From assembly GCF_916619195.1 (NCBI RefSeq), contig NZ_CAKAKL010000002.1:1676001-1740000 (forward strand): DNA of 64,000 bases, read 5' to 3'. This DNA comes from Inquilinus sp. Marseille-Q2685 (GTDB lineage: Bacteria > Pseudomonadota > Alphaproteobacteria > DSM-16000 > Inquilinaceae). The notes below the pieces were generated by a model. The model did not search any database and had not been told where the DNA came from. It saw only the letters and a list, made by a program, of their open reading frames with translations. Positions 1 to 64,000 of the stretch are shown in pieces. Every line of letters begins with the position of its first letter. The stretch's first letter is position 1. The position numbers were made by a program, and so were the translations under genes.

Positions 1-501
1 AACCTGCAGAACCACACCAACTGGGCCGCTCTCGTCGGCGACACCACGCCGACAACCGCGGAGCACATGCCGACCGCGCCGTCGGTCGCCAACCCTGAGG
101 CCGTGCTCACAGGCCTCAGGTTGCCCAGCGTCAAGATAGCCGCCGCCTGGAGCGCCGCACTCGACACTGCGGCGCTGCGCAACCCGACATACAGGCCACC
201 GGCCTATCCGAACCCGGCACTTGCCACCGCCTATCCGATCGTCGGTTTCACCATGCTCGACCTCTACTCCTGCTATTTCCCGGCGGCGGAGACCAGCACG
301 CTGAAGGGCCTGATCTCCTGGTACACCGGCCACCATCCGCGGGTGTCCACCGCCGTGCCGGACCAGATCGCGCGCAAGCACGGCTTCGTGTCGCTGAACC
401 AGACGTTCAAGGACGCAGTCTGGGCCTGGGCCAACGACGCCACCCTCGGCCTGAAGACCGGCCCGATCTCCGGCACCTGCACCGTCAGCTCCGGCACCTG
501 A
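1..501 (+). CDS. PstS-like secreted binding protein, C-terminal part
   Basis: The reading frame is open from the first base, so this is the 3' part of a gene that begins before the window. The visible 166 residues match the C terminus of the complete protein at 13973-15430 almost segment for segment: NLQN-TNWAA, AAWSAALDTAALRNP, GFTMLDLY-CYFPAAE and the ending GPISGTCT-SSGT. That paralogue has a signal peptide and periplasmic phosphate-binding-protein motifs, so this one is probably also secreted. A perfect hairpin follows the stop. Position just upstream of the TpsB gene raises the possibility that it is cargo of the adjoining secretion locus; this is inference. Confidence 0.85.
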   Translation, partial: NLQNHTNWAALVGDTTPTTAEHMPTAPSVANPEAVLTGLRLPSVKIAAAWSAALDTAALRNPTYRPPAYPNPALATAYPIVGFTMLDLYSCYFPAAETSTLKGLISWYTGHHPRVSTAVPDQIARKHGFVSLNQTFKDAVWAWANDATLGLKTGPISGTCTVSSGT

Positions 502-525
502 CCGGCGGCAGGCCCGCCCCGAAGC

Positions 526-554
526 ATGCCCGGCGGGCCGACCCCGCCGGGCAT
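526..554 (+). terminator. hairpin after the PstS-like gene
   Basis: A perfect 12-bp inverted repeat (ATGCCCGGCGGG and its complement) with a 5-base loop lies 25 bases after the stop codon. There is no T-run behind it, so it is either an imperfect intrinsic terminator or an mRNA-stabilising hairpin. Confidence 0.5.
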
Positions 555-844
555 CGCGCCCCCTCCGGAATCATGACAATACAATGACAGATCTACGCGG
601 AATTCTATCAATATAAATGCATATAATATGCTATTACATTTCTGTGAATAGCCGCATACTTGTCCACACGAAATGCTTCCTACCACCTCAAAGCACGATT
701 GAACGTGTCTGTATGTATGTGCTAGTCAGATTTCTAGACAAATGATCGAAACATTCGCCTTTCTGGATTTTCAGAACGGCGCATGTGTGGCGTTTTTATT
801 GCATTTTCGCCCGGATCGGGCCGAGGCCGGCGGAGGGGGAATTC
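555..844 (+). other. AT-rich upstream region of the secretion locus
   Basis: No convincing gene is seen here. From about 580 to 790 the sequence is far more AT-rich than its surroundings, with runs such as TATAAATGCATATAATATG. This fits a promoter region for the operon starting at 845. A strong ribosome-binding site, GGAGGGGGA, sits at its right end. No operator could be assigned. Confidence 0.45.
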
Positions 845-2494
845 ATGTGGCCGAGGAGGGGGTCGAGGCTGGTCGTGGCCGGCTGGGCGGCGTGTGCGCC
901 GCTGCTGGCCGCGGCCGCCCAGGCGGCGGCGCCCGAGGCGCCGGCCGCCGCCGAAGCGCCGGGTGAGCCGGCGTCCGCGCCCTCCGCCGCCCCCCCTGCC
1001 GCCGCCAACCGCTTCGACATCCTGGAGTATCAGGTCCAGGGCAACACCGTGCTGCCGGTGGTCCAGATCGAGGAGGCGATCTACCCGTTCCTGGGGCCGG
1101 ACAGGACGATCGACGACGTCGAGGGCGCCCGCGCCGCGCTGGAGAAGCGCTACGCCGATGCCGGCTACATCACCGTCGCCGTCAACATCCCGGAGCAGAC
1201 GGTGCGCGAGGGCGTCGTCCGGCTCGAGGTGGTGGAGGCGCGGGTCGGCCGCCTCCGCGTGCGCAACTCGCGCTACTACTCGCTGGGCCGGATCAAGGGC
1301 GCGGCGCCGTCGCTGGCCGAGGGCACGGTGCCGCAGCTGGCCGGGATCCAGCGCGATTCGGAGGTGCTGAACCGGCTGCCGGGCCGCACCGTGACGCCGC
1401 AGCTGAAGGCGGGGGTGGAGCCGGGGACGGTCGACGCCGACCTGAATGTCGAGGACGAATCGCCGTTCCAGGCCTCGGTCGAGTTGAACAACCAGTACAG
1501 CGCCAACACCAAGCCGCTGCGGCTGTCCGGCTCGGTCGGCTACGACAACCTCTGGCAGCTCGGCCATTCGGTGTCGCTGCAGTACACCACCGCGCCGGAG
1601 GACCCGGACCAGACCTCGGCGATCGCCGCGACCTACACCTTCCGCATCCCGGAGTGGAAGGAGAGCCTGGTGCTGTACGGCATCACCTCCTCCTCCAACG
1701 TGGCGACGCTGGGCGGGGTGAACGTGATCGGCGACGGCACCATCGTCGGCGGCCGCGGCGTGCTGCCCCTGCCCGGCCTGACGGATTTCTACCACACGCT
1801 GATGCTGGGCCTGGACTGGAAGGATTTTGGCGAGCGCCAGCTGTTCGGCGCCGACGAATCCGAGACGCCGATCACCTACACCACGGCGACGATCGAGTAC
1901 AACGCCACCCGGCCGGACACCCAGGGCACGACCTCGGCCAGCCTGTCCGCCACCTTCGGGCTGCGCGGCCTGGGCGACCCGGACGACAAGTTCGAGCAGA
2001 AGCGCGCCGGCGCCTCGGCCGACTTCGCCTATTTCCGCGCCGGGCTGGAGCGGCAGCAGATCCTGCCCGCCGAGTTCGAGCTGACGGCCCGGCTGGACGG
2101 CCAGCTGGCCAGCCAGCCGCTGATCAGCAACGAGCAGTTCAGCGCCGGCGGCGTCTCCAGCGTGCCCGGCTACCTCGAATCCGAGGAGCTCGGCGACAAT
2201 GGCTGGATCGCCGCGCTGCGCCTGTCGACGCCCAATCTCGGCCAGTGGATCGACCCGTCGGTGGTCGAGGACTGGCGGGTCTACGCCTATGGCGACTTCG
2301 CCGAGCTGTGGCTGCAGGACGCCAATCCCGGCCAGGACGACGAATTCCAGCTCGCCAGCCTGGGCTTCGGCTCGCGGGTCAAGCTGCTGAACCACCTCAC
2401 CGGGTCGGTCGACCTCGCGGTGCCGCTGATCGACGCCAGCGACACCAAGGCGAACGACATCCGCATCCTGTTCACCCTCGGCGCCAGCCTCTGA
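845..2494 (+). CDS. TpsB/FhaC-family outer-membrane secretion protein
   Basis: This is a 549-residue two-partner-secretion transporter of the ShlB/FhaC/HecB type (Omp85 superfamily). It has a signal peptide ending near residue 26, an Ala/Pro-rich linker, one clear ShlB-type POTRA domain at about residues 56-130, and a C-terminal 16-strand-type barrel from about 180 to the end. The start was set at 845 because GGAGGGGGA lies just upstream; an in-frame ATG at 785 is less likely. The loop-6 signature, normally VRGY/F, reads VPGY at residues 440-443, so the conserved arginine is missing. No TpsA-type haemagglutinin gene is adjacent. Downstream genes follow within 20 bases. Confidence 0.88.
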   Translation: MWPRRGSRLVVAGWAACAPLLAAAAQAAAPEAPAAAEAPGEPASAPSAAPPAAANRFDILEYQVQGNTVLPVVQIEEAIYPFLGPDRTIDDVEGARAALEKRYADAGYITVAVNIPEQTVREGVVRLEVVEARVGRLRVRNSRYYSLGRIKGAAPSLAEGTVPQLAGIQRDSEVLNRLPGRTVTPQLKAGVEPGTVDADLNVEDESPFQASVELNNQYSANTKPLRLSGSVGYDNLWQLGHSVSLQYTTAPEDPDQTSAIAATYTFRIPEWKESLVLYGITSSSNVATLGGVNVIGDGTIVGGRGVLPLPGLTDFYHTLMLGLDWKDFGERQLFGADESETPITYTTATIEYNATRPDTQGTTSASLSATFGLRGLGDPDDKFEQKRAGASADFAYFRAGLERQQILPAEFELTARLDGQLASQPLISNEQFSAGGVSSVPGYLESEELGDNGWIAALRLSTPNLGQWIDPSVVEDWRVYAYGDFAELWLQDANPGQDDEFQLASLGFGSRVKLLNHLTGSVDLAVPLIDASDTKANDIRILFTLGASL

Positions 2495-2512
2495 CCCCGG
2501 ACCGACGCGAGC

Positions 2513-3670
2513 ATGAGACGCTTCCTCCCGACCCGACCGCTCCCGACCGTCCGGCTGCTGCTCGGCGCCCTGCTGGCGCTGCTGCTGACGCCCCAGGCCG
2601 CCTCGGCCTGGTGGAACAGCGAATGGACGCTGCGCAAGCCGATCACCGTCGATCTCGGCCCCAATGCCGGCGCCGTCCCCGGCATGGCCGGGCGGGCGCA
2701 GGTGCTGGTCCGCCTGTCCGCCGCCAACTTCAACTTCCTCGCCGCCAAGGATGACGGATCCGACATCCGCGTCATCGCCGAGGACGACAAGACGCCGCTG
2801 AACTTCCACATCGAGAAGTTCGACAACCTGTTCGAGATGGGCCTGATCTGGGTCGACCTGCCCAATGCCGCGGCCGACAAGCCGCAGACCATCTGGCTGT
2901 ACTGGGGCAACGAGAAGGCGACCGCGACCGGCAACGCCAAGGCCGGCTACGACGCCGCCCAGGCGCTGGTCTGGCACTTCACCGAGCCCGGGGCCCTGCC
3001 GCTCGACTCCACCGGCTACGCCAACAACGCGGCGCAGTCGACCGCGGCGAAGGTCGACGCCTCCTTCATCGCCGGCGGCATCGGCTTCAACGGCACCGGC
3101 ACGGTGATGCTGCCGGCGACGCCCAGCCTGGCCGTGCCGCAGGGCGGCGCCTTCACCTGGTCGGCCTGGATCAAGCCCGGCACGCTGCAGCCCAACGCCG
3201 TGATCTACGAGAAGGAGGCGGCGGCCGGCCTGATCCAGTCCGGCGGCCTGGCCATCGGCCTCGACCAAGCCACGCCCTTCGTCAGCGTCGATGCCGGCGC
3301 CGGGCCGCAGCGGATCGCGGCCGCGGCCCCGGTGGCGGCCGGGACCTGGACCCATCTCGCCGTCACCGTCGCCGCCGGCCAGGTGACGCTGTATGTCGAC
3401 GGCCGCCCGGCCGGGACCGGGGCCGTCGCCGTGCCGGCGCTGGCCGGCGCCGCGGTGCTGGGCGGCCCCTTCGCCCGCCCGCCGGCGCCCGAGCCGGTGG
3501 CGACGCCGCCGGCGGAGGCAGTGCCGGGCGCCGCGCCCGCCCCCGGCACGCCGCCGGCCGAACCCACGGCCCCTGCCGCCCCGCCCCCCCCGCCTTCGCC
3601 CATTATGTCGGCGAGCTGGACGAGCTGGAGATCGCCAATGTGGCACGGCCGGGCCCGGCGATCCTGCTGA
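2513..3670 (+). CDS. DUF2341-LamG protein, frame-broken from its ExbB domain
   Basis: The protein has a signal peptide (cleavage after ASA at residue 32), a DUF2341 domain at about 65-140, a LamG/concanavalin-like domain from about 160, and a Pro/Ala-rich linker at 322-363. In this frame it then runs into about 20 unrelated residues and stops. The missing LamG end (YVGELDELEIANVAR) lies in the next frame and leads straight into the ExbB-like sequence at 3640-4470. Adding one C to the run of eight at 3584-3591 would give one continuous protein of 652 residues. DUF2341 proteins fused to MotA/TolQ/ExbB domains are a known architecture. The break is an assembly error, a real mutation or slippage; the sequence alone cannot tell. 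Confidence 0.8.
   Translation: MRRFLPTRPLPTVRLLLGALLALLLTPQAASAWWNSEWTLRKPITVDLGPNAGAVPGMAGRAQVLVRLSAANFNFLAAKDDGSDIRVIAEDDKTPLNFHIEKFDNLFEMGLIWVDLPNAAADKPQTIWLYWGNEKATATGNAKAGYDAAQALVWHFTEPGALPLDSTGYANNAAQSTAAKVDASFIAGGIGFNGTGTVMLPATPSLAVPQGGAFTWSAWIKPGTLQPNAVIYEKEAAAGLIQSGGLAIGLDQATPFVSVDAGAGPQRIAAAAPVAAGTWTHLAVTVAAGQVTLYVDGRPAGTGAVAVPALAGAAVLGGPFARPPAPEPVATPPAEAVPGAAPAPGTPPAEPTAPAAPPPPPSPIMSASWTSWRSPMWHGRARRSC
3584..3591 (+). other. run of eight C at the frame break
   Basis: Eight consecutive C residues sit in the Pro-rich linker between the LamG part and the ExbB part. Nine (or six) would keep the two halves in one frame. Homopolymer runs of this length are prone both to sequencing error and to slippage in the cell. 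Confidence 0.75.
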
Positions 3671-4470
3671 CCGCCCGCAGCGCCGCGGCCGACAGCCGGC
3701 TGCTGGCCTTCGGCGTCGACGAGGAGGGCTCGGGCTTCGACCTCGGCCACTTCAATGCGATCCTCGCCTCAGTCACGGTCGACGGCTGGGCGGTGATCGG
3801 TCTCCTGGGCGTGATGCTGCTGCTGAGCTGGGCGGTGATGCTGTCCAAGGTCGGCTACGTCAACCGGGTGGACAAGGCCAACAAGCGCTTCCTGGTGCCG
3901 TTCCGCCGGCTGGTGGCCGACCTCGCCGCGCTCGACCAGGGCGACCCGGACGACGCGACCGCGCCCGCCCGTCTCGCCGGCGGCAGCGAGGCGAAGACCT
4001 ATCGCAACGCCTCGCTGTACCGGCTGTACCATGTCGGGGCCGAGGAGATCACCCACCGGGCCAAGGCGGCGCGCGGCAAGCCGGGCCGGCTGGTGCTGTC
4101 GCCGGAATCGATCGCGGCGATCCGCGCCACGCTCGACGCCACCCTGACGCGCGAGATCCAGCGCGCCAACCGGCTGATGGTGGTGCTGACCATCGCCATC
4201 TCCGGCGGGCCGTTCCTCGGGCTGCTCGGCACCGTGGTGGGCGTCATGATCACCTTCGCCGCGATCGCCGAATCCGGCCAGGTCAACATCAACTCGATCG
4301 CCCCCGGCATCGCCGGCGCGCTGGTCGCCACCGTCGCCGGCCTCGCCGTCGCGATCCCGGCCCTGTTCGGCTACAACTACCTGGCCAGCCGGATCCGCGA
4401 CATCACCGCCGACATGCAGGTCTTCGTCGATGAGTTCACGACGAAGATGGCCGAATTCTATGCGCGCTGA
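3640..4470 (+). CDS. MotA/TolQ/ExbB proton-channel domain
   Basis: This is an inner-membrane proton-channel subunit. Hydrophobic segments fall at about residues 49-68, 176-205 and 220-246, and the stretch GPFLGLLGTVVGVM is the hallmark of TolQ/ExbB. The GTG at 3640 is only the first start-like codon. The frame is open further upstream and encodes the end of the LamG domain, so it is probably the C-terminal half of one protein with 2513-3670 rather than an independent gene. It is followed 9 bases later by exbD and then tonB, which together would form a proton-motive-force-driven energiser. Confidence 0.85.
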   Translation: MARPGPAILLTARSAAADSRLLAFGVDEEGSGFDLGHFNAILASVTVDGWAVIGLLGVMLLLSWAVMLSKVGYVNRVDKANKRFLVPFRRLVADLAALDQGDPDDATAPARLAGGSEAKTYRNASLYRLYHVGAEEITHRAKAARGKPGRLVLSPESIAAIRATLDATLTREIQRANRLMVVLTIAISGGPFLGLLGTVVGVMITFAAIAESGQVNINSIAPGIAGALVATVAGLAVAIPALFGYNYLASRIRDITADMQVFVDEFTTKMAEFYAR

Positions 4471-4479
4471 GGATCCGCC

Positions 4480-4887
4480 ATGCAGGTCCAGTCGGAAAAC
4501 AAGCCGTATGACGACATCAACGTCACGCCGATGCTCGACCTCGCCTATGTGCTGCTGCTGATCTTCATCATCATGACCACGGCGGCGGTGCAGGGCATCG
4601 AGGTGAACCTGCCGAAGGCCAGCGCCGCCGCGGCCATGTCGCAGCCGCAGATGCGGGCGATCTCGATCGACAACCGGGGGCAGGTCTATCTCGACACCAT
4701 CCCGGTGACGATGCCGGAGCTGGAGAGCCGGATCGCCCAGATCAAGGCGACCGTTCCCGACTTCCCGGTGGTGATCAAGGCCGACCAGGCGGTGCAGTAC
4801 GCCCGCGTGATGGACGTGCTCGACCTGCTGCGCCGCGTCGGCGTGCAGCAGGTCGGCCTCGTCTCGCAGCGTCCGGCGACGAGCTGA
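4480..4887 (+). CDS. exbD: ExbD/TolR biopolymer transport protein
   Basis: The 135 residues show the ExbD/TolR plan: a short cytoplasmic N terminus, the motif DINVTPMLDLAYVLLLIFI containing the membrane aspartate needed for proton coupling, one membrane helix at about 18-40, and a periplasmic domain ending at about 130. It lies between the ExbB-like gene and tonB with gaps of 9 bases each, so the three products very likely form one complex. It probably serves the TpsB pore or the porin of this locus rather than general iron uptake; that is inference from context. Confidence 0.92.
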   Translation: MQVQSENKPYDDINVTPMLDLAYVLLLIFIIMTTAAVQGIEVNLPKASAAAAMSQPQMRAISIDNRGQVYLDTIPVTMPELESRIAQIKATVPDFPVVIKADQAVQYARVMDVLDLLRRVGVQQVGLVSQRPATS

Positions 4888-4896
4888 GCCCGGGCG

Positions 4897-5634
4897 ATGG
4901 AGGAGCGTCCCAACTGGATCCGGCGGATCGCCTGGGCGGGCATGGCCCTGGCCCTGGTCGCCGCCGTGATCGTGCTGGGCGCGGCCGTCCTGCGCGGCAA
5001 GCCGGTGCAGGCTCCGCGCCAGCCACCGCCGATCCAGATGGTCGAGCTGCCGCCGCCACCGCCGCCCCCTCCCCCGCCGCCGGAGCCCGAGATCAAGCCG
5101 CCGGAGCCGGTCGAGACCCCCGAAGTCAAGGAGCCCGAGCCGGTGCCGGAACCGAAGGCGGAGGAGCCCAAGCCCGAGGAGGAGGCGAAGCCGGATCCGG
5201 GGCCGAAGGACAAGGCGCCGGGCGACGACGCGCTGGACGCCGAGGGCGAGGCCTGCGCCGGCGCCGCCTGCCTGACCGCGCGCAAGGGCGGCACCGGCCT
5301 CGGCACCGGCGGGGGTGGCGGCGGAGGCGGCGGCTACGGCCAGTACGCCCTCGTGGAATCGCAGCGGGCGGCCCAGCGCGACGCGACCCTGCGCCGGGCG
5401 GTCGACGGCAGCGACACCGTGCGCGGCCGCCGCGCCTCGGTGGTGCTGGCGATCTCGGTCGGATCGGACGGGCGGATCGGCCAGGTCCGCCTGGCCCAAT
5501 CCTGCGGCGACCCGTCGGTCGACAACGCGGTGGTGGAGGCGGTCCGCAGGCTCGGCTCGTTCCGCCAGGCCCCACCCAGCGGCACGCCGGTGACGCTGCG
5601 CATCCAGCTCAACATCCAGCAGTCCAGGGCATGA
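4897..5634 (+). CDS. tonB: TonB-family energy transducer
   Basis: The 245-residue protein has a cytoplasmic N terminus, a membrane helix at about 11-32, a long Pro/Glu/Lys-rich periplasmic spacer (about 40-115, including a run of ten prolines), a Gly-rich stretch near 145, and a TonB C-terminal domain from about 165 to the end. It transmits energy from the ExbB/ExbD motor to an outer-membrane partner. No TonB-dependent receptor gene is present in the window, so the partner may be the porin or TpsB encoded next to it. Its stop overlaps the earliest possible start of the porin gene. Confidence 0.9.
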   Translation: MEERPNWIRRIAWAGMALALVAAVIVLGAAVLRGKPVQAPRQPPPIQMVELPPPPPPPPPPPEPEIKPPEPVETPEVKEPEPVPEPKAEEPKPEEEAKPDPGPKDKAPGDDALDAEGEACAGAACLTARKGGTGLGTGGGGGGGGGYGQYALVESQRAAQRDATLRRAVDGSDTVRGRRASVVLAISVGSDGRIGQVRLAQSCGDPSVDNAVVEAVRRLGSFRQAPPSGTPVTLRIQLNIQQSRA

Positions 5635-5642
5635 GGGATCTG

Positions 5643-7250
5643 ATGTTCAAGCGTACCGGCCTCGCCGCCGCGATCAGCGTTCTCGCTGTCGGCACAGCCT
5701 TCGGCCAGACCCCGACCGAGCAGTCGACGACGCTGGCCCTGATCCGGCTGCTGGTGCAGGAGGGCATCCTGTCGCGCGACAAGGCGCAGTCGCTGCTGAC
5801 CCAGGCCGAACAGGAGGCGCGGGCAGCGGAGGCGAACCGCGCGGCCAGCGGCCAGGCGGTGCCGCCCGGCACCCCGCCGGGCACGGTGCGGGTGCCCTAT
5901 GTGCCCGAGGTGGTGCGCAACCAGATCCGCGACGACGTCAAGAAGGAGGTGCTGGCCCAGGCCAAGACCGAGCGCTGGGGCGACCCCGGCACGCTGCCGG
6001 CCTGGCTCGACCGGGTGAAGCTGTACGGCGACGTCCGGGTGCGCGGCCGGGCCGACTATTACGACCCGAACAATGCCGAGTTCTTCGACTTCCAGAAGCT
6101 CAACAACGACGGCTATGGGACGCTCCTGAGCGACGCGATCCCCTATCCGCCGCTGCTGAACAACCGCGAGGACCGCTATCGCGGCCAGGTCCGCGCCCGG
6201 CTCGGCGTCGAGGCCGATCTGGGCAACGGCTTCTCCACCAATGTCCGCATCGCCACCGGCAACGACCTCGACCCGGTCTCGACCAATGCCGACATGGCGA
6301 TGGCGCTGGGCAACAAGAACTTCAATCTCGACCGCGCCTATATCCAGTACGAAGGCGATGCGCTGGGCACCGGCGGCGCCCTCAAGATCGATGCCGGCCG
6401 CTTCGGCAACCCATTCTATTCGACCGACCTGGTGTGGGACGAGGACGTCAATTTCGACGGCCTTGCCGTCGGCTACCGCCAGCCGGTGCTGGACCAGCTG
6501 GACGCCTGGGGCGCGGTCGGCCTGTTCCCGCTGAAGGAGATGGCCTTCTCCTCGCGCGACCAGGTGCTGTACGGCGGCCAGCTCGGCGTCGACTGGCGCC
6601 CCTATGACGACGCCTCGCTGAAGCTCGGCGTCGCCTATTACGATTTCCAGAACGTGCTCGGCGATCCGCGCGCGATCGACGCCGACGACCATCGGCGCAA
6701 TCTTTCGCTGCCGTCCTTCATGCAGAAGGGCAACAGCCTGTGGGACGTCGGCGACAAGGGCAACCCCGCCGTCGACAGCGACGACCTCGTCGCCTTCGGC
6801 CTGGCCTCGAAGTTCCAGGAGCTGAACGTCACTGCCTCGCTCGACCTCTCGATGTTCGACCCGATCCATGTCGTGCTGACCGGCGACCTTGTCGCCAACC
6901 TGGGCTACGACAAGGACAAGGTGGACGCCCGCGTCGGCGAGGCGGGCCGCCGGAGCGGCAACATGGGCTACCTCGCCCGCATCCTGGTCGGCCATCCCGA
7001 GATCCGGCACGGCAACGACTGGAACGCCAGCTTCACCTACAAGTACCTGGAGTCGGATTCGGTGGTCGATGCCTTCACCGACAGCGACTTCCACAATGGC
7101 GGCACCAACGCCAAGGGCTTCATCCTGGCCGGCAATTACGGCGTCGTCGACGACGTCTGGCTGGGACTGCGCTGGCTGAGCAGCGACGCGATCAGCGGCC
7201 CGAAGTTCTCGGTCGACACGCTGATGCTCGACATCAACGCCCGCTTCTGA
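5643..7250 (+). CDS. putative outer-membrane porin
   Basis: The 535-residue protein starts with a signal peptide (MFKRTGLAAAISVLAVGTAFG), followed by a helical segment with coiled-coil character at about 25-65. A beta-barrel of repeated amphipathic strands then ends in the aromatic-terminated strand LDINARF, with C-terminal phenylalanine. It resembles the putative porin family (Porin_5 type). The start at 5643 is preferred because GAGGGA lies just upstream; an ATG at 5631 overlapping the tonB stop is possible. The substrate is unknown. Position between tonB and the periplasmic genes suggests it belongs to the same complex. Confidence 0.85.
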   Translation: MFKRTGLAAAISVLAVGTAFGQTPTEQSTTLALIRLLVQEGILSRDKAQSLLTQAEQEARAAEANRAASGQAVPPGTPPGTVRVPYVPEVVRNQIRDDVKKEVLAQAKTERWGDPGTLPAWLDRVKLYGDVRVRGRADYYDPNNAEFFDFQKLNNDGYGTLLSDAIPYPPLLNNREDRYRGQVRARLGVEADLGNGFSTNVRIATGNDLDPVSTNADMAMALGNKNFNLDRAYIQYEGDALGTGGALKIDAGRFGNPFYSTDLVWDEDVNFDGLAVGYRQPVLDQLDAWGAVGLFPLKEMAFSSRDQVLYGGQLGVDWRPYDDASLKLGVAYYDFQNVLGDPRAIDADDHRRNLSLPSFMQKGNSLWDVGDKGNPAVDSDDLVAFGLASKFQELNVTASLDLSMFDPIHVVLTGDLVANLGYDKDKVDARVGEAGRRSGNMGYLARILVGHPEIRHGNDWNASFTYKYLESDSVVDAFTDSDFHNGGTNAKGFILAGNYGVVDDVWLGLRWLSSDAISGPKFSVDTLMLDINARF

Positions 7251-7261
7251 CGGAGGGACCG

Positions 7262-7906
7262 ATGCTCGCGATCCGCCATCGGACGATCCCGGCTCTCTGC
7301 CTCGCCCTCCTGCTCGCCGCCCCGGCGGCGGCGCAGGAGGAGAGCGATGTCGGCCGGCTGCGCGAGGCGCTGCGCCGGGCCACGGTCGATCTGCGCACGG
7401 CCCAGAACCAGGCCACGGCGCTGCAGTCGCAGCTGAGCCAGGCGCAGCAGACCATCGCAACCCGCGATGCCGAGGCCAAGCAGCTGCGCACCCAGATCGG
7501 CCAGCTGCAGGGCCGGCTCGACGCCGCGACCGAGAAGGCGGACGGCCTGCAGGCCGAGCTCGACACCGCTGCCGCGACCCTGGAGACGACGCGCGGCGAG
7601 CTGGACCAGACCCGGCGCAGCCTCGGCCGGACCCAGGGGCAGCTGCGCGACACCGAGGGCCGGCGGGCGACGGCCCAGGCCGGGCTCGAGCAGACCTCGG
7701 GCTTCCTCAAGGCCTGCGAAGCCGCCAACGACCAGCTCTACAAGGTCGGCCGCGAGGTGCTGGCCGCCTATGACGGCAAGGATCTCGGCGATGTGCTGGC
7801 GCAGAACGAGCCGTTCACACAGCTCAAGAGCGTCGAGATGGAAAACATCATCCAGGACCTCCAGGACAAGCTGACCGACGCCCGCTACCGGAAGCCGGCG
7901 AAATGA
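7262..7906 (+). CDS. periplasmic coiled-coil protein
   Basis: The 214-residue protein has a cleavable signal peptide (ALLLAAPAAAQ) and then about 120 residues of continuous heptad-type sequence rich in Ala, Gln, Leu, Thr and Arg, which predicts a long coiled coil. A short C-terminal globular part follows (about 155-214). I do not recognise a named family. The ribosome-binding site GGAGG lies 6 bases upstream, and the end overlaps the next gene by 4 bases (ATGA), so it is translated with the PPIase. A periplasmic scaffold or spacer is a reasonable guess. Confidence 0.75.
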   Translation: MLAIRHRTIPALCLALLLAAPAAAQEESDVGRLREALRRATVDLRTAQNQATALQSQLSQAQQTIATRDAEAKQLRTQIGQLQGRLDAATEKADGLQAELDTAAATLETTRGELDQTRRSLGRTQGQLRDTEGRRATAQAGLEQTSGFLKACEAANDQLYKVGREVLAAYDGKDLGDVLAQNEPFTQLKSVEMENIIQDLQDKLTDARYRKPAK

Positions 7907-8826
7907 GGCGCGTGCCGGTGCTTCTCGCGCTGCTTGCGCTCGGCGCCGCGCCGGCGGCGGCGCAGCAGCCGCCGGCCGAGCCGGTGGCCCGCATGGGCGC
8001 GATCGGCCTGTCGCCGGCCGAGGTCGAGGCCTTCCTGCGCGGCCTCGATCCGCAGGTGCTGGCCCAGGCGGCGACCAGCCGCGAGGCGCTGGACGGGCTG
8101 ATCCGGGCCGAGCTGACGCGCCGGGCGGTGGTCGCCGAGGCGGCCAAGGCCGGCTGGGCCGACCGGCCGGAGGTCGCGGCCCGGATCGAACAGGCGCGGC
8201 AGCAGGTGATCGTCGACACCTGGCTCGCCGCCAGATCCGAGCCGCCGGCCGGCGACCCGCCGGACGCCGATCTGCGCAGGATCTACGACGACAACACCGC
8301 CCGCTTCGTCGCGCCGGCGGAGATGCATCTGGCGCAGATCTTCCTGCCGGTGCCCCCCGGCGCCTCGGAGGCCGAGGCCAAGGCGGCGGAGGACCGGATC
8401 GGCGAGCTGCGCCGTCGCGCCCGGGCCCGGGGCGCCGATTTCGCCGCGCTGGCACGGCAGGCCTCGCAGCACAAGGACAGCGCCGACAAGGGCGGCGACA
8501 TGGGCTGGCTGTCGGAGGACGCCCTGATCCCCGAGATCCGCGAGGCGGTGGCCGGGCTGGAGAAGGGCGCCGTCAGCACGCCGATCCGCAGCCAGGCCGG
8601 CTGGCACCTGATCCGGCTGGTCGACCGCAAGGCGTCGCGGGTGCAGGGCTTCGACGAGGTCCGGCCGCTGCTGGTCCAGGCGCTGCGCCGGCAGCAGGCG
8701 GCGGATCTGCGGCGCCAGTACATCGAAGGCCTGGTCGGCGCCGCCCCGCCGGCGATCAACGAGATCGCGGTGACGGAGATCCTGTCCCGGCTGGCGCCGG
8801 CGGCCCCCGCCGCCCCGTCCCAGTGA
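7903..8826 (+). CDS. parvulin-type peptidyl-prolyl isomerase
   Basis: The 307-residue protein has a signal peptide cleaved near AAAQQ, a SurA/PrsA-like N-terminal helical region, and a rotamase (parvulin) domain at about 130-235 with the usual blocks AEMHLAQIFLPVP, KGGDMGWLSED and GWHLIRLVD. It should act in the periplasm as a folding factor for exported or outer-membrane proteins. It overlaps the upstream coiled-coil gene by ATGA, and its end overlaps a possible GTG start of the next gene. A dedicated PPIase inside a secretion operon suggests it handles the cargo or the barrel proteins of this locus. Confidence 0.88.
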   Translation: MRRVPVLLALLALGAAPAAAQQPPAEPVARMGAIGLSPAEVEAFLRGLDPQVLAQAATSREALDGLIRAELTRRAVVAEAAKAGWADRPEVAARIEQARQQVIVDTWLAARSEPPAGDPPDADLRRIYDDNTARFVAPAEMHLAQIFLPVPPGASEAEAKAAEDRIGELRRRARARGADFAALARQASQHKDSADKGGDMGWLSEDALIPEIREAVAGLEKGAVSTPIRSQAGWHLIRLVDRKASRVQGFDEVRPLLVQALRRQQAADLRRQYIEGLVGAAPPAINEIAVTEILSRLAPAAPAAPSQ

Positions 8827-8852
8827 CCCGAGCAGAACCGATGGAGACGAGC

Positions 8853-9188
8853 ATGACCACGCAGCAGACCGGCGCGGCGAACGGAGCCGGGGAGCGCTTC
8901 TCCCCCGACACCCGCTACTTCTCGCTGTTCCACCTGACCGCCAATGCGGCGGAAGCGCAGCTGCTGGTCGGCCGTGCCCGCATCGTCGTCGGATCCGGCC
9001 CGTCGCCCTCGGCCGAGCCGATGGCCACGGAATGGCTGGTCAGCCTGGCGATGAGCCCGGTGACGATGAAGGACCTGGCGCGCAAGCTGGCCGAGACCGT
9101 GGCGTCGTATGAGCGGACCTTCGGGCCGATCGCCGATATTCCGGGCGAGGCTGCCGCCCCGGCCGCGGCGGAGAGGGGCCGGGTGTGA
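8853..9188 (+). CDS. small DUF3467-like protein
   Basis: The protein is about 111 residues from the ATG at 8853, chosen for the GGAGA just upstream; ATG 8841 or GTG 8823 are alternatives. The core resembles the DUF3467 family: a strand-rich N-terminal part, then LAMSPVTMKDLARKL followed by SYERTFGPI, matching the family's usual ending in which a helix precedes YE..FG.I. It has no signal peptide and should be cytoplasmic. It overlaps the ABC ATPase gene by 4 bases. Its function is unknown. Placement suggests a regulatory or adaptor role for the ABC module. Confidence 0.65.
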   Translation: MTTQQTGAANGAGERFSPDTRYFSLFHLTANAAEAQLLVGRARIVVGSGPSPSAEPMATEWLVSLAMSPVTMKDLARKLAETVASYERTFGPIADIPGEAAAPAAAERGRV

Positions 9189-9943
9189 TCCGCGCCGACC
9201 GCCTGCATCGCCGCTTCGGATCCGTGATCGCGGTGGCCGACGTCTCGCTCGAGATCGGGCGCGGCGAGGTGGTCGGCCTGCTCGGTCCGAATGGCGCCGG
9301 CAAGTCGACGCTGCTGCGCATGCTGGCCGGATATCTCGAGCCGGATGCCGGCACCGCGTCGCTCGACGGGATCGATGTCCGGCGGCGCCCGATCGCGGCA
9401 CGGCGGCGGCTCGGCTACCTGCCGGAGGGGGCGCCGCTGTATCCCGAGATGACGCCGTCCGGCCTGCTCGGCTTCGTCGCCGGCGTGCACGGGCTGGCCG
9501 GGCGGGCCCGGCGCGCGGCGGTGGTGGCGGCGGCCGAGCGGGTCGAGCTCGGGCCCGTGCTGCGCCGGCCGATCGAGCCCCTGTCCAGGGGCTCCCGGCG
9601 GCGCCCCGCCCGGGCCGCGGCGCTGCGGCCGGCCCCGCCGATCCTGATCCTGGATGAGCCGACCGACGGGCTCGACCCCAACCAGAAGCAGCAGATGCAC
9701 GACACCATCCGCGAGATGGGCCGCGACAAGGCGATCCTGGTCTCGACCCATGTCCTGGAGGAGGTCGAGGCGATGTGCGGCCGCGCCGTGATCCTGGCCG
9801 CCGGCCGGATCCGCGCCGACGACACCCCGGCCGCCCTGGCCAGGCGCTCTCCCGACGGCCGGCTGGCCGGGCTGTTCCGGACCTTGACCCTGCCGGGCGC
9901 CCAGCCCCTGCCGGACGTGCCGCGCCCGGCGGAGGCGGCCTGA
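9185..9943 (+). CDS. ABC transporter ATP-binding protein, GldA-like
   Basis: The 252-residue nucleotide-binding subunit starts at GTG. It has Walker A GPNGAGKST at about 34-42, the Q-loop region near 78, Walker B ILILDEP at about 153-159, the D-loop GLDPNQ and the H-loop STH. The organisation ATPase, ABC-2 permease, then a large periplasmic-type protein is that of GldA/GldF/GldG modules. The signature loop is unusual: LSRGS (about 133-137) followed by RRRPARAAAL, where relatives have LSKGY then RQRVGLAQAL. This may reduce activity or reflect a sequence error; no compensating frameshift was obvious. Confidence 0.85.
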   Translation: MIRADRLHRRFGSVIAVADVSLEIGRGEVVGLLGPNGAGKSTLLRMLAGYLEPDAGTASLDGIDVRRRPIAARRRLGYLPEGAPLYPEMTPSGLLGFVAGVHGLAGRARRAAVVAAAERVELGPVLRRPIEPLSRGSRRRPARAAALRPAPPILILDEPTDGLDPNQKQQMHDTIREMGRDKAILVSTHVLEEVEAMCGRAVILAAGRIRADDTPAALARRSPDGRLAGLFRTLTLPGAQPLPDVPRPAEAA

Positions 9944-9944
9944 G

Positions 9945-10679
9945 ATGCGCGCCGGCCTCGCCCTGTTCCGGCGCGAGCTGGCGGGCTATTTCGCCACGCC
10001 GAACGCCGCCGTCTTCGTCGTCGTCTTCCTGGTCCTGGCCGGGGCGCTGCCGATCTATGCCGGCGACTTCTTCGGCCGCGGCGAGGCCGACCTGGACCCG
10101 TTCTTCGCCTTCCTGCCCTGGCTGTCCCTGCTGCTGGCCCCCGCCATCGCCATGCGGCTGTGGGCGGAAGAGGCACGCACCGGCCCGGTCGAGCTGCTGT
10201 TGACCTTGCCGATCGGACCCGGCGCCGCCGTGCTGGCCAAGTTCCTGGCCGGCTGGGCGGTGATGGCCCTGGCCCTGGCCCTGACCTTCCCGATGTGGCT
10301 GACCGTCGCCTGGCTGGGCGACCCGGACCACCGGGTGATCGCCGCCGGCTACGCCGGCAGCCTGCTGGTCGCCGGCCTGTATCTCGCCGTCGCCTCCGCC
10401 GCCAGCGCCGTGACCCGCAACCAGGTGGTGGCCTTCATCCTCGGCGTCGCCCTGTGCCTCCTCGTCACCATCCCGGGCGCGCCGGCGCTGGCCGGGCTGC
10501 TGGGTGACCGGCTGCCGGCCGGGATCGCCGACGCGGTAGCGGTGTTCGGCGTGCTGCCGCATGTCCGGCCGATCGCGCGCGGAATCATCGACCTGCGCGA
10601 CCTGATCTTCTTCGCCACCGTCACCGCCTTCTTCCTCTTCGCGGCGTCAGTGGCGCTCGGCCTGCGGCGGGCGGGGTGA
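9945..10679 (+). CDS. ABC-2 type permease, GldF-like
   Basis: The 244-residue integral membrane protein has about six hydrophobic segments and the start typical of the family (LFRRELAGYFATPNAAVFV). The conserved block RLWAEEARTGPVELLLTLPI follows the second helix. It starts 1 base after the ATPase stop and overlaps the next gene by 4 bases. It should form the membrane pore of the GldA/F/G-type transporter. In gliding bacteria this module is linked to motility or secretion, but in proteobacteria the substrate is not known. Confidence 0.87.
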   Translation: MRAGLALFRRELAGYFATPNAAVFVVVFLVLAGALPIYAGDFFGRGEADLDPFFAFLPWLSLLLAPAIAMRLWAEEARTGPVELLLTLPIGPGAAVLAKFLAGWAVMALALALTFPMWLTVAWLGDPDHRVIAAGYAGSLLVAGLYLAVASAASAVTRNQVVAFILGVALCLLVTIPGAPALAGLLGDRLPAGIADAVAVFGVLPHVRPIARGIIDLRDLIFFATVTAFFLFAASVALGLRRAG

Positions 10680-12571
10680 CGGCGATGCGGCAACCGCTCC
10701 GGCACCGCCTGACCGGACTCGCCGCCCTGGCCCTCGCACTCGCGGCCACGGTCGGCGTCAATCTCTGGGCCGATGGCGCCCTGCGCGGGCACCGCCTCGA
10801 CCTCAGCGAGGATCGCCGCCACGCCCTCGACGCCGCCACCCACGCGGTGCTCGAGGGCTTGAGCCAACCGGTGACGCTGCGGCTGGTGGTGTCCGACCAG
10901 CTCGCCGCCGCGTCCCCCGCTTTGGCCGGATACGCCCGCCGGGTCGAGGCGCGGCTGGAGGACTATGCCGCCGCCGCCGGCGACCGGCTGACGCTGCGGC
11001 GCGAGATCCCGGAGCCGTTCAGCGACGCCGAGGACCGCGCCGTTGCCGACGGGCTGCTGGGCCTGCCGCTGACCAAGGGCGGCGACCCGATCTATTTCGG
11101 CCTGGTCGGCAGCAGCGCCGCCGACCGGGTGGCGATCCCCTTCCTGCGGCCGGAGGAGGAGCCGACGCTGGACCTGCAGCTGACCCGCATGATCGCGCGG
11201 CTGGCCTCGCCGGACCGGCGCCAGGTGGCGGTGGTCAGCACCCTGCCGCTGGGCGGCGCGCTGGCCTTCGGCGGCCGGGTGCTGCCGGCCTTCACCGCCT
11301 ATCGCGACATGCAGAAGGATTTCGACGTCAAGCCGATCGCGATCAACGATCTGGCGGCCAAGGGCACGGCGGCCCTGGACCCCGCGACGATCGACGTGCT
11401 GCTGCTGGTGCATCCGCGCGACCTGCCGCCGGCCGCGCAATATGCGATCGACCAGTTCCTGATGGCTGGCGGCCACGCCCTGGTGCTGGTCGATCCGCTG
11501 TCCGAGGCAGCGGCGGAGCGGCTGCCGGAGCAGGCGGCGCGCGGCGCCTCCTTCTCCGCCCTCGGCGCGTTCGGGCCAAGCTGGGGATTGGGGCTCGACA
11601 TCGGCCGGGTCGCCGGCGACCGGGCCCTGGCCTCCAGCATCACCATCCGGCGCGACGACGGCCGGCCGCTGAAGCTGCAGCACCTGGTCTGGCTGACCCT
11701 GGCCGAGCAGAACCGCGACGCCGCAGACCCGGCCTTCGCCGGGCTGGGCCCGATCACGGTCGGCACCGCGGGCATCCTGCGGCCGCTGATGGGCGCGACC
11801 ACGCGCTTCTCGCCGCTGCTGTTCACCAGCGACCACGGCACGCCGGTGGATGTCGGCGAGATCGTGCCGCGCACCGATCCGCAAGCGCTGTGGGCTGCCC
11901 ACCCGTCCGGCAACGAGCGGCTGGTGCTGGCGGCGCGGGTCGGCGGTCATGCCCGCAGCGCCTTCGCCGACCAGCTGCCGGACGGCGTCGCCGTCGAAGG
12001 CGCCCCGCCGCCGGGGCGGAAGCTGGAAACCGACGCGCTGAATCTCGTGGTGATCGCCGACACCGACATCCTCGACGACCGCTTCTGGATCGCCCGCGGC
12101 CAGCCCGGGCAGCCGGCCCGGGCTTTCGCCGCCAATGGCGACTTCCTGCTGGCGCTGCTGGAGGAGCTGTCCGGGACGCAGGACCTGTCGGCCCTGCGCA
12201 ACCGGGCCGCCGGCGCGCGGCCTTTCACCCGGATCGCCGAGATCGGCCGTGCCGCGGCGGCGCGGCTGCAGGACAGCGAGGCGGCACTGACCGAGCGGCT
12301 GACCCGGTTCCAGCGCGACATGGCTGCGGCGCAGAGCACCGAGGGCGGCGCCGAACCGTCGCGCCAGGCGATCGAGGATCTGCGCGCCAAGGTGGTCGGC
12401 ACTCGGCAGGAGCTGCGCGAGGTCCGGCAGGCGCTGCGCGCCGATGTCGAGACGATCGAGAGAGCCTTGGTCTGGCTCAATGTCGCAGCCGTCCCGGCCG
12501 CAATCCTTCTTCTCACCTTCATGATCATGGCCATCCGACCATTCCGAAGGAGGCTTCGCATGTCAACCTAA
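10676..12571 (+). CDS. GldG-family periplasmic-domain protein of the ABC module
   Basis: The 631-residue protein has an N-terminal membrane anchor (about 10-30), a large extracytoplasmic region containing the ABC-type uncharacterised transport domain (VDVLLLVHPRDLPPAAQYAIDQFL and the DPLSEAA block), a predicted coiled coil at about 530-595, and a C-terminal membrane helix followed by a basic tail (RPFRRRLRMST). This two-anchor layout is typical of GldG. Translation probably begins at the GTG overlapping the permease stop; ATG 10685 is an alternative. The operon seems to end here: the next 247 bases are AT-rich with no gene and probably carry the promoter of the RTX gene at 12819. Confidence 0.82.
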   Translation: MTAMRQPLRHRLTGLAALALALAATVGVNLWADGALRGHRLDLSEDRRHALDAATHAVLEGLSQPVTLRLVVSDQLAAASPALAGYARRVEARLEDYAAAAGDRLTLRREIPEPFSDAEDRAVADGLLGLPLTKGGDPIYFGLVGSSAADRVAIPFLRPEEEPTLDLQLTRMIARLASPDRRQVAVVSTLPLGGALAFGGRVLPAFTAYRDMQKDFDVKPIAINDLAAKGTAALDPATIDVLLLVHPRDLPPAAQYAIDQFLMAGGHALVLVDPLSEAAAERLPEQAARGASFSALGAFGPSWGLGLDIGRVAGDRALASSITIRRDDGRPLKLQHLVWLTLAEQNRDAADPAFAGLGPITVGTAGILRPLMGATTRFSPLLFTSDHGTPVDVGEIVPRTDPQALWAAHPSGNERLVLAARVGGHARSAFADQLPDGVAVEGAPPPGRKLETDALNLVVIADTDILDDRFWIARGQPGQPARAFAANGDFLLALLEELSGTQDLSALRNRAAGARPFTRIAEIGRAAAARLQDSEAALTERLTRFQRDMAAAQSTEGGAEPSRQAIEDLRAKVVGTRQELREVRQALRADVETIERALVWLNVAAVPAAILLLTFMIMAIRPFRRRLRMST

Positions 12572-12818
12572 GATATAATATTGACTCTTGATTATCTTGA
12601 GACTCGCGAATCAACATTCACGAGAATCATTATCTTTTGGATATATTTCAAATACAATTTGATTTATTCACAACAGAGTCTCATGATTGCAATAGTATTT
12701 CTGTAATATCCCCGACATCCGCTTGGCATTCTAGGGCGGACATCAGCGGCTGCCGCACTTCGCCAAGGCGCCGGGGCCGCTTCCGCACGGATCGTGCGAA
12801 CCTTGATAGGGGGAAGAC

Positions 12819-13625
12819 ATGAGCCAGATCACGGGAACCGCGAATGATGATTTCCTGTTCGGCACCGCGGGTGACGACGTCATCAAGGGCCTCGGAGGCC
12901 ACGACGCTCTCGACGGCGGCGCCGGCAACGACCTGCTGAATGGCGGCGACGGCGACGACTCGCTCTATGGCGGCGACGGCAACGATGCCCTGACCGGTGG
13001 CGCCGGTGCCGACACCATCGATACCGGTGCCGGAACCAATGTGGCCGATGGCGGCGCGGGCGACGATCTGATCGGCGGCGGCGAGGGCAGCGATGTCCTG
13101 CATGGCGGCGACGGCAACGATTCGATCACCGCCAACAGCGGCGATGACGTCGTGCTCGGGGGCGCCGGCCATGACCTGATCTCCGGCGATGAGGGCAGCG
13201 ACGTGCTCGTCGGCGGCAGCGGCGACGACATCATCGACGGCGGCGATGGCAATGATGTCCTCACCGGCGGCGCCGGATACGATACCTTGACGGGCAACAC
13301 CGGCGCCGACGCCTTCGTCTTCGCCGGGGTTTCTGAGAGCACGCCGGCGCTGGCCGACATCGTGGCCGACTTCAGCGCGGCCGATCACGACGTCATCAAC
13401 CTGTCGGCAATCGACGCCAAGAGCACGGCCTGCGGCAACCAAGCCTTCAGCTTCATCGGCACCGACACCTTCTCGGGCAAGGCCGGGCAGCTGCGGATCG
13501 AGCAGGTCGACGCCGCGACCGCCCTGGTCCAGGGCGATGTGAACGGCGACAAGATCGCGGATTTCGCGATCGAGGTGCATGGGACCGAGTCACTGACGCT
13601 GACCGCCAGCGACTTCGTCCTCTAA
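12819..13625 (+). CDS. RTX calcium-binding repeat protein
   Basis: The 268-residue protein consists almost entirely of GGxGxDxhx nonapeptide repeats (about residues 9-165), which bind calcium as a beta-roll. A C-terminal domain of the serralysin/type I secretion type follows (from about 170, with INLSAIDAKS, NQAFSFIGTDTFSG and a hydrophobic ending ASDFVL). No signal peptide is present, as expected for a type I secretion substrate, but no type I ABC/HlyD/TolC genes are in the window. The same C-terminal module ends the larger RTX protein at 50954-52783. The ribosome-binding site GGGGGA is clear. Confidence 0.88.
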   Translation: MSQITGTANDDFLFGTAGDDVIKGLGGHDALDGGAGNDLLNGGDGDDSLYGGDGNDALTGGAGADTIDTGAGTNVADGGAGDDLIGGGEGSDVLHGGDGNDSITANSGDDVVLGGAGHDLISGDEGSDVLVGGSGDDIIDGGDGNDVLTGGAGYDTLTGNTGADAFVFAGVSESTPALADIVADFSAADHDVINLSAIDAKSTACGNQAFSFIGTDTFSGKAGQLRIEQVDAATALVQGDVNGDKIADFAIEVHGTESLTLTASDFVL

Positions 13626-13638
13626 CGCATCATCGAAC

Positions 13639-13680
13639 CGTCGAAGCGGGAGCACGGTTGCTCCGGTTTCCGCTTCGACG
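13639..13680 (+). terminator. hairpin after the RTX gene
   Basis: The arms CGTCGAAGCGG and CCGCTTCGACG enclose a second stem, GGAGCA/TGCTCC. Together they form a long hairpin starting 14 bases after the stop. No T-run follows. Confidence 0.55.
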
Positions 13681-13972
13681 GGTTATCGGATAACCTCAAA
13701 TATAGAATCAATATTTATCCCAAATTATTTCCATATTGAAGTTCACGAATATTAAACGAATCAATAATCGATTCATCAGAAAGATCTGCAATCATAGTTA
13801 CGGAAGAGGGGAGAAAGTCTATCCTGGCACGACCCACTTTTGTTTCTTCCAGAACGGAGGAATTCGGAAGGGGGAATGGGTCTGGTCAGGCTTCGTCCCT
13901 TTCCCCGTGCAAATGACCGCCGCGACGGCGGTCATCGCCTCGACTCATCCTCATGTCAGGAAGGAGACGACC
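13681..13972 (+). other. AT-rich intergenic region with short palindrome
   Basis: The region begins with the perfect palindrome GGTTATCGGATAACC (13681-13695). About 100 very AT-rich bases follow, and then the leader of the PstS-like gene. An open frame runs through the region from 13736, but its first 79 codons do not look coding and precede a normal signal peptide, so I treat it as promoter and leader. GAAGAGGGGAGAAAG near 13805 is purine-rich without an obvious gene behind it. Confidence 0.4.
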
Positions 13973-15430
13973 TTGTCCATCCGTCTGAAGTCCTGCAGCC
14001 TCCTCGCGCTCGCCGCGGGCAGCATGCTGTTTGCCGCCCCGGCCTCGGCCGAGACCCTCTATGCCGGCGGCGCGACCCTGCCCTTCGGCGTGTATCGCTC
14101 CTGGTTCGACTGCTTCGGCACCGTGCTGAACTCCGCGCAGCATCCGCGCGACGCGCTGTGCACCGCCGCGGCCGGCTTCCCGGTCGACAGCTCGGCGACC
14201 ATCGCCTATGCCCCGGTGGGCAGCGGCGGCGGCATCACGGCCCTGATCAACCAGCAGTCGCCGAACGCGCAGCCGAGCAGCACTCCGTACGAGAACGCCA
14301 CCATCGTCTACAACGAGGGCACCAACGGCTACGGCACCGGCCCCAATTTCTGGGACTTCTCGGGCAGCGACGCGACGCTGAACAGCACCCAGATCAGCGC
14401 CTATAACAGCGCGGCCGGCGCGGCCCGCGGCCCGGCGATCCAGATCCCGACCGTCGGCACCTCGGTCACGATCCCGGTCAACGTCACCGGCCTCAACATC
14501 GCCCGCTCGACCCCGGCCGGCGGCACCAGCGGCCTCTACCTGTCGCGCCGGGCCCTGTGCGGCATCTTCACCGGCACGATCACCAACTGGAACGACCCGA
14601 TCCTCACCTACGACAACAACAACACCCAACTGCACGCGAACCTGCCGATCCGGGTCGTCCGTCGCTCAGACTCCAGCGGCACCACCTTCCTGTTCACGCG
14701 CCATCTGAATCAGGTCTGCGGCACCAACGCCAACCCGATCGCAGACGGCAACAATCACCCGTCCAACCCGGGCAATCTCGCCCCCTGGAACCTCGGCGCC
14801 GGCACCACCGTGGCCTGGCCGGCCAGCTTCCTGTCGGCCGCCGGCAGCGAGGGCGTCGCCAGCACCGTCGCCAGCACGACGGGCGCCATCGGCTATGTCA
14901 GCCCGGACTTCACCCGGCAGGTCTCCACGCCGGAGGTCTCGCCGGCGCCGGTCGTGGCCAACCTGCAGAACCAGACCAACTGGGCCGCTCGCGTGAGCGA
15001 CACCACCCCGACCCCCGGCGAGCACACCCCGATCGCGCCGTCGATCACCAATGTCGGGGCCGCGACCAACACCTTCGCGGGCACGACCACCCAGACGGCT
15101 GCCGCCTGGAGCGCCGCGCTCGACACCGCGGCGCTGCGCAACCCGGCCGGCGCGTCGGTCTATCCGATCATCGGCTTCACGATGCTCGACCTGTACACCT
15201 GCTACTTCCCGGCGGCCGAGGCCACCACGATCAAGAACTTCATCTCCTGGATCACCGGCAACCACGCCACCGCCCCGCTCTCCGTCGCCACCCAGATCGC
15301 GAACAACGCCGGCTTCACGATGCCGAGTTCGACGGCGCGGAGCCGGGTCTGGGCCTGGGTCAACAGCGCGACGGCCGGCGTCCGGACTGGTCCGATCTCC
15401 GGCACCTGCACCATCAGCTCCGGTACCTGA
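13973..15430 (+). CDS. PstS-like secreted substrate-binding protein
   Basis: The start is placed at TTG 13973, which has AAGGAG upstream and opens directly into a signal peptide ending in AAPASA; an ATG far upstream at 13736 is unlikely. The mature 460-residue protein carries the motifs of phosphate-binding (PstS/DING-like) proteins: AGGATLP, YAPVGSGGGI, GIFTGTITNWNDP and RRSDSSGTTFLFT. It has extra cysteines at several sites that could form disulfides outside the cell. The C-terminal third is highly similar to the partial gene at 1-501. No pstCAB genes are near, so a role in surface or extracellular phosphate binding, or as cargo of the upstream export locus, is more likely than simple ABC uptake. 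Confidence 0.88.
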   Translation: MSIRLKSCSLLALAAGSMLFAAPASAETLYAGGATLPFGVYRSWFDCFGTVLNSAQHPRDALCTAAAGFPVDSSATIAYAPVGSGGGITALINQQSPNAQPSSTPYENATIVYNEGTNGYGTGPNFWDFSGSDATLNSTQISAYNSAAGAARGPAIQIPTVGTSVTIPVNVTGLNIARSTPAGGTSGLYLSRRALCGIFTGTITNWNDPILTYDNNNTQLHANLPIRVVRRSDSSGTTFLFTRHLNQVCGTNANPIADGNNHPSNPGNLAPWNLGAGTTVAWPASFLSAAGSEGVASTVASTTGAIGYVSPDFTRQVSTPEVSPAPVVANLQNQTNWAARVSDTTPTPGEHTPIAPSITNVGAATNTFAGTTTQTAAAWSAALDTAALRNPAGASVYPIIGFTMLDLYTCYFPAAEATTIKNFISWITGNHATAPLSVATQIANNAGFTMPSSTARSRVWAWVNSATAGVRTGPISGTCTISSGT

Positions 15431-15480
15431 TACGTCATTCCGAGGGCCGGGGCCGGATCCGATCCGGCCCCGGTACGTCC

Positions 15481-15519
15481 GGCCCGTCTCCCGTCAATGG
15501 AGACGGGCCTCTCTTTTTC
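15481..15519 (+). terminator. intrinsic terminator
   Basis: An 11-bp stem (GGCCCGTCTCC with its exact complement at 15499-15509) and a 7-base loop are followed by TCTCTTTTT, a textbook rho-independent terminator for the PstS-like gene. A second perfect 13-bp inverted repeat lies just before it at 15447-15473. Confidence 0.9.
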
Positions 15520-15579
15520 AGCTGTTGTCCACCTGCACGGCCATCGCCTCGCTCCCGGCCTGCACGATCCGCAGCGTCG

Positions 15580-18294
15580 TCAGCGCGCTCTCAGGGCTGC
15601 CGACCAATCCAGCACCGTTTCCCGATCCAGGGAGGCAGGCTGCCGCCTGTCCTGGTTGCCGGCGAGATGACGGGCCAGGGCCTTCCGGAACGCCGAGGCG
15701 ACCGGGCGCCGGTCGAGGCCGCTTGCAAGGTCGATCCCGCTCATGACCAGCCGGCCGCGCCCGATCCGGCATTCGGCGAGAAGCGCGAGGTCCCGGTTCG
15801 AGTTCCAGTCGTCGATGACGCGGACGATCGGCGACAGGCCGAGCCCGCCGAGATCGAGCGCCGCGCGGCCATGAACGAGCTCCCACCAATGCCAATCGGA
15901 CGCGCGGTCGCTGGGGAACGCCTGGAAGATCGGATGGTCCTGGTCGATCAGGAGGCCGAGCGTGTGCGGCGGCTGGCGGCGGGTCCAGAGCGTGTTCCAG
16001 AAGACGGTCGTGAAGCCGAGGATGCTGTCCTGCCGGATCGCCTCCGGATCGGGCGACCAGACGATGGTTTCCCCGTCCTCGATCCGGCGCAGGACCGCCT
16101 CGTCCAGATCCGGCACGATCTCGAGCGGCGCCGCATCCCCGGCCTCCTCGAGGACCCAGTAGCCCCAGCGGTTGCGGTATCCGGTCCCGGCAAGCTCGAG
16201 CAGGAGCTCGTAGCGGTTCTGGGCCAGGCCGCCGGTTTCGATCACGAGATCGCCGATCCGATGGAGATCGCCCGTCGCGAGATTTCGAGCCCGGATCTCA
16301 CCCTGGCCGGCGACCTTGCCGGAGGCGTCGGTCAGCGACCAGCGCAGCACGGCGTCCCCGATGTCCGCCGGTCCGAACTGCGCGATCTCGACAGCCGCCC
16401 TGATCGGCTCGCCCCGCGTCACGACGAAGCGCTCGCTCCTGACCAGCGGCACGACGGGGGCGCAGAACTCGCGGAACGCCTCGGGCGAGACATAGGGCTT
16501 CTCGTCCCAGAAGGCGTCGACGACGCCGATCAGCGCCGTGCCCTGGCCGGGGAAATCCTGCAGGCCGAGCAATTGGATGCCGGCGAAATCCCTGGTCCGG
16601 AGCGCGCTCTCGATATCCTCCTTGTAGAGCTTCGTCTGCAGGCTGCCGCTCGCCATCAGGAACTCCCCGGCGAGGTCGAGCATGCCCTTCCCGGCGAGGT
16701 CGTCCCGGACCCGGATGAAATTCCGCGCCTCGACGACGCCCCGGTATTTCCCGATCTCATCGAGGTTCGGGAAGACGCACCACTGGCCCATCTCATGCGT
16801 CACCAGCGGCATGTCGACCGCGTCGCGATAGGCGCTCCAGTCGGTCATCGTCTCCAGCGCATGCGCGTTGAGCCGCCCGGCGAGCCCCTCGCCCCAGCGC
16901 TGCGATCGCGGCTCCGGCTTCGAGGCATAGTCGGCTTCGGCGATCGTCGGCCAGCCGGAACAGCCGGTGTAGAGCCGGCGCGGATCGGCCTCGGTCCAGT
17001 GGGCGACCCAGCGCGACAGGAAGGCGTGCAGCCCCGGCCCGTGCGGCTCGTTGCCGACCGCCATCATCACGAAGGACGGGTGGTTGCCGTAGGCGCGGAC
17101 GATCCGTTCGGATTCTTCATGGATGAAGCGGTCGAGATTGGGGTCGGAGCCGAGCACGGCCCAGACCGGCGTCTCGACATGGAGCAGCACGCCCATCTCG
17201 TCCGCCGCGACGAAGGCCGCTTCCGGCGGGCAGTAGGAGTGGAAGCGCACATGGTTGAGGCCGTAGGCCTTCACGGTCGAATAGACCTTGCGCCAGCCGT
17301 CGACGTCGCAGGGCGGATAGCCGGTGAGCGGGAAGATGCAGCAATCGAGCGTGCCGCGCAGGAAGACCGCCCGGCCGTTCAGGCGCAGGCGTCGTCCATC
17401 GCGGGTGAAGGAGCGGATGCCGAAGCCCGTCCCGTGCCGGTCGATCGGGACGCCGTTGCGCGACCACTCGACATCCAGCCGGTGCACGACCGGCGAGAAC
17501 TCGTCCCAAAGACCCGCCGTCTCCGGCAGATCGACATGAATCGAGACCGGCGTGAAGCCGCTGCGGACCGTGACCGGTCGCTCGATGACGAGCGGCTCCG
17601 CGATGCCGGCGAGCCGGAACCGCAGGACCAGCCGGTCCTCGGCCTCGCCGGCCCAGAAGGTCGGGTGATGGATGTCGGCGTCGAACCCGTCGAGCTCGAT
17701 GTCGATCCGGGCCCGGCGCGTCGGGGCATGGATGGCGACGCAGCCGATCGCACCGGCCGAGGCCTCGATCCGCAGCGAGCCGACGACGCCGTTCCAGTTG
17801 GTCTGGGTGTGATCCGTGTTGGAATGGGCGACATCCTCGACGCCGGTATGCCGGATCGCCTCGCCGACGGCCTCGACACGCTCATTGTCGATCATCAGAA
17901 CCAGGCGATGCGGGCCGGCCGCGAGCTTGCCGAGCAGGAAGCGGTGCTCCGTCGACAGGCTGCGGTCGCGGCCGATCTTCACGCTGTCGAGCCAGACCGT
18001 CACCTCGCCATGCGGCCGCTCCAGCACGAGCTGGTGGTAGAGCCCCTCCGCCCCTGCCGCAACCTCGAAGGACCGGCCGTACCAGGCGCGGCCGACATAG
18101 GGGTGGCGGCGCGAGAGATGCGCCATGGTGCTGTCCGGATTGGCCGGCGCCTTCCGCGCCTCGTCGACGCTGCCGGGAAGCGCGATGGTGTCGTCGAGGT
18201 CGCGTCCGGACCAAGCCTCCTTCAGGCCGCGGTGATCGGGATCGAGCGCGAAGGACCAGGTCCCGGCGAGGGATGTCTCGAACAGCATTGTCAC
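15580..18294 (-). CDS. glycoside hydrolase family 2 enzyme
   Basis: The 904-residue protein has the GH2 layout: an N-terminal jelly-roll sugar-binding domain (about 1-180), an immunoglobulin-like domain (about 190-300), a TIM barrel (about 300-620) and a C-terminal extension. The likely acid/base is Glu416 in VGNEPHG, and a candidate nucleophile is Glu501 in THEMGQ. It has no signal peptide, so it should act in the cytoplasm on an imported glycoside. It lies 50 bases downstream of the binding-protein gene in the same leftward operon. The sugar cannot be named; the nearby galactonate-dehydratase-like enzyme suggests a hexuronic or aldonic acid product. Confidence 0.85.
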   Translation of the reverse strand: MTMLFETSLAGTWSFALDPDHRGLKEAWSGRDLDDTIALPGSVDEARKAPANPDSTMAHLSRRHPYVGRAWYGRSFEVAAGAEGLYHQLVLERPHGEVTVWLDSVKIGRDRSLSTEHRFLLGKLAAGPHRLVLMIDNERVEAVGEAIRHTGVEDVAHSNTDHTQTNWNGVVGSLRIEASAGAIGCVAIHAPTRRARIDIELDGFDADIHHPTFWAGEAEDRLVLRFRLAGIAEPLVIERPVTVRSGFTPVSIHVDLPETAGLWDEFSPVVHRLDVEWSRNGVPIDRHGTGFGIRSFTRDGRRLRLNGRAVFLRGTLDCCIFPLTGYPPCDVDGWRKVYSTVKAYGLNHVRFHSYCPPEAAFVAADEMGVLLHVETPVWAVLGSDPNLDRFIHEESERIVRAYGNHPSFVMMAVGNEPHGPGLHAFLSRWVAHWTEADPRRLYTGCSGWPTIAEADYASKPEPRSQRWGEGLAGRLNAHALETMTDWSAYRDAVDMPLVTHEMGQWCVFPNLDEIGKYRGVVEARNFIRVRDDLAGKGMLDLAGEFLMASGSLQTKLYKEDIESALRTRDFAGIQLLGLQDFPGQGTALIGVVDAFWDEKPYVSPEAFREFCAPVVPLVRSERFVVTRGEPIRAAVEIAQFGPADIGDAVLRWSLTDASGKVAGQGEIRARNLATGDLHRIGDLVIETGGLAQNRYELLLELAGTGYRNRWGYWVLEEAGDAAPLEIVPDLDEAVLRRIEDGETIVWSPDPEAIRQDSILGFTTVFWNTLWTRRQPPHTLGLLIDQDHPIFQAFPSDRASDWHWWELVHGRAALDLGGLGLSPIVRVIDDWNSNRDLALLAECRIGRGRLVMSGIDLASGLDRRPVASAFRKALARHLAGNQDRRQPASLDRETVLDWSAALRAR

Positions 18295-18345
18295 TCCGGA
18301 TGATCATGACAGAGAAGCCGGGGCGCGGGCACGAAATGCCCGGCT

Positions 18346-19635
18346 TCACATCTTGGCTTTGATCTCGGCCTCTGCCTGCGCGAGCGCCGCGTCGACCGGC
18401 TTGCCGCTCGTCACCACGGCGTTCACCGCCGTCTCCACCGCCAGATAGGCGATGGAATCGAGCGGGTTGGTGGTCTGCGGCACCATCTCGGCCTGGACCT
18501 TGGCGAAGATCTCGTTGGTGTTCTGGCCCGCGTAATAAGGGTCCTGGAAATTGATCCAGGACGCCCTCCCGGCCGCCGTATAGGCCGGATACAGATCGCC
18601 GTTCTCATATTGCAGCTTCAGGCTGGTGTCGTTCATGGCGATCCATTTGACGAGCGCCCAGGCCGCTTCCTTGTTCTCGCTCGTCTCGAGTATGCCCAGG
18701 AAGTCGCCCCCCCAGTTGAAGGCCGAGACGCCGTTCTCCGCCGCCGGCGCCGGCACGACGCCCCATTTGCCGGCGTCTCCCGGCGCATAGGCGCTCTTCA
18801 GCAGCCCGCCGAACCAGTTGCCGATGACGACGGTCGCGATCTGCCCGCGGGCGAAGGCGCCCTGCCATTCCGGCGTCCACATGGCGAAGGGCGAGATCAG
18901 CCCGGCGTCGCGCGCCTTCACCACCAGCTCGAACGCCTCCCTGAAGACGGGACCGTTCACCAGCAGATTGCCGTCCTTGTCGAAATACGAGACGCCGCGC
19001 TGCGCGATATAGGCGCGGACCAGCTCGTTACCCGTCCCCACCATCCAACGCTCGTTCGGCTTCGCGATCTTCTTGCCGGCTTCGATGAAGGCGTTCCAGT
19101 CCTTGAGCGTGCCCGCGAGCGCCTGGGGATCGCCGGGCAGGCCCGCCGCCTCGAACAGGTCGCGCCGGTAGAACAGCGCGCCCGGCCCCGTGTGCTTCGG
19201 CAGCGCGAAGATGCGGCCCGTCGCCGGATCCTCGATCTTCGACCAGGCGAAGGGCGCGAAATCGGCCTTGAGCGCGCCGGCGTTGAAGGGCGGCTTCGAG
19301 AGATCGGCGAATTGCTGCTTCCCGCTCAGCTGCGCGACGTTGTTGATCTCGACCATCGCGACATCCGGGCCGGTGCCGGCGAGCAGAGCCGAGAGCAGCT
19401 TGTTCAGGTAGACGTTCTTGCCGGACGGGAAGCCCTGGATCCGGACCTTGATGTTCGGATAGGCCTTGTTGAATTCCGGCAGCAGCGACGACAGCGTCCG
19501 GTCGTTGTGCGGCCAGGTCCAGAGGCTGACGGTGCCCGAGATCCCGGTGTTCGGCGTCTCCTGCGCCGCCGCGGCCTGCAGACTTGCGGCGAGGCCGAGC
19601 ACCGCCGCCGCCATGATGGTCCAGCGTCTCTTCAT
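18346..19635 (-). CDS. carbohydrate ABC transporter substrate-binding protein
   Basis: The 429-residue protein of the family 1 (MalE/UgpB-like) solute-binding proteins has a signal peptide ending in AAAAQ. Family features include the N-terminal GTVSLWTWPHNDR, the PNIKVRIQGFPSGK region and the ITTVVIGNW-like block VVIGNWFGG. It delivers a sugar to the two permeases encoded just upstream (gap 22 bases). It is second to last in the leftward operon, which suggests that the ligand is the substrate of the GH2 enzyme. Confidence 0.9.
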   Translation of the reverse strand: MKRRWTIMAAAVLGLAASLQAAAAQETPNTGISGTVSLWTWPHNDRTLSSLLPEFNKAYPNIKVRIQGFPSGKNVYLNKLLSALLAGTGPDVAMVEINNVAQLSGKQQFADLSKPPFNAGALKADFAPFAWSKIEDPATGRIFALPKHTGPGALFYRRDLFEAAGLPGDPQALAGTLKDWNAFIEAGKKIAKPNERWMVGTGNELVRAYIAQRGVSYFDKDGNLLVNGPVFREAFELVVKARDAGLISPFAMWTPEWQGAFARGQIATVVIGNWFGGLLKSAYAPGDAGKWGVVPAPAAENGVSAFNWGGDFLGILETSENKEAAWALVKWIAMNDTSLKLQYENGDLYPAYTAAGRASWINFQDPYYAGQNTNEIFAKVQAEMVPQTTNPLDSIAYLAVETAVNAVVTSGKPVDAALAQAEAEIKAKM

Positions 19636-19657
19636 GTCGGGTCCTCCCTTCGATCGG

Positions 19658-20503
19658 TCATGACTTCACGGCGCCGCCCGTCAGGCCGCTGATGAACTGC
19701 CGGCTCAGGAAGCCGAAGATCATGAAGACCGGCACGAGGCCGATCAGGGTGGCCAGCATCACGGCCGGAAGGTCGGCGAAATAGATCGAGTTCAGCGAGC
19801 TGAGCGCGAGCGGGACCGTGAACTTCGCCTGGTCGGTCAGGATGACGAGCGGCAGCTGGAAATCGTTCCAGGTGCTGATCAGCGTCCAGACGCCGAGCGC
19901 GGCGAGGCCGGGCCTGATGATCGGCAGCACGATCCGGAAGAAGGCCGAGAAGGCGCCGGCGCCGTCGACCTCCGATGCCTCGTACAGCTCGTGCGGCACG
20001 GTGCCGGAGATGTAGGTGTACATCCAGATCACGCCGAAGCCCGAGGCGAGGGCCGGCACGATCAGCGGCCAGAAGGTGTCGAGCCAGCCGAACCAGTTCA
20101 TTTCGAGGAAGAACGGGATCAGCGCCAGCGAAGGCGGGAAGAACAGCGTCGCGAAGGCGAGCACCAGCAGCGGCCGGTGGCCTCTCGCGCGCCGATAGCG
20201 GGCGAAGCCATAGCCGGCGAGGGCGCTGACCAGGACGAGGCCGATCGTCTTCGGCACGGCGACGATCAGGCTGTTCACCAGCGGCGCCAACGGCTCGTAG
20301 ACCGCCTGGATGCGGGCGAAATTCTCGAGGAGGGCATCGCCGAAGAAGACCGGCGGCGGGAACTGGAACACTTCCTCCAGCCGCCGCGTCGCCATCACCG
20401 CGGTCCAGTAGAGCGGCAGGATGAAGACCAGCGAGAACAGACCGAGTCCGATCGTGATCAGGACGTTGGCGCGCCGCTCGCGCCTGGCGAAGAAGCCGGT
20501 CAT
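19658..20503 (-). CDS. carbohydrate ABC transporter permease (MalG-type)
   Basis: The 281-residue inner-membrane permease has about six helices and the EAA loop (ELYEASEVDGAGAFSAFFRIVLPI). The start is the ATG whose A is also the last base of the upstream permease's stop (TGATG), showing translational coupling. The open frame runs further upstream, but that part only mirrors the other permease. It pairs with the product of 20503-21429. Confidence 0.92.
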   Translation of the reverse strand: MTGFFARRERRANVLITIGLGLFSLVFILPLYWTAVMATRRLEEVFQFPPPVFFGDALLENFARIQAVYEPLAPLVNSLIVAVPKTIGLVLVSALAGYGFARYRRARGHRPLLVLAFATLFFPPSLALIPFFLEMNWFGWLDTFWPLIVPALASGFGVIWMYTYISGTVPHELYEASEVDGAGAFSAFFRIVLPIIRPGLAALGVWTLISTWNDFQLPLVILTDQAKFTVPLALSSLNSIYFADLPAVMLATLIGLVPVFMIFGFLSRQFISGLTGGAVKS

Positions 20504-21429
20504 CACGCCGTCCCCGCCGTCATCCGCCCGAGCAGGCGGTGATAAAGGACCGTCAGCAGCGTGATCGCGGCGAAGATGTACCAGGAGACCGCCGCGCCGA
20601 GGCCGAAATCGAAATTGGTGAAGGCGGTCGCGTAGAGATACATGCCGAGCGTCGTCGTCGCATTGTCGGTGCCGCCCGTGCCCGCGGTGAGCACATAGGG
20701 CTCGTCGAAGATCTGCAGCCCGCCCAGGGTGGCGTTCGTGATCGAGAAGCCGAGCGTCGGCAGCATCAGCGGCGCCGTCACGCGCAGGAAGACCTGCAGC
20801 CGGCTCGCGCCGTCGATCCGCGCCGCCTCGTAAAGGTCGCGCGAGATCGACTGCAGGCCCGACAGGAAGATGAGGAAATGCCAGCCGGTCCAGCGCCAGA
20901 CGACGAGGAGCACGACGAGCGGCTTGATCCATGCTTCCGAGCCGAGCCAGTCGAAGTAGAAGGGTTTGCCCGCGGCCGCGCCGATCAGCGTGTTCACGAT
21001 GCCGCCATTCGACGAGAACATCACCCGGAGGATGATCGCCGAGATCGCCGGCGCGACCAGGAGCGGAAACAGGAAGACGACGCGGAAATACTGCCGGCCG
21101 ATGACCACGAACTCGTTGACCAGGACGGCGAGCCCGAAGGCGAGCGCCACCGTCGCCGCCGACGAGGCGATCCAGACGACGAAGGTGTTCCAGATCGCCT
21201 GGCGGAACACCGGATCGGCGAGGGCGCGGAGATAGTTGTCGAGGCCGACGAATTCCGGCGCGCCGAAGCCGTCCCAGCGGTTGAAGCCGAGATAAAGCGA
21301 GAACAGGACCGGGAAGAGGCTGAAGACGGCGAAAATGACGAAGAAGGGCGCCACGGTCGCATAGAAGGCGCCATCCCGGCTGAACCGGCGCCCGGATGAC
21401 GGAACCGCTGAGGCGCTGCCGAGCTGCAT
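20503..21429 (-). CDS. sugar ABC transporter permease (MalF/UgpA-type)
   Basis: The 308-residue permease has six predicted helices and the EAA motif (DLYEAARIDGASRLQVFLRVTAPL). It is the first gene of the leftward operon and so is transcribed from the divergent promoter region that also holds the 9-bp inverted repeat. No ATP-binding subunit gene is present in this locus. The importer presumably borrows a shared ATPase encoded elsewhere, as known for MsmX/MsiK-type systems. Confidence 0.92.
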   Translation of the reverse strand: MQLGSASAVPSSGRRFSRDGAFYATVAPFFVIFAVFSLFPVLFSLYLGFNRWDGFGAPEFVGLDNYLRALADPVFRQAIWNTFVVWIASSAATVALAFGLAVLVNEFVVIGRQYFRVVFLFPLLVAPAISAIILRVMFSSNGGIVNTLIGAAAGKPFYFDWLGSEAWIKPLVVLLVVWRWTGWHFLIFLSGLQSISRDLYEAARIDGASRLQVFLRVTAPLMLPTLGFSITNATLGGLQIFDEPYVLTAGTGGTDNATTTLGMYLYATAFTNFDFGLGAAVSWYIFAAITLLTVLYHRLLGRMTAGTA

Positions 21430-21444
21430 CCTCCCTGCCTCCTT

Positions 21445-21477
21445 TTATCGGATCGTTGCCTATTAAACATCCGATAA
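21445..21477. promoter_or_regulatory. candidate operator of the sugar locus
   Basis: A perfect inverted repeat, TTATCGGAT...ATCCGATAA, with a 15-base spacer lies 16 bases upstream of the leftward permease start and in the 203-base gap before the rightward dehydratase gene. It is well placed to control both directions. The FadR-type regulator encoded at 23576-24316 is the natural candidate to bind it. The AT-rich stretch beside it probably contains the promoters. Confidence 0.55.
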
Positions 21478-21632
21478 TTGAGAAAGGGTCAAGCCCTCAT
21501 GGACTTTTTGAGGTGCTGCAATCTCTGATAACGCTTCGCTTCGTACGAACTCGATCCGCTTCCGTGGTCGGCTTGACGCTCGGGCTTCTCCCATTCATAA
21601 CAATAATAAATCAGACAAGAGGGAGAGACCCG

Positions 21633-22805
21633 GTGAAGATCACCGCCATCCGGACACGCATCGTCAATGCCGAGATGCGGAACTGGGTCTTCGTGAAGGT
21701 GGAGACCGACCAGCCCGGGCTCCACGGCTGGGGCGAGGCGACGCTCGAATGGAAGACGCGGGCGGTGGTCGGCGCGATCGACGATCTCGCGCCGCTGATC
21801 ATCGGCCGCGACCCGCGCGACATCGAGCAGGCGGTGCGCGCCATGAAGAAGCAGTCCTTCTGGCGGCTCGGCGCGGTGGCGACGAGCGCGATCTCCGGGA
21901 TCGAGGTTGCGCTCTGGGATATCCTCGGCAAGGAGCTCGGCGTGCCGGTCTGGCGCCTGCTCGGCGGCAAGGTGCGCGACAAGGTCGGCGTCTACACCCA
22001 TCTCGGCCTCGGCGACATGCGCGCCGTCTACGAGACGCTGGAGGTCGACCCGCTGGTCGAGCGCGCCCGCGCCGTGGTCGAGAGCGGCTATCGCGCCTTC
22101 AAGGCGGTGTTCATCCCCTACACGCATTTCCACGCGCCACTGCCCGAGATCGGCAAGGTCGCGCGCCTGATGGAAGCGCTCCGCTCCGCCGTCGGGCCGG
22201 AGATCGAGATCATGGTCGACTTCCACGGCCGCCCGGCCTCGGTCGGGGCGGCGCTCGCCTATATCGACGCGCTCGCGCCGGGCCGGCCGATGTTCGTCGA
22301 GGAGCCGCTGCCGCCCGGCGACACGGCGGGGCTGACGGCCATCGCCGCCCGGACCTCCGTGCCGGTCGCGACCGGCGAGCGCCTCGTCGAGCGCGCCGAA
22401 TTCACCGACCTCGTCACCAGCCGGGCGGTGAGCGTGATCCAGCCCGACATCTGCCATTGCGGCGGCCTGCTCGAGGCGAAGAAGATCGCGGCGATCGCCG
22501 ATACGTTCGGGATCGGCGTCGCGCCGCACAACCCGCTGGGGCCGATCGCCGGCGTCGCGGCGTTGCATTTCGCCGTGTCGACGCCGAATCATGTCATCCA
22601 GGAGGAGATGGTCGGCGCCGTGCCCTGGTATTTCGACGTCGTGAAGGGCCCGATCCGGATGGTCGACGGCTTCTGGCAGGTGCCGGACGCGCCCGGCCTG
22701 GGGGTCGATATCGACGAAGCCGAATGCGCGCGCCATCCCTTCGCGCAGGAGGTGATCCACACACAGCACGCCGTCCTCGCCGACGGCACGATCGTGGACT
22801 GGTGA
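21633..22805 (+). CDS. enolase-superfamily sugar-acid dehydratase, DgoD-like
   Basis: The 390-residue member of the mandelate racemase/muconate lactonising family is closest in motif to D-galactonate dehydratase. The metal ligands appear as Asp in MVDFHGR, Glu in FVEEPLPP and Glu in ATGERLV, and the catalytic histidine in PHNPLGPIA. It should remove water from an aldonic acid to give a 2-keto-3-deoxy acid. The GTG start at 21633 is preceded by AGAGGGAGAG; an in-frame ATG upstream lies in the regulatory region. The SDR gene follows after 1 base. The exact substrate stays open. Confidence 0.85.
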   Translation: MKITAIRTRIVNAEMRNWVFVKVETDQPGLHGWGEATLEWKTRAVVGAIDDLAPLIIGRDPRDIEQAVRAMKKQSFWRLGAVATSAISGIEVALWDILGKELGVPVWRLLGGKVRDKVGVYTHLGLGDMRAVYETLEVDPLVERARAVVESGYRAFKAVFIPYTHFHAPLPEIGKVARLMEALRSAVGPEIEIMVDFHGRPASVGAALAYIDALAPGRPMFVEEPLPPGDTAGLTAIAARTSVPVATGERLVERAEFTDLVTSRAVSVIQPDICHCGGLLEAKKIAAIADTFGIGVAPHNPLGPIAGVAALHFAVSTPNHVIQEEMVGAVPWYFDVVKGPIRMVDGFWQVPDAPGLGVDIDEAECARHPFAQEVIHTQHAVLADGTIVDW

Positions 22806-22806
22806 G

Positions 22807-23575
<769 letters not shown>

Positions 23576-23583
<8 letters not shown>

Positions 23584-24316
23584 GGCCGCGCCGGTCGCCG
23601 GGGCGGGAGGACGGACGCTCTCGAAGCCCCGCATCCACGGCCAGGTGGTGCGGGCGATCGCGACCCGCATCCTGTCGGGCGAGTTCAAGCCGGGGTCGCT
23701 GCTGCCCTCCGAGACCGAGCTCTGCGACACCCTGAAGATCAGCCGGAGCGCGCTGCGCGAGGCGATCCGCGTCCTGTCCGCCAAGGGTCTCGTCCGCACG
23801 CGGCCCCGCGTCGGCACCCTGGTGCGCGATCTCGAGGATTGGAGCCTGCTCGACCCGGACATGCTGGAATGGTCGATGGCCTGCCCGCCGAGCCCGGAAT
23901 TCGTCCGCAGCCTGCTCGAGGCCCGCCGGGTGATCGAGCCCGCCGCGGCCCGCTTCGCCGCAGCCCGCGCATCGGCGAAGGACGTCGCGGAGCTGGAGGC
24001 CGCCTATGAGCGCATGGAAGGGGCGATGCCGGACGACATCGCCGCCTTCAACGAGGCCGATATCGACTTCCATCGCGGCCTCCTGCGCGCGAGCCACAAC
24101 CTGGTCTTCCAGCAGATGTGGACGACGATCAGCGCCGCGCTCGCCTATTCCTTCCGCATCTCGACGGGACAGGCCCGCTCCCCGGCCGACTCGCTGCCCT
24201 ATCACCGCGACGTGGTCGAGCGCATCCGCCTTCGCGATCCCGAGGGCGCCCACGCCTCGATGTCCCGCCTCCTCGACATCGCCGCCATCGATCTCGCCCT
24301 CTTCATGGGCGACTGA
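23576..24316 (+). CDS. GntR/FadR-family transcriptional regulator
   Basis: The 246-residue regulator has an N-terminal winged helix (about 20-85, with LPSETELCDTLKISRSALREAIRVL) and a C-terminal FCD ligand-binding domain (about 105-240). FCD regulators typically sense sugar acids and carboxylates. The start at 23576 overlaps the end of the SDR gene, so it is made with the enzymes it probably controls. A perfect inverted repeat in the divergent promoter at 21445-21477 is its likely site. Confidence 0.9.
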
Positions 24317-24334
24317 GATCCTCGCCGGACAACC

Positions 24335-24386
24335 CTCAGGAAACCCGGCCCGGAGCATGGTGAGGGAGCCCTGGGCCGGGCCTGAG
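24335..24386 (+). terminator. hairpin after the regulator operon
   Basis: The nested arms CTCAGG...CCCGGCCC and GGGCCGGG CCTGAG form a strong stem 18 bases after the stop codon. There is no T-run, so termination strength is uncertain. Confidence 0.55.
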
Positions 24387-24702
24387 CGCTAAGTGTCGGG
24401 AAAGGGCGCCCACCATCAGCAGGCGCTCCACCGGAGGTTGGTGAAAGGGGCGGCAGCACCCCAACAGAATGGTACCGGCAATGCCAAGGAATAGGGCCGC
24501 CAAGCCGGTCCGCGTCCGAAATAATCTCCAAGCAACACTACCATGGATCTCGCGATCGCATGAGCAGCAAACAGAGTGTGAAATACTTTAAAGACACAAT
24601 GATCGACTTTACACACATTCGGTCATTTAACGCAATGTTTATTGCGAGTGATTTTTAAAGAAGGCATCATTATACATTCCAATGTACACGAGGGATTATG
24701 GA
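24387..24702. other. AT-rich intergenic region
   Basis: I see no gene here. The GC content falls steadily towards 24,680, with runs such as TTTATTGCGAGTGATTTTTAAAG. This probably holds the promoter of the beta-helix gene. A ribosome-binding site, GAGGGA, lies at 24690-24695. Confidence 0.4.
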
Positions 24703-27084
24703 ATGCTCGAATTTGACACAAGGTCCCAAGCGGCGAGCGCTGCTATCGATCCATCGGTCCTCTTCCTTAAGCTCAATGGCTATGGGACCCCCGTTGACGG
24801 TGGAGGCGGCAAATATCGCAAGGTGGAGCCAAATCCCGGCCATGCCGGAGCGTTTCAATCACTTGATGGTGCATGGTGGGAACTGACCGAGCAGGTCATC
24901 AACCCCACAATGTTCGGCGCGGCGGGTGGCGGCACGACTGACGACACCGCTGCGCTGCTCAACTGCCTTATCTCGCCAGTCACAACAGCCGTCCAGATCC
25001 CGGCCGACAAGACCTACCTGGCTACCGAGGATATCTGTACGGCGCGGACCTTCGTCGGAGTAGCCACGAACAACAGCACGGAGATCACCGGTATCACGCG
25101 CATCACTATCGATATCCCGATCGGGTCCGTCGTCAGCTTGCTTGACGCGACCACCCGGCAACCGGTGGCCTTTGCGGACGGCAGTTATGAGGCAACGACG
25201 ACGACGGGTTTCATACTCACCAGCACGCCGCCAGCGCCGCCGGTATATAAGATCACGCTCAACAAGGCTCTTCCGTTGCAGCCCTCGTATCGCGGCACGG
25301 TGGTCGCCTATGTGGTGGCTGATTATGCCCGCGGGCCGGTGAGCATCAGCGGCGGCGGCACGATCAAGCTTTCGAACGGCAAGCGCATCCGCGTGGCGAC
25401 GCCGCGGACCAAGATCAGCGGCCTGACGATCGACGCCAACGACGCCGAGTTCGCCATCGCCGTCGAGCTGCCGGGCGAAGGTGCGATTATCGAAGGCAAC
25501 CATTTCTACGGAGGCGTCGGGAACTACGTGTCGGTCTTCGCGCCGAACGTCACGATCAACGGCAACGTCATGGACGGCACATCGTCAGTCGGTGTCGGCA
25601 CGCCGATCGCGATGGGATCCTACAATGCCTTCGGCTGCGTGGTCACCGGCAATACCATTCGAAGCTGGCGCGGCTTCGGTATCCAGACGCGGCACGCCAA
25701 GAACGTCACGATCACCGGCAACAGCCTGCATGGCGACACGTTGCTCTCGTATATCGACCCGACCGCCGCACCAAACACCGGCGATGGACCCCGCGTCGGC
25801 AACGGCTCGACCAATACGTTCACCTTCAAATTCCGAGACGGCTTCTTGCAGCCGGCTCCGTGCCCGAGGCGCGCCATCCTGGTCAATGATGTGCCATTCG
25901 CTGTGACGGGCGTGACGATCGTCGACACCAGCGGCGGGAACGAGACGGACTGGGAGGTCACATTTGCCGTGCCCCCGGCACCCGGCACGACATTGCGGAT
26001 GATCGGTTGGCGTGGCCTGGAGCCGATCAACATCAACTCCGACAGCTTCAACGTCTCCGTCACCGGAAACACGATCCTGGGATCCGGGGACAGCGGCGTC
26101 GTGATCGCCGACGACGAAGCGTCGCCAATCCCGCCGGAGCGCGTCACCGTCGCGAACAACGTCATCGAGGGGTGCAAGGGCGCCGCTGTCGCGATGACCC
26201 ATCATGCCAAGCAGATCTCCATCATGGGGAACACCTGCAAGGATTGGGGCTGGGGGCAGGACAGCGTGGCCGATGCCGTCTACACGGCCGGCATCGTCGC
26301 GACCGGCGACAGCGTCACGGTCATGGGGAACACGTTGGTCTCGAACCAGGGCGCCTCGGCCGGGTCGATCAAGTCAACCCGCGCCGGCATCACCTGGAAT
26401 GGCTTCGCCAACGGCACTCCCAACCTGTCGCTCGACAATGACCCTGGAGACGGCGACGCCCTTCTGAAGTTTGGCGGCAACATCTTCATGGGCACCTTCC
26501 CCCTTGGGAAATACTACATCCCCAATAGCAGCTCCGACCGGCGCAAGTTCAGTGGCATCATCACCGACGCGCCAATCATGCCCTGGACATTCATTGACAG
26601 CGACGCGTCGTTTACGACCAAACCGGCCAACACATCCTTTCTGACTTATGGAGGGACTTCCGGCACTGCCTGGTCATACGATACCACCAACATCATCGGC
26701 GGAGTCGGCTCGATTGCCATTACGGGCACCGCCGGGGCCGACAGCTTCGTAAATGTCAGCCCCAACGCGGCAACAAATGCCGCGCAGGCTCTCTGGAACC
26801 AGATCCTGATCGTTGACTTCTGGGCGAAGGCAACGAGCGGGACCCTCTACTTCTCGACCTTCTCCACCATCAACGGCGCGACCAAACGGGTTCGGACGAA
26901 CATCACCAGCTCGACGTGGAAACACTATACGCAGCGCATGCCGATCACCAATGCCGCTCAACGGGACTCTCTGTTCTTCCGCGTCGGGGCCAATGCGAAC
27001 GTGCCCAACCCTCCAAACCCTGACACCGTGAGCGCTGGATTCTTCCAGCACATTAAATTCTCGATACAGACGATCCCGACCTGA
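24703..27084 (+). CDS. right-handed beta-helix (pectate-lyase-fold) protein
   Basis: The 793-residue protein starts at the ATG with GAGGGA 7 bases upstream; ATG 24682 is an alternative. After a short N-terminal part comes the motif FGAAGGGTTDDTAAL, the usual opening of pectate-lyase-superfamily helices in phage tailspikes and surface enzymes. Many coils of NxITGNxI type follow (about 215-520), and then a C-terminal beta-rich, carbohydrate-binding-like domain (about 620-793). No signal peptide is visible. GC content is lower than in neighbouring genes. It could be a tailspike-like depolymerase, a lyase or an exopolysaccharide-modifying surface protein; the sequence does not decide. Confidence 0.75.
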   Translation: MLEFDTRSQAASAAIDPSVLFLKLNGYGTPVDGGGGKYRKVEPNPGHAGAFQSLDGAWWELTEQVINPTMFGAAGGGTTDDTAALLNCLISPVTTAVQIPADKTYLATEDICTARTFVGVATNNSTEITGITRITIDIPIGSVVSLLDATTRQPVAFADGSYEATTTTGFILTSTPPAPPVYKITLNKALPLQPSYRGTVVAYVVADYARGPVSISGGGTIKLSNGKRIRVATPRTKISGLTIDANDAEFAIAVELPGEGAIIEGNHFYGGVGNYVSVFAPNVTINGNVMDGTSSVGVGTPIAMGSYNAFGCVVTGNTIRSWRGFGIQTRHAKNVTITGNSLHGDTLLSYIDPTAAPNTGDGPRVGNGSTNTFTFKFRDGFLQPAPCPRRAILVNDVPFAVTGVTIVDTSGGNETDWEVTFAVPPAPGTTLRMIGWRGLEPININSDSFNVSVTGNTILGSGDSGVVIADDEASPIPPERVTVANNVIEGCKGAAVAMTHHAKQISIMGNTCKDWGWGQDSVADAVYTAGIVATGDSVTVMGNTLVSNQGASAGSIKSTRAGITWNGFANGTPNLSLDNDPGDGDALLKFGGNIFMGTFPLGKYYIPNSSSDRRKFSGIITDAPIMPWTFIDSDASFTTKPANTSFLTYGGTSGTAWSYDTTNIIGGVGSIAITGTAGADSFVNVSPNAATNAAQALWNQILIVDFWAKATSGTLYFSTFSTINGATKRVRTNITSSTWKHYTQRMPITNAAQRDSLFFRVGANANVPNPPNPDTVSAGFFQHIKFSIQTIPT

Positions 27085-27106
27085 CGGGAACGGAGTTGCT
27101 GATTTT

Positions 27107-27134
27107 GGGGGCCTCGCATCAGCGGGGCCCCTTT
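27107..27134 (+). terminator. intrinsic terminator-like hairpin
   Basis: A 10-bp stem, GGGGCCTCGC with GCGGGGCCCC (one G-U pair), and the loop ATCA are followed by a short TTT, 23 bases after the beta-helix stop. Confidence 0.7.
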
Positions 27135-27366
27135 GGGGCTTCGGTAGTGATGAGGTGGCTATGTCCTCGGCCTGATCGCCGCATCGATCGCCTCCTATCG
27201 GCCATGCCGACTGGGCAGGCCTCCTTCGACGCCAGCCCTTTCTCCTCGGACCAGATGATTTTCACGGGGCGGCCTACCGACCCGGAGCCGGCGGATCCAT
27301 CTTGGCCGCCCCTGTCGCCACCCATCGTTCGGGCGGCGCGGCCCAGGCGGTGGCCGCTTCCTCTGG

Positions 27367-27412
27367 CTGGCGTGCTGGTCGACGCGGCGCGTTCCGACAG
27401 CCAGCACGCCAG
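27367..27412. repeat. 12-bp inverted repeat next to tRNA-Glu
   Basis: CTGGCGTGCTGG (27367-27378) and its exact complement (27401-27412) are separated by 22 bases, directly at the 3' side of the tRNA gene. It may act as a terminator or processing hairpin for the tRNA transcript. The rest of 27135-27415 shows no gene. Confidence 0.55.
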
Positions 27413-27415
27413 TCT

Positions 27416-27491
27416 TGGCGACCCCTACGGGATTCGAACCCGTGTTACCGCCGTGAAAGGGCGATGTCCTAGGCCTCTAGACGAAGGGGTC
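27416..27491 (-). tRNA. tRNA-Glu (anticodon TTC)
   Basis: The complement reads as a full cloverleaf: 7-bp acceptor GACCCCT/AGGGGTC, anticodon loop CTTTCAC with TTC, the T-arm element GGTTCGAATCC, and a CCA that appears encoded. The length is 76 with CCA. It lies upstream of recJ in the same direction. Confidence 0.95.
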
Positions 27492-27529
27492 GGCGCGGCG
27501 CAGAGACCTACCGGCAGCGGCCGGGGAAA

Positions 27530-29302
27530 TCAAGCGTTTTCGGCCCAGAGCGGCGCCACGTCCTCGACGAACAGCTGCACCCGGGTGTTGCCGTTCCAGC
27601 GGTCGAGCCTGAGCGTGCCCGCGACATGCAGCAGCGCGTCGCGGCGCAGCAGGGCCTGGCCCACCGGCTGGTCGGCACAGCGGAAGGCGATCGCCCTGAG
27701 GCGGCCGCCATCCGGCCCGACCAGGGTACAGGCGACATGGCCGCTGCCGACCACCGATGCCGCCACCACCCGCACCCGCGGCAGGGCGAAGCGCGGCTCC
27801 GGGTTGCCGGCGCCGAAGGGGCCGAGGCGGCACAGCGTCTCCGTCAGCTCGACCGTCGCCGCCTCCACCACCAGCGTACCGTCGAGCTCGACCAGCGGCA
27901 CCATCGGCTCGTCGACCTGGCCGTCGATATGCTCGGCCAGGAAGGCGCGCAGCTCGGTGATCCGCTCCTGGCGCACGGTGAAGCCCGCCGCCATGCGGTG
28001 GCCGCCGCCGGACAGCAGCAGCCCCGCCTGGCGCGCCGCGATCACCGCGGCGCCGAGATCGACGCCGGGCACCGAGCGGCCTGACGCCTTGCCGATGCCG
28101 CCCTCGATCCCGACCACGCAGGACGGGCGGCCGTAGCGCTCGCGCAGCCGGCCGGCGACGATGCCGACCACGCCGGGGTGCCAGCCCTCACCCGCCACCA
28201 GGATCACCGGCCCGGACTCCGTGACCTCGACCTGGGCGGTCGCTGCGGCCATCACCTCGGCCTCGACCGTCTTGCGGTCGACATTGTGTTCGTCCAGCAG
28301 CGCCGCGATCCGCGCTGCCTCGGCCCGGTCCTCGGTGGCCAGGAGGCGGGCGCCGAGATCGGCCCGGCCGATGCGGCCGCCGGCATTGATCCGCGGCCCC
28401 AGGATATAGCCGGCGTGGTAGGCGTCGACCGTCTCGGTCACCCGCGCCACGTCCGCCAGGGCGGCGAGGCCGGTGTTGCGGCGCTGCGCCATCACCTTCA
28501 GCCCCTGCCCCACCAGCGCCCGGTTGAGCCCGGTCAGCGGCACCACGTCGCAGATGGTGCCGAGCGCCACCAGGTCGAGCAGCGCCATCAGATCCGGCTC
28601 GGCCCTGTTGGCGAAGACCCCGGCCTTGCGCAAGGTGCGGTTGAGCGCCACCAGCGCCAGGAAGGTGACGCCACAGGCGGCGAGCTGTCCCAGGCCCGGA
28701 TCCTGGTCCAGCCGGTTCGGATTGACCACCGCCGCCACCTTGGGCAGGCGCGGCTCGGCGGTGTGGTGGTCGAGCACGACGATGTCGAGGCCCGAGGCCG
28801 CGGCGCCTTCCAGGGCGTCGAAGGCGGTGGTGCCGCAATCGACCGTCACCACCAGGCGGGCGCCGCCGGCGCGCAGCTTCTCCAGCGCCTGAGCGTTCGG
28901 GCCGTAGCCCTCGGCGATGCGGTCGGGGATGTGGATCTGCGGCTCGACCCCGAGAGCGCGCAGATAGCGGACCAGGAGCGCGGTCGAGGTGGCGCCGTCA
29001 ACGTCGTAGTCGCCGAACACGGCGATGCCCTCGGCGCCGGTCACCGCCCGGGCGATGCGCTCCGCCGCGCGGTCCATGTCGCGCAGCACCGAGGGGTCGG
29101 GCAGAAGCGCCCGCAGCGTCGGATTGAGGAAGGCGGGCGCATCGTCGAGGCCGACCCCGCGCGCCGCCAGCACCCGGGCGACCAGCTCCGGCAGGGCGTG
29201 GCGCTGGGAGAGGGCCAGCGCCAGCCTGTCGTCGGCGGCGCGGCCGATCCAGCGCGCGCCCTTGGCGGAGCGTTCGACGCCGAACAGCGCCGGCGCGGTC
29301 AA
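27530..29302 (-). CDS. recJ: single-stranded-DNA exonuclease RecJ
   Basis: The 590-residue 5'-to-3' ssDNA exonuclease of recombination and mismatch repair belongs to the DHH superfamily. Motif I, FGDYDVDG, is at about 96-103, motif III is the DHH in VVLDHHT, and the DHHA1 block GGGHRMAAG lies near 410. The C-terminal OB-type domain is present. The length is normal for the family. It is the last gene of the order aminotransferase, hom, glpX, recJ, but is separated from glpX by a palindromic repeat. Confidence 0.96.
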   Translation of the reverse strand: MTAPALFGVERSAKGARWIGRAADDRLALALSQRHALPELVARVLAARGVGLDDAPAFLNPTLRALLPDPSVLRDMDRAAERIARAVTGAEGIAVFGDYDVDGATSTALLVRYLRALGVEPQIHIPDRIAEGYGPNAQALEKLRAGGARLVVTVDCGTTAFDALEGAAASGLDIVVLDHHTAEPRLPKVAAVVNPNRLDQDPGLGQLAACGVTFLALVALNRTLRKAGVFANRAEPDLMALLDLVALGTICDVVPLTGLNRALVGQGLKVMAQRRNTGLAALADVARVTETVDAYHAGYILGPRINAGGRIGRADLGARLLATEDRAEAARIAALLDEHNVDRKTVEAEVMAAATAQVEVTESGPVILVAGEGWHPGVVGIVAGRLRERYGRPSCVVGIEGGIGKASGRSVPGVDLGAAVIAARQAGLLLSGGGHRMAAGFTVRQERITELRAFLAEHIDGQVDEPMVPLVELDGTLVVEAATVELTETLCRLGPFGAGNPEPRFALPRVRVVAASVVGSGHVACTLVGPDGGRLRAIAFRCADQPVGQALLRRDALLHVAGTLRLDRWNGNTRVQLFVEDVAPLWAENA

Positions 29303-29344
29303 CGCCCCTGCCTCATAACCTCTTCCCCCTCATCCTAACTCTCT

Positions 29345-29431
29345 CGTCATTGCGAGGAGGCGAAGCCGACGAAGCAATCCAGGGGCGGCTCGCACCGGCC
29401 CCTGGATTGCTTCGCTTCGCTCGCAATGACG
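29345..29431. repeat. palindromic intergenic repeat (REP-like)
   Basis: The arms CGTCATTGCGAG...AAGCAATCCAGGGG and CCCCTGGATTGCTT...CTCGCAATGACG form an imperfect hairpin between glpX and recJ. Elements with this CATTGCGAG/AAGCAATCC core are common dispersed repeats in alphaproteobacterial genomes. It may fold in the mRNA or end transcription. Confidence 0.75.
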
Positions 29432-29477
29432 ACGGAAGACAAGCCGCAGCGAAGGGCTGCCTCCCGATGCGCCGTTC

Positions 29478-30479
29478 TTAGCCGCCGACGAACTCGAAGC
29501 CGGCCTTGCGGCGGAAGTCGTGCCGCGCCTCGATGGTCCGGACCGTGCCGCTCTTCGAGCGCATCACGATCGAATGGGTGATCGCCCCGCCCGGGATCAG
29601 GCGGACGCCGCGCAGCATCGGGCCGGTGGTGACGCCGGTGGCCGCGAACATCACGTCGCCGCCGGCCAGGTCCAGCAGCCCGTAGACGCGGGTGAAGTCC
29701 TCGATGCCCTGGCGCTTGGCGCGCTCGCGCTCGTCGTCGTTGCGGAACAGCAGGCGGCCCTGCATCTGGCCGCCGATGCAGCGCAGCGCCGAGGCCGCCA
29801 GCACGCCCTCGGGCGCGCCGCCGGTGCCGAGATACATGTCGACGCCGGTCTCCGGCTGGGCCGTGGCGATGACGCCGGAGACGTCGCCGTCGGAGATCAG
29901 CATGATCCGGGCGCCGGCCTCGCGCACGCGGGCGATCAGCTCCTGGTGGCGCGGCCGGTCCAGCACGCAGACCACGAGGTCGGAGACCGCGACCCGCTTG
30001 GCCAGAGCCAGCGCCTTGAGGTTCTGGGCCGGGCTTGCGTCGATGTCGATCAGGTCCTTCGGCAGGTCGCCGCCGACCGCGATCTTGTCCATGTAGACGT
30101 CGGGCGCCTTGAGGAAGCCGCCCTTGTTGGCCATGGCGATGACCGCCAGCGCGTTCGGCCCGCCCTTGGCGGTGATGGTGGTGCCCTCCAGCGGGTCGAG
30201 GGCGATGTCGATCTCCGGCCCGTCGCCGGCGCCGACCTTCTCGCCGATATAGAGCATCGGCGCCTCGTCGCGCTCGCCCTCGCCGATCACCACCTCGCCC
30301 TCGATGGCGAGGCTGTTCAGCGCCTGCCGCATCGCGTCGACCGCGGCCTGGTCCGCCTGGCGCTCGTCGCCGCGGCCCATCAGCCGCGACGCGGAGAGGG
30401 CTGCGGCTTCCGTCACCCGCACCGCCTCGAGCGCAAGGTTGCGATCCATCACCTGGGACTTCGCTTCCGGCCGTTTCAT
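29478..30479 (-). CDS. glpX: class II fructose-1,6-bisphosphatase
   Basis: The 333-residue GlpX-type phosphatase acts in gluconeogenesis, turning fructose-1,6-bisphosphate into fructose-6-phosphate. Family motifs include GEGERDEAPML, the metal/substrate block DPLEGT and the GTGGAPEGVLAA loop. The start at 30479 has GGAGAG 4 bases upstream; the open frame extends further but is not gene-like. The length matches the family. Confidence 0.95.
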   Translation of the reverse strand: MKRPEAKSQVMDRNLALEAVRVTEAAALSASRLMGRGDERQADQAAVDAMRQALNSLAIEGEVVIGEGERDEAPMLYIGEKVGAGDGPEIDIALDPLEGTTITAKGGPNALAVIAMANKGGFLKAPDVYMDKIAVGGDLPKDLIDIDASPAQNLKALALAKRVAVSDLVVCVLDRPRHQELIARVREAGARIMLISDGDVSGVIATAQPETGVDMYLGTGGAPEGVLAASALRCIGGQMQGRLLFRNDDERERAKRQGIEDFTRVYGLLDLAGGDVMFAATGVTTGPMLRGVRLIPGGAITHSIVMRSKSGTVRTIEARHDFRRKAGFEFVGG

Positions 30480-30592
30480 CGTCTCTCCGATCCTCTCGGG
30501 CTCGTCTCCGCCGCATCGGCCCTCACGGGCGACGGCGGACACATCGTGCGACGGGTGTACCGGCTTTCGGTGACAGCCGGTACCCGGAATGA

Positions 30593-31885
30593 TCACAGAT
30601 CTTCGATGCGAATGACATGTGGCGGCTCCAGCACCGCGTCCAGCGCGCCCAGCGCCGCCAGCAGCCGGGTCATCGCCGCCTCGTCCGTCTCATGGGTGAT
30701 GATCACCAGCGGCACCGCGTCGCCCGGCGACCGGCCGCGCTGCAGCAGGCTCTCGACCGAGATCTGCTGGTCGCGCATGGCCGCGGCCACGTCGGCGATC
30801 ACGCCCGGACGGTCGACCACCATCAGCCGAAGGTAGTAGGCGCCGCGGCGATGGTCCATCGGCACCACGGCGGCGCGCTCGAGCCGCGCGGCCGGGGCGC
30901 CGAGCACCGGCACCTTCAGGCCGCGGGCGAGGTCGACCAGGTCGGCGACCACGGCCGAGGCGGTCGGGCCGGCGCCGGCGCCGCGGCCGGTCATCATCAC
31001 CTGGCCGACGAAGTCGCCCTGCGCCACCACGGCGTTGAACACGCCCTCGACATGGGCGATCGGCGAGGCCTCAGCTACCATGCAGGGATGGACGCGCAGC
31101 GACAGCCCCTCATCGGTGCGCCGGGCGATGCCCAGCAGCTTGATGCGGTAGCCCAGCTCCTGCGCATAGGCGATGTCGAGCGCCGAGACCTGGCGGATGC
31201 CCTCGATGTGCAGGTCGTCGAACTCGACCCGGGCGTTGAAGGCCAGCGCCGCCAGCACCGCCAGCTTGTGCGCGGCGTCGATGCCGTCGACGTCGAAGCT
31301 GGGGTCGGCCTCGGCATAGCCCAGCTTCTGGGCCTCGGCCAGTACCTCGGCGAATTCGCGGCCCGTGGTCCGCATCTCGGTCAGGATGTAGTTGCAGGTG
31401 CCGTTGAGGATGCCGAACACGCCGTCGATGCGGTTGCCGGCCAGGCCCTCGCGCACGCCCTTGATCGCCGGGATGCCGCCGGCCACCGCCGCCTCGAAGG
31501 CCAGGGCCACGCCGGCCTCCTCGGCCAGGGCCGCCAGCGCCGGGCCGTGCACGGCCAGCAGCGCCTTGTTGGCGGTGACAACCTGCTTGCCATGGACGAT
31601 CGCTGTCTCGCAGACGGCCTTGGCGATGCCGTTGGATCCCCCGATCAACTCGACCACCACGTCGACCTCGGGGTCGGCGGCCAGGGCCACGGCGTCGTCG
31701 TACCACCGCACGCCGTCCAGCGGCACGCCGCGGTCGCGGTGGCGGTCGCGGGCCGAGACGGCAGCGACGACGATGCGCCGGCCGCTGCGCTGGGCCAGCA
31801 GGTCGGCATGCGCCTGCAGCAGGCGGAGGACGCCGCCGCCGACCGTGCCGAGGCCGGCGATGCCGATTTTCAGAACGGGAGTCAC
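30593..31885 (-). CDS. hom: homoserine dehydrogenase
   Basis: The 430-residue enzyme of the threonine/methionine branch converts aspartate semialdehyde to homoserine. It has an N-terminal NAD(P) fold (GLGTVGGGV), a catalytic domain with GILNGTCNYILTEM and the aspartate/lysine block AHKLAVLAALAF, and a C-terminal ACT domain (from about 350) for allosteric feedback, normally by threonine. The start is GTG overlapping the aminotransferase stop by 4 bases, so the two are translationally coupled. Confidence 0.96.
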   Translation of the reverse strand: MTPVLKIGIAGLGTVGGGVLRLLQAHADLLAQRSGRRIVVAAVSARDRHRDRGVPLDGVRWYDDAVALAADPEVDVVVELIGGSNGIAKAVCETAIVHGKQVVTANKALLAVHGPALAALAEEAGVALAFEAAVAGGIPAIKGVREGLAGNRIDGVFGILNGTCNYILTEMRTTGREFAEVLAEAQKLGYAEADPSFDVDGIDAAHKLAVLAALAFNARVEFDDLHIEGIRQVSALDIAYAQELGYRIKLLGIARRTDEGLSLRVHPCMVAEASPIAHVEGVFNAVVAQGDFVGQVMMTGRGAGAGPTASAVVADLVDLARGLKVPVLGAPAARLERAAVVPMDHRRGAYYLRLMVVDRPGVIADVAAAMRDQQISVESLLQRGRSPGDAVPLVIITHETDEAAMTRLLAALGALDAVLEPPHVIRIEDL

Positions 31886-33102
31886 GATACCGCTTTCAGG
31901 CTGACCGGCTGCGGGTCGTTGCGCCGCCGGCTGAGGAAGGTCTTGATGTTCTTGCAGGCCTGGCGGATGCGCTGGTGGTTCTCGACCAGGGCGATGCGGA
32001 CGTGGCCGTCGCCGTATTCGCCGAATCCGACGCCGGGCGCCACCGCCACCCCCGCCTCTTCCAGCAGCAGCTTGGAGAAGGCGAGCGAGCCCATGCTGGC
32101 GAAGGCCTCCGGGATCGGCGCCCAGACGAACATGCTGGCCTCGGGCTTCTCCACCGGCCAGCCGGCGGCGCGCAGCCCCTCGACCAGGGTGTCGCGACGC
32201 AGGCGATAGCGTGCCCGCATCTCGTCGACGAACTCCTGCGGCCCGTTGATCGCCGCGGTCGCCGCCACCTGCAAGGGGGTGAAGGCGCCGTAGTCGACAT
32301 AGGACTTCACCCGCGCCAGCGCCGCGATCAGGCGCTTGTTGCCGGCTGCGAAGCCGATGCGCCAGCCGGCCATCGAGTAGGTCTTGCTCAGCGACGTAAA
32401 TTCGACCGCGATGTCGCGCGCCTCGGGGATCGCCAGGATCGAGGGCGGCGGCGCCGTGTCGAAATAGATCTCGGCATAGGCCAGGTCGGACAGGATCCAG
32501 ATGCCGTGCTCGCGGCAGAACTTCACGATCGGCCGGTAGAAATCGAGGTCCACCACCTCGGCCGTCGGGTTCGACGGATAGTTCAGCACCAGCGCGGTCG
32601 GCTTCGGCACGCTGTGCCGCACCGCCCGCTCCAGCACCTCCATGAAGTTCGCGCCCGGCGTGATCGGCAGCGACCGGATGGCGGCGCCGGCGATGATGAA
32701 GCCGAACATGTGGATCGGGTAGCTCGGGTTCGGCACCAGGATGATGTCGCCCGGGCTGGTGATCGCCTGGGCCAGGTTGGCCAGGCCTTCCTTCGACCCG
32801 ATGGTGACCACGAGCTCGCTCTCGGGGTCGAGCTCGACCCCGAAGCGGCGCTGGTAATAGGCGGCCTGGGCCCGGCGCAGGCCGGGGATGCCGCGCGAGG
32901 TGGAATAGCCATGGCTGCGCGGATTCTGCGCCGCCTCGGTCAGCTTCTCGATCACATGCTTCGGCGGCGGTCCGTCGGGGTTGCCCATGCCGAGATCGAT
33001 GATGTCCTCGCCCCGAGCTCGCGCCGCCGCCTTCATCGCGTTCACCTCGGCGAACACATAGGGCGGCAGGCGCTTGATTCGGTGGAAGTCCTGATCGGTC
33101 AT
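31882..33102 (-). CDS. class I/II aminotransferase upstream of hom (AlaC/LL-DAP-type)
   Basis: The 406-residue PLP-dependent aminotransferase has the AspC-like fold. The PLP lysine is in SLSKTYSMAGWRIGF, and NYPSNPTAE and DLAYAEI are the other PLP-contact blocks. Proteins at this position next to hom are usually called LL-diaminopimelate aminotransferase or AlaC-type alanine aminotransferase; sequence motifs alone do not separate these. The start at 33102 follows GGGGGAC; a longer open frame upstream is antisense to the OmpA-like gene region. Confidence 0.88.
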   Translation of the reverse strand: MTDQDFHRIKRLPPYVFAEVNAMKAAARARGEDIIDLGMGNPDGPPPKHVIEKLTEAAQNPRSHGYSTSRGIPGLRRAQAAYYQRRFGVELDPESELVVTIGSKEGLANLAQAITSPGDIILVPNPSYPIHMFGFIIAGAAIRSLPITPGANFMEVLERAVRHSVPKPTALVLNYPSNPTAEVVDLDFYRPIVKFCREHGIWILSDLAYAEIYFDTAPPPSILAIPEARDIAVEFTSLSKTYSMAGWRIGFAAGNKRLIAALARVKSYVDYGAFTPLQVAATAAINGPQEFVDEMRARYRLRRDTLVEGLRAAGWPVEKPEASMFVWAPIPEAFASMGSLAFSKLLLEEAGVAVAPGVGFGEYGDGHVRIALVENHQRIRQACKNIKTFLSRRRNDPQPVSLKAVS

Positions 33103-33145
33103 CGACGTGTCCCCCCGACGCCCGTCGGGGCGTCCGGTGCTGAGC

Positions 33146-34183
33146 CTATTGAGCGAGATAGATTTCGACGCGGGCGGCCTGGCCGTCGGTGATGTTCGGC
33201 CGGGTGTCGGCCGAGCCGCCGGTGACGATTCGGGCCGGGTCGACGCCGGCCGCGCGCAGCGCCGCGGCCACCGCCTCGGCCCGCGCCTTGGCCTGGGCCG
33301 CGCCGTCGCCGGCGCCGTAGCCGACCACCCGCAGCTTCGGGCTCTGCGCCGTCTTGGCGACGTTTTCGATCGTGCTGCTGGCCGAGGCCGGCAGTGTCGT
33401 GCTGCCGCCGTCGAACTTGACCGTGCCGGCGACCCGGTTGTTGAAGCTGAAGGCCGGCTTCGACTCCTCCGCCGGGGCGGGCGCCGCGGCCTGGCCGGCG
33501 CCGCGGTTGCCGAAGCTGAGTGCGCCGGGCGCGCCCGAGGCGGCACGGTCGGCCTCAAGCTGGCTGCGCACCGCGGCCTGCTGTTCCGGCGTCGGCAGGT
33601 CGGTCGGCTTCTGCGGCACGCTGCCGAGATTGGGATAGGCCTGCTCCGAGGCCGGACGCGGCATCGACTCCATCGCCGGCGGGGCGGCGGTGTTGCGGCG
33701 CTGGCCGAAGCTCATCGGCGCCACCGTGCCGGTCGGCTGCTGCTGTGCCTGCTGCGCCGCCGCCTGCTGCTGCGCGATCTGCTGCTGCCGCTGGAAGGCA
33801 GCCTGGCGCTGCTGCTCGATCTGCGCCCGGCGCTGCTGCTGTGTCGCCTGCTGCTGCGCCCGGGCCTGCTGCATCGCGGCGCGGTCGGCATCGGTCTGGG
33901 CCAGCGCGGGCAGGGTGTAGGTCCTGGTGTCGCCCGCCTGCGCCGTGCCCAGCGGGCCGCCGACGCTGGGCACGGGCGGCGCCTCGGCCGGCCCGAGCGG
34001 CGTGACCTCGGCGGTCTCGACCTTGGGCACGGAGGCCTGGACGTCGCCCGCATAGGGCGTGCCGTCGAAGATGCGGCCGCCGCAGCCCGCGAGCGCGAGG
34101 CCGAGGGCGACGGTGGCAACGGCGCCACGGACCGGAAGGCCGGGGCGGGCGGAAGCGATCATGAGAGAGCCGGTGCGACGCAT
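33146..34183 (-). CDS. OmpA-family lipoprotein
   Basis: The protein is about 345 residues. It begins with a lipoprotein signal whose lipobox is LALAGC, then a Pro/Ala-rich part, a Gln-rich coiled-coil segment (QQQATQQQRRAQIEQQRQ...), and a C-terminal OmpA-like peptidoglycan-binding domain (KFDGGSTTLP to ARVEIYL, about 250-345). It should link the outer membrane to the cell wall. The start is uncertain; ATG 34162 is also possible because no clear ribosome-binding site is seen. It diverges from phaC. Confidence 0.82.
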   Translation of the reverse strand: MRRTGSLMIASARPGLPVRGAVATVALGLALAGCGGRIFDGTPYAGDVQASVPKVETAEVTPLGPAEAPPVPSVGGPLGTAQAGDTRTYTLPALAQTDADRAAMQQARAQQQATQQQRRAQIEQQRQAAFQRQQQIAQQQAAAQQAQQQPTGTVAPMSFGQRRNTAAPPAMESMPRPASEQAYPNLGSVPQKPTDLPTPEQQAAVRSQLEADRAASGAPGALSFGNRGAGQAAAPAPAEESKPAFSFNNRVAGTVKFDGGSTTLPASASSTIENVAKTAQSPKLRVVGYGAGDGAAQAKARAEAVAAALRAAGVDPARIVTGGSADTRPNITDGQAARVEIYLAQ

Positions 34184-34317
34184 GGGCACGTGCCTAGCAC
34201 ACTTCGTTGAAAGGGTGGACTGGAAAGAGGATGGCCGTGCAAAGTGGCGGATAAGCGGCATTCTACGCCCGATTCCGCGCCTCGGGCGATGCCGCCGCAG
34301 ACAGGGGATCCTTGGCC

Positions 34318-36246
34318 ATGACCGAACGCCACCGCGCGGCCCCCAGCCGGACGAAGTCCGGCGAAGCAAAGCTCAAGACCCGGACGAAGTCTGGTGACGC
34401 CAGTCCCAAGGCCCGGACGAAGTCCGGCGAAGCCGAGCCCGAGACCCGGGCGAAGCCCGGCACCGCGGCGCCGGAGGCCCCGCCGCCGGCGGATCCGGCC
34501 GAGCTGGCGCGCCGCATGGTCGAGATCGCCGAGCGCAGCGCCCGGCTGGTCACCGCCTTCCTGGAGAAGCAGGGCCGCGCCGAGACGCCGGAGCTGGACC
34601 CGCTCAACATCGGCTCGGCCTTCCTGGCCATGACCCAGCGGCTGATGGCCGACCCGACCCGGCTGATGCAGGCCCAGATGTCGCTGTGGCAGGACTATGC
34701 CACGCTGTGGAGCCGCACCGCCCAGCGCCTGCTGGGCCAGGAGGCGGAGCCGGTGGTGACGGCGGAGAAGAGCGACAAGCGCTTCAAGGACCCGGCCTGG
34801 AGCGAGGTCGCGGTGTTCGACTTCATCAAGCAGTCCTACCTGCTGACCGCCCGCTGGCTGCAGGGTTCGGTCCGCCAGGTCGAAGGGCTGGACGCCAAGA
34901 CCGCGAAGAAGGTCGATTTCTACACCCGGCAGTTCATCGACGCGATGGCGCCGTCCAACTTCGTCGCCACCAATCCGGAGGTATTGCGCAGCACGCTGGA
35001 ATCGCGCGGCGAGAACCTGGTCCGCGGCCTCGAGAACATGCTGGCCGACCTGGAGCGCGGCCAGGGCCAGCTGGCCATCAGCATGACCGACCGCACCGCC
35101 TTCGAGATCGGCCGCAACATCGCCGTCACCCCCGGCAAGGTGGTGTTCGAGACCGATCTGATGCAGCTGATCCAGTACGACCCGGCCACCGAGACGGTGG
35201 CGCGGCGGCCCCTCCTCATCATCCCACCCTGGATCAACAAGTACTACATCCTCGACCTGAAGCCGCAGAACAGCCTGATCCGCTGGACGGTGGAGCAGGG
35301 CCACACCGTCTTCGTGATCTCCTGGGTCAACCCGGACGCGCGGCTCGCGGGCAAGAATTTCGCCGACTACATGCTGGAGGGCCCGCTGGCGGCGCTGGGC
35401 GCGATCGAGCAGGCGACCGGCGAGCGCGAGGTCAACGCCGTCGGCTACTGCCTGGGCGGCACGCTCTTGGCCAGCACCCTGGCCTGGATGACGGCCAAGG
35501 GCGAGGACGACCGGATCAGGAGCGCGACCTATCTGACCACGCTGACCGACTTCACCGATCCGGGCGAGCTCGGCATCTTCGTCGACGAGGAGCAGCTGCG
35601 GACGATCGAGGCGAAGATGTCCGGCAAGGGCTATCTCGAAGGCTCGGCCATGGCGACGACCTTCAACCTCCTGCGTGCCAACGACCTCATCTGGTCCTTC
35701 GTCGTCAGCAACTATCTCCTGGGCAAGGACCCCTTCCCCTTCGACCTGCTGTACTGGAACAGCGACGCGACCCGGATGCCGGCCGCGATGCACAGCTTCT
35801 ACCTGCGCAACATGTATCAGGAGAACCGGCTGGTGCAGCCGGGCGGCATCACCCTGGCCGGGGTGCCGATCGACCTGACCACGATCAAGACGCCGAGCTT
35901 CATGCTGTCGACCCGCGACGACCATATCGCGCCCTGGGCGTCGACCTACGCCGCGACCCAGCTGTTCGGCGGCCCCGTGCGCTTCTGCCTCAGCGCCTCC
36001 GGCCACATCGCCGGTGTGGTCAACCCGCCGGCGGCGAAGAAGTACTGCCACTGGGTCAACACCCGGACGCCGGCGAGCCCCGAATCCTGGCTCAAGGGGG
36101 CGAAGCAGGTCGAAGGCTCCTGGTGGCCGGAATGGCAGAAATGGATCTCTCGCCACGCTGGCGGCCAGGTCCCGGCCCGGCATCCCGGTGACGGCAAGCT
36201 GACCCCGATCGAGGACGCGCCGGGACGGTATGTTCGTGCGACGTAA
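34318..36246 (+). CDS. phaC: class I poly(R)-hydroxyalkanoate synthase
   Basis: The 642-residue PHA synthase polymerises hydroxyacyl-CoA at the granule surface. The lipase-box-like nucleophile is Cys378 in GYCLGGT. The other catalytic residues are Asp534 in TRDDHIAPW and His563 in SGHIAGV. The N-terminal PhaC domain starts near residue 60. Before it lies an unusual tail of four 11-residue repeats (11-54). ATG 34318 is chosen over TTG 34312 because AGGGGA is 10 bases upstream. No phaR, phaP, phaA or phaB gene is adjacent. Confidence 0.95.
   Translation: MTERHRAAPSRTKSGEAKLKTRTKSGDASPKARTKSGEAEPETRAKPGTAAPEAPPPADPAELARRMVEIAERSARLVTAFLEKQGRAETPELDPLNIGSAFLAMTQRLMADPTRLMQAQMSLWQDYATLWSRTAQRLLGQEAEPVVTAEKSDKRFKDPAWSEVAVFDFIKQSYLLTARWLQGSVRQVEGLDAKTAKKVDFYTRQFIDAMAPSNFVATNPEVLRSTLESRGENLVRGLENMLADLERGQGQLAISMTDRTAFEIGRNIAVTPGKVVFETDLMQLIQYDPATETVARRPLLIIPPWINKYYILDLKPQNSLIRWTVEQGHTVFVISWVNPDARLAGKNFADYMLEGPLAALGAIEQATGEREVNAVGYCLGGTLLASTLAWMTAKGEDDRIRSATYLTTLTDFTDPGELGIFVDEEQLRTIEAKMSGKGYLEGSAMATTFNLLRANDLIWSFVVSNYLLGKDPFPFDLLYWNSDATRMPAAMHSFYLRNMYQENRLVQPGGITLAGVPIDLTTIKTPSFMLSTRDDHIAPWASTYAATQLFGGPVRFCLSASGHIAGVVNPPAAKKYCHWVNTRTPASPESWLKGAKQVEGSWWPEWQKWISRHAGGQVPARHPGDGKLTPIEDAPGRYVRAT
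34348..34479 (+). repeat. four 33-bp tandem repeats in the 5' end of phaC
   Basis: Four in-frame units encode RTKSGEAKLKT, RTKSGDASPKA, RTKSGEAEPET and RAKPGTAAPEA. The first three share CGGACGAAGTC and a following GGCGAAGC-like block. The encoded tail is charged and Lys/Glu-rich. Confidence 0.85.
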
Positions 36247-36252
36247 GGAGCC

Positions 36253-36528
36253 TCACGCCGCCAGGCTCGCCGCCGGCGCATGAACCCGCCGCAGCTCGGC
36301 CAGGCGGTCGCCCTCCAGCACCCGGTCGAGATGGATCTCCGGCCGCAGCGCGGCGGTCAGGACGACGCGGTAGAGATGGGTCCACAGCCCGGCGCCGCGA
36401 TGCACCACGGCGTAGAGGATCTCCCGCCGGTGCGGGTCGCGCGGGCCGGGACAGGGCCGCTCGTCGAGCCGCTCGATGGTGTCGCCGGGGCCAGCGAGCG
36501 GAATCGCGGCGGAAGCGGATGCGGACAT
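36253..36528 (-). CDS. small hypothetical protein behind a structured leader
   Basis: The 91-residue protein has no recognised domain, no signal peptide and no membrane helix. It has a central basic part ([27 protein letters not shown]). The start at 36528 is supported by AAGGAGGG upstream. That ribosome-binding site is part of a terminator-like hairpin, so expression may be switched at the RNA level. It converges on phaC, ending 6 bases after the phaC stop. The open frame reaches back to 36816, but the upstream part does not look coding. Confidence 0.6.
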
Positions 36529-36529
36529 G

Positions 36530-36559
36530 AAAAACCCTCCTTCGCGGTTGCGAGGAGGG
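36530..36559 (-). promoter_or_regulatory. hairpin that buries the ribosome-binding site, with T-run
   Basis: On the minus strand CCCTCCTCGC-AACC-GCGAAGGAGGG forms a 10-bp stem with one bulged A, followed by TTTTT and, one base later, the ATG. The right arm contains the AGGAGGG Shine-Dalgarno sequence. The same hairpin therefore has the form of an intrinsic terminator and of a translation block. Upstream on this strand (to about 36715) other stems are visible, such as CCTCTCGCAAGAGG. This is the layout of an attenuator or riboswitch expression platform, but I could not match it to a known class. Confidence 0.55.
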
Positions 36560-36787
36560 CTGACGCGCGGCGTTCGACCCGTTTGGTTGCCGGTCCGGCC
36601 GCATCGCCCCTCTTGCGAGAGGCCACCACCTTGCCCGGGAAGGCAGGTTGGCGTGGGCGTCAGCCCAACTCTGGATGCGAGGCCGGATTTAGCGCGCCGC
36701 GCGGTCCGGCGCAAGAGGGATGGCGCCCCCTTGCCTGCAGCCCCCGGATCGTCGGACCCTGATCCCGTCCTCCAGCGGGAGCCTGCG

Positions 36788-37768
36788 ATGCCCGATCCCT
36801 CCCCTGCCCGGCCCATCCCTGCCCGGCCCGTGCCCGATCTGTTCGCGGCGCGGCCCCAGGCCTATGACCGCTTCACCCGGGCCGAATGGGCGGCGCTCCG
36901 GGCCTCGACGCCGATGGCGCTGTCCGAGGCCGAACTGGCCGAACTGCGCGGGCTGAACGAGCCGGTGTCGCAGGCCGATGTCGCCGACATCCTGCTGCCC
37001 CTGTCGCGCCTGCTGAACCTGCACGTCGCCGCCGCCCGCAGGCTCGACGGGGTGCAGGACGCCTTCCTCGGCCGGCCCGGCCCGCCACCGCCCTACATCA
37101 TCGGAATTGCCGGCAGCGTCGCCGTGGGTAAGAGCACCTTCGCGCGGCTGCTGCGCCTCTTGCTGTCGCGCTGGCCCGACCACCCGCGGGTCGAGCTCGT
37201 GACCACCGACGGCTTCCTCTGGCCGAAATCGGTGCTGGAGGAGCGCGGGCTGATGCGCCGCAAGGGCTTCCCCGAGAGCTACGACCTGCGCCGGATGATC
37301 GGCTTCCTGGCCGCGGTGAAGTCCGGCCGGCCGGAGGTCGAGGCGCCGGTCTATTCCCACCTCGCCTACGACATCCTGCCCGGCGAGAAGCAGGTGGTCC
37401 GCCGGCCGGACATCCTGATCTTCGAGGGGCTGAACGTGCTGCAGGCCCCGGCCGGGGCCTCGGTCGTCACCTCCGATTTCTTCGACTTCTCGGTCTATGT
37501 CGATGCCGCGGAGGAGGACATCGCCCGCTGGTTCGTCGAGCGCCGCCTGCTGCTGCAGCGCACCGCGTTCCGCGACCCGTCCTCCTATTTCCATCACCAG
37601 CGCGACCTGCCGGAGGCCGAGGCCCGCCGCGCCGCCCGCGAGATCTGGGACCAGATCAATGGGGTGAACCTGCGCGAGAACATCCTGCCGACCCGGCAAC
37701 GCGCCCGGCTGGTGCTGCACAAGGCCGCCGACCATTCGGTCGACGCCGTCGCCCTGCGCCGGATGTGA
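36788..37768 (+). CDS. coaA: type I pantothenate kinase
   Basis: The 326-residue first enzyme of coenzyme A synthesis phosphorylates pantothenate. The P-loop is GSVAVGKST at about 112-120, and the family block TTDGFLWP follows, with RKGFPESYD and FEGLNVLQ. The C-terminal [10 protein letters not shown] is also diagnostic. The start is ATG 36788 with GGGAG upstream; the longer open frame is not needed. Type I enzymes are usually feedback-inhibited by CoA. Confidence 0.95.
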
Positions 37769-37770
37769 CC

Positions 37771-38529
37771 ATGGACCTGCCGCTCGGACCGCTGATCGGA
37801 TCGGGCAAGGAGGCCGAGGTCTTCGACGCCGGCGACCTGGTGGTCAAGTTGTATCGGACGACGGCGGCCGCGCCGAAGCGGGCGGCGTTCCGCGAGGCGT
37901 CGATCCTGGCGCTGGTCGAGACGCTCGGGCTGCCCGCGCCGTCGGTCCGGGGCGTGGGGCAGATCGAGGGCCGGTGGGGCATCGCGATGACCCGCGCCGA
38001 CGGCCCGTCCCTTGCCGACACGATGCACCGCCGGCCCGACCAGGTGCCGGCCTGCCTGGAGCGGATGGCCCGGCTGCAGATCGCGATCCACGGCCGGCCG
38101 GGAACGCATCTCGGCAGCCTGAAGGCGCGGCTGGCGGCGAATATCGGCCGTGCCGGGATGCCGGACGAGGTGCTGCGGCGCCGGCTGCTGGACGGCTTGG
38201 CCGCGCTGCCGGAGGGCGACCGCCTGTGCCACGGCGACTTCCACCCCTGGAACATCCTGGGGCCGCCGGGGCGGGAGATGGTGGTCGACTGGCTGGACGC
38301 CTGCGCCGGCGATCCCGCCGCCGATGTCTGCCGCTCCTACGTGCTGATCCGGCCCGTGGCGCCGGACCTGGCCGCCGCCTATATCGATGCCTACGCCGCG
38401 GCTGCGGGCGAAAGCCGGGACCGGATCTTCGCCTGGCTGCCCTTCGTCGCCGCCGCCCGCCTGGCCGAGGACGTGCAGGAGGAGGTTGACGGGCTGATGA
38501 CGATGGCCGCATCCGGATCGCCGCCCTGA
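37771..38529 (+). CDS. phosphotransferase (APH-like kinase fold)
   Basis: The 252-residue protein has the aminoglycoside-phosphotransferase/choline-kinase fold. A nucleotide-binding lysine lies in DLVVKLYR, the catalytic loop is [10 protein letters not shown] and the metal-binding aspartate is in VVDWLDA. It starts 2 bases after coaA (GTG 37765 overlapping the coaA stop is an alternative). Such enzymes phosphorylate many small molecules, and the substrate is not predictable. A link to the preceding CoA pathway gene is only positional. Confidence 0.82.
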
Positions 38530-38743
38530 CCCCCCGGATCCGGCTGTGCCGGCCCAGCATGTCCGAGCCGATTCCGCGTCGACCTTGCCATTGCGCCTGT
38601 ATTCCCCCATGTTTAGGGGGTCATTCTGGTTTGGACGGCCGGCCTGCCATGCCCTCGCGGCCGCGGATCCCTCGCCTTTCCCCTTTCCGTTTGATGCGTC
38701 GCGCAGTTCCGCGCGGCGCCACCCCTCAACTGGAGGAAAAGCG

Positions 38744-38953
38744 ATGCCGATCGGCACCGTGAAGTGGTTCAACAGCACCAAGGGCTTCGGCTTCATTCAG
38801 CCGGAGAACGGCGGCCCGGACGTCTTCGTCCACATCTCCGCCGTCGAACGCGCCGGGCTGCGCGGCCTGAACGAAGGCCAGCAGATCTCCTACGAGGAGC
38901 AGCGCGACCCGAAGCGCGGCAAGACCTCGGCGGAGAACCTGAAGGCCGTCTGA
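38744..38953 (+). CDS. cold-shock domain protein
   Basis: The 69-residue CspA-type nucleic-acid-binding protein has RNP1-like KGFGFI and RNP2-like VFVHIS on a five-stranded OB fold. The start is ATG 38744 with TGGAGGAAAA upstream. The 214-base gap before it has no gene and may include a long 5' leader, as is usual for cold-shock genes. An intrinsic terminator follows the stop. Confidence 0.94.
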
Positions 38954-38976
38954 GCCTTCGGTCGTGGAGCGGATCA

Positions 38977-39006
38977 GGAGCGCCCGCGCCGTCGGGCGCT
39001 CCTTTT
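38977..39006 (+). terminator. intrinsic terminator of the cold-shock gene
   Basis: A perfect 10-bp stem, GGAGCGCCCG/CGGGCGCTCC, with a 6-base loop is followed directly by TTTT. Confidence 0.92.
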
Positions 39007-39054
39007 CTTGTGACAAGCAGCGATGCGGACGCATCGCGTCAGAAGGAGGCCGCC

Positions 39055-39219
39055 ATGCCGTTCAAGCCGAACTACAATCAGCAGCGCAGCGAGCGAAACC
39101 GCGCCAAGGAACAGAAGAAGCAGGAGAAACTGCAGAAGCGCGAGGAAGAGACCGCGCGCCGCAAGGCCGCCCAGGAGAGCGACGCGCCACCCCGGGACGA
39201 CGAGACCGAGCCGTCCTGA
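39055..39219 (+). CDS. small basic hypothetical protein
   Basis: The 54-residue protein is highly charged (MPFKPNYNQQRSERNRAKEQ, then Lys/Glu/Arg-rich helix). AAGGAGG stands 6 bases upstream of the ATG. It is probably one long helix and may bind nucleic acid. Small proteins of this type follow cold-shock genes in related bacteria, but the function is unknown. The next small gene begins 25 bases later. Confidence 0.7.
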   Translation: MPFKPNYNQQRSERNRAKEQKKQEKLQKREEETARRKAAQESDAPPRDDETEPS

Positions 39220-39244
39220 CCCGACCCGTCACCGGAGTGCCGAC

Positions 39245-39475
39245 ATGGCCCGGACCAAGAAGCAACCCAACGACAGCGGCTTCGTGCTGTTCAACATCGT
39301 CTACCAGGACGGAACGCTGAGCTCGAACCGCAAGGTTCCCCGCTCCGAGGCCGACGGGCTGGACGGCGACGCCCCGGCACGCGCCTTCATCGAGGCCCAG
39401 GACCGCAAGATCGCCGAGATGTCCGGCAATCCCCGCGGCCCGATCAAGACCATGACCCGGCTGCGCGGCCAATAG
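39245..39475 (+). CDS. small hypothetical protein
   Basis: The 76-residue protein with no named domain has a beta-rich start (GFVLFNIVYQDGT), a conserved-looking RKVPRSEADGL and a basic end. It is preceded by GGAG and placed in line with the 54-residue gene. Its coding character is supported by GC-rich third codon positions and clean spacing. Its function is unknown. Confidence 0.65.
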   Translation: MARTKKQPNDSGFVLFNIVYQDGTLSSNRKVPRSEADGLDGDAPARAFIEAQDRKIAEMSGNPRGPIKTMTRLRGQ

Positions 39476-39514
39476 CCGGTCGGCGCGGCGGCCCGGGGCC
39501 GCCGCCTCTCTCCC

Positions 39515-40288
39515 CTACCCCATCCACGCCGCGCTGAACTTCGCGTGGCTGCCGTCGTGCAGGCGCAGATGCAGCCACTGGTCGACGAAGGCCTTGAACA
39601 CCACGTCGCCGCGCGGCAGCAGATAGGCCTTCTCGGCGAAGGTGAAGGGCTGGTCGGGATGCACGGCGCACAGGCCGGGGCGCAGCTTCTGCTGCAGCCG
39701 GGACTCGCTGGCGTCGGTGATCATCACATCGGCCCGGCCGGCCAGGATCTCGTCGAAGATCTTGGTGTTGTCCGGGAAGATGGTGATCGTCGCCGCCTTG
39801 ATCTTCTCGCGCACGAAGGCCTCGTTGGTACCTCCCGGCGGCTCGATCACGGTGACGCCGGGCTGATCGATCTGCTCCACCGTCTGGAACTTCTCGACAT
39901 TCTCGCATCTGGTGATCGGCGTCTTGCCGTCGACATCGATCGGGATGCTGAAGAAGGCCTGCTTCTGGCGCTGCAAGGTCACGCTGATGCCGCCCATCGC
40001 CATGTCGCAGGCGCCGCCGGTGAAGTCCGCCATCAGCGTCTTCCAGCTGGTCTTGACGAACTCCGCCTTCACCCCGAGCGCCGCGGCCAGGTCACGGGCC
40101 ATGTCGATGTCGATGCCCTCGTACTCGCCCTTGGCCGGGTCGAGATAGGTGAAGGGCTTGTAGTCGCCGGTTGTGCAGACCTTCAGCACCCCGGCCTTGG
40201 CCACGGCGTCGAGCGTGTCGACGCGGTCCGCCGCGGTCGCGGCGGCGGCAGGCAGGACGAGCAGCAGAGCGGCGGCGAGCAGGCGCAT
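39515..40288 (-). CDS. pheC: periplasmic cyclohexadienyl dehydratase-like protein
   Basis: The 257-residue protein has a signal peptide and the solute-binding-protein fold. It closely follows the PheC pattern: TGDYKPFTYLDP, TSWKTLMADFTGGACDMAMGGIS, the FFSIPxxxDGKTPITRC block, EQIDQPGVTVI with PGGTNE, and LCAVHPDQPFTFAEKAYLLPR. PheC enzymes convert prephenate or arogenate to phenylpyruvate or phenylalanine in the periplasm. An amino-acid-binding role is the alternative, but no permease genes are nearby. Confidence 0.85.
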   Translation of the reverse strand: MRLLAAALLLVLPAAAATAADRVDTLDAVAKAGVLKVCTTGDYKPFTYLDPAKGEYEGIDIDMARDLAAALGVKAEFVKTSWKTLMADFTGGACDMAMGGISVTLQRQKQAFFSIPIDVDGKTPITRCENVEKFQTVEQIDQPGVTVIEPPGGTNEAFVREKIKAATITIFPDNTKIFDEILAGRADVMITDASESRLQQKLRPGLCAVHPDQPFTFAEKAYLLPRGDVVFKAFVDQWLHLRLHDGSHAKFSAAWMG

Positions 40289-40386
40289 GGTTCCTCCCGG
40301 TTTGAGTCGGCGAGGATCTTAGTCGGACAATTGGGACGCTACCAACAGGGTCGTCGCCGCGGCCGGCCGCCGCTACCATCCTCGCC

Positions 40387-41115
40387 ATGAAGCTGATCGC
40401 CTACACCATCGGCGGGCCGCATCCCGAGATCCGGCCGGCCCCGGCCACGCGCGACTGGATGTCGGCGACGCCGGAGGGCTTCGCCTATCGCTGCCTGCCG
40501 CTCAACATCGCCAACGCCCATGGCTGGGAGATCCTGTGCCCGAGCCCGATCCGGGTCTGGTGGGACGGCGGCACGGCGCCGGAATCGGTGCGGGTCGAGG
40601 CCGAAGGTGATGGCCCGGCCCCGGCGGTCGGGCATTTCGGCAGCGGCATCCTGACCTTCCACGTGCCCCTGCTGCTGCGCACCGAGCCGGGCTTCAACCT
40701 CTGGGTCTCCGGCCCAACCAACGCGCCGAAGGACGGCATCGCCCCCCTGACCGGCGTGGTCGAGACCGACTGGTCGCCCTACGGCTTCACGATGAACTGG
40801 CGCTTCACCCGGCCGAACCACCTGGTCGAGTTCGCGGCCGGCGAGCCCTTCTGCCTGTTCTTCCCGCTGGCACGGGACGCGGTCGAGGCGGTGGAGCCGG
40901 AGTTCCGCCCGCTGGCCGACGACCCGCTGCTCGAAGCCCGCTACTGGGCCTTCCACCGGGGCCGTGCCGATTTCCTGGCCGACCTCGCCGTGCCCGGCAC
41001 CGAGGCCAATGAGGCGAAGTGGCAGAAGGGCTACTACCGTGGCCTGGACACTAACGGGACGCCCGCCCCGCAGCACCAGACCAAGCTGAGATTGAAGCCG
41101 TTCCGGGAGGAATGA
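40387..41115 (+). CDS. DUF6065 family protein
   Basis: The 242-residue cytoplasmic protein has an evenly spread Trp/Pro-rich sequence: CLPLNIANAHGWEILCP, WVSGPTNAPKDGIAPLTGVVETDW, PYGFTMNWRFTRP and FPLARD. These blocks match the DUF6065 family as I know it. There is no signal peptide. The function is unknown. Tight Trp-containing strands suggest a beta-sandwich or double-psi-type fold. It diverges from pheC across a 98-base gap. Confidence 0.78.
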   Translation: MKLIAYTIGGPHPEIRPAPATRDWMSATPEGFAYRCLPLNIANAHGWEILCPSPIRVWWDGGTAPESVRVEAEGDGPAPAVGHFGSGILTFHVPLLLRTEPGFNLWVSGPTNAPKDGIAPLTGVVETDWSPYGFTMNWRFTRPNHLVEFAAGEPFCLFFPLARDAVEAVEPEFRPLADDPLLEARYWAFHRGRADFLADLAVPGTEANEAKWQKGYYRGLDTNGTPAPQHQTKLRLKPFREE

Positions 41116-41141
41116 GCTTCCCGTCCGTCATTGCAAGCTTC

Positions 41142-41221
41142 TTAGGTTGGGTTCGCGCCCGCGAACCCAACTATGGCTCGGGCTGCGGGATGTTGGGTTC
41201 GCCGCAGCGAACCCAACCTAC
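41142..41221. repeat. palindromic repeat pair
   Basis: TTAGGTTGGGTTCGC...GCGAACCCAAC is followed by GTTGGGTTCGC...GCGAACCCAACCTA, so two hairpins also form one larger inverted repeat. The right end supplies the stop codon of the TTC38-like gene. It looks like a dispersed REP-type element. Confidence 0.75.
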
Positions 41222-42588
41222 GCGCCGGCTCTCTGCTCCGCCGCCGCAGCCCCCGCCTCGTCCCCCGCCAGCCGCAGGGCACGGGCAGACAGGCGCCAGT
41301 TGAAGGGGCTGCCGGGCTTGGCCTCGGTGCGCTCCGCCGCCAGGGATCGGGCGAGATCCGCCTGCCCGCCGCGCAGCGCGGCCTCGACCAGGGTCAGGCT
41401 CAGCACGTCGCGCTGGGCGTGGCTGCCGCCGAAGCGGTGCGCCACCGCCCGCACCGGCGCCAGCAGCTCGACCACCATGCCGTAGTCGCCGGCGCCGAAG
41501 GCGCGCAGCGCCCGGCACACCGGCAGGCCGACCTCCGCCGTCATCGCCGCGTTGGTGCCGCCGGCCGCCACGCTGCGGGCCTGCGCCGCCAGCAGCCGGT
41601 CGGCATCGGCGTCGCGACCGGTGGCGACGAAGGCCATCATCGCGTGCATGTCGTTGAAGGCGTAGTAGCCGTCCTCGGCCATCGGCGCCCAGGTGTCGGC
41701 CAACTCGGCCCAGCGGCCGCCGCCATCGACCCCACGGAGATGGAGGCGCCACAGCAGTGCCGTCGCATCCAGCGTCTCCAGCGCCAGCGGCGAGGGCTGC
41801 GGCCGGATCGCCTCGTCATAGAGCCGCAGCACCGTGCCGGTCTCGCCGAGGTCGAGATGGTAGAGGGCGAGATGCCACCAGTTGTGGAAGGCGAACATGT
41901 TGTCCGGCGCCCAGTCGCCGGTGCGGCCGGTCAGCCAGTCGACGCCCTCCGGCAGCCGTCCCTGCATCTCCATGACATGGGCGACGGCGTGGATCGCCCA
42001 GGGGTCGCGCGGCTGCAGCGCCACGGCGCGGCGGCCGGTCGCCTCGGCGGCGCGGTAGTCGCCGGTCTCCTCCAGGCCGAAGGCGTGCATGCCGAGGACG
42101 TAGCCGTAGCCCGGCACCGCCTCGTCCCAGCCCGGCAGCGCCCGGGCGATGCGGTCGCGCAGTAGCCGCGTGTGGCCGAGATAGAAATCGCCGAGATGGG
42201 CCGCCTGCAGCGCCAGCCCGTCGCGCGGCCAGGCCTCGGCCACCCGGCCCCAGGCGTCGACCGCCCCCGAGAAATCGCCCTCCAGCCAGGCCCGCAGCGC
42301 CGCGATGTGGCCGCGCTCGCGCTCATTGGCGCCGGCCGCCAGCGCCTCCGCCGCCTCGACGCTCTCCCGCAGCGGCGCCTCGGCCGCCTTCTCGGTCGCC
42401 AGCGCCATCAGCGTGCCGCGCAGGCAGTGGCCCATGACGAAGCCCGGATCCTCAGCCAGGGCCGCCTCGATCTCGGCCAGCGGGTCGCGGAAATAGCTGT
42501 GCAGCCGGTCGAGGGCGGCCTCGTACCGGTCCAGCGCCGCGCGGCTGGCGGTCGAGACCGGAACGCCGCGGCTGTCGTGAAGGCCCAT
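41218..42588 (-). CDS. TTC38-like tetratricopeptide-repeat protein
   Basis: The 456-residue protein is made of helical TPR-like pairs throughout and resembles the tetratricopeptide repeat 38 family: an N-terminal A..ALDRLHSYFRDPLAEIEAALAEDP block, the centre HAFGLEETGDYRAAE, and HNWWHLALYHLDLGE. There is no signal peptide. Its role is unknown and presumably protein-protein interaction. Its stop lies inside a palindromic repeat, so the C terminus may have been set by insertion of that element. Confidence 0.85.
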   Translation of the reverse strand: MGLHDSRGVPVSTASRAALDRYEAALDRLHSYFRDPLAEIEAALAEDPGFVMGHCLRGTLMALATEKAAEAPLRESVEAAEALAAGANERERGHIAALRAWLEGDFSGAVDAWGRVAEAWPRDGLALQAAHLGDFYLGHTRLLRDRIARALPGWDEAVPGYGYVLGMHAFGLEETGDYRAAEATGRRAVALQPRDPWAIHAVAHVMEMQGRLPEGVDWLTGRTGDWAPDNMFAFHNWWHLALYHLDLGETGTVLRLYDEAIRPQPSPLALETLDATALLWRLHLRGVDGGGRWAELADTWAPMAEDGYYAFNDMHAMMAFVATGRDADADRLLAAQARSVAAGGTNAAMTAEVGLPVCRALRAFGAGDYGMVVELLAPVRAVAHRFGGSHAQRDVLSLTLVEAALRGGQADLARSLAAERTEAKPGSPFNWRLSARALRLAGDEAGAAAAEQRAGA

Positions 42589-42621
42589 GACCCGATCCTC
42601 CTGTGACCCACCCAGGATAAC

Positions 42622-42822
42622 CTAACCCGCCCGTCCCGCGCTGCTTGTGTCCTGCGTCACCCCCGAAATGCCGAAGCCCCCGTCCGGTCGGCGGGGGCTT
42701 CGGTGCTTGTCCTTGCGGCTGTAGACTTTGCCGGACGGGACGATCTTGTGGCCGAGCCGGCGGGCGATCAGCGCGTGCGGATCGCGCCGCTTCGGCCCGG
42801 CCTTCGGCAGGGGCTTCTTCAT
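42622..42822 (-). CDS. small basic hypothetical protein
   Basis: The 66-residue Lys/Arg-rich protein contains RDPHALIARRLGHKIVPSGKVYSRKDKHR, and its ATG is preceded by AAAGGAGAGG. The strongly basic sequence suggests RNA or DNA binding. The family is not recognised by name. It lies 33 bases upstream of the TTC38-like gene in the same direction. The 260 bases to its right hold no gene and would carry divergent promoters. Confidence 0.65.
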   Translation of the reverse strand: MKKPLPKAGPKRRDPHALIARRLGHKIVPSGKVYSRKDKHRSPRRPDGGFGISGVTQDTSSAGRAG

Positions 42823-43082
42823 TGGCCTCTCCTTTCGGGCTGGGCCGCCGTGATATGGCCCCTTGCCTGTCGGGCGCAAGGCCGCATGCGCGGCCTCACC
42901 GATTTTGAGAGAAATATCCGGAAACACGAAACATCTGGCGCCGGAAAGACGTTCATGCCACGAGTAGGCTCCAACGAACGCCGCCGCGGACCGCTCGAGA
43001 ACCGGGCCCCAGCAAACCGAGGCATCCCATTTTCCGCACAACCCATTCTTCGGAACCGGCCCAGCCGGGCTGGACGGCGCGC

Positions 43083-44069
43083 ATGCGGCGCCTCCGGAAG
43101 CAGCTGCGGCGCCATGGCCGCCGGCACGCCGCCGCGGCCACGCAGGCGGCCGGCCTCTACGCTCTCTACGGGCTGATGCGGGCGCTGCCGCTCGACGCCG
43201 CCTCCGGCCTGGGCGGCTGGGTCGGCCGCACCCTCGGGCCGCGCCTCGGCGCCTCGCGCCGGGCCGATGCCAATCTGCGGCTGGTGATGCCGGAACTGTC
43301 CCCCGCCGATCGCGAGCGCGTGGTCCGCGGCATGTGGGACAATCTCGGCCGGGTGATCGCCGAGTTCCCGCATCTCGGCCGGCTGCGCCGCAGCGAGGCC
43401 CGGCGGCCCCGCCGCGTCCAGGTCGAGGGCATCGAGCATTTCCTGGCCGCCCGCGAGGGCGGCCGGGGCGTGGTGATGGCGATCGGCCATTTCGGCAATT
43501 GGGAGGTCGGGGCCGCGGTCGCCGCCAATCACGGCGTGCCCTTCACCGCCATCGCCCGGCCGCCGAAGAACCCGCTGGTCGGCCGGCTGCTGCACCGCAT
43601 CCGCAGCTCGGTCGGCACCATCCTGCTGGAGAAGCGGATGGAGGGCTCGGACGCCAAGCGCGCCCTGTCGGTGCTGCGGGCCGGCGGCGTGCTCGGGATG
43701 ATGGTCGACCAGCGCTACAATGGCGGGCTGAAGGTGCCCTTCATGGGCCATGACGCCATGACCTCGCCCGGCGCGGTCGCCATGGCCTACCACCTCGGCT
43801 GCGACGTCATTCCGGTGCGGATCGAGCGCCTGGCCGGCGCCCGCTACCGCGCGGTGTTCGAGCCGCCGCTGTCGATGCCGCGCAGCGGCGACCGCAAGGC
43901 CGATATCGAGGCGGCGACGATCGCGCTGAACGAGGTGGTCGAGGGCTGGGTCCGTGCCCGGCCCGAACAGTGGCTGTGGCTGCACAAGCGCTGGATGATG
44001 CCGCGGCCGCGCAAGATGCGGCAGCGCGTGCTGGCCTACAAGGCCAGCCTGGCGGCGCTAAAGGACTGA
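43083..44069 (+). CDS. lysophospholipid/lipid A acyltransferase (LpxL/HtrB family)
   Basis: The 328-residue acyltransferase has the active-site block IGHFGNWEVG near residue 140 (the HX4E form of this family), RPPKNPLV, and VDQRYNGGLKVPFMG for acyl-donor contacts. The start of the hydrophobic part (about 20-35) may associate with the membrane. It probably adds a secondary acyl chain to lipid A or another lipid. It converges on the carbonic-anhydrase-like gene with 3 bases between stops. Confidence 0.9.
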   Translation: MRRLRKQLRRHGRRHAAAATQAAGLYALYGLMRALPLDAASGLGGWVGRTLGPRLGASRRADANLRLVMPELSPADRERVVRGMWDNLGRVIAEFPHLGRLRRSEARRPRRVQVEGIEHFLAAREGGRGVVMAIGHFGNWEVGAAVAANHGVPFTAIARPPKNPLVGRLLHRIRSSVGTILLEKRMEGSDAKRALSVLRAGGVLGMMVDQRYNGGLKVPFMGHDAMTSPGAVAMAYHLGCDVIPVRIERLAGARYRAVFEPPLSMPRSGDRKADIEAATIALNEVVEGWVRARPEQWLWLHKRWMMPRPRKMRQRVLAYKASLAALKD

Positions 44070-44072
44070 CGG

Positions 44073-44624
44073 CTAGAGAGCCGTCCCCGCATCCAGAACC
44101 ACATTGGCGCGGTATTCGACGCCGAGTGCGACATAGCCCTCCGCCAGCTTGCGGTGATGCTCGTGCTCCTCGTCAGTCAGGGGGCGCACGAAGCGGGCCG
44201 GGCTGCCGGCCCAGAGCTGGCCGGCCGGCACGCGCTTGCCGGGGGTCAGCAGCGCCCCGGCCGCGACCATGGCGCGGCTCTCCACCACCGCCCGGTCCAT
44301 GACGCAGGCCTTCATGCCGACGAAGCTGCGGTCCTCCAGCGTGCAGGCATGGATCAGCGCCATATGGCCGATGGTGACGTCGTCGCCGATATGGGTCGGC
44401 CCGTCGGCCGAGGCGACATGGATCACCGTGCCGTCCTGGATGTTGCTGCGGGCGCCGATGCGGATCGGCTGCATGTCCCCGCGAATGACGCAGCCGAACC
44501 AGACGCTGGTGCCCGGCCCGATCTCGACATCGCCGATCACCACCGCGCCGGGCGCGATGAAGGCGTCCGGCGCGATCCGCGGCTGCTTGTTGCGATAGGG
44601 CAGGATCACCGCGCCCGCGGCCAT
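44073..44624 (-). CDS. gamma-type carbonic anhydrase family protein
   Basis: The 183-residue left-handed beta-helix protein has the family's metal-binding histidines (IQDGTVIH, GHMALIHAC) and the opening AFIAPGAVVIGDVEIGPGTSVWFGCVIRGD. Members are trimeric gamma carbonic anhydrases or transferase-like proteins. It starts 4 bases after argC, so the two form an operon, a common pairing in this group. Confidence 0.93.
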   Translation of the reverse strand: MAAGAVILPYRNKQPRIAPDAFIAPGAVVIGDVEIGPGTSVWFGCVIRGDMQPIRIGARSNIQDGTVIHVASADGPTHIGDDVTIGHMALIHACTLEDRSFVGMKACVMDRAVVESRAMVAAGALLTPGKRVPAGQLWAGSPARFVRPLTDEEHEHHRKLAEGYVALGVEYRANVVLDAGTAL

Positions 44625-44628
44625 CGGC

Positions 44629-45588
44629 TCAGGCCGCCTGCGGCCGCGCCGGCAGCAGCCCGGCGGTCGGGGCCAGGCCCAGCGCCAGGTTCAGGTTCTG
44701 CACCGCCGCACCCGACGCCCCCTTGCCGAGATTGTCGAGCTGCGCGACCAGCAGCGCCTGCCGCTCCTTGGCGTTGCTGAAGACGAACAGGCGCAGCTGG
44801 TTGGTGCCGTTCAGCGCCTCGGGCTCCAGCTCCGCCGCCGCCTCGCTGTCGGCCAGCGGCGCGACCGAGACGAAGGCCTGGCCCTCATAGTGCTCGGCCA
44901 GCGCCGCATGCAGATCGGCGGCGGAGGGCTGCTTCGGCAGCGACCACAGCGGCAGCGGCAGCGACACCAGCATGCCCTGGGCGAAACGCCCGACCGAGGG
45001 TACGAAGATCGGCGCATGCGCCAGGCCGGACCAGCGCTGCAGCTCCGGCACGTGCTTGTGCGCCAGCTTCAGCCCGTAGAGATAGAAGGGCGCCCCTTTG
45101 TGCTCGGTCTCGTAGCGGGCGATCAGGCTCTTGCCGCCGCCGGTGTAGCCGCTGACCGCGTTGACCGTGACCGGATACTCCGCCGGCACCAGCCCGCGGT
45201 CGATCAGCGGCCGCAGCAGGGCGATGCCGCCGGTCGGGTAGCAGCCCGGGTTGGAGATGCGCTTGGACTTCGCCACCGCCTCGGCCTGGCCGGGCGCCAG
45301 CTCCGGGAAGCCGTAGGTCCAGCCTTCCGCGGTGCGATAGGCGGTCGAGGCGTCGATCACCCGGACATCCGGGTTCTCGACCATCGCCACCGCCTCGCGC
45401 GCGGCGTCGTCGGGCAGGCACAGGATGGCGGCGTCGACCGAATTCAGCAGCCGCCGGCGCGCCGCCGGGTCCTTGCGCTCATGGTCGGCCAGGCTGACGA
45501 TCTCGACATCGGCGCGGCGGGCCAGACGGTCGCGGATCTGCAGCCCCGTCGTTCCAGCCTCGCCATCGATGAACACCGTCGCCGGCAT
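44629..45588 (-). CDS. argC: N-acetyl-gamma-glutamyl-phosphate reductase
   Basis: The 319-residue short (type 2) ArgC of arginine synthesis reduces N-acetylglutamyl phosphate to the semialdehyde. The N-terminal NADP motif is [10 protein letters not shown], and the catalytic cysteine is in [10 protein letters not shown]. The sequence YTGGGKSLI is typical of this subtype. The gene is monocistronic or pairs with the following carbonic-anhydrase-like gene. Confidence 0.96.
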
Positions 45589-45687
45589 CGCCTTGCCCTC
45601 GGAAAGAGATCAGTCAGCGATCACTTAACACATCCCGGGCCGAGGCCGAACCGGCAACGCGGTCATGGCCGATATTTGCGGGACGCC

Positions 45688-46803
45688 TCAGCCCGCCTTC
45701 AGCTCCCGCAGCACCGTCGCGATCCGGTCCAGCGCCGCCGGGGCGTGCTCGTAGCCATGGGTGATGCGCAGGTGATGCTCGGCGCCGAGATACGCGCCCG
45801 GCGCCACCAGCACCGAGGATCGGCGGCGGATGGCGTCGGCTACCGCGACCGAGGACAGGTCGAGATGGACGCGGACAAAGCCCAGCGCCGTGGCCGCCGG
45901 CGGCGCCGCCGAGACCAGGTCGGCATTGGCGCCGATCCAGCGCTCCAGCCCCTCCCAGCCGCGGCGCGACAGCTCGCGCTGCCGGGCCACCAGCCGGGCG
46001 CGGGTCGCCGGCTCCAGCGCCAGCTCGGCCAGCAGCATCGACGGGCCGGCGGTGGCGATGACGACGTATTCGTGCCGGCGCCACGCCGCCTCGACCAGCT
46101 CCTTCGGCCCCACCAGCCAGCCGACGCGCAGCCCGGCCAGGCCGTAGGCCTTGGACAGGCTGCCGACCACCACCGTGCGCTCGTAGCCGCCCCAGAAGCT
46201 CGGCGTCTCCGTGTCGGCCAGCCGCTCGGTGCCGCGATAGACCTCGTCGACATGCAGCCAGGCGCCGGCCCTGGCGGCGATGGCGGTGATCCGCGCCGCC
46301 TCTTCCGCCGTCAGGATGCTGCCGGTCGGGTTGTTCGGGTTGACGATCGCGATCATCCGGGTGCGCGGCCCGACCGCGGCCTCCAGCGCGTCGAGGTCCG
46401 GCCGCCAGTTCTCCTCCGGCCGCAGCGGAAAGCTCTTCACCGTGCAGCCGAGATTGCGGGCGATGCCCCAGACCTGGCGGTAACCCGGCTCCATCACCAC
46501 GATCTCGTCGCCCGGCGACAGCAGCGCCTGGCACAGGACCTGGTTCGCCTCGGACGCACCGGCCGTGACCAGCACCTGGTCGGCGGCGGCGCCGTCATAG
46601 AGCCCGGCGATCCGCGCCCGCAGCGCGTCTGTGCCGTTCACCTGCGGATAGAACAGCACCTGGTCAAGCAGCCGGTCGACCGAGTCCGGCCCCAGCACCT
46701 CGCGCACCGGGGCGCAGCGAACCGAGCTGTCGGCCAGGTTGTATTCGACCGTGTGCTCCCATTCCGACTGCCACTGCTCGAGCTCGAAAGGCTGGAAGGT
46801 CAT
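45688..46803 (-). CDS. PLP-dependent aminotransferase
   Basis: The 371-residue fold-type I aminotransferase has the PLP lysine in GSLSKAYGLAGLRVGW, NPNNPTG for substrate binding, and DEVYRG. The start at 46803 is chosen because GGGGA stands 7 bases upstream and a TAATATATT promoter-like element then sits about 45 bases before it; ATG 46830 has no ribosome-binding site. It diverges from an XRE-cupin regulator, which probably controls it. The substrate amino acid is not evident. Confidence 0.88.
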   Translation of the reverse strand: MTFQPFELEQWQSEWEHTVEYNLADSSVRCAPVREVLGPDSVDRLLDQVLFYPQVNGTDALRARIAGLYDGAAADQVLVTAGASEANQVLCQALLSPGDEIVVMEPGYRQVWGIARNLGCTVKSFPLRPEENWRPDLDALEAAVGPRTRMIAIVNPNNPTGSILTAEEAARITAIAARAGAWLHVDEVYRGTERLADTETPSFWGGYERTVVVGSLSKAYGLAGLRVGWLVGPKELVEAAWRRHEYVVIATAGPSMLLAELALEPATRARLVARQRELSRRGWEGLERWIGANADLVSAAPPAATALGFVRVHLDLSSVAVADAIRRRSSVLVAPGAYLGAEHHLRITHGYEHAPAALDRIATVLRELKAG

Positions 46804-46884
46804 CGCCGCATCCCCGAAATCCGTCGCCATGAGCACTGCAATATATTACATCTCGATCGGCAACAAGATGCGAGCTCAAGACCG
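46804..46884. promoter_or_regulatory. divergent promoter region of aminotransferase and XRE regulator
   Basis: A short AT-rich core, GCAATATATTACATC, in otherwise GC-rich sequence lies between the two genes. TAATATATT reads as a -10-like element on the minus strand. The regulator likely binds here, but no perfect operator palindrome stands out. Confidence 0.35.
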
Positions 46885-47442
46885 ATGACATCGTCGCATG
46901 AGGTGCTGCAGCGGATCGCCCTGCGGCTGCGGCAGGAGCGCCAGGGGCGCGGTCTGAGCCAGGCGGCGCTGGCCGAGCGCAGCGGCGTGTCGCCTCGCAT
47001 GCTGGCGCTGATCGAGAAAGCCGAACCCACCCCGAGCATCGCCACGCTGGCGGAGATCGCCGCGGCGCTCGGCATCGGCTTCGCCGAGCTGGTGGGCGGC
47101 GAGGCCGCGGTGCCGGCGCGGGTGATCCCGCCCGGGGAGTTCGCGACGATGTGGCAGTCCGAGGCCGGCAGCGCCCGCCTGCTGGCCTCCGGCGGCCGCG
47201 CGGAGCTGTGGGACTGGACGCTCGAAGCCGGCGCCCGCTACGACGCCGCCCCGGACCCGGCCGGGACGGTCGAGCTGATCCGGGTGCTGGAGGGCACGCT
47301 GGTGCTGGAGGTCGACGGCGCCGCCCTCGCCGCCCCCGCCGGCCACGCGCTGCGCCTGGCCAGCGACCGGCCCTATGCCTACCGGGCGGAAGGCGGGCCG
47401 GTGCGCTTCGTCAAGGTGGTCAGCCCGGGCGGTCGGGGCTGA
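46885..47442 (+). CDS. XRE-cupin transcriptional regulator
   Basis: The 185-residue regulator has an N-terminal XRE helix-turn-helix (about 10-65, LSQAALAERSGVSPRMLALIE) and a C-terminal cupin sensor domain (about 110-180, with VLEGTLVLEVDG). Proteins of this plan often control amine or amino-acid catabolism. The divergent aminotransferase is the obvious target. ATG 46885 was chosen because the HTH begins at once. Confidence 0.9.
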   Translation: MTSSHEVLQRIALRLRQERQGRGLSQAALAERSGVSPRMLALIEKAEPTPSIATLAEIAAALGIGFAELVGGEAAVPARVIPPGEFATMWQSEAGSARLLASGGRAELWDWTLEAGARYDAAPDPAGTVELIRVLEGTLVLEVDGAALAAPAGHALRLASDRPYAYRAEGGPVRFVKVVSPGGRG

Positions 47443-47532
47443 GTCATTCCGCCCCATCGGGCAAAGTATGCTTGCCTCGCCTGGCTTCGGCCGGCACCAT
47501 GCGGCCCGCGGATTCACCAGAGCGGCGATCGG

Positions 47533-48477
47533 ATGACCTCATCGCGACGCAACGCCGTGCTGGCCATCGTCGCCGGCAGCCTGCTGATGACGGCCGCGCC
47601 GGCGAAGAATCCCCCGGCGCCGGATCTGGCTGTCTCGATCCCGCCGGTCGGCCCCGCGATCTCGCTCGGCCCGGACATCCCGGCCGACATCCCGCATTCC
47701 AGCGACCACGCCTTCGCCGACCTCCTGGCCGCGGCCGAGAGCAGCCGCGATCCGCTGCAGATGAACAAGGGCGGCTATGCCGGGCTGTTCCAGCTCGGCG
47801 AATCGGCGGCGGCGATCGCCGGCATCTATGACCCTGGCGAGCCGCTGACGGCGGAGGACACCCGCAACCGCTGGCGCGGCACCTTTCACATCCCGGGCTA
47901 TCCCGGGGTCCGGTCGATCGGCGACTTCCTGGACACGCCGGCGGCGCAGGTCGCGGCCTTCCGTCTGCACCTCGCCCATCTCGACCGCGAGATCGCCCAG
48001 CGCGGGCTGGACCGGCGGATCGGCGGCTATGTCGCCGGGGTGCCGATCACCTGGGACGGGCTGCGCGCGATGATGCATCTGGGCGGCCCTGACGGGACCG
48101 AGCGCTTCCTCGCCACCGCCGGCGTCTACGACCCGGCTGACGACAACGGCGTGCGGATCAGCGATTACGGCCGCCGCTTCGCCGGCGTCACCGCCATCGA
48201 GCCGACCCGGCCGGCGGTGATCCCGACCGTGGCGACCACCGTCGCCGCCCCCGCCCCGGCCGGACCGGCCAGCCCGGCCGTGGTGACACCGACCCTGGTC
48301 GCGACCACGCCCTCGCCCCGAAGACGGCCCGCAAAACGACGAAGGGGCGCCCGAGGGCGCCCCTTGCCGAACAATGGATCCGAAACGGTCCGGATCAGCG
48401 CTTGGAGAACTGGAAGCTGCGGCGGGCGCCGGCCTTGCCGTACTTCTTGCGCTCGACCACGCGCGGGTCGCGGGTGA
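47533..48477 (+). CDS. lysozyme/transglycosylase-like secreted protein (putative)
   Basis: The 314-residue frame has a signal peptide-like start, a Pro-rich linker, and a domain at about 58-215 with [28 protein letters not shown]. This resembles the catalytic-glutamate and GGYxGLFQ pattern of lysozyme-like transglycosylases. The Ala/Pro/Thr-rich tail then runs through the rpsI terminator and 83 bases into rpsI on the other strand, so its C terminus is suspect. Either the protein really ends in this basic tail or a stop has been lost. The coding signal is good up to about 48,310. Confidence 0.6.
48332..48365 (-). terminator. intrinsic terminator of rplM-rpsI
   Basis: A perfect 11-bp stem, AAGGGGCGCCC/GGGCGCCCCTT, is followed on the minus strand by CGTCGTTTT, 30 bases after the rpsI stop. 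Confidence 0.85.
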
Positions 48478-48871
48478 GGAAGCCGTGCGCCTTCAGCGCG
48501 CCGCGCAGGGCCGGCTCATAGGCCACCAGGGCGCGGCTGAGGCCATGCCGGACCGCGCCGGCCTGGCCGGAAAGGCCGCCGCCGGTGACGGTGCAGATGA
48601 CGTCGAACTGGTTGGTCCGGTCGCACACCAGGAACGGCTGCTGCAGCAGCATGCGCAGCACCGGGCGGGCGAAGTAGACCTCCTGGTCGCGGCCGTTGAC
48701 GGTGACCTTGCCCGTGCCGGGCTTGATCCAGACGCGGGCGACGGCGTCCTTGCGGCGGCCGGTGCCGTAGGAGCGGCCCTGGGCGTCGCGCTTCGGCTCG
48801 ACCGGCGCGGCCTCGGCCACGGCGCCTTCGAGGGTCGGCTTCAGATCGGAGAGGGACTGCAGATCGGCCAC
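48395..48871 (-). CDS. rpsI: 30S ribosomal protein S9
   Basis: The 158-residue protein has the S9 body ([20 protein letters not shown]) and the conserved basic C terminus ending [17 protein letters not shown], whose tail reaches the P-site tRNA. The N-terminal extension of about 30 residues is typical of alphaproteobacteria. It lies 4 bases after rplM in the standard operon. Confidence 0.98.
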
Positions 48872-48875
48872 GGCC

Positions 48876-49334
48876 TTACCTCTTGTTCTTCGGATTCATG
48901 GCAGCGACGTCCAGCACCTCGGGCTGCTGCGCCTCGTGCGGGTGCGCCGGGCCGGCATAGACCTTGAGGTTGCCCATGACCTTCCGGCCCAGGGGCCCGC
49001 GGGTGATCATGCGCTCGACCGCCTTCTCGATCACGCGCTCCGGATGGGCGCCGTCGAGGATCTGGCCCTTCGACCGGCCCTTGATGCCGCCGGCATAGCC
49101 GGTGTGCCAGTAGAAGATGCTGTCCTGGCGCTTGTTGCCGGTCAGACGGACCTTCTCGGCATTGACGACGATGACGTTGTCGCCGGTGTCGACGTGAGGG
49201 GTGAAGGTGGTCTTGTGCTTGCCGCGAAGGCGCATCGCGATGATGCTGGCGAGCCGACCGAGAACGACGCCGTCGGCGTCGACCACGATCCACTTCTTCT
49301 CCACCTCGGCGGGCTTGGCGGAATATGTCTTCAT
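48876..49334 (-). CDS. rplM: 50S ribosomal protein L13
   Basis: The 152-residue protein shows the L13 blocks [34 protein letters not shown] and [19 protein letters not shown]. It is the first gene of the rplM-rpsI operon. The 201-base region upstream holds the promoter and a 14-bp palindrome. Confidence 0.98.
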
Positions 49335-49475
49335 GACGGGCCCTTGATCGAGGGTCGGGAACGGATGCCGCCGGAAGCCCCTTGAGAGGGGCCCCGGCGA
49401 GACGCGGCTGTCTACGCGCCCGGCCCGCCGGCGTCAATGGAAAAAAGCAGAGACACGACAGCGACTTAGCGGAAC

Positions 49476-49489
49476 GGTATTTAAATACC
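49476..49489. promoter_or_regulatory. perfect 14-bp AT-rich palindrome
   Basis: GGTATTTAAATACC lies about 140 bases upstream of rplM and 46 bases after the end of the LuxR-type gene. It may be an operator or part of the rplM promoter. Confidence 0.35.
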
Positions 49490-49535
49490 TTCCCCGTAGG
49501 CCGCAGGATCGCTGGCGTTCCGCACTATAGCCGGA

Positions 49536-50678
49536 TTACGCCGCGGCGAAGCCCTGCATCACCAGCCGGACCAGATCGGCCTGGCGATGGGTGCCGGTCT
49601 TGTCGAACACGGCCTTGAGATAGCCCCGGACGGTGTTGGCGCTGATGCCCCATTCCTCCGCCAGGCCGCCGATGGTCGCGCCGGAGGCCAGGCGCGCTGC
49701 CACCTCCGCCTCCCGCGCGGTCAGGCCGAAGGCGGCGACCAGCGCCCGCTCGTCGACCGACCGGGCGGCGTCCGGCGCCGCCAGGAAGATCGCCGCCCGC
49801 GCGGGGCCGCAGCGCCCGTCCACGGGGTCGACGGCGGTGACGGGCACGACCGTCAGCACCAGGGGCGCGCCGCCCTCCGGATCCGTCAGGCACAGCCGGG
49901 CCGAGGCGGCGGCGGCGGATCGCGGCAGGGCGGCGTCGGCCGGCCGCGCCACGATCGCGGACATCGCCGCCACCAGCTGGCGCAGGAAGGCGGTCTCGGC
50001 GGGCAGCGCCGCCGCCACCCCGGCCGAGGCCAGCCGCAGGCCGCGATGCCGCCGGGCGATCTCCGCCGCCCGCCCGTTGACGAAATGCGGCCGGCAGTCG
50101 GAATCCACCAGGATCACGCCGCTGTCCAGCGCCTCCAGCACCGACCGGCTCTCCGCCGCCAGCAGCTCGCTGGCGGCCAGCCGCCGGCGCAGGCGCTGCG
50201 CCGCCGCGAAATGCGGCATCACCAGTTGCAGCGCCTGCAGCTCCGCCGGCGCGAAATCCCGGAGCCGGGGCGGCCGGCAGACCGCGACGGTGTGCGACCG
50301 CACCTGGCCGTGCCAAGCGAAGACGCCGGCGCGGAAGCCGTCCATCGGCCGGACGATCTCGTTGTACATCTCGGTCCGCAGGAAGTCGGCATCGGCCATG
50401 AGGCTGGACGACGCCACCACCCGCCCCGCCGGGATCGCCCGCAGCCAGGCCTCCGCCGGGCCGCCGCTGCCGGCCGCGTCCACCAGCCGGTCCAGAGGAT
50501 CGCGGTCGACACCGACGGCGAGGCCGGCGGCCGGCCGTCCCGCCTCCCGGGTCAGCAGCACCGCGTGTCCGGCCCCGACCAGCTTGCGTACGGCGTCGAG
50601 GCCGTCCGTCCATCCCTCCGGCCGCAGGGCCGCGTCATAGATCCGCTCGACCGCTCCGGACACCGCCTCCGCCAACAT
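49536..50678 (-). CDS. LuxR-type HTH regulator
   Basis: The 380-residue regulator has a C-terminal LuxR helix-turn-helix (about 315-375, LTAREAEVAARLASGATIGGLAEEWGISANTVRGYLK). The N-terminal two thirds resemble PAS/GAF-type sensor sequence (LEALDSGVILVDSDCRPHFVNGRA is PAS-like) and lack an autoinducer-binding signature. ATG 50678 is chosen for its upstream GGGGCGAG. It diverges from the large RTX gene across 275 bases, so it may control it. Confidence 0.85.
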   Translation of the reverse strand: MLAEAVSGAVERIYDAALRPEGWTDGLDAVRKLVGAGHAVLLTREAGRPAAGLAVGVDRDPLDRLVDAAGSGGPAEAWLRAIPAGRVVASSSLMADADFLRTEMYNEIVRPMDGFRAGVFAWHGQVRSHTVAVCRPPRLRDFAPAELQALQLVMPHFAAAQRLRRRLAASELLAAESRSVLEALDSGVILVDSDCRPHFVNGRAAEIARRHRGLRLASAGVAAALPAETAFLRQLVAAMSAIVARPADAALPRSAAAASARLCLTDPEGGAPLVLTVVPVTAVDPVDGRCGPARAAIFLAAPDAARSVDERALVAAFGLTAREAEVAARLASGATIGGLAEEWGISANTVRGYLKAVFDKTGTHRQADLVRLVMQGFAAA

Positions 50679-50953
50679 GCTCGCCCCGAATGCCCCCTGG
50701 AAAGGGGCCACAAGACGAGCGGATCAGGGCAATCCTCGGGCCCGGATTGTGGCCGGCCCGCCATAACCTGGCCGGGGGTTAGATGCCCCGATCGCCCCGC
50801 CCATTCTTCCGACGGATCCCTGCGAACCCGAAACCCGTACAGTAACGCCACCCCTGCCCGCACACATCCGCCGTTCGTACGACGCCGCCGCGGCCGGCCA
50901 GCGGTACCCTACTCGATATCCGCGGCAAGTTCAGATCAACCAGGAAGGCTGAC

Positions 50954-52783
50954 ATGGCGATCTATGGCGACGGCGAAAAGAACACCATAAACGGAACGAT
51001 CGGCGACGATCAGATCTACGCCTATGGCGACAACGATTTCGTGCGGGGCGATTCCGGCGCCGACCTGATCGATGGCGGCTACGGCGAGGATACTCTTTAC
51101 GGCGACCTCGGCGACGACACGATCTATGGCGGCTATGGCGACGACGACCTGGATGGCGGCACCTCCTATGGCGACGCCAATGACGGCAACGACAAACTCT
51201 ATGGCGGATACGGCGACGACCATATCGACGGCTACAGCGGCAATGACCAGCTCTCCGGCGGCCACGGAGACGACTACATCTACGATGCTCGGGGCGAAAA
51301 TGGAACGTACTCCGGAGACGCCGGGGACGACTACATTTCCATCAGCCACGCCGTCTCTACCGGCCTGACCAGTTCTATTTACGGCGGGACTGGCAACGAC
51401 TATTTCGGCGCCTATGGGGACGGCAGATTCTATATCGACGGCGGTTCGGGTGACGATTTCGTCGATCGCAGAGCCCTGGGCGACGACACGATCTACGGCG
51501 GTTCGGGAGATGATGATCTCCGGGCCGGCGACGGAAACGATACGCTCGATGCCGGTGATGGCCAGGACTACTGCTCCGGTGAAGAGGGCAACGACACGAT
51601 CGCCGGCGGTGCAGGCGACGATCGGCTCGATGGCGACGCCGGATCCGACCGGCTGACCGGCGGCGCCGGGGTCGACTACCTCAACGGCGGTGCCGATGGC
51701 GACGTCTATGTCGTCGGCGCGGTCGACTTCTCCCCGACCGGCGTGTTTCTCGATGATATCAGGGAGTATGCCGACGGCGGCATCGATGGGATCGAGAGTT
51801 CCGTCTCGCTTTCGCTCGTCGGGTTCGGGGCCATCGAGAACCTGGTGCTGACATACGGCGACCTGTCCGGCACGGGCAATGCCCTCGCCAACTACATCGC
51901 CGGCGGATCCGGCGACAACACCCTGTGGGGCATGGCCGGCAGCGACCGGCTCTATGGCTTCGACGGCGACGACATCCTGCGGGGCGGGTCGGGGGCCGAC
52001 CGGCTGGAGGGCGGCAACGGCGCCGACATCGCGACCTATTCGGAGAGCAGCACGGGCGTCACCGCCAACCTCGCGACCGGCAAGGGCGCGGGCGGCTATG
52101 CCCAGGGCGACACCTATGTCGGCATCGAGAACCTCAACGGCAGCCAGGGCGCGGATCTGCTGACCGGCAACGGCGGCGCCAACACGCTGCGCGGTTTCGG
52201 CGGGAACGATATCCTGCGCGGCGGCGCCGGCGCCGATTCCCTGGACGGCGGCGCGGGGCTGGACACAGCCTCCTACGCGACCGCGGCCGCCGGCGTCACG
52301 GTCAATCTGGGCACCCGGGTCGGGTCGTCCGGCGAGGCGTTCGGGGACATCTACACGAGCGTCGAGAACGCCGTCGGCTCGGGCGGCGCCGATGCCATCA
52401 CCGGCAGCAGCCTTGCCAATGTGCTGAACGGCTGGGCCGGGCGGGACGTCCTGACCGGCGGCGCCGGGGCCGACCGCTTCGCCTTCTCCGCCGGATCGCA
52501 CAGCGGTGTCGGCGCCAGCGCCGACCGGATCACCGACTTCAGCCGGTCGCAAGGCGACAGGATCGACCTGTCGGCCATCGATGCCAGGTCGGCGACCGCC
52601 GGCGACCAGGCCTTCAGCTTCATCGGCACGGCCGCCTTCGGCCATGTCGCCGGGCAATTGCGTTATGCCACGTCCGGCAACACCACCGTCATCGGGGGCG
52701 ACATCAACGGCGACGGCGTCTCAGACTTCCACATCGCGCTGACCGGGGTCATCGCCCTCAAGGCCGGAGACTTCGTGTTGTAG
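50954..52783 (+). CDS. large RTX calcium-binding protein
   Basis: The 609-residue protein has many GGxGxDxhx repeats in at least three blocks (about 10-125, 165-250, 320-360 and again around 405-440). They are separated by non-repeat strands with IENLVLT and TVNLGT-type sequences typical of RTX adhesins and serralysins. The C-terminal type I secretion domain (from about 500: ADRITDFS, IDLSAIDARS, DQAFSFIG, ending GDFVL) is homologous to that of the RTX protein at 12819-13625. No enzymatic domain is seen. It is secreted without a signal peptide, probably as a surface or biofilm protein. Confidence 0.88.
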   Translation: MAIYGDGEKNTINGTIGDDQIYAYGDNDFVRGDSGADLIDGGYGEDTLYGDLGDDTIYGGYGDDDLDGGTSYGDANDGNDKLYGGYGDDHIDGYSGNDQLSGGHGDDYIYDARGENGTYSGDAGDDYISISHAVSTGLTSSIYGGTGNDYFGAYGDGRFYIDGGSGDDFVDRRALGDDTIYGGSGDDDLRAGDGNDTLDAGDGQDYCSGEEGNDTIAGGAGDDRLDGDAGSDRLTGGAGVDYLNGGADGDVYVVGAVDFSPTGVFLDDIREYADGGIDGIESSVSLSLVGFGAIENLVLTYGDLSGTGNALANYIAGGSGDNTLWGMAGSDRLYGFDGDDILRGGSGADRLEGGNGADIATYSESSTGVTANLATGKGAGGYAQGDTYVGIENLNGSQGADLLTGNGGANTLRGFGGNDILRGGAGADSLDGGAGLDTASYATAAAGVTVNLGTRVGSSGEAFGDIYTSVENAVGSGGADAITGSSLANVLNGWAGRDVLTGGAGADRFAFSAGSHSGVGASADRITDFSRSQGDRIDLSAIDARSATAGDQAFSFIGTAAFGHVAGQLRYATSGNTTVIGGDINGDGVSDFHIALTGVIALKAGDFVL

Positions 52784-52789
52784 CGGGCC

Positions 52790-53212
52790 TCATCTGCGCG
52801 GCGGGATCGAGTAGGTGCCGGTGGCGTGGGCCACCGGCTCGTCCTCGCCTTCCGAGAACAGCAGCACCTCGCCATAGGCCAGGCGCTTGCCGAGCTTGAG
52901 CAGGCGGGCCTCCGCGATCACCGGCACCAGGGCCGGGCGGCGCAGGAAGGTGATCGCCATCGAGGTGGTGACCGCCAGCTCGACCCGGCCGATCCGGCTG
53001 AGCACTGCGGCGTACAGCGCGACATCGGCCAGGCCGAACAGGGCCGGGCCGGTGATGGTGCCGCCCGGCCGCACGAAATCCTCGCGGCAGGGCATCACCA
53101 GCGTCGCCGTGCCGGCCCCCAGCGCCGCGACCGTCACGCCGAAGGCGCCGATCAGCGGCACGCCCTCGCGGATGATCGCCTCCATCACCTCGGCCTCGAT
53201 CGCCGGCTGCAT
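52790..53212 (-). CDS. PaaI-type hotdog thioesterase
   Basis: The 140-residue hotdog-fold protein has FVRPGGTITGPALFGLADVALYAAV, matching the helix and catalytic loop of the PaaI family (aspartate in LADVA), and SMAITFLRRP. It probably hydrolyses acyl-CoA or aryl-CoA. It converges on the RTX gene with 6 bases between the stops. Confidence 0.88.
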   Translation of the reverse strand: MQPAIEAEVMEAIIREGVPLIGAFGVTVAALGAGTATLVMPCREDFVRPGGTITGPALFGLADVALYAAVLSRIGRVELAVTTSMAITFLRRPALVPVIAEARLLKLGKRLAYGEVLLFSEGEDEPVAHATGTYSIPPRR

Positions 53213-53285
53213 CGCCGCCCTCCCCTCCGGTTTCCGCCAGTAGGGCGGAGCGCGGCGGCCGCCGCAAGCTCCCGCATGCGCCGCC

Positions 53286-53750
53286 TTAGTGGTGCTGCCC
53301 GGGGGCCGCCGGGACCGTGAACGAAACCGCCTTGCCGGAGATCACATGGTGCTCGGGGGTGGCGATCTCGATCAGCACCTTGTGCTCGCCGGCCGGGAGT
53401 CCCGCCAGGACGATGGCGCCCGTGCCGCCAGCGTCGGCCCAGTGCCAGGGCAGGTCATCGACCGTGACATGCAGGTGGCCTGCCCGCGGCGACACGTCGC
53501 TCGCGCCGACGCCGAAGATCGGCAGGATCCGGAAGTTCTCCGTCCGGTACGGAATGATGGCCGTTCTCCTGCCGACGAGCGGCTCGGCGAGGGGCGGGTC
53601 GACATGGAGCTTCGGTTCGGGCTCGGTCCGGAGCGGAAGATACTGCGTCGGCCCGGCGCTCGGCGTTTCGGCCCGGACCGCCGGTCCCGCCGCCGTCAGA
53701 AGGGCGGTCGCGGCCAATCCGAGGGCCGTGATCATGGCAAGCTTCGACAT
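53286..53750 (-). CDS. DUF6130-like periplasmic protein
   Basis: The 154-residue protein has a signal peptide ending near AVRAE and a beta-rich mature part containing RAGHLHVTVDDLPWHWADAGG and AGLPAGEHKVLIEIATPEH. These match DUF6130 as I know it. The histidines could bind a metal. The start is at 53750 with AAGGAG upstream; the open frame continues further but is not coding-like. The function is unknown. Confidence 0.78.
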   Translation of the reverse strand: MSKLAMITALGLAATALLTAAGPAVRAETPSAGPTQYLPLRTEPEPKLHVDPPLAEPLVGRRTAIIPYRTENFRILPIFGVGASDVSPRAGHLHVTVDDLPWHWADAGGTGAIVLAGLPAGEHKVLIEIATPEHHVISGKAVSFTVPAAPGQHH

Positions 53751-53998
53751 CTCAATGCTCCTTGATCCTGCGTGTCGGCAGGCCCGGTCTCGGGCTGCCA
53801 TGAACGGCGAAGATCTGGGCTTACCGGGGATGAGCCCGTACCCGGAGAAAATGAGAGCCAGCCTCTCGCATTCCCGCTCTCCAGCCGGGAGACGCGATGC
53901 GCGATATTCGGTGCCGGCCAACCGCCGGATCGGGAACGTCGGGTTCAACGACGGCAGGCTGGTCCCACCGGCATCAGCCGGCCGCCCGTGAGGGAGAC

Positions 53999-54193
53999 AT
54001 GAACACGCAAACGAAACGGAAGATCGCCTTCGCCCTGTCGATGGGCGTCGTGACGACGGGGATCATCTCCTTCGTCCTTCTGGCGCTCAACCTGGGCTTC
54101 TCGGAGGATTTCGCCCTGACATGGCTGCGCTCCTGGGGCACCGGTTATGTGATCGTCATTCCCGCCATCCTGCTGCTCGGCCCGCGCCTGTAG
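53999..54193 (+). CDS. DUF2798 membrane protein, probably shortened by a nonsense codon
   Basis: The 64-residue two-helix membrane protein (helices about 8-30 and 42-60) is of the DUF2798 type, with AGGGAG upstream of the ATG. It ends at TAG after LLLGPRL. The same frame continues TQVDRLVN before a TGA at 54217-54219. Relatives usually end with a tail of this kind (R-V-RLV), so the TAG looks like a CAG-to-TAG change. The lost tail is about nine residues, so the protein may still fold. Confidence 0.72.
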   Translation: MNTQTKRKIAFALSMGVVTTGIISFVLLALNLGFSEDFALTWLRSWGTGYVIVIPAILLLGPRL

Positions 54194-54232
54194 ACGCAGG
54201 TCGACCGCCTGGTCAACTGAGCCGGCGCAGCG

Positions 54233-55156
54233 CTACGGAAGCGACCCTGCCGGATCGCTGCGCCCATAACCGCTGCTGGCCGCCCGCAGCCGCGGCAGGG
54301 CCCAGTCGATGAAGGCACGCACCTTCAGGGTGACAAGCCCCTGGCGCGAATAGATCATGTGGATCGGCCTCGGCTCGCCGCCGTACTCCGTCAGGATCGG
54401 CACGAGCGCGCCGGAGGACAGCTCCCCGGGGATCTGATAGTCGAACAGACGCGCGATGCCGACGCCGGCCAGTGCCGCGGCGACGCAATTGGCCGCGGTG
54501 TTGACCTCGATCCGGCCCGGGGGTGCCACCTCGATCTGCTCGCCGTCGACGGTGAACGACCAGAAGAACGACCGGTTGTTGAACATGATGCCGTGATGGC
54601 TCGACAGGTCGGTGGGGTGTTCGGGCGCGCCGTGCCGTTCCAGATAGGCCGGGCTGGCGCAGGTCAGCAGGCGGAACTCGCCGGCCTTGACGGCATAGAG
54701 GGAGCTGTCGGGGAGATCGCCGAGCCGGATGGCGATGTCCACCTGCTCGTTCACCAGGTGAACGGAGCGGTCCAGCGACAGCAGGTTCAAGGTCACGTCC
54801 GGGTGCCGGTCCATGAAGTCCAGCGCGATCGGCAGCACGTAGCGGCTGCCGAACTCCACGGGCATCGTGATCGTCAGCGTGCCGCGCGGCGCCTGATACT
54901 CGCCGGACGCCCGGCGCTCGGCCTCTTCAAGGTCCGCCATGATCTTCCGGGCGGCGTCGACATAGTCGCGCCCCGCATCGGTGAGCTGCAGGTTGCGGTT
55001 GGTGCGGATGATGAGGTTGGCGCCGAGATGCCGCTCGAGATCGGCGACCTTGCGGCTGACGCTGGGCAAGGGGGCGTTCAGCCTCCGGCTGCCGGCCGAC
55101 AGGCTGCCAGCCTCGACCACCGCAAGCAGGACCCGCATCGCATCGAATCGATCCAT
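54233..55156 (-). CDS. LysR-family transcriptional regulator
   Basis: The 307-residue regulator has an N-terminal winged HTH (about 1-60, AGSLSAGSRRLNAPLPSVSRKVADLE) and a periplasmic-binding-like effector domain (about 90-295) of the CrgA group. The target is unknown. The neighbouring DUF2798 gene and the MocR-controlled genes are candidates. A short gap of 93 bases separates it from the MocR gene in the same direction. Confidence 0.92.
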   Translation of the reverse strand: MDRFDAMRVLLAVVEAGSLSAGSRRLNAPLPSVSRKVADLERHLGANLIIRTNRNLQLTDAGRDYVDAARKIMADLEEAERRASGEYQAPRGTLTITMPVEFGSRYVLPIALDFMDRHPDVTLNLLSLDRSVHLVNEQVDIAIRLGDLPDSSLYAVKAGEFRLLTCASPAYLERHGAPEHPTDLSSHHGIMFNNRSFFWSFTVDGEQIEVAPPGRIEVNTAANCVAAALAGVGIARLFDYQIPGELSSGALVPILTEYGGEPRPIHMIYSRQGLVTLKVRAFIDWALPRLRAASSGYGRSDPAGSLP

Positions 55157-55249
55157 CCGGCCCCGGCGACTGGGTTTCGACCGTCAAGGTATCCCGGCCG
55201 GCGATCGATGCCCAGGCTCGATCCGCGGGGACAGCCGCAAGATGGCTCC

Positions 55250-56656
55250 TCAGGCGAAGCGTTCGATGACGCTCCAGAGGCGGTCGCATGATCGCGCGAG
55301 GTGCCGTTGCGGCGCCGTCGCGATTCCCAGCAGCAGGCCGGATCGTGCCGAGGCCGGCGACGCGTACCAGAGCGACAGCGGGATGGGCGCCAGTCCGAAG
55401 GCCAGCATTTCCCGGGCGATGGTCAGGTCCGGCGCGCCGGCCGGCAGCGGAAGCAGCGCGGCCAGCCCGGCGACCGTGACCTCCCCGGCGCGCGGCCGAA
55501 GGCAGTCCAGCAGGGCGTCGCGCTGGGCGGCATAGAGGCGCTTGGTCCGCCGGAGATGCCGCAGGTAATGGCCCTCGCGCATGAACGCCGCGGTCGCGAG
55601 CTGGATGCCCGGCCCGGGTGCCGGGGCGAGGCACGCGGCGACCTCGGCGAACCTTGACGCCAGCGGCGCGGGGGCGACCACGAACCCCAGGCGCCAGGTC
55701 GGGCTGATGGTCTTGCTGAAGGAGCCGATATGGATCCCGCGCCCGGCCCGGTCGAGCGAGGCCAGGGCCGGCGTGGCCCGCCCCTTCAGCTGCAGCTCGC
55801 CCAGATAGTCGTCCTCGATCACCCAGGCGCCGTCTTGGGCCGCCCATTCCAGGAGGCGCAGGCGCCGGGCCAGCGACAGGGCGGTGCCGAGCGGCGCTTG
55901 CTGGCCCGGGGTGACGACGGCCAGCGCCGCATCGGGAGCGTGCCGCAGGCCGTGGTCGACATCGATGCCGTCGGCGTCGACCGGGACCGGCACGATCGCC
56001 AGCCGCGCCAGCTCCAGCCCATGCCGGGTGAACGGGAAGCCGGGATCCTCCATCCAGGCCTTGCGCCCCTCGAGGCCGAGCACCCGCAGCGCCAGCCCGA
56101 GGCCGCTGCTGTATCCGGCGGTGACGATGACCTGGGAGGGCGAGCATTCGATGCCGCGCGCGACCGCGAGATAGGCGGCGATCTCCCGCCGCAGCTCGAA
56201 CTCGCCGCGCGGATCCGGATAGATGGCCGGGGCGCTTGCTTCCGCGCGGATGGCCTGTGCACGGATCCTGGCGAGGAGCTTGGCGGGCAGGGTCTCCTGC
56301 GCGGGCACGCCCATCTGGAAGATCGCCGGCCCGGCCGTGAGCTCGCGATACATCTCCATGAACGACCCGGGATCGGGCGCCGGCTCCTTCCGGACGGGAC
56401 GAGCGGGCCGGGCCGCGACGCGGGTGCCGGTCGCGCGCGAGGCGACGATGAGCTGGTCGTCCGACAGCCTTTCATAGGCCGAACGCACCGTGCCGCGGGC
56501 CACGCCGAGCTGCGCCGCCAGGTCCAGCCAGGACGGCAGGCGCGCGCCGGGCGCGAGCACGCCGCTCTCGATCGCCGCACTGATCCCTTTGCGGATCTGC
56601 TCCGTCAGCGGCGTCTTCGCGGATCGGTCGAGCTGCAGGGAGAGAGGCTTTGCCAT
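55250..56656 (-). CDS. MocR/PdxR-type regulator with aminotransferase domain
   Basis: The 468-residue protein has an N-terminal GntR winged helix (about 15-80, LPSWLDLAAQLGVARGTVRSAYERL) and a C-terminal fold-type I aminotransferase domain (from about 115). The PLP lysine is in GSFSKTISPTWRLGF, and the usual EDDY motif is present in WVIEDDYLGE. MocR proteins sense PLP or its aldimines. It diverges from the cupin-AhpD-epimerase genes with 89 bases between starts and so probably regulates them. Confidence 0.92.
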   Translation of the reverse strand: MAKPLSLQLDRSAKTPLTEQIRKGISAAIESGVLAPGARLPSWLDLAAQLGVARGTVRSAYERLSDDQLIVASRATGTRVAARPARPVRKEPAPDPGSFMEMYRELTAGPAIFQMGVPAQETLPAKLLARIRAQAIRAEASAPAIYPDPRGEFELRREIAAYLAVARGIECSPSQVIVTAGYSSGLGLALRVLGLEGRKAWMEDPGFPFTRHGLELARLAIVPVPVDADGIDVDHGLRHAPDAALAVVTPGQQAPLGTALSLARRLRLLEWAAQDGAWVIEDDYLGELQLKGRATPALASLDRAGRGIHIGSFSKTISPTWRLGFVVAPAPLASRFAEVAACLAPAPGPGIQLATAAFMREGHYLRHLRRTKRLYAAQRDALLDCLRPRAGEVTVAGLAALLPLPAGAPDLTIAREMLAFGLAPIPLSLWYASPASARSGLLLGIATAPQRHLARSCDRLWSVIERFA

Positions 56657-56745
56657 GGCCCGTGGTACACGACTTTTGTCGATTCCTGGTGCTTATTCCT
56701 GACCCAGCAAGGGATCAATTTGGCGGGGGAAAGGAGAACCCCGCC

Positions 56746-57186
56746 ATGTTCATCAGATCCATCGTCATCGCCGCCTCTCTTGCCGTCGCGGCGCCGGCTG
56801 CGGCCCACGGCCCGGGCGATGCCGCCACGACCGCCGCGGCCCAGGCCACGGGCGAGACCGTCACGACGAATTTCGAGCACGCGATCCCCAACATCCCGGG
56901 CAAGTCGCTGGTCGCCCTGATCGTCGATTATGCGCCGGGCGGGGCTTCGCCGTCCCACATCCACGCCAAGTCGGCGTTCATCTACGGCCATGTCCTCTCG
57001 GGCGAGATCGAGTCCAAGGTGAACGACGAGCCCGTCCGGGTCTACCGCGCCGGCGAGAGCTTCTACGAAGCGCCGGGGTCCAGCCATCCCGTCAGCCGCA
57101 ATGCGAGCGCAACCCGGCCGGCCAGGCTGCTCGCCGTCTTCGTCGTCGACACCGACGACACGGTCCTGACCACCCCGGTCCAGTAA
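56746..57186 (+). CDS. secreted cupin-domain protein
   Basis: The 146-residue protein has a signal peptide ending in APAAAH and a single cupin fold. The metal-site histidines are in SPSHIHAKSAF, with the second cupin motif in PGSSHPVSRN. ATG 56746 has AAGGAG 9 bases upstream. It is first in a run with the AhpD-like and epimerase-like genes. The role is unknown; small periplasmic cupins often bind a metal and a small organic acid. Confidence 0.85.
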   Translation: MFIRSIVIAASLAVAAPAAAHGPGDAATTAAAQATGETVTTNFEHAIPNIPGKSLVALIVDYAPGGASPSHIHAKSAFIYGHVLSGEIESKVNDEPVRVYRAGESFYEAPGSSHPVSRNASATRPARLLAVFVVDTDDTVLTTPVQ

Positions 57187-57212
57187 TCCCGCTTGGCGAG
57201 GAGTGCGAACGG

Positions 57213-57671
57213 ATGAGCAAGCGTCTCGACTACAACCAGATCGCGCCGGCAGGGGTGAAGGCCCTCGGCGGCGTCTACGGCTACGTCATGCAGAGCGGCC
57301 TGCCCGCGACGCTGGTGGAGCTGGTCTATCTGCGCATCTCGCAGATCAACAACTGCGCCTACTGCCTCGACATGCATATGCGCGACCTGCTGAAGAAGGG
57401 GCAGCCGATCGAGAAGCTGGCGCTGGTCCAGGCCTGGGCGGAAGCCGGTCCCCTGTTCGACGGGCGGGAGCGCGCCGCCCTGGCCTGGGCCGAGACGGTG
57501 ACCCGCGTCTCCGAGACCGGCGTGCCAGACGCGGCCTATGAGGCCGCACGCACGGTGTTCGAGGAGCGGGAGCTGGTCGACCTCACCATCGCGATCGGCC
57601 TGATGAACGCCTACAATCGTATGGCGATCAGCTTCCGCAACACGCCGCAGGCCGTCCTGGCCGCCCAGTGA
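57213..57671 (+). CDS. AhpD-like/carboxymuconolactone decarboxylase family protein
   Basis: The 152-residue helical protein has the redox motif NNCAYCLDMHMRD, with Cys48, Cys51 and the downstream histidine. This marks the alkylhydroperoxidase-like branch of the CMD family, which reduces peroxides or acts as an antioxidant partner. It lies 26 bases after the cupin gene. Confidence 0.92.
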   Translation: MSKRLDYNQIAPAGVKALGGVYGYVMQSGLPATLVELVYLRISQINNCAYCLDMHMRDLLKKGQPIEKLALVQAWAEAGPLFDGRERAALAWAETVTRVSETGVPDAAYEAARTVFEERELVDLTIAIGLMNAYNRMAISFRNTPQAVLAAQ

Positions 57672-57684
57672 CAGGGAGGTGCTC

Positions 57685-58602
57685 GTGAGGATCTTCGTTG
57701 CAGGCGCCACCGGCGCCGTCGGCCTGCCGCTCGTGCGCGCGCTGTGCACGCTCGGCCACCAGGTGACCGGCATGATCCGCGCCGGCCGGGGCGTGGACCG
57801 GCTGCGCGAGCTGGGGGCCGCGGCATCCTTCGCGGATGCCTTCGACCCGAAGGCCGTGCGGGCCGCGATCGCGGCGGCCCGGCCGGATGTCGTGATCGAC
57901 CAGCTGACGTGGCTGCCGGCCGATCCCGCCGACATCGTCAAGTCCCTGCCGGACGACACCCGGCTCCATCGCGAGGGCGGCGGCAACCTCCTCGCCGCGG
58001 CGCGGGAGCTGGGCGTCGGGCGCTACATCATGCAGTCCCGCGGCTTCTTCCTGGATGCACCCGCCGGCCGGCTCGCCGACGAAAGTGCCGGCTTCAGGGC
58101 CGATGCGCCCGGCGATGTCGGCGAGAGCACGCGCGTCATGGGCGAGTACGAGGGCCGGGTGCTCGCGGCGCCGTCGATGGCCGGGGTCGTCCTGCGCTAC
58201 GGCTTCTTCTACGGCCCCGGCACCTGGTACCGGCCGGAAGGGGCCATCGCGGATCAGGTCCGCAGGGGCGACGCGAGGATCATCGGCAACGGCAACGCGG
58301 TCTGGTCCTTCGTCCATATCGACGACGCGGTCGCGGCGACCGTCGCCGCGCTGACGGCCGATCCGGGCGTCTACAACATCGTCGATGACGACCCGCTGCC
58401 CGTCGCCGAATGGCTGCCGGCCTTCGCCCGCTGGGTCGATGCGCCGGAGCCGCCGCGGATCGGCGTGGAGGACGCGCTGGCGACCATCGGCGAAGAGGCC
58501 GTCTACTACCACACGCGCCTGACCGGGGCATCCAACGGCCGGGCCAAGGCGCAGCTCGGGTTCACGCCGCGGCCGCTGCTGTGGAAGGGCCCTGGGACGT
58601 AG
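57685..58602 (+). CDS. NAD-dependent epimerase/dehydratase family protein
   Basis: The 305-residue extended-SDR protein has GATGAVGLP at 7-15 for NAD(P). There is no standard YxxxK pair; the region around 110-150 has RYIMQSRGFF and, later, the conserved FYGPGTWY and SFVHIDDAV. GTG 57685 is preferred over GTG 57679 because GGGAGG lies at the right distance. It follows the AhpD-like gene by 13 bases. It may be an atypical reductase rather than an epimerase. Confidence 0.85.
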   Translation: MRIFVAGATGAVGLPLVRALCTLGHQVTGMIRAGRGVDRLRELGAAASFADAFDPKAVRAAIAAARPDVVIDQLTWLPADPADIVKSLPDDTRLHREGGGNLLAAARELGVGRYIMQSRGFFLDAPAGRLADESAGFRADAPGDVGESTRVMGEYEGRVLAAPSMAGVVLRYGFFYGPGTWYRPEGAIADQVRRGDARIIGNGNAVWSFVHIDDAVAATVAALTADPGVYNIVDDDPLPVAEWLPAFARWVDAPEPPRIGVEDALATIGEEAVYYHTRLTGASNGRAKAQLGFTPRPLLWKGPGT

Positions 58603-58718
58603 GCGAGGCCGTCGCTCTCGGCCGGGCATCGTGGCGGCAGGATCGGGAAGACGTCTGTTTCATCCGCCGGGCATCGGGGTAGAGTGCGTGCCGCACCGAC
58701 CGGACCCGAGGAACCGCC

Positions 58719-59531
58719 ATGTCCGCCGACCCGCTGCCCGCCGCTTTCCCGGCGAAGGACGTCCCGCTGCTGCGGCAGGATGCCGACGGCGTCGCCGTGC
58801 TGACCCTGAACCGCCCGGCGGCGCGCAACGCCCTGTCGTTGGCCCTGATGCTGGCGCTGGAGACCGAGCTGCAGGCGATCCGCCAGGACGAATCCGTCAA
58901 GGTCGTGGTGCTGGCGGCATCCGGCCCGGCCTTCTGCGCCGGCCACGACCTGAAGGAGCTGCGCGGCGACCCGAGCCGCGAGCATTACGAACGGATCTTC
59001 GCCCAGTGCTCGGCCCTGATGCTGGCGATCACCCGGCTGCCCAAGCCGGTGATCGCCCAGGTCCAGGGCATGGCGACCGCGGCCGGCTGCCAGCTGGTCG
59101 CGACCTGCGACCTGGCCGTCACGGCCGAGGAGGCACGCTTCGCCACGCCGGGGGTGAATATCGGCCTGTTCTGCTCCACCCCCATGGTCGCCCTGTCCCG
59201 CGCCGTCGGCCGCAAGCCGGCGATGGAGATGCTGCTGACCGGCGACGCCGTGACCGCCGACCGGGCGCGCGAGCTGGGCCTGGTCAACCGCGTGGTGCCG
59301 GCCGGGCGGCTGGCCGAGGAGACGATGGCCCTGGCCCGCCAGATCGCGGAGAAGTCGCCGCTGACCCTGGCGATCGGCAAGGAGGCCTTCTACGAGCAGG
59401 CCGAGATGGGGCTGCAGGGCGCCTATGAATATGCGAGCGAGGTGATGGTGCGGAACATGCTGGCCCGCGACGCCGAGGAGGGCATCGACGCCTTCATCGA
59501 GAAGCGACCGCCCGTCTGGCAGGGGTGCTGA
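58719..59531 (+). CDS. enoyl-CoA hydratase/isomerase family protein
   Basis: The 270-residue crotonase-fold protein has the oxyanion-hole block ASGPAFCAGHDLKEL and the second block QGMATAAGCQLVATCDLAV. It resembles the ECHDC3 group. The usual catalytic glutamates of ECH1 are not both evident, so the reaction is uncertain. The CoA-binding-protein gene follows after 7 bases. Confidence 0.88.
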   Translation: MSADPLPAAFPAKDVPLLRQDADGVAVLTLNRPAARNALSLALMLALETELQAIRQDESVKVVVLAASGPAFCAGHDLKELRGDPSREHYERIFAQCSALMLAITRLPKPVIAQVQGMATAAGCQLVATCDLAVTAEEARFATPGVNIGLFCSTPMVALSRAVGRKPAMEMLLTGDAVTADRARELGLVNRVVPAGRLAEETMALARQIAEKSPLTLAIGKEAFYEQAEMGLQGAYEYASEVMVRNMLARDAEEGIDAFIEKRPPVWQGC

Positions 59532-59538
59532 GGCCGGG

Positions 59539-60027
59539 ATGGACCACGAGCGCTACGACGACGCCTATCTGCGCGGCATCCTGCGCGGGGTGAAGACCAT
59601 CGCCATGGTCGGGGCCAGCCCGAACTGGAACCGGCCCAGCTACTTCGCCATGACCTATCTGCAGGGCAAGGGCTACCGCGTCATCCCGGTCAATCCGGGC
59701 GTGGCCGGCCAGGCCATCCTGAAGGAGACGGTCTACGCCCGGCTGGCCGACGTGCCGCAGCCGGTCGACATGGTCGACATCTTCCGCAACAGCGAGGCCG
59801 CGGCCGGGGTGGTCGACGAGGCGCTGGCCCTGCCGGTCAGGCCCAAGGTGATCTGGATGCAGCTCGGCGTGCGCAACGACGCCGCCGCGGCGAAGGCGGA
59901 AGCCGCCGGCATCCAGGTGGTGATGAACCGCTGCCCGAAGATCGAATGGGCGCGGCTGAACGGCGAGCTGAGCTGGATGGGCACCTCGTCGCGCGTGATT
60001 TCGTCGAAGATCCAGAAAAGAGGGTGA
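59539..60027 (+). CDS. CoA-binding protein (YccU type)
   Basis: The 162-residue Rossmann-like CoA_binding domain protein has VGASPNWNRPSYFAMTYLQGKGYRVIPVNPG, PVDMVDIFRN and the cysteine/metal region NRCPKIEW. It probably binds CoA or a CoA thioester. Standing between the hydratase-like gene and the sulfhydrylase gene, it appears to be part of a three-gene run (gaps of 7 and 5 bases). Confidence 0.9.
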   Translation: MDHERYDDAYLRGILRGVKTIAMVGASPNWNRPSYFAMTYLQGKGYRVIPVNPGVAGQAILKETVYARLADVPQPVDMVDIFRNSEAAAGVVDEALALPVRPKVIWMQLGVRNDAAAAKAEAAGIQVVMNRCPKIEWARLNGELSWMGTSSRVISSKIQKRG

Positions 60028-60032
60028 GGATC

Positions 60033-61334
60033 ATGTCCGAGAATAGCGGCGGCCCGGGCTTCGAGACGCTGGCGATCCATGCCGGCGCACGGCCCGACCC
60101 GACCACCGGCGCGCGGCAGACGCCGATCTACCAGACCACCTCCTACGTGTTCGAGGATGTCGACCACGCCGCTTCGCTGTTCAACCTGCAGAAGCTGGGC
60201 TTCATCTACAGCCGCCTGACCAACCCGACCGTGTCGGTGCTGGAGGAGCGGATGGCCTCGCTGGAGGGCGGCGTCGGTGCGATCGCCACCTCCTCCGGCC
60301 ACGCCGCCCAGCTCCTGGCCCTGTTCCCCTTCATGGAGCCGGGGGCCGAGATCGTCGCCGCCAACAAGCTCTATGGCGGGTCGATCAACCAGCTCGGCAA
60401 CAGCTTCAGGCGCGCTTTCGGCTGGACCACCCATTTCGTCGATGCCGACGATCCGGAGACCATCCGCCGCGCCGCCAACGACAAGACCAAGGCGATCTTC
60501 GTCGAGAGCCTGGCCAATCCGGGCGGCGTGGTCAGCGACCTGGAGGCGATCGCCGCGGTGGCGCGCGACCTCGGCGTGCCGCTGGTCGTCGACAACACCA
60601 TGGCCACCCCCTATCTGTGCCGGCCGATCGAGCACGGCGCCGACATCGTCGTCCACTCCACCACCAAGTTCCTGTCCGGCAACGGCACCTCGGTCGGCGG
60701 CGTGGTGGTGGATTCCGGCCGCTTCAACTGGGCCCAGTCCGACAAGTTCAAGGGGCTGACCGCCGAGGAGCCGGGCTATCACGGGTTGCGCTTCTTCGAG
60801 ACCTTCGGCGACCTGGCCTACACCTTCTACGGCCACGCGGTCGGCCTGCGCGACCTCGGCACCAACCAGCAGCCGCTGAACGCCTTCCTGACCCTGCTGG
60901 GCATCGAGACGCTGTCGCTGCGGATGGACCGGCACATCGAGAATGCGCAGAAGGTGGCGGAGTTCCTGTCCACCCACCCGGCGGTGGAGTGGGTGAACTA
61001 TGCCGGCCTGCCGGGCTCGAAGTACCACGCTTTGGCCAAGAAGTACCTGCCGCGCGGCGCCGGCGCCGTCTTCACCTTCGGCGTCAAAGGCGGCTTCGAC
61101 GCCGGCGTGAAGGTGGTCGAGGGCGTGGAGCTGCTGAGCCACCTGGCCAATATCGGCGACGCCCGCTCGCTGATCATCCACCCGGCCTCGACCACCCACC
61201 GCCAGCTGACGCCGGAGGGGCTGCGCGCCGCCGGCGCCGGGCCGGAGGTGATCCGCCTGTCGATCGGCCTGGAATCGGTCGGCGACATCATCGCCGACCT
61301 CGACCAGGCGCTGCGGGCCGCGACGGGGGCGTAA
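60033..61334 (+). CDS. metY: O-acetylhomoserine sulfhydrylase-like enzyme
   Basis: The 433-residue PLP enzyme of the Cys/Met-metabolism family has the PLP lysine in VVHSTTKFLSGNGTSVGG, YSRLTNPT, and SGHAAQLLALF at the substrate pocket. The length, over 420 residues, and the insertion pattern fit O-acetylhomoserine aminocarboxypropyltransferase (MetY), which makes homocysteine from O-acetylhomoserine and sulfide. The start at 60033 is just after the stop of the CoA-binding gene, with AGGGTGAGGA as ribosome-binding site. Confidence 0.9.
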   Translation: MSENSGGPGFETLAIHAGARPDPTTGARQTPIYQTTSYVFEDVDHAASLFNLQKLGFIYSRLTNPTVSVLEERMASLEGGVGAIATSSGHAAQLLALFPFMEPGAEIVAANKLYGGSINQLGNSFRRAFGWTTHFVDADDPETIRRAANDKTKAIFVESLANPGGVVSDLEAIAAVARDLGVPLVVDNTMATPYLCRPIEHGADIVVHSTTKFLSGNGTSVGGVVVDSGRFNWAQSDKFKGLTAEEPGYHGLRFFETFGDLAYTFYGHAVGLRDLGTNQQPLNAFLTLLGIETLSLRMDRHIENAQKVAEFLSTHPAVEWVNYAGLPGSKYHALAKKYLPRGAGAVFTFGVKGGFDAGVKVVEGVELLSHLANIGDARSLIIHPASTTHRQLTPEGLRAAGAGPEVIRLSIGLESVGDIIADLDQALRAATGA

Positions 61335-61340
61335 CTGCGA

Positions 61341-62216
61341 CTATCCGCCGGCTCCCTCGAGGAGCCGGCGCTCGCGGGCGAAGATCGCGGCGATGGCGTC
61401 CATCGCCAGCCGCATCCGGGGCGAGCGGCGCAGGTCCTCATGGATGCCGATCCAGATCTCGCGGCTGCCGCCCCCCTCGCGGTCGGCCTCGACGCAGGTG
61501 AGGCCCGCATCGGCCTCGCCGACGAAGCAGGGCAAGGCGGCGATGCCGATGCCGGCGCGGGCGGCGGTGAGCAGCGTGGTCATGTCGTTGCTGCGCAGCA
61601 CCAGCGGCCGCGGCCCGGCGAAGGCCAGCATCCAGCGATGCTGCGGCAGCTCGCCCGAGGAGTCGTCGTCGCCCAGGAACACCCAGTCCTCCGGCCGCCG
61701 GCCTTCCAGATAGGACGGCGCGGCGTAGAGGCCGAAGGCCATGGTGCCGACGCGGCGGGCCACGGCGCCGTGCTCGGTCGGCCGCGACAGGCGCAGCACC
61801 AGGTCGGCCTCGCGCTGGCCCAGCAGCGCCGCCCGCTTCTCGCCGATCAGGGTCAGCACGATGCCGGGATGGGCGGCCAGGAACGGTCCGAGACGCGGCG
61901 CCACGAAGTGGTTGGCCAGGAATGGCGGGGCCGAGACCGTGACCGGCCCGGCAACCCCGGCGCCGCCGGCGGCGCGCCGGACGAAGGCCAGCGCCTCCTC
62001 CTCCAGCCGCGCCGCGTCCTCGACCAGGCGTTCGCCCTCCGCGGTCAGGCGCCAGCCGCGCGGCAGCCGGTCGAACAGCCGGGTGCCAAGCGCCGCCTCC
62101 AGCGCATCGACCCGCCGGGCCACGGTGGTGTGCTCGACGCCCAGCCGGCGCGAGGCGGCGGACAGCGAGCCGGCCCGCGCCAGGGCCAGGAAGTAGCGGA
62201 CATCACCCCATTCCAT
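61341..62216 (-). CDS. LysR-family transcriptional regulator
   Basis: The 291-residue regulator has the N-terminal winged HTH (about 1-60, AGSLSAASRRLGVEHTTVARRVDALE) and an effector domain. It starts at ATG 62216, although the frame stays open far upstream on the antisense strand of the next gene. It diverges from the quinone-oxidoreductase gene with 93 bases between starts, the usual layout for a LysR regulator and its target. Confidence 0.93.
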   Translation of the reverse strand: MEWGDVRYFLALARAGSLSAASRRLGVEHTTVARRVDALEAALGTRLFDRLPRGWRLTAEGERLVEDAARLEEEALAFVRRAAGGAGVAGPVTVSAPPFLANHFVAPRLGPFLAAHPGIVLTLIGEKRAALLGQREADLVLRLSRPTEHGAVARRVGTMAFGLYAAPSYLEGRRPEDWVFLGDDDSSGELPQHRWMLAFAGPRPLVLRSNDMTTLLTAARAGIGIAALPCFVGEADAGLTCVEADREGGGSREIWIGIHEDLRRSPRMRLAMDAIAAIFARERRLLEGAGG

Positions 62217-62309
62217 CCGTGCATCTTTGCACGGATTTCGTGCGAATTCCCGGACTTCCGAACGGATCATACCGGATCCATCTTCGCCCGACCGAACCGA
62301 GGAGGCCGC

Positions 62310-63296
62310 ATGTCCACCACCACCCGCGCCATCCGCATCCACGCCACCGGCGGGCCGGAGGCGCTGTCGCTCGACACCGTCACCCTGGCCGAGCCCGGTC
62401 CGGGCGAGATCCTGGTCCGGCAGCGCTTCGCCGGGGTCAATTTCGTCGACATCTACCACCGCACCGGCCTCTACGGTCAGCCGGCCCTGCCGGCCGGGCT
62501 GGGCGTCGAAGGCGCCGGCACGGTGGAGCGGGTGGGCCCGGGCGTGACCGGCTTCCGCGAGGGCGACCGCATCGCCTATGCCGGGCTGCCCGCCGGCAGC
62601 TACGCCGAACGCCGGCTGCTGCCGGCCGAGCGCGCCATCCGCCTGCCCGACGGCATCGGCTTCGACGTCGCCGCCGCGGTGCTGGTGCGCGGCCTGACCG
62701 CCCATATGCTGTTCGAGCGGGTGCGGCCGCTGCGCCCCGGGGACACGGTGCTGATCCAGGCCGCGGCCGGCGGCGTCGGCGTGATCGCGACGCAATGGGC
62801 CAAGCGGCGCGGCGCCACGGTGATCGGCACGGTCGGCGACGCCCGCAAGGCCGGGGTGGCGAAGGCGCATGGCGTCGACCACGCGATCCTCTACCGCGAG
62901 ACCGACTTCGTCGCCGCGGTGCGCGAGGCGACCGGCGGGCGCGGCGCCGACATGGCGATCGACGGCGTCGGCGGCGACACACTGCTCCGGACCTTCGACG
63001 CCATGGCGCCCTACGGCCTGATCGCCAGCCTCGGCCAGGTCGGCGGCGGCCTGCCCACGATCGATGTCGGCGAGCTGGGACCCGCGCGGTCGATCGCCCT
63101 GGCCCGGCCCAGCGTGCTGCGCCACTACCTGCCCGACCCGGTGGTCTATCCCCGCGCCGCGGCCGAGGTGCTGGCCGAGGTCGAGGCCGGGCTGCGGCCG
63201 CTGATCGGCGCGGTCTACCCCCTGGCCGAGGCGGCGGAAGCCCACCGGGCGCTGGAGGCCGGCCGTACCAGCGGGTCGGTGCTGCTGGAGGTCTAG
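62310..63296 (+). CDS. qor: NADPH:quinone oxidoreductase (zinc-free MDR family)
   Basis: The 328-residue medium-chain dehydrogenase/reductase of the quinone-reductase type has GVNFVDIYHRTGLY at the N terminus, the nucleotide motif AAAGGVGVIATQWAK, and LASLGQ-like IASLGQVGGG. It lacks the zinc-binding cysteines of alcohol dehydrogenases. It reduces quinones with NADPH, possibly under stress. GGAGG stands 5 bases upstream of the start. Its TAG stop is part of the CTAG that borders the element behind it. Confidence 0.92.
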   Translation: MSTTTRAIRIHATGGPEALSLDTVTLAEPGPGEILVRQRFAGVNFVDIYHRTGLYGQPALPAGLGVEGAGTVERVGPGVTGFREGDRIAYAGLPAGSYAERRLLPAERAIRLPDGIGFDVAAAVLVRGLTAHMLFERVRPLRPGDTVLIQAAAGGVGVIATQWAKRRGATVIGTVGDARKAGVAKAHGVDHAILYRETDFVAAVREATGGRGADMAIDGVGGDTLLRTFDAMAPYGLIASLGQVGGGLPTIDVGELGPARSIALARPSVLRHYLPDPVVYPRAAAEVLAEVEAGLRPLIGAVYPLAEAAEAHRALEAGRTSGSVLLEV

Positions 63297-63561
63297 CCCG
63301 GATCTCTCACACCCCCTACGCCCTGCGTCGCCTTGCGGCGAGTCGGATGCGGGGGCGGGACGCGAAAAGCGTATAGGGACATACGGTTGAGCGGCCCGCG
63401 CCCGCAGGCGGCCGCCGCAAGGCGATCCTTCGGGCCGGTTGAAAATGCCGACAGGGTGCGTCGAACGGCTTGCCCGATGCATCCCCATCGCGCTGCGCCG
63501 CTCTCCTGCCCTGTCGGCATTTTGAACCGGCGCAGGACGCAGGGGGTGTGAGAAATCCGGC
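63297..63561. mobile_element. 265-bp MITE-like inverted-repeat element flanked by CTAG
   Basis: The terminal inverted repeats are about 31 bp and match at about 27 positions (CCGGAT-TCTCACACCCCCT core at both ends). The element is bordered on each side by CTAG (63293-63296 and 63562-63565), which looks like a 4-bp target duplication. Inside are two more hairpins: CGCCTTGCGGCG with its complement at 63413-63424, and a 20-bp pair at 63437-63456 and 63508-63527 with one mismatch. It contains no plausible gene. CTAG (YTAR) duplications are typical of part of the IS5 family, so it may be a non-autonomous derivative. Confidence 0.65.
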
Positions 63562-63566
63562 CTAGG

Positions 63567-64000
63567 TCAGCCGATCTGCACGACCGTCAGGCTCCCTGCC
63601 GGCAGCGGCTTCAGCAGGGTCTTCGCGGACACGGCGGGATCCAGCCAGGCGGCCCAGTCGGCGCGGTCCAGGAGGGCGACCTGGCGGTCGTGGTAGGGCG
63701 CGATGTCCGGCCCGGGCGGCGTGGTCAGCATGGTGAAGGCCTCGCCCACATCGGGCGCGGCCCGCCAGATCCCGGCGATGCAGAACCAGGGCTGTCCTGT
63801 CCGGGTGAACCGCCACTTGTCCTTGCGCTTCTTGCCCGGCTCCGCCGGGTCGGTGAACTCGGTGAAGCCGTCGGCGATGATCAGGCAGCGGCCGGTGGCG
63901 AACTCACGGCCGTCGGAGCGGAAGTTGTAGACCGGCCTGCCGCCCGGCCCCGGCCAACTCCAGCGCCGCTGCACCAGGTCGCCCGCCCCGCCTTCGGCCA
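63567..64000 (-). CDS. SRAP (YedK/HMCES-type) protein, C-terminal part
   Basis: The frame is open to the window edge, so the N terminus, including the catalytic cysteine, is missing. The visible 144 residues carry PVYNFRSDGREF, RCLIIADGFTEF, the KDKWRF block, GIWRA and FTMLTTPPGPDIAPYHDRQ with the conserved histidine. These mark SOS-response-associated peptidase-family proteins that crosslink to abasic sites in single-stranded DNA. The stop lies 5 bases from the border of the inverted-repeat element. Confidence 0.85.
   Translation of the reverse strand, partial: AEGGAGDLVQRRWSWPGPGGRPVYNFRSDGREFATGRCLIIADGFTEFTDPAEPGKKRKDKWRFTRTGQPWFCIAGIWRAAPDVGEAFTMLTTPPGPDIAPYHDRQVALLDRADWAAWLDPAVSAKTLLKPLPAGSLTVVQIG

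Follow-up and report, generated by a model that had tools for sequence, protein, structure and literature searches.

A two-partner secretion locus with an adjoining Ton motor in Inquilinus sp. Marseille-Q2685, and a candidate docking motif in the tail of its exoprotein

The closest described systems

In the textbook view, type V secretion draws on no energy source and Ton motors are devoted to import. A review of type V systems states that no energy source powers their translocation (PMC5422565). Haemophilus HxuA/HxuB/HxuC provides a case in which a two-partner secretion (TPS) exoprotein cooperates with a TonB-dependent outer-membrane protein (PMC5422565). The described locus most similar to the one presented here is that of P. 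aeruginosa, where the pdtB-exbB2-exbD2-tonB4-porin arrangement has been in print since 2009 (PMC2729926, PMC4971064, PMC7035377). One promoter is reported for phdA, pdtB, exbB2D2, tonB4 and PA0696-PA0701 (PMC4971064), and the locus is turned on by phosphate starvation (PMC7035377, PMC4971064). A mutant in PA0695, the tonB homologue, was equal to wild type in zebrafish virulence, an assay in which secretion was not the readout (PMC2729926). Literature searches on a link between motor and TPS turned up neither binding nor secretion measurements for this motor.

The gene run in Inquilinus

The window is the whole 64,000-nucleotide stretch of contig NZ_CAKAKL010000002.1 that was analysed. Its features in and around the gene run, all on the + strand, are as follows.

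1..501, +, 3' portion of a gene for a PstS-like PBP_like_2 protein, lying between tpsA and tpsB; one in-frame TAG upstream of the window
845..2494, +, TpsB with POTRA_2 (64.7 bits) and a ShlB/FhaC-type barrel (ShlB 70.3 bits)
2513..3670, +, DUF2341 and LamG (Pfam), the N-terminal part of a fusion; frame stops at its end; in 14 other loci it is joined to ExbB in a single ORF
3584..3591, +, run of eight C in a Pro-rich loop, site of the frame change (sequence)
3640..4470, +, ExbB (MotA_ExbB, 97.2 bits against a cut-off of 22.9), in a different frame from 2513-3670
4480..4887, +, ExbD with transmembrane Asp (INVTPMLDLAYVL), 99.5 bits
4897..5634, +, TonB with hydrophobic N-terminal segment, Pro-rich linker and TonB_C (35.4 bits against 24.6)
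5631..7250, +, Porin_5 (Pfam), with N-terminal helices and a 16-stranded barrel predicted from a model
7262..7906, +, coiled-coil protein whose start resembles a signal peptide, occupying the place that PA0697 has in P. aeruginosa; coiled-coil models below cut-off
7903..8826, +, PpiC-type peptidyl-prolyl isomerase (Rotamase 81.1 bits)
8823..9188, +, 121-aa protein with no family match, seen in Inquilinus loci only
9185..12571, +, ABC ATPase, ABC-2 permease-like and GldG-like protein (Pfam, NCBIfam)
12819..13625, +, protein with RTX calcium-binding repeats, encountered only in Inquilinus loci
13736..15430, +, second PstS-like PBP_like_2 protein (Pfam), open frame

From 845 to 12571 all genes are co-directional and, apart from the one overlap between DUF2341-LamG and ExbB, are spaced by -4 to +18 bases. 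Pfam models exceeding their cut-offs in the run were ShlB, POTRA_2, DUF2341, LamG, MotA_ExbB, ExbD, TonB_C, Porin_5, Rotamase, ABC_tran and ABC_transp_aux. The single, tightly packed run described in the first-pass annotation is thus borne out by ORF coordinates and Pfam matches, and its PPIase by the Rotamase score. The TpsB frame is the only ShlB frame in the genome and matches CdiB (6wim) by sequence at E 7e-9; its ORF has an alternative start at GTG 785, and position 845 lies inside that ORF. The upstream PstS-like copy looks broken because of its in-frame TAG. By Pfam the Ton motor is complete (ExbB, ExbD and TonB), and the membrane Asp of ExbD is retained in all ten ExbD proteins inspected (that of locus L051 by eye). 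Pfam scans found no TonB-dependent receptor in the run, as had been claimed from the open reading frames; elsewhere the genome has seven PF00593 matches, and it holds four MotA_ExbB genes in all.

The proposed DUF2341-LamG-ExbB fusion holds for the family, being one ORF in two Inquilinus limosus loci covering the site and in a further 12 from other genera, but not for the window, where the two parts occupy different frames and the switch falls within the C-rich tract of the Pro-rich loop. The fusion is therefore real as a family and broken in this Inquilinus sequence; the break may be an assembly error, phase variation or a mutation. The DUF2341-LamG part of the ExbB fusion is probably periplasmic.

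A Gld-type ABC module had also been called. Its ABC_tran and ABC_transp_aux domains exceed the Pfam cut-offs, whereas the permease is below those for ABC-2, and the permease and GldG-like protein miss the NCBIfam equivalog cut-offs (GldF 160.7 of 288.5 bits, GldG 56.5 of 389.85 bits). The label "DUF3467-like" for 8823-9188 is unsupported, as no Pfam or NCBIfam model matched that frame at E 0.001. Because only Inquilinus loci showed GldF/GldG-like genes and the 121-aa gene beside the porin, and none was found in the porin stretches of up to 20 kb from 13 other genomes, comparison of these loci places them probably outside the conserved machine, and the suggestion that the ABC module is one of its components is not favoured.

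By gene names, the P. aeruginosa PdtA/PdtB locus has the same order of TpsB, ExbB, ExbD, TonB, porin, secreted protein and PpiC (PMC2729926, PMC7035377). The gene set had been put forward as a possible new type of machine; with pdtB-exbB2-exbD2-tonB4 followed by PA0696 (porin) to PA0699 (PpiC) already in print, the gene order is not new, and the Inquilinus run is a version of that locus. The two loci differ in that the P. aeruginosa locus (PUMA3, PhoB regulon) has a YbjN protein, PA0698, and the Inquilinus run has no YbjN gene; instead, Inquilinus carries the 121-aa gene, the ABC module, the RTX and PstS-like genes, and a TpsA gene upstream and in the same direction. The PUMA3 module (VreA/VreR/VreI) is not at the Inquilinus locus, the nearest FecR match on the contig being ~105 kb away.

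That TpsA gene (C2:1663869-1674563) ends 1.4 kb before the window, outside the stretch from which the first-pass annotation was made, and encodes the genome's sole TpsA, a protein of 3564 aa with its TPS domain at residues 117-368 and a C-terminal DUF3739 domain. The locus shares with the classical TPS systems (FhaB/FhaC, HMW1, CdiA/CdiB) the TPS domain on TpsA and the POTRA domains and ShlB barrel on TpsB; to these it adds a dedicated Ton motor, Porin_5 and a C-terminal DUF3739 with a tail motif.

Conservation of the locus and of the exoprotein tail

DUF3739 and full-length Porin_5 occur in the identical 14 of 398 Pseudomonadota genomes, drawn from 8 families and falling within the 141 genomes that have a TPS domain. 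The motor genes for ExbB, ExbD and TonB lie beside the porin in 13 of these 14 genomes, and TpsB is in the locus in 13. Distances between TpsB and ExbD, read by eye in these genomes, were <=10 kb in 10 of the 13 measurable cases and <=20 kb in 12; among 40 control TPS genomes without DUF3739, an ExbD lay <=10 kb from none of 65 POTRA_2 rows and <=20 kb from two, 58 of the 65 sharing a contig with an ExbD. A search of genome contigs with the porin returned five loci, four of them from Inquilinus limosus, so the distant comparison rests on other genomes and plasmids. In the other-genus stretches around the porin (13 genomes, up to 20 kb each, that of G284 only 3.8 kb), a PpiC gene was found in 4/14 and coiled-coil relatives in 9/14. 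The annotation of Aquabacterium olei pTB101 gives TpsB, TpsA, a DUF2341 protein, ExbD, ExbD, TonB and porin in one run. TpsB, the DUF2341-ExbB fusion, ExbD, TonB and the porin thus form a block in distant genomes, and an objection from lack of co-occurrence fails because this block recurs. Two loci depart from it: no motor was found on the 41.7-kb contig of G268 alongside its TpsB, porin, coiled coil and TpsA, and a Methylomagnum ishizawai plasmid has no annotated motor gene <=20 kb from its porin.

The DUF3739 TpsAs have in common a C-terminal motif, PS(F/I)ITVEV(L/I)G(F/Y), which has not been described before; the term DUF3739 was not found in the literature searched. Set against 580 shuffles, the motif score exceeded the 99th percentile in 27 of 29 clusters, compared with 1 of 18 control TpsAs; the motif was over threshold in 17 of 20 tails from the 14 genomes, the three below it coming from G155 (twice) and G324. 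In the model, the tail following DUF3739 is predicted with low confidence (pLDDT <50 at 307-320 and 340-359). Six tail fragments matched no Pfam or NCBIfam model, and a fold search with the DUF3739 end gave nothing at E <=0.001. Among the homologues listed, 7 of 120 have the order DUF3739, motif and STN at the extreme C-terminus, the STN being confirmed with Pfam in two of the seven. STN is the signalling domain of TonB-dependent transducers. Such transducers (FpvA, FecA) and VreA likewise have a short conserved hydrophobic motif beside STN, as do the STN-fused TpsAs; in the TpsAs this pair is at the C-terminus, in the transducers at the receptor N-terminus. By profile, the tail motif does not score as a receptor-type TonB box: a profile built from 28 TonB boxes (receptors of 12 of the 14 genomes) gave a median best score of 2.3 against 2.5 in shuffles, with 1 of 29 tails above the 95th percentile, and its best site fell on the motif in 7/29 tails (chance expectation ~9%).

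A possible motor-driven export and its alternatives

The proximity of TpsA, the co-occurrence, and the tail motif with its STN lead us to infer that the motor acts on the exoprotein's own tail. Specifically, we propose, with somewhat less than even confidence, that the operon encodes a TPS pore and a dedicated Ton motor that docks on the flexible C-terminal tail of TpsA in the periplasm during export; the basis is gene order, protein families, the nearby sole TpsA, the joint occurrence of DUF3739-TpsA with Porin_5 and the motor, the tail motif, and the STN domain that some homologues carry. TpsB would begin export of TpsA N-terminus first, like other TPS systems, and the DUF3739 end and tail would remain behind in the periplasm, a plug that is exported last. 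TonB might then bind the tail motif through strand addition, and proton flow via ExbB-ExbD to TonB would pull the DUF3739 end, causing unfolding or release, so that export is finished or gated. The periplasmic DUF2341-LamG part of ExbB may sense the chain as it passes or keep hold of it; PpiC and the coiled-coil protein could act as chaperones in the loci that have them, and the porin could be an outer-membrane to cell-wall tether or a channel. Where a VreA/FecR/ECF-sigma module adjoins the locus or the tail carries a fused STN, the cell might also be informed of the tail's state. TonB pulls inwards, opposite to the direction of export, and the proposal therefore needs a gating or release role for the motor. 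Also counting against it are the TonB-box profile that does not pick out the motif, the six tail fragments without a Pfam or NCBIfam match, the G268 and Methylomagnum loci without a nearby motor, the three tails below threshold, the placing of ExbB and its N-terminal domain in separate frames in the window, and the zebrafish result for the PA0695 mutant (PMC2729926). More tentative still is the broader idea of a motor-driven TPS class, in which the proton gradient, via a dedicated ExbB-ExbD-TonB, would act on a C-terminal docking motif of the fibre, with or without a fused STN reporting export to an ECF sigma factor, and in which the client of TonB would be a secreted substrate rather than a receptor.

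The motor might instead power uptake through the porin, with TpsA as a surface capture fibre, Porin_5 as the channel and the PstS-like protein as a periplasmic or surface binder, in a phosphate-scavenging analogue of HxuA/HxuB/HxuC. This is unlikely in our assessment, but it would fit Porin_5 as the most faithful partner (14/14), the PBP_like_2 gene <=5 kb from TpsA in 9 of 14 genomes (by eye, one below cut-off), the PhoB and phosphate control of the P. aeruginosa locus, phoU two genes past the Methylomagnum porin and the HxuABC precedent (PMC5422565). It would also fit a near-invariant VRVPYVP segment of Porin_5, flanked by a variable linker on one side and the barrel on the other, in which R87, V88 and P92 are invariant across 55 sequences. 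The Inquilinus locus differs from HxuA/HxuB/HxuC in having no TonB-dependent receptor, a porin that is plug-free in the model and a motor encoded in the operon. Porin_5 is itself not a TonB-dependent receptor, with 16 long strands in the model where a receptor barrel would have 22, and no Plug or receptor-barrel match. By sequence it matched nothing in the PDB up to E 10. As a phosphate porin it was rejected on structural comparison, OprO and OprP tying with ordinary porins. It shows 17% identity to the tether porin OmpM1 of Veillonella, and no SLH domain was found by Pfam in the Inquilinus run.

It is quite improbable that the tail motif and STN have no role beyond cell-surface signalling of the VreA/VreR/VreI type, reporting unexported TpsA, with the motor driving that signalling and not export. 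The STN-bearing homologues point this way, as do PUMA3 of P. aeruginosa, FecR no farther than ~30 kb from the locus in 10 of 14 genomes (by eye), a run of STN, ECF sigma and FecR upstream of TpsA in locus L038, and STN with a TonB_2 protein, sigma and FecR in L040; yet the motif is kept in four genomes without FecR near the locus (G000, G019, G268 and G360), the window's own among them, and the motor in three of those four loci. Very little weight is given to TonB acting on TpsB itself, on its POTRA domains or pore, so as to open it for TpsA: tpsB immediately precedes the ExbB gene both here and in 10 of 14 other-genus porin stretches, but TpsA separates TpsB from the motor in Aquabacterium, G019 and G360, and the N-terminal part preceding POTRA is unconserved and Ala/Pro-rich, with no common motif by eye. 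Equally improbable are co-regulated envelope genes that form no common machine, with a motor serving receptors elsewhere in the genome, for although the genome has seven receptor matches outside the run and four MotA_ExbB genes in all, G268 has no motor beside TpsB and single mutants had no zebrafish phenotype (PMC2729926), DUF3739 and Porin_5 pair in 14/14 genomes of 8 families with order largely kept, and other TpsBs have no ExbD <=10 kb away.

What is new here is the sole TpsA beside the run, the co-occurrence of DUF3739 and Porin_5 with the motor, and the tail motif with STN; the gene order was already known. These loci form a class pairing DUF3739 and the tail motif with one porin, the Ton motor adjoining in 13 of 14 genomes, and the 15-residue tail provides a handle for testing powered export. 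If the motor does act on the tail, export of TpsA would be powered rather than passive, breaking both textbook rules. This would also account for the still uncharacterised exbB2-exbD2-tonB4 of P. aeruginosa and explain why TPS and cell-surface-signalling genes travel together.

The gene run and its TpsA partner

The 7.29-Mb genome holds the window at C2:1676001-1740000, and the co-directional run claimed by the first-pass annotation was borne out: all genes of 845-12571 are in one direction, and the spacing between neighbours runs from -4 to +18 bases except for a 31-base overlap of the DUF2341-LamG frame with the ExbB frame. TpsB, DUF2341-LamG, ExbB, ExbD, TonB, Porin_5 (591 bits), PpiC and the ABC ATPase exceed their Pfam cut-offs; coiled-coil models match 7262-7906 below cut-off, and the ATPase is followed by a permease-like and then a GldG-like protein. 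A small RTX repeat protein (12819-13625), located directly past the ABC module and present also in three Inquilinus limosus loci, could be a further secreted client.

The same annotation had described a DUF2341-LamG-ExbB fusion. A single such ORF is found in two I. limosus loci (L053, L054) and 12 other-genus loci, but in the window DUF2341-LamG and ExbB occupy two separate frames. The frame changes near an 8-C run at 3584-3591, longer than any other C or G run within 1-13000, inside a C-rich Pro-loop tract (3575-3600); assembly error, phase variation or mutation are possible causes.

Across the whole genome, the TPS domain is matched once and a single ShlB frame is present. In the coordinates of L008, the tpsA region of this genome, and of the window, the TpsA gene and the two PstS-like copies are as follows:

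TpsA: L008:2869-13563, 3564 aa, starting 12.1 kb and ending 1.4 kb before the window; TPS at 117-368, DUF3739 at 3404-3508
PstS-like gene with one in-frame TAG, between tpsA and tpsB: about L008:14010-15501 (C2:1675010-1676501), 3' end at window 1-501
Second PstS-like copy, frame open: window 13736-15430

The PstS-like gene is thus duplicated, and the copy between tpsA and tpsB is apparently broken. The protein encoded immediately 5' of tpsA, at L008:949-2721, has redoxin and Thioredoxin_10 domains, and its start looks, by eye, membrane-like and of the DsbD/CcdA type.

Co-occurrence of exoprotein, porin and motor genes

In one evenly drawn sample of 398 Pseudomonadota genomes, DUF3739 was found in 14, Porin_5 in 20 and the TPS domain in 141. 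The 14 genomes with full-length Porin_5 matches (E below 1e-100, next match 2e-34, a cut chosen after the gap was seen) are exactly the 14 with DUF3739, and in the six remaining Porin_5 genomes the matches are weak and partial, and DUF3739 is absent. With relatedness ignored, the chance of an identical 14-genome set is 4e-26 in the 398 and 1e-19 within the 141. In 12 of the 14, DUF3739 and the porin lie on one contig, at most about 35 kb apart; in G130 and G284 they are on different contigs.

The block of TpsB, DUF2341-ExbB, ExbD, TonB and porin, for which a search of other genomes had been proposed, does recur: ExbB, ExbD and TonB adjoin the porin in 13/14 genomes, TpsB lies within the locus in 13/14 (the G284 contig ends before it), and DUF2341 accompanies ExbB in 12/13, G284 being cut by the contig end and the window version split over two frames. 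G268 is the exception: TpsB, porin, coiled coil and TpsA are present, but its 41.7-kb contig carries no motor. Among 14 other-genus porin stretches, relatives of the coiled-coil protein occur in nine and of PpiC in four; the GldF/GldG-like and 121-aa genes occur in none. ExbD genes are in tandem at L047:11622-12461 (G360) and L118:18348-19164 (Aquabacterium olei pTB101), and single in the other loci read.

By eye, TpsB lies <10 kb from ExbD in 10/13 measurable genomes and 11-12 kb away, with TpsA in between, in G019 and G360; the G268 contig has no ExbD. In a control of 40 genomes with TPS and without DUF3739, chosen for few contigs, none of 65 POTRA_2 rows (58 sharing a contig with an ExbD; 149 ExbD rows in all) was within 10 kb of an ExbD, and two were within 20 kb.

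Plasmids carry similar loci. The porin query was covered to at least 80% in 11 of 14 matching plasmid records; the DUF3739-tail query matched 14 records, including nine of these 11, at 5-27 kb from the porin, and five of the 14 had no porin match on the same plasmid. In the other two porin records (Methylomagnum, Aquabacterium), a gene annotated as filamentous haemagglutinin lies close to the porin. The annotated A. olei genes form a single run (TpsB, TpsA, DUF2341 protein, ExbD, ExbD, TonB, porin), and the Cupriavidus order is PpiC, TpsB, ExbB, ExbD, TonB, porin, hypothetical, YbjN. Methylomagnum has phoU two genes past the porin and no motor gene annotated within 20 kb of it. A search listing also placed Porin_5 and the DUF3739 TpsA tail on Klebsiella plasmids NZ_CP084804 and NZ_CP065459, so that the locus could move by plasmid.

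A conserved motif in the TpsA tail

The C-terminal 175 residues of TpsA, used as query, returned 873 homologues, 120 of them listed. The tails run DUF3739, a variable linker of 33-49 residues, then PS(F/I)ITVEV(L/I)G(F/Y), often trailed by G and acidic residues and lying 2 to 125 residues from the C-terminus; that of the window's own TpsA is PLLITGAFLGYEG. In two-fold training on 29 clusters, started from five seeds read from the same tails, 27/29 clusters scored above the 99th percentile of 580 shuffles (median 21 vs 8.8), as did 1/18 control TpsAs. Within the 14 genomes 17/20 tails passed, and three (two in G155, one in G324) were just under.

In seven of the 120 listed homologues (P0009, P0010, P0011, P0018, P0020, P0030, P0032) an STN is the last domain, C-terminal of the motif, confirmed by Pfam in P0010 (3991-4042 of 4044) and P0020 (4047-4097 of 4102). 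TonB-dependent transducers are ordered membrane part, box, STN; the STN-fused TpsAs have the same order from the outer membrane, mirrored to the C-terminus. AlphaFold models the DUF3739 end as beta-rich and the tail at low confidence, with a low-confidence helix (316-337) preceding the motif. The motif resembles receptor TonB boxes, but it goes undetected by a profile built from 28 of them. Hitherto undescribed, it is probably a strand-forming docking peptide, and we infer TonB to be its reader because the motor keeps company with the locus and because of the STN fusions.

By eye, several of the longer tails (e.g., L021, L026, L033, L036) have a second, weaker motif, VQVLGxG, roughly 25-45 residues past the first and often followed by LTxEE, which may be another docking site. 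In the L054 TpsA, a helical stretch at L054:3739-4050 (14-117 in the numbering of the modelled fragment) comes before the final beta-rich part, and a fold search with the whole fragment gave no match.

A known locus type and its possible mechanism

PMC2729926 describes tpsB, exbB2, exbD2, PA0696 and a PpiC gene as neighbours under VreI regulation, notes that several other bacteria group TPS, ExbBD and PA0696 homologues, and reports zebrafish virulence retained in single mutants, among them that of a tonB homologue. Other papers place phdA to PA0701 under one promoter (PMC4971064), call PA0696 a putative porin and the Ton genes a putative, still uncharacterised TonB system (PMC7035377), and list DUF2341 on ExbB-type proteins with function unknown (PMC12505986). 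The literature search found no paper on DUF3739 and, in the portions of text available, none linking a Ton motor to TpsA export.

Uptake through the porin, with the motor serving that channel, is the main rival explanation and seems unlikely. Docking of ExbB-ExbD-TonB on the TpsA tail is the best reading, which we put forward tentatively. The locus type itself is already known, though unexplained, and the new evidence on it points to the exoprotein C-terminus, the porin and the motor as parts of a single unit.
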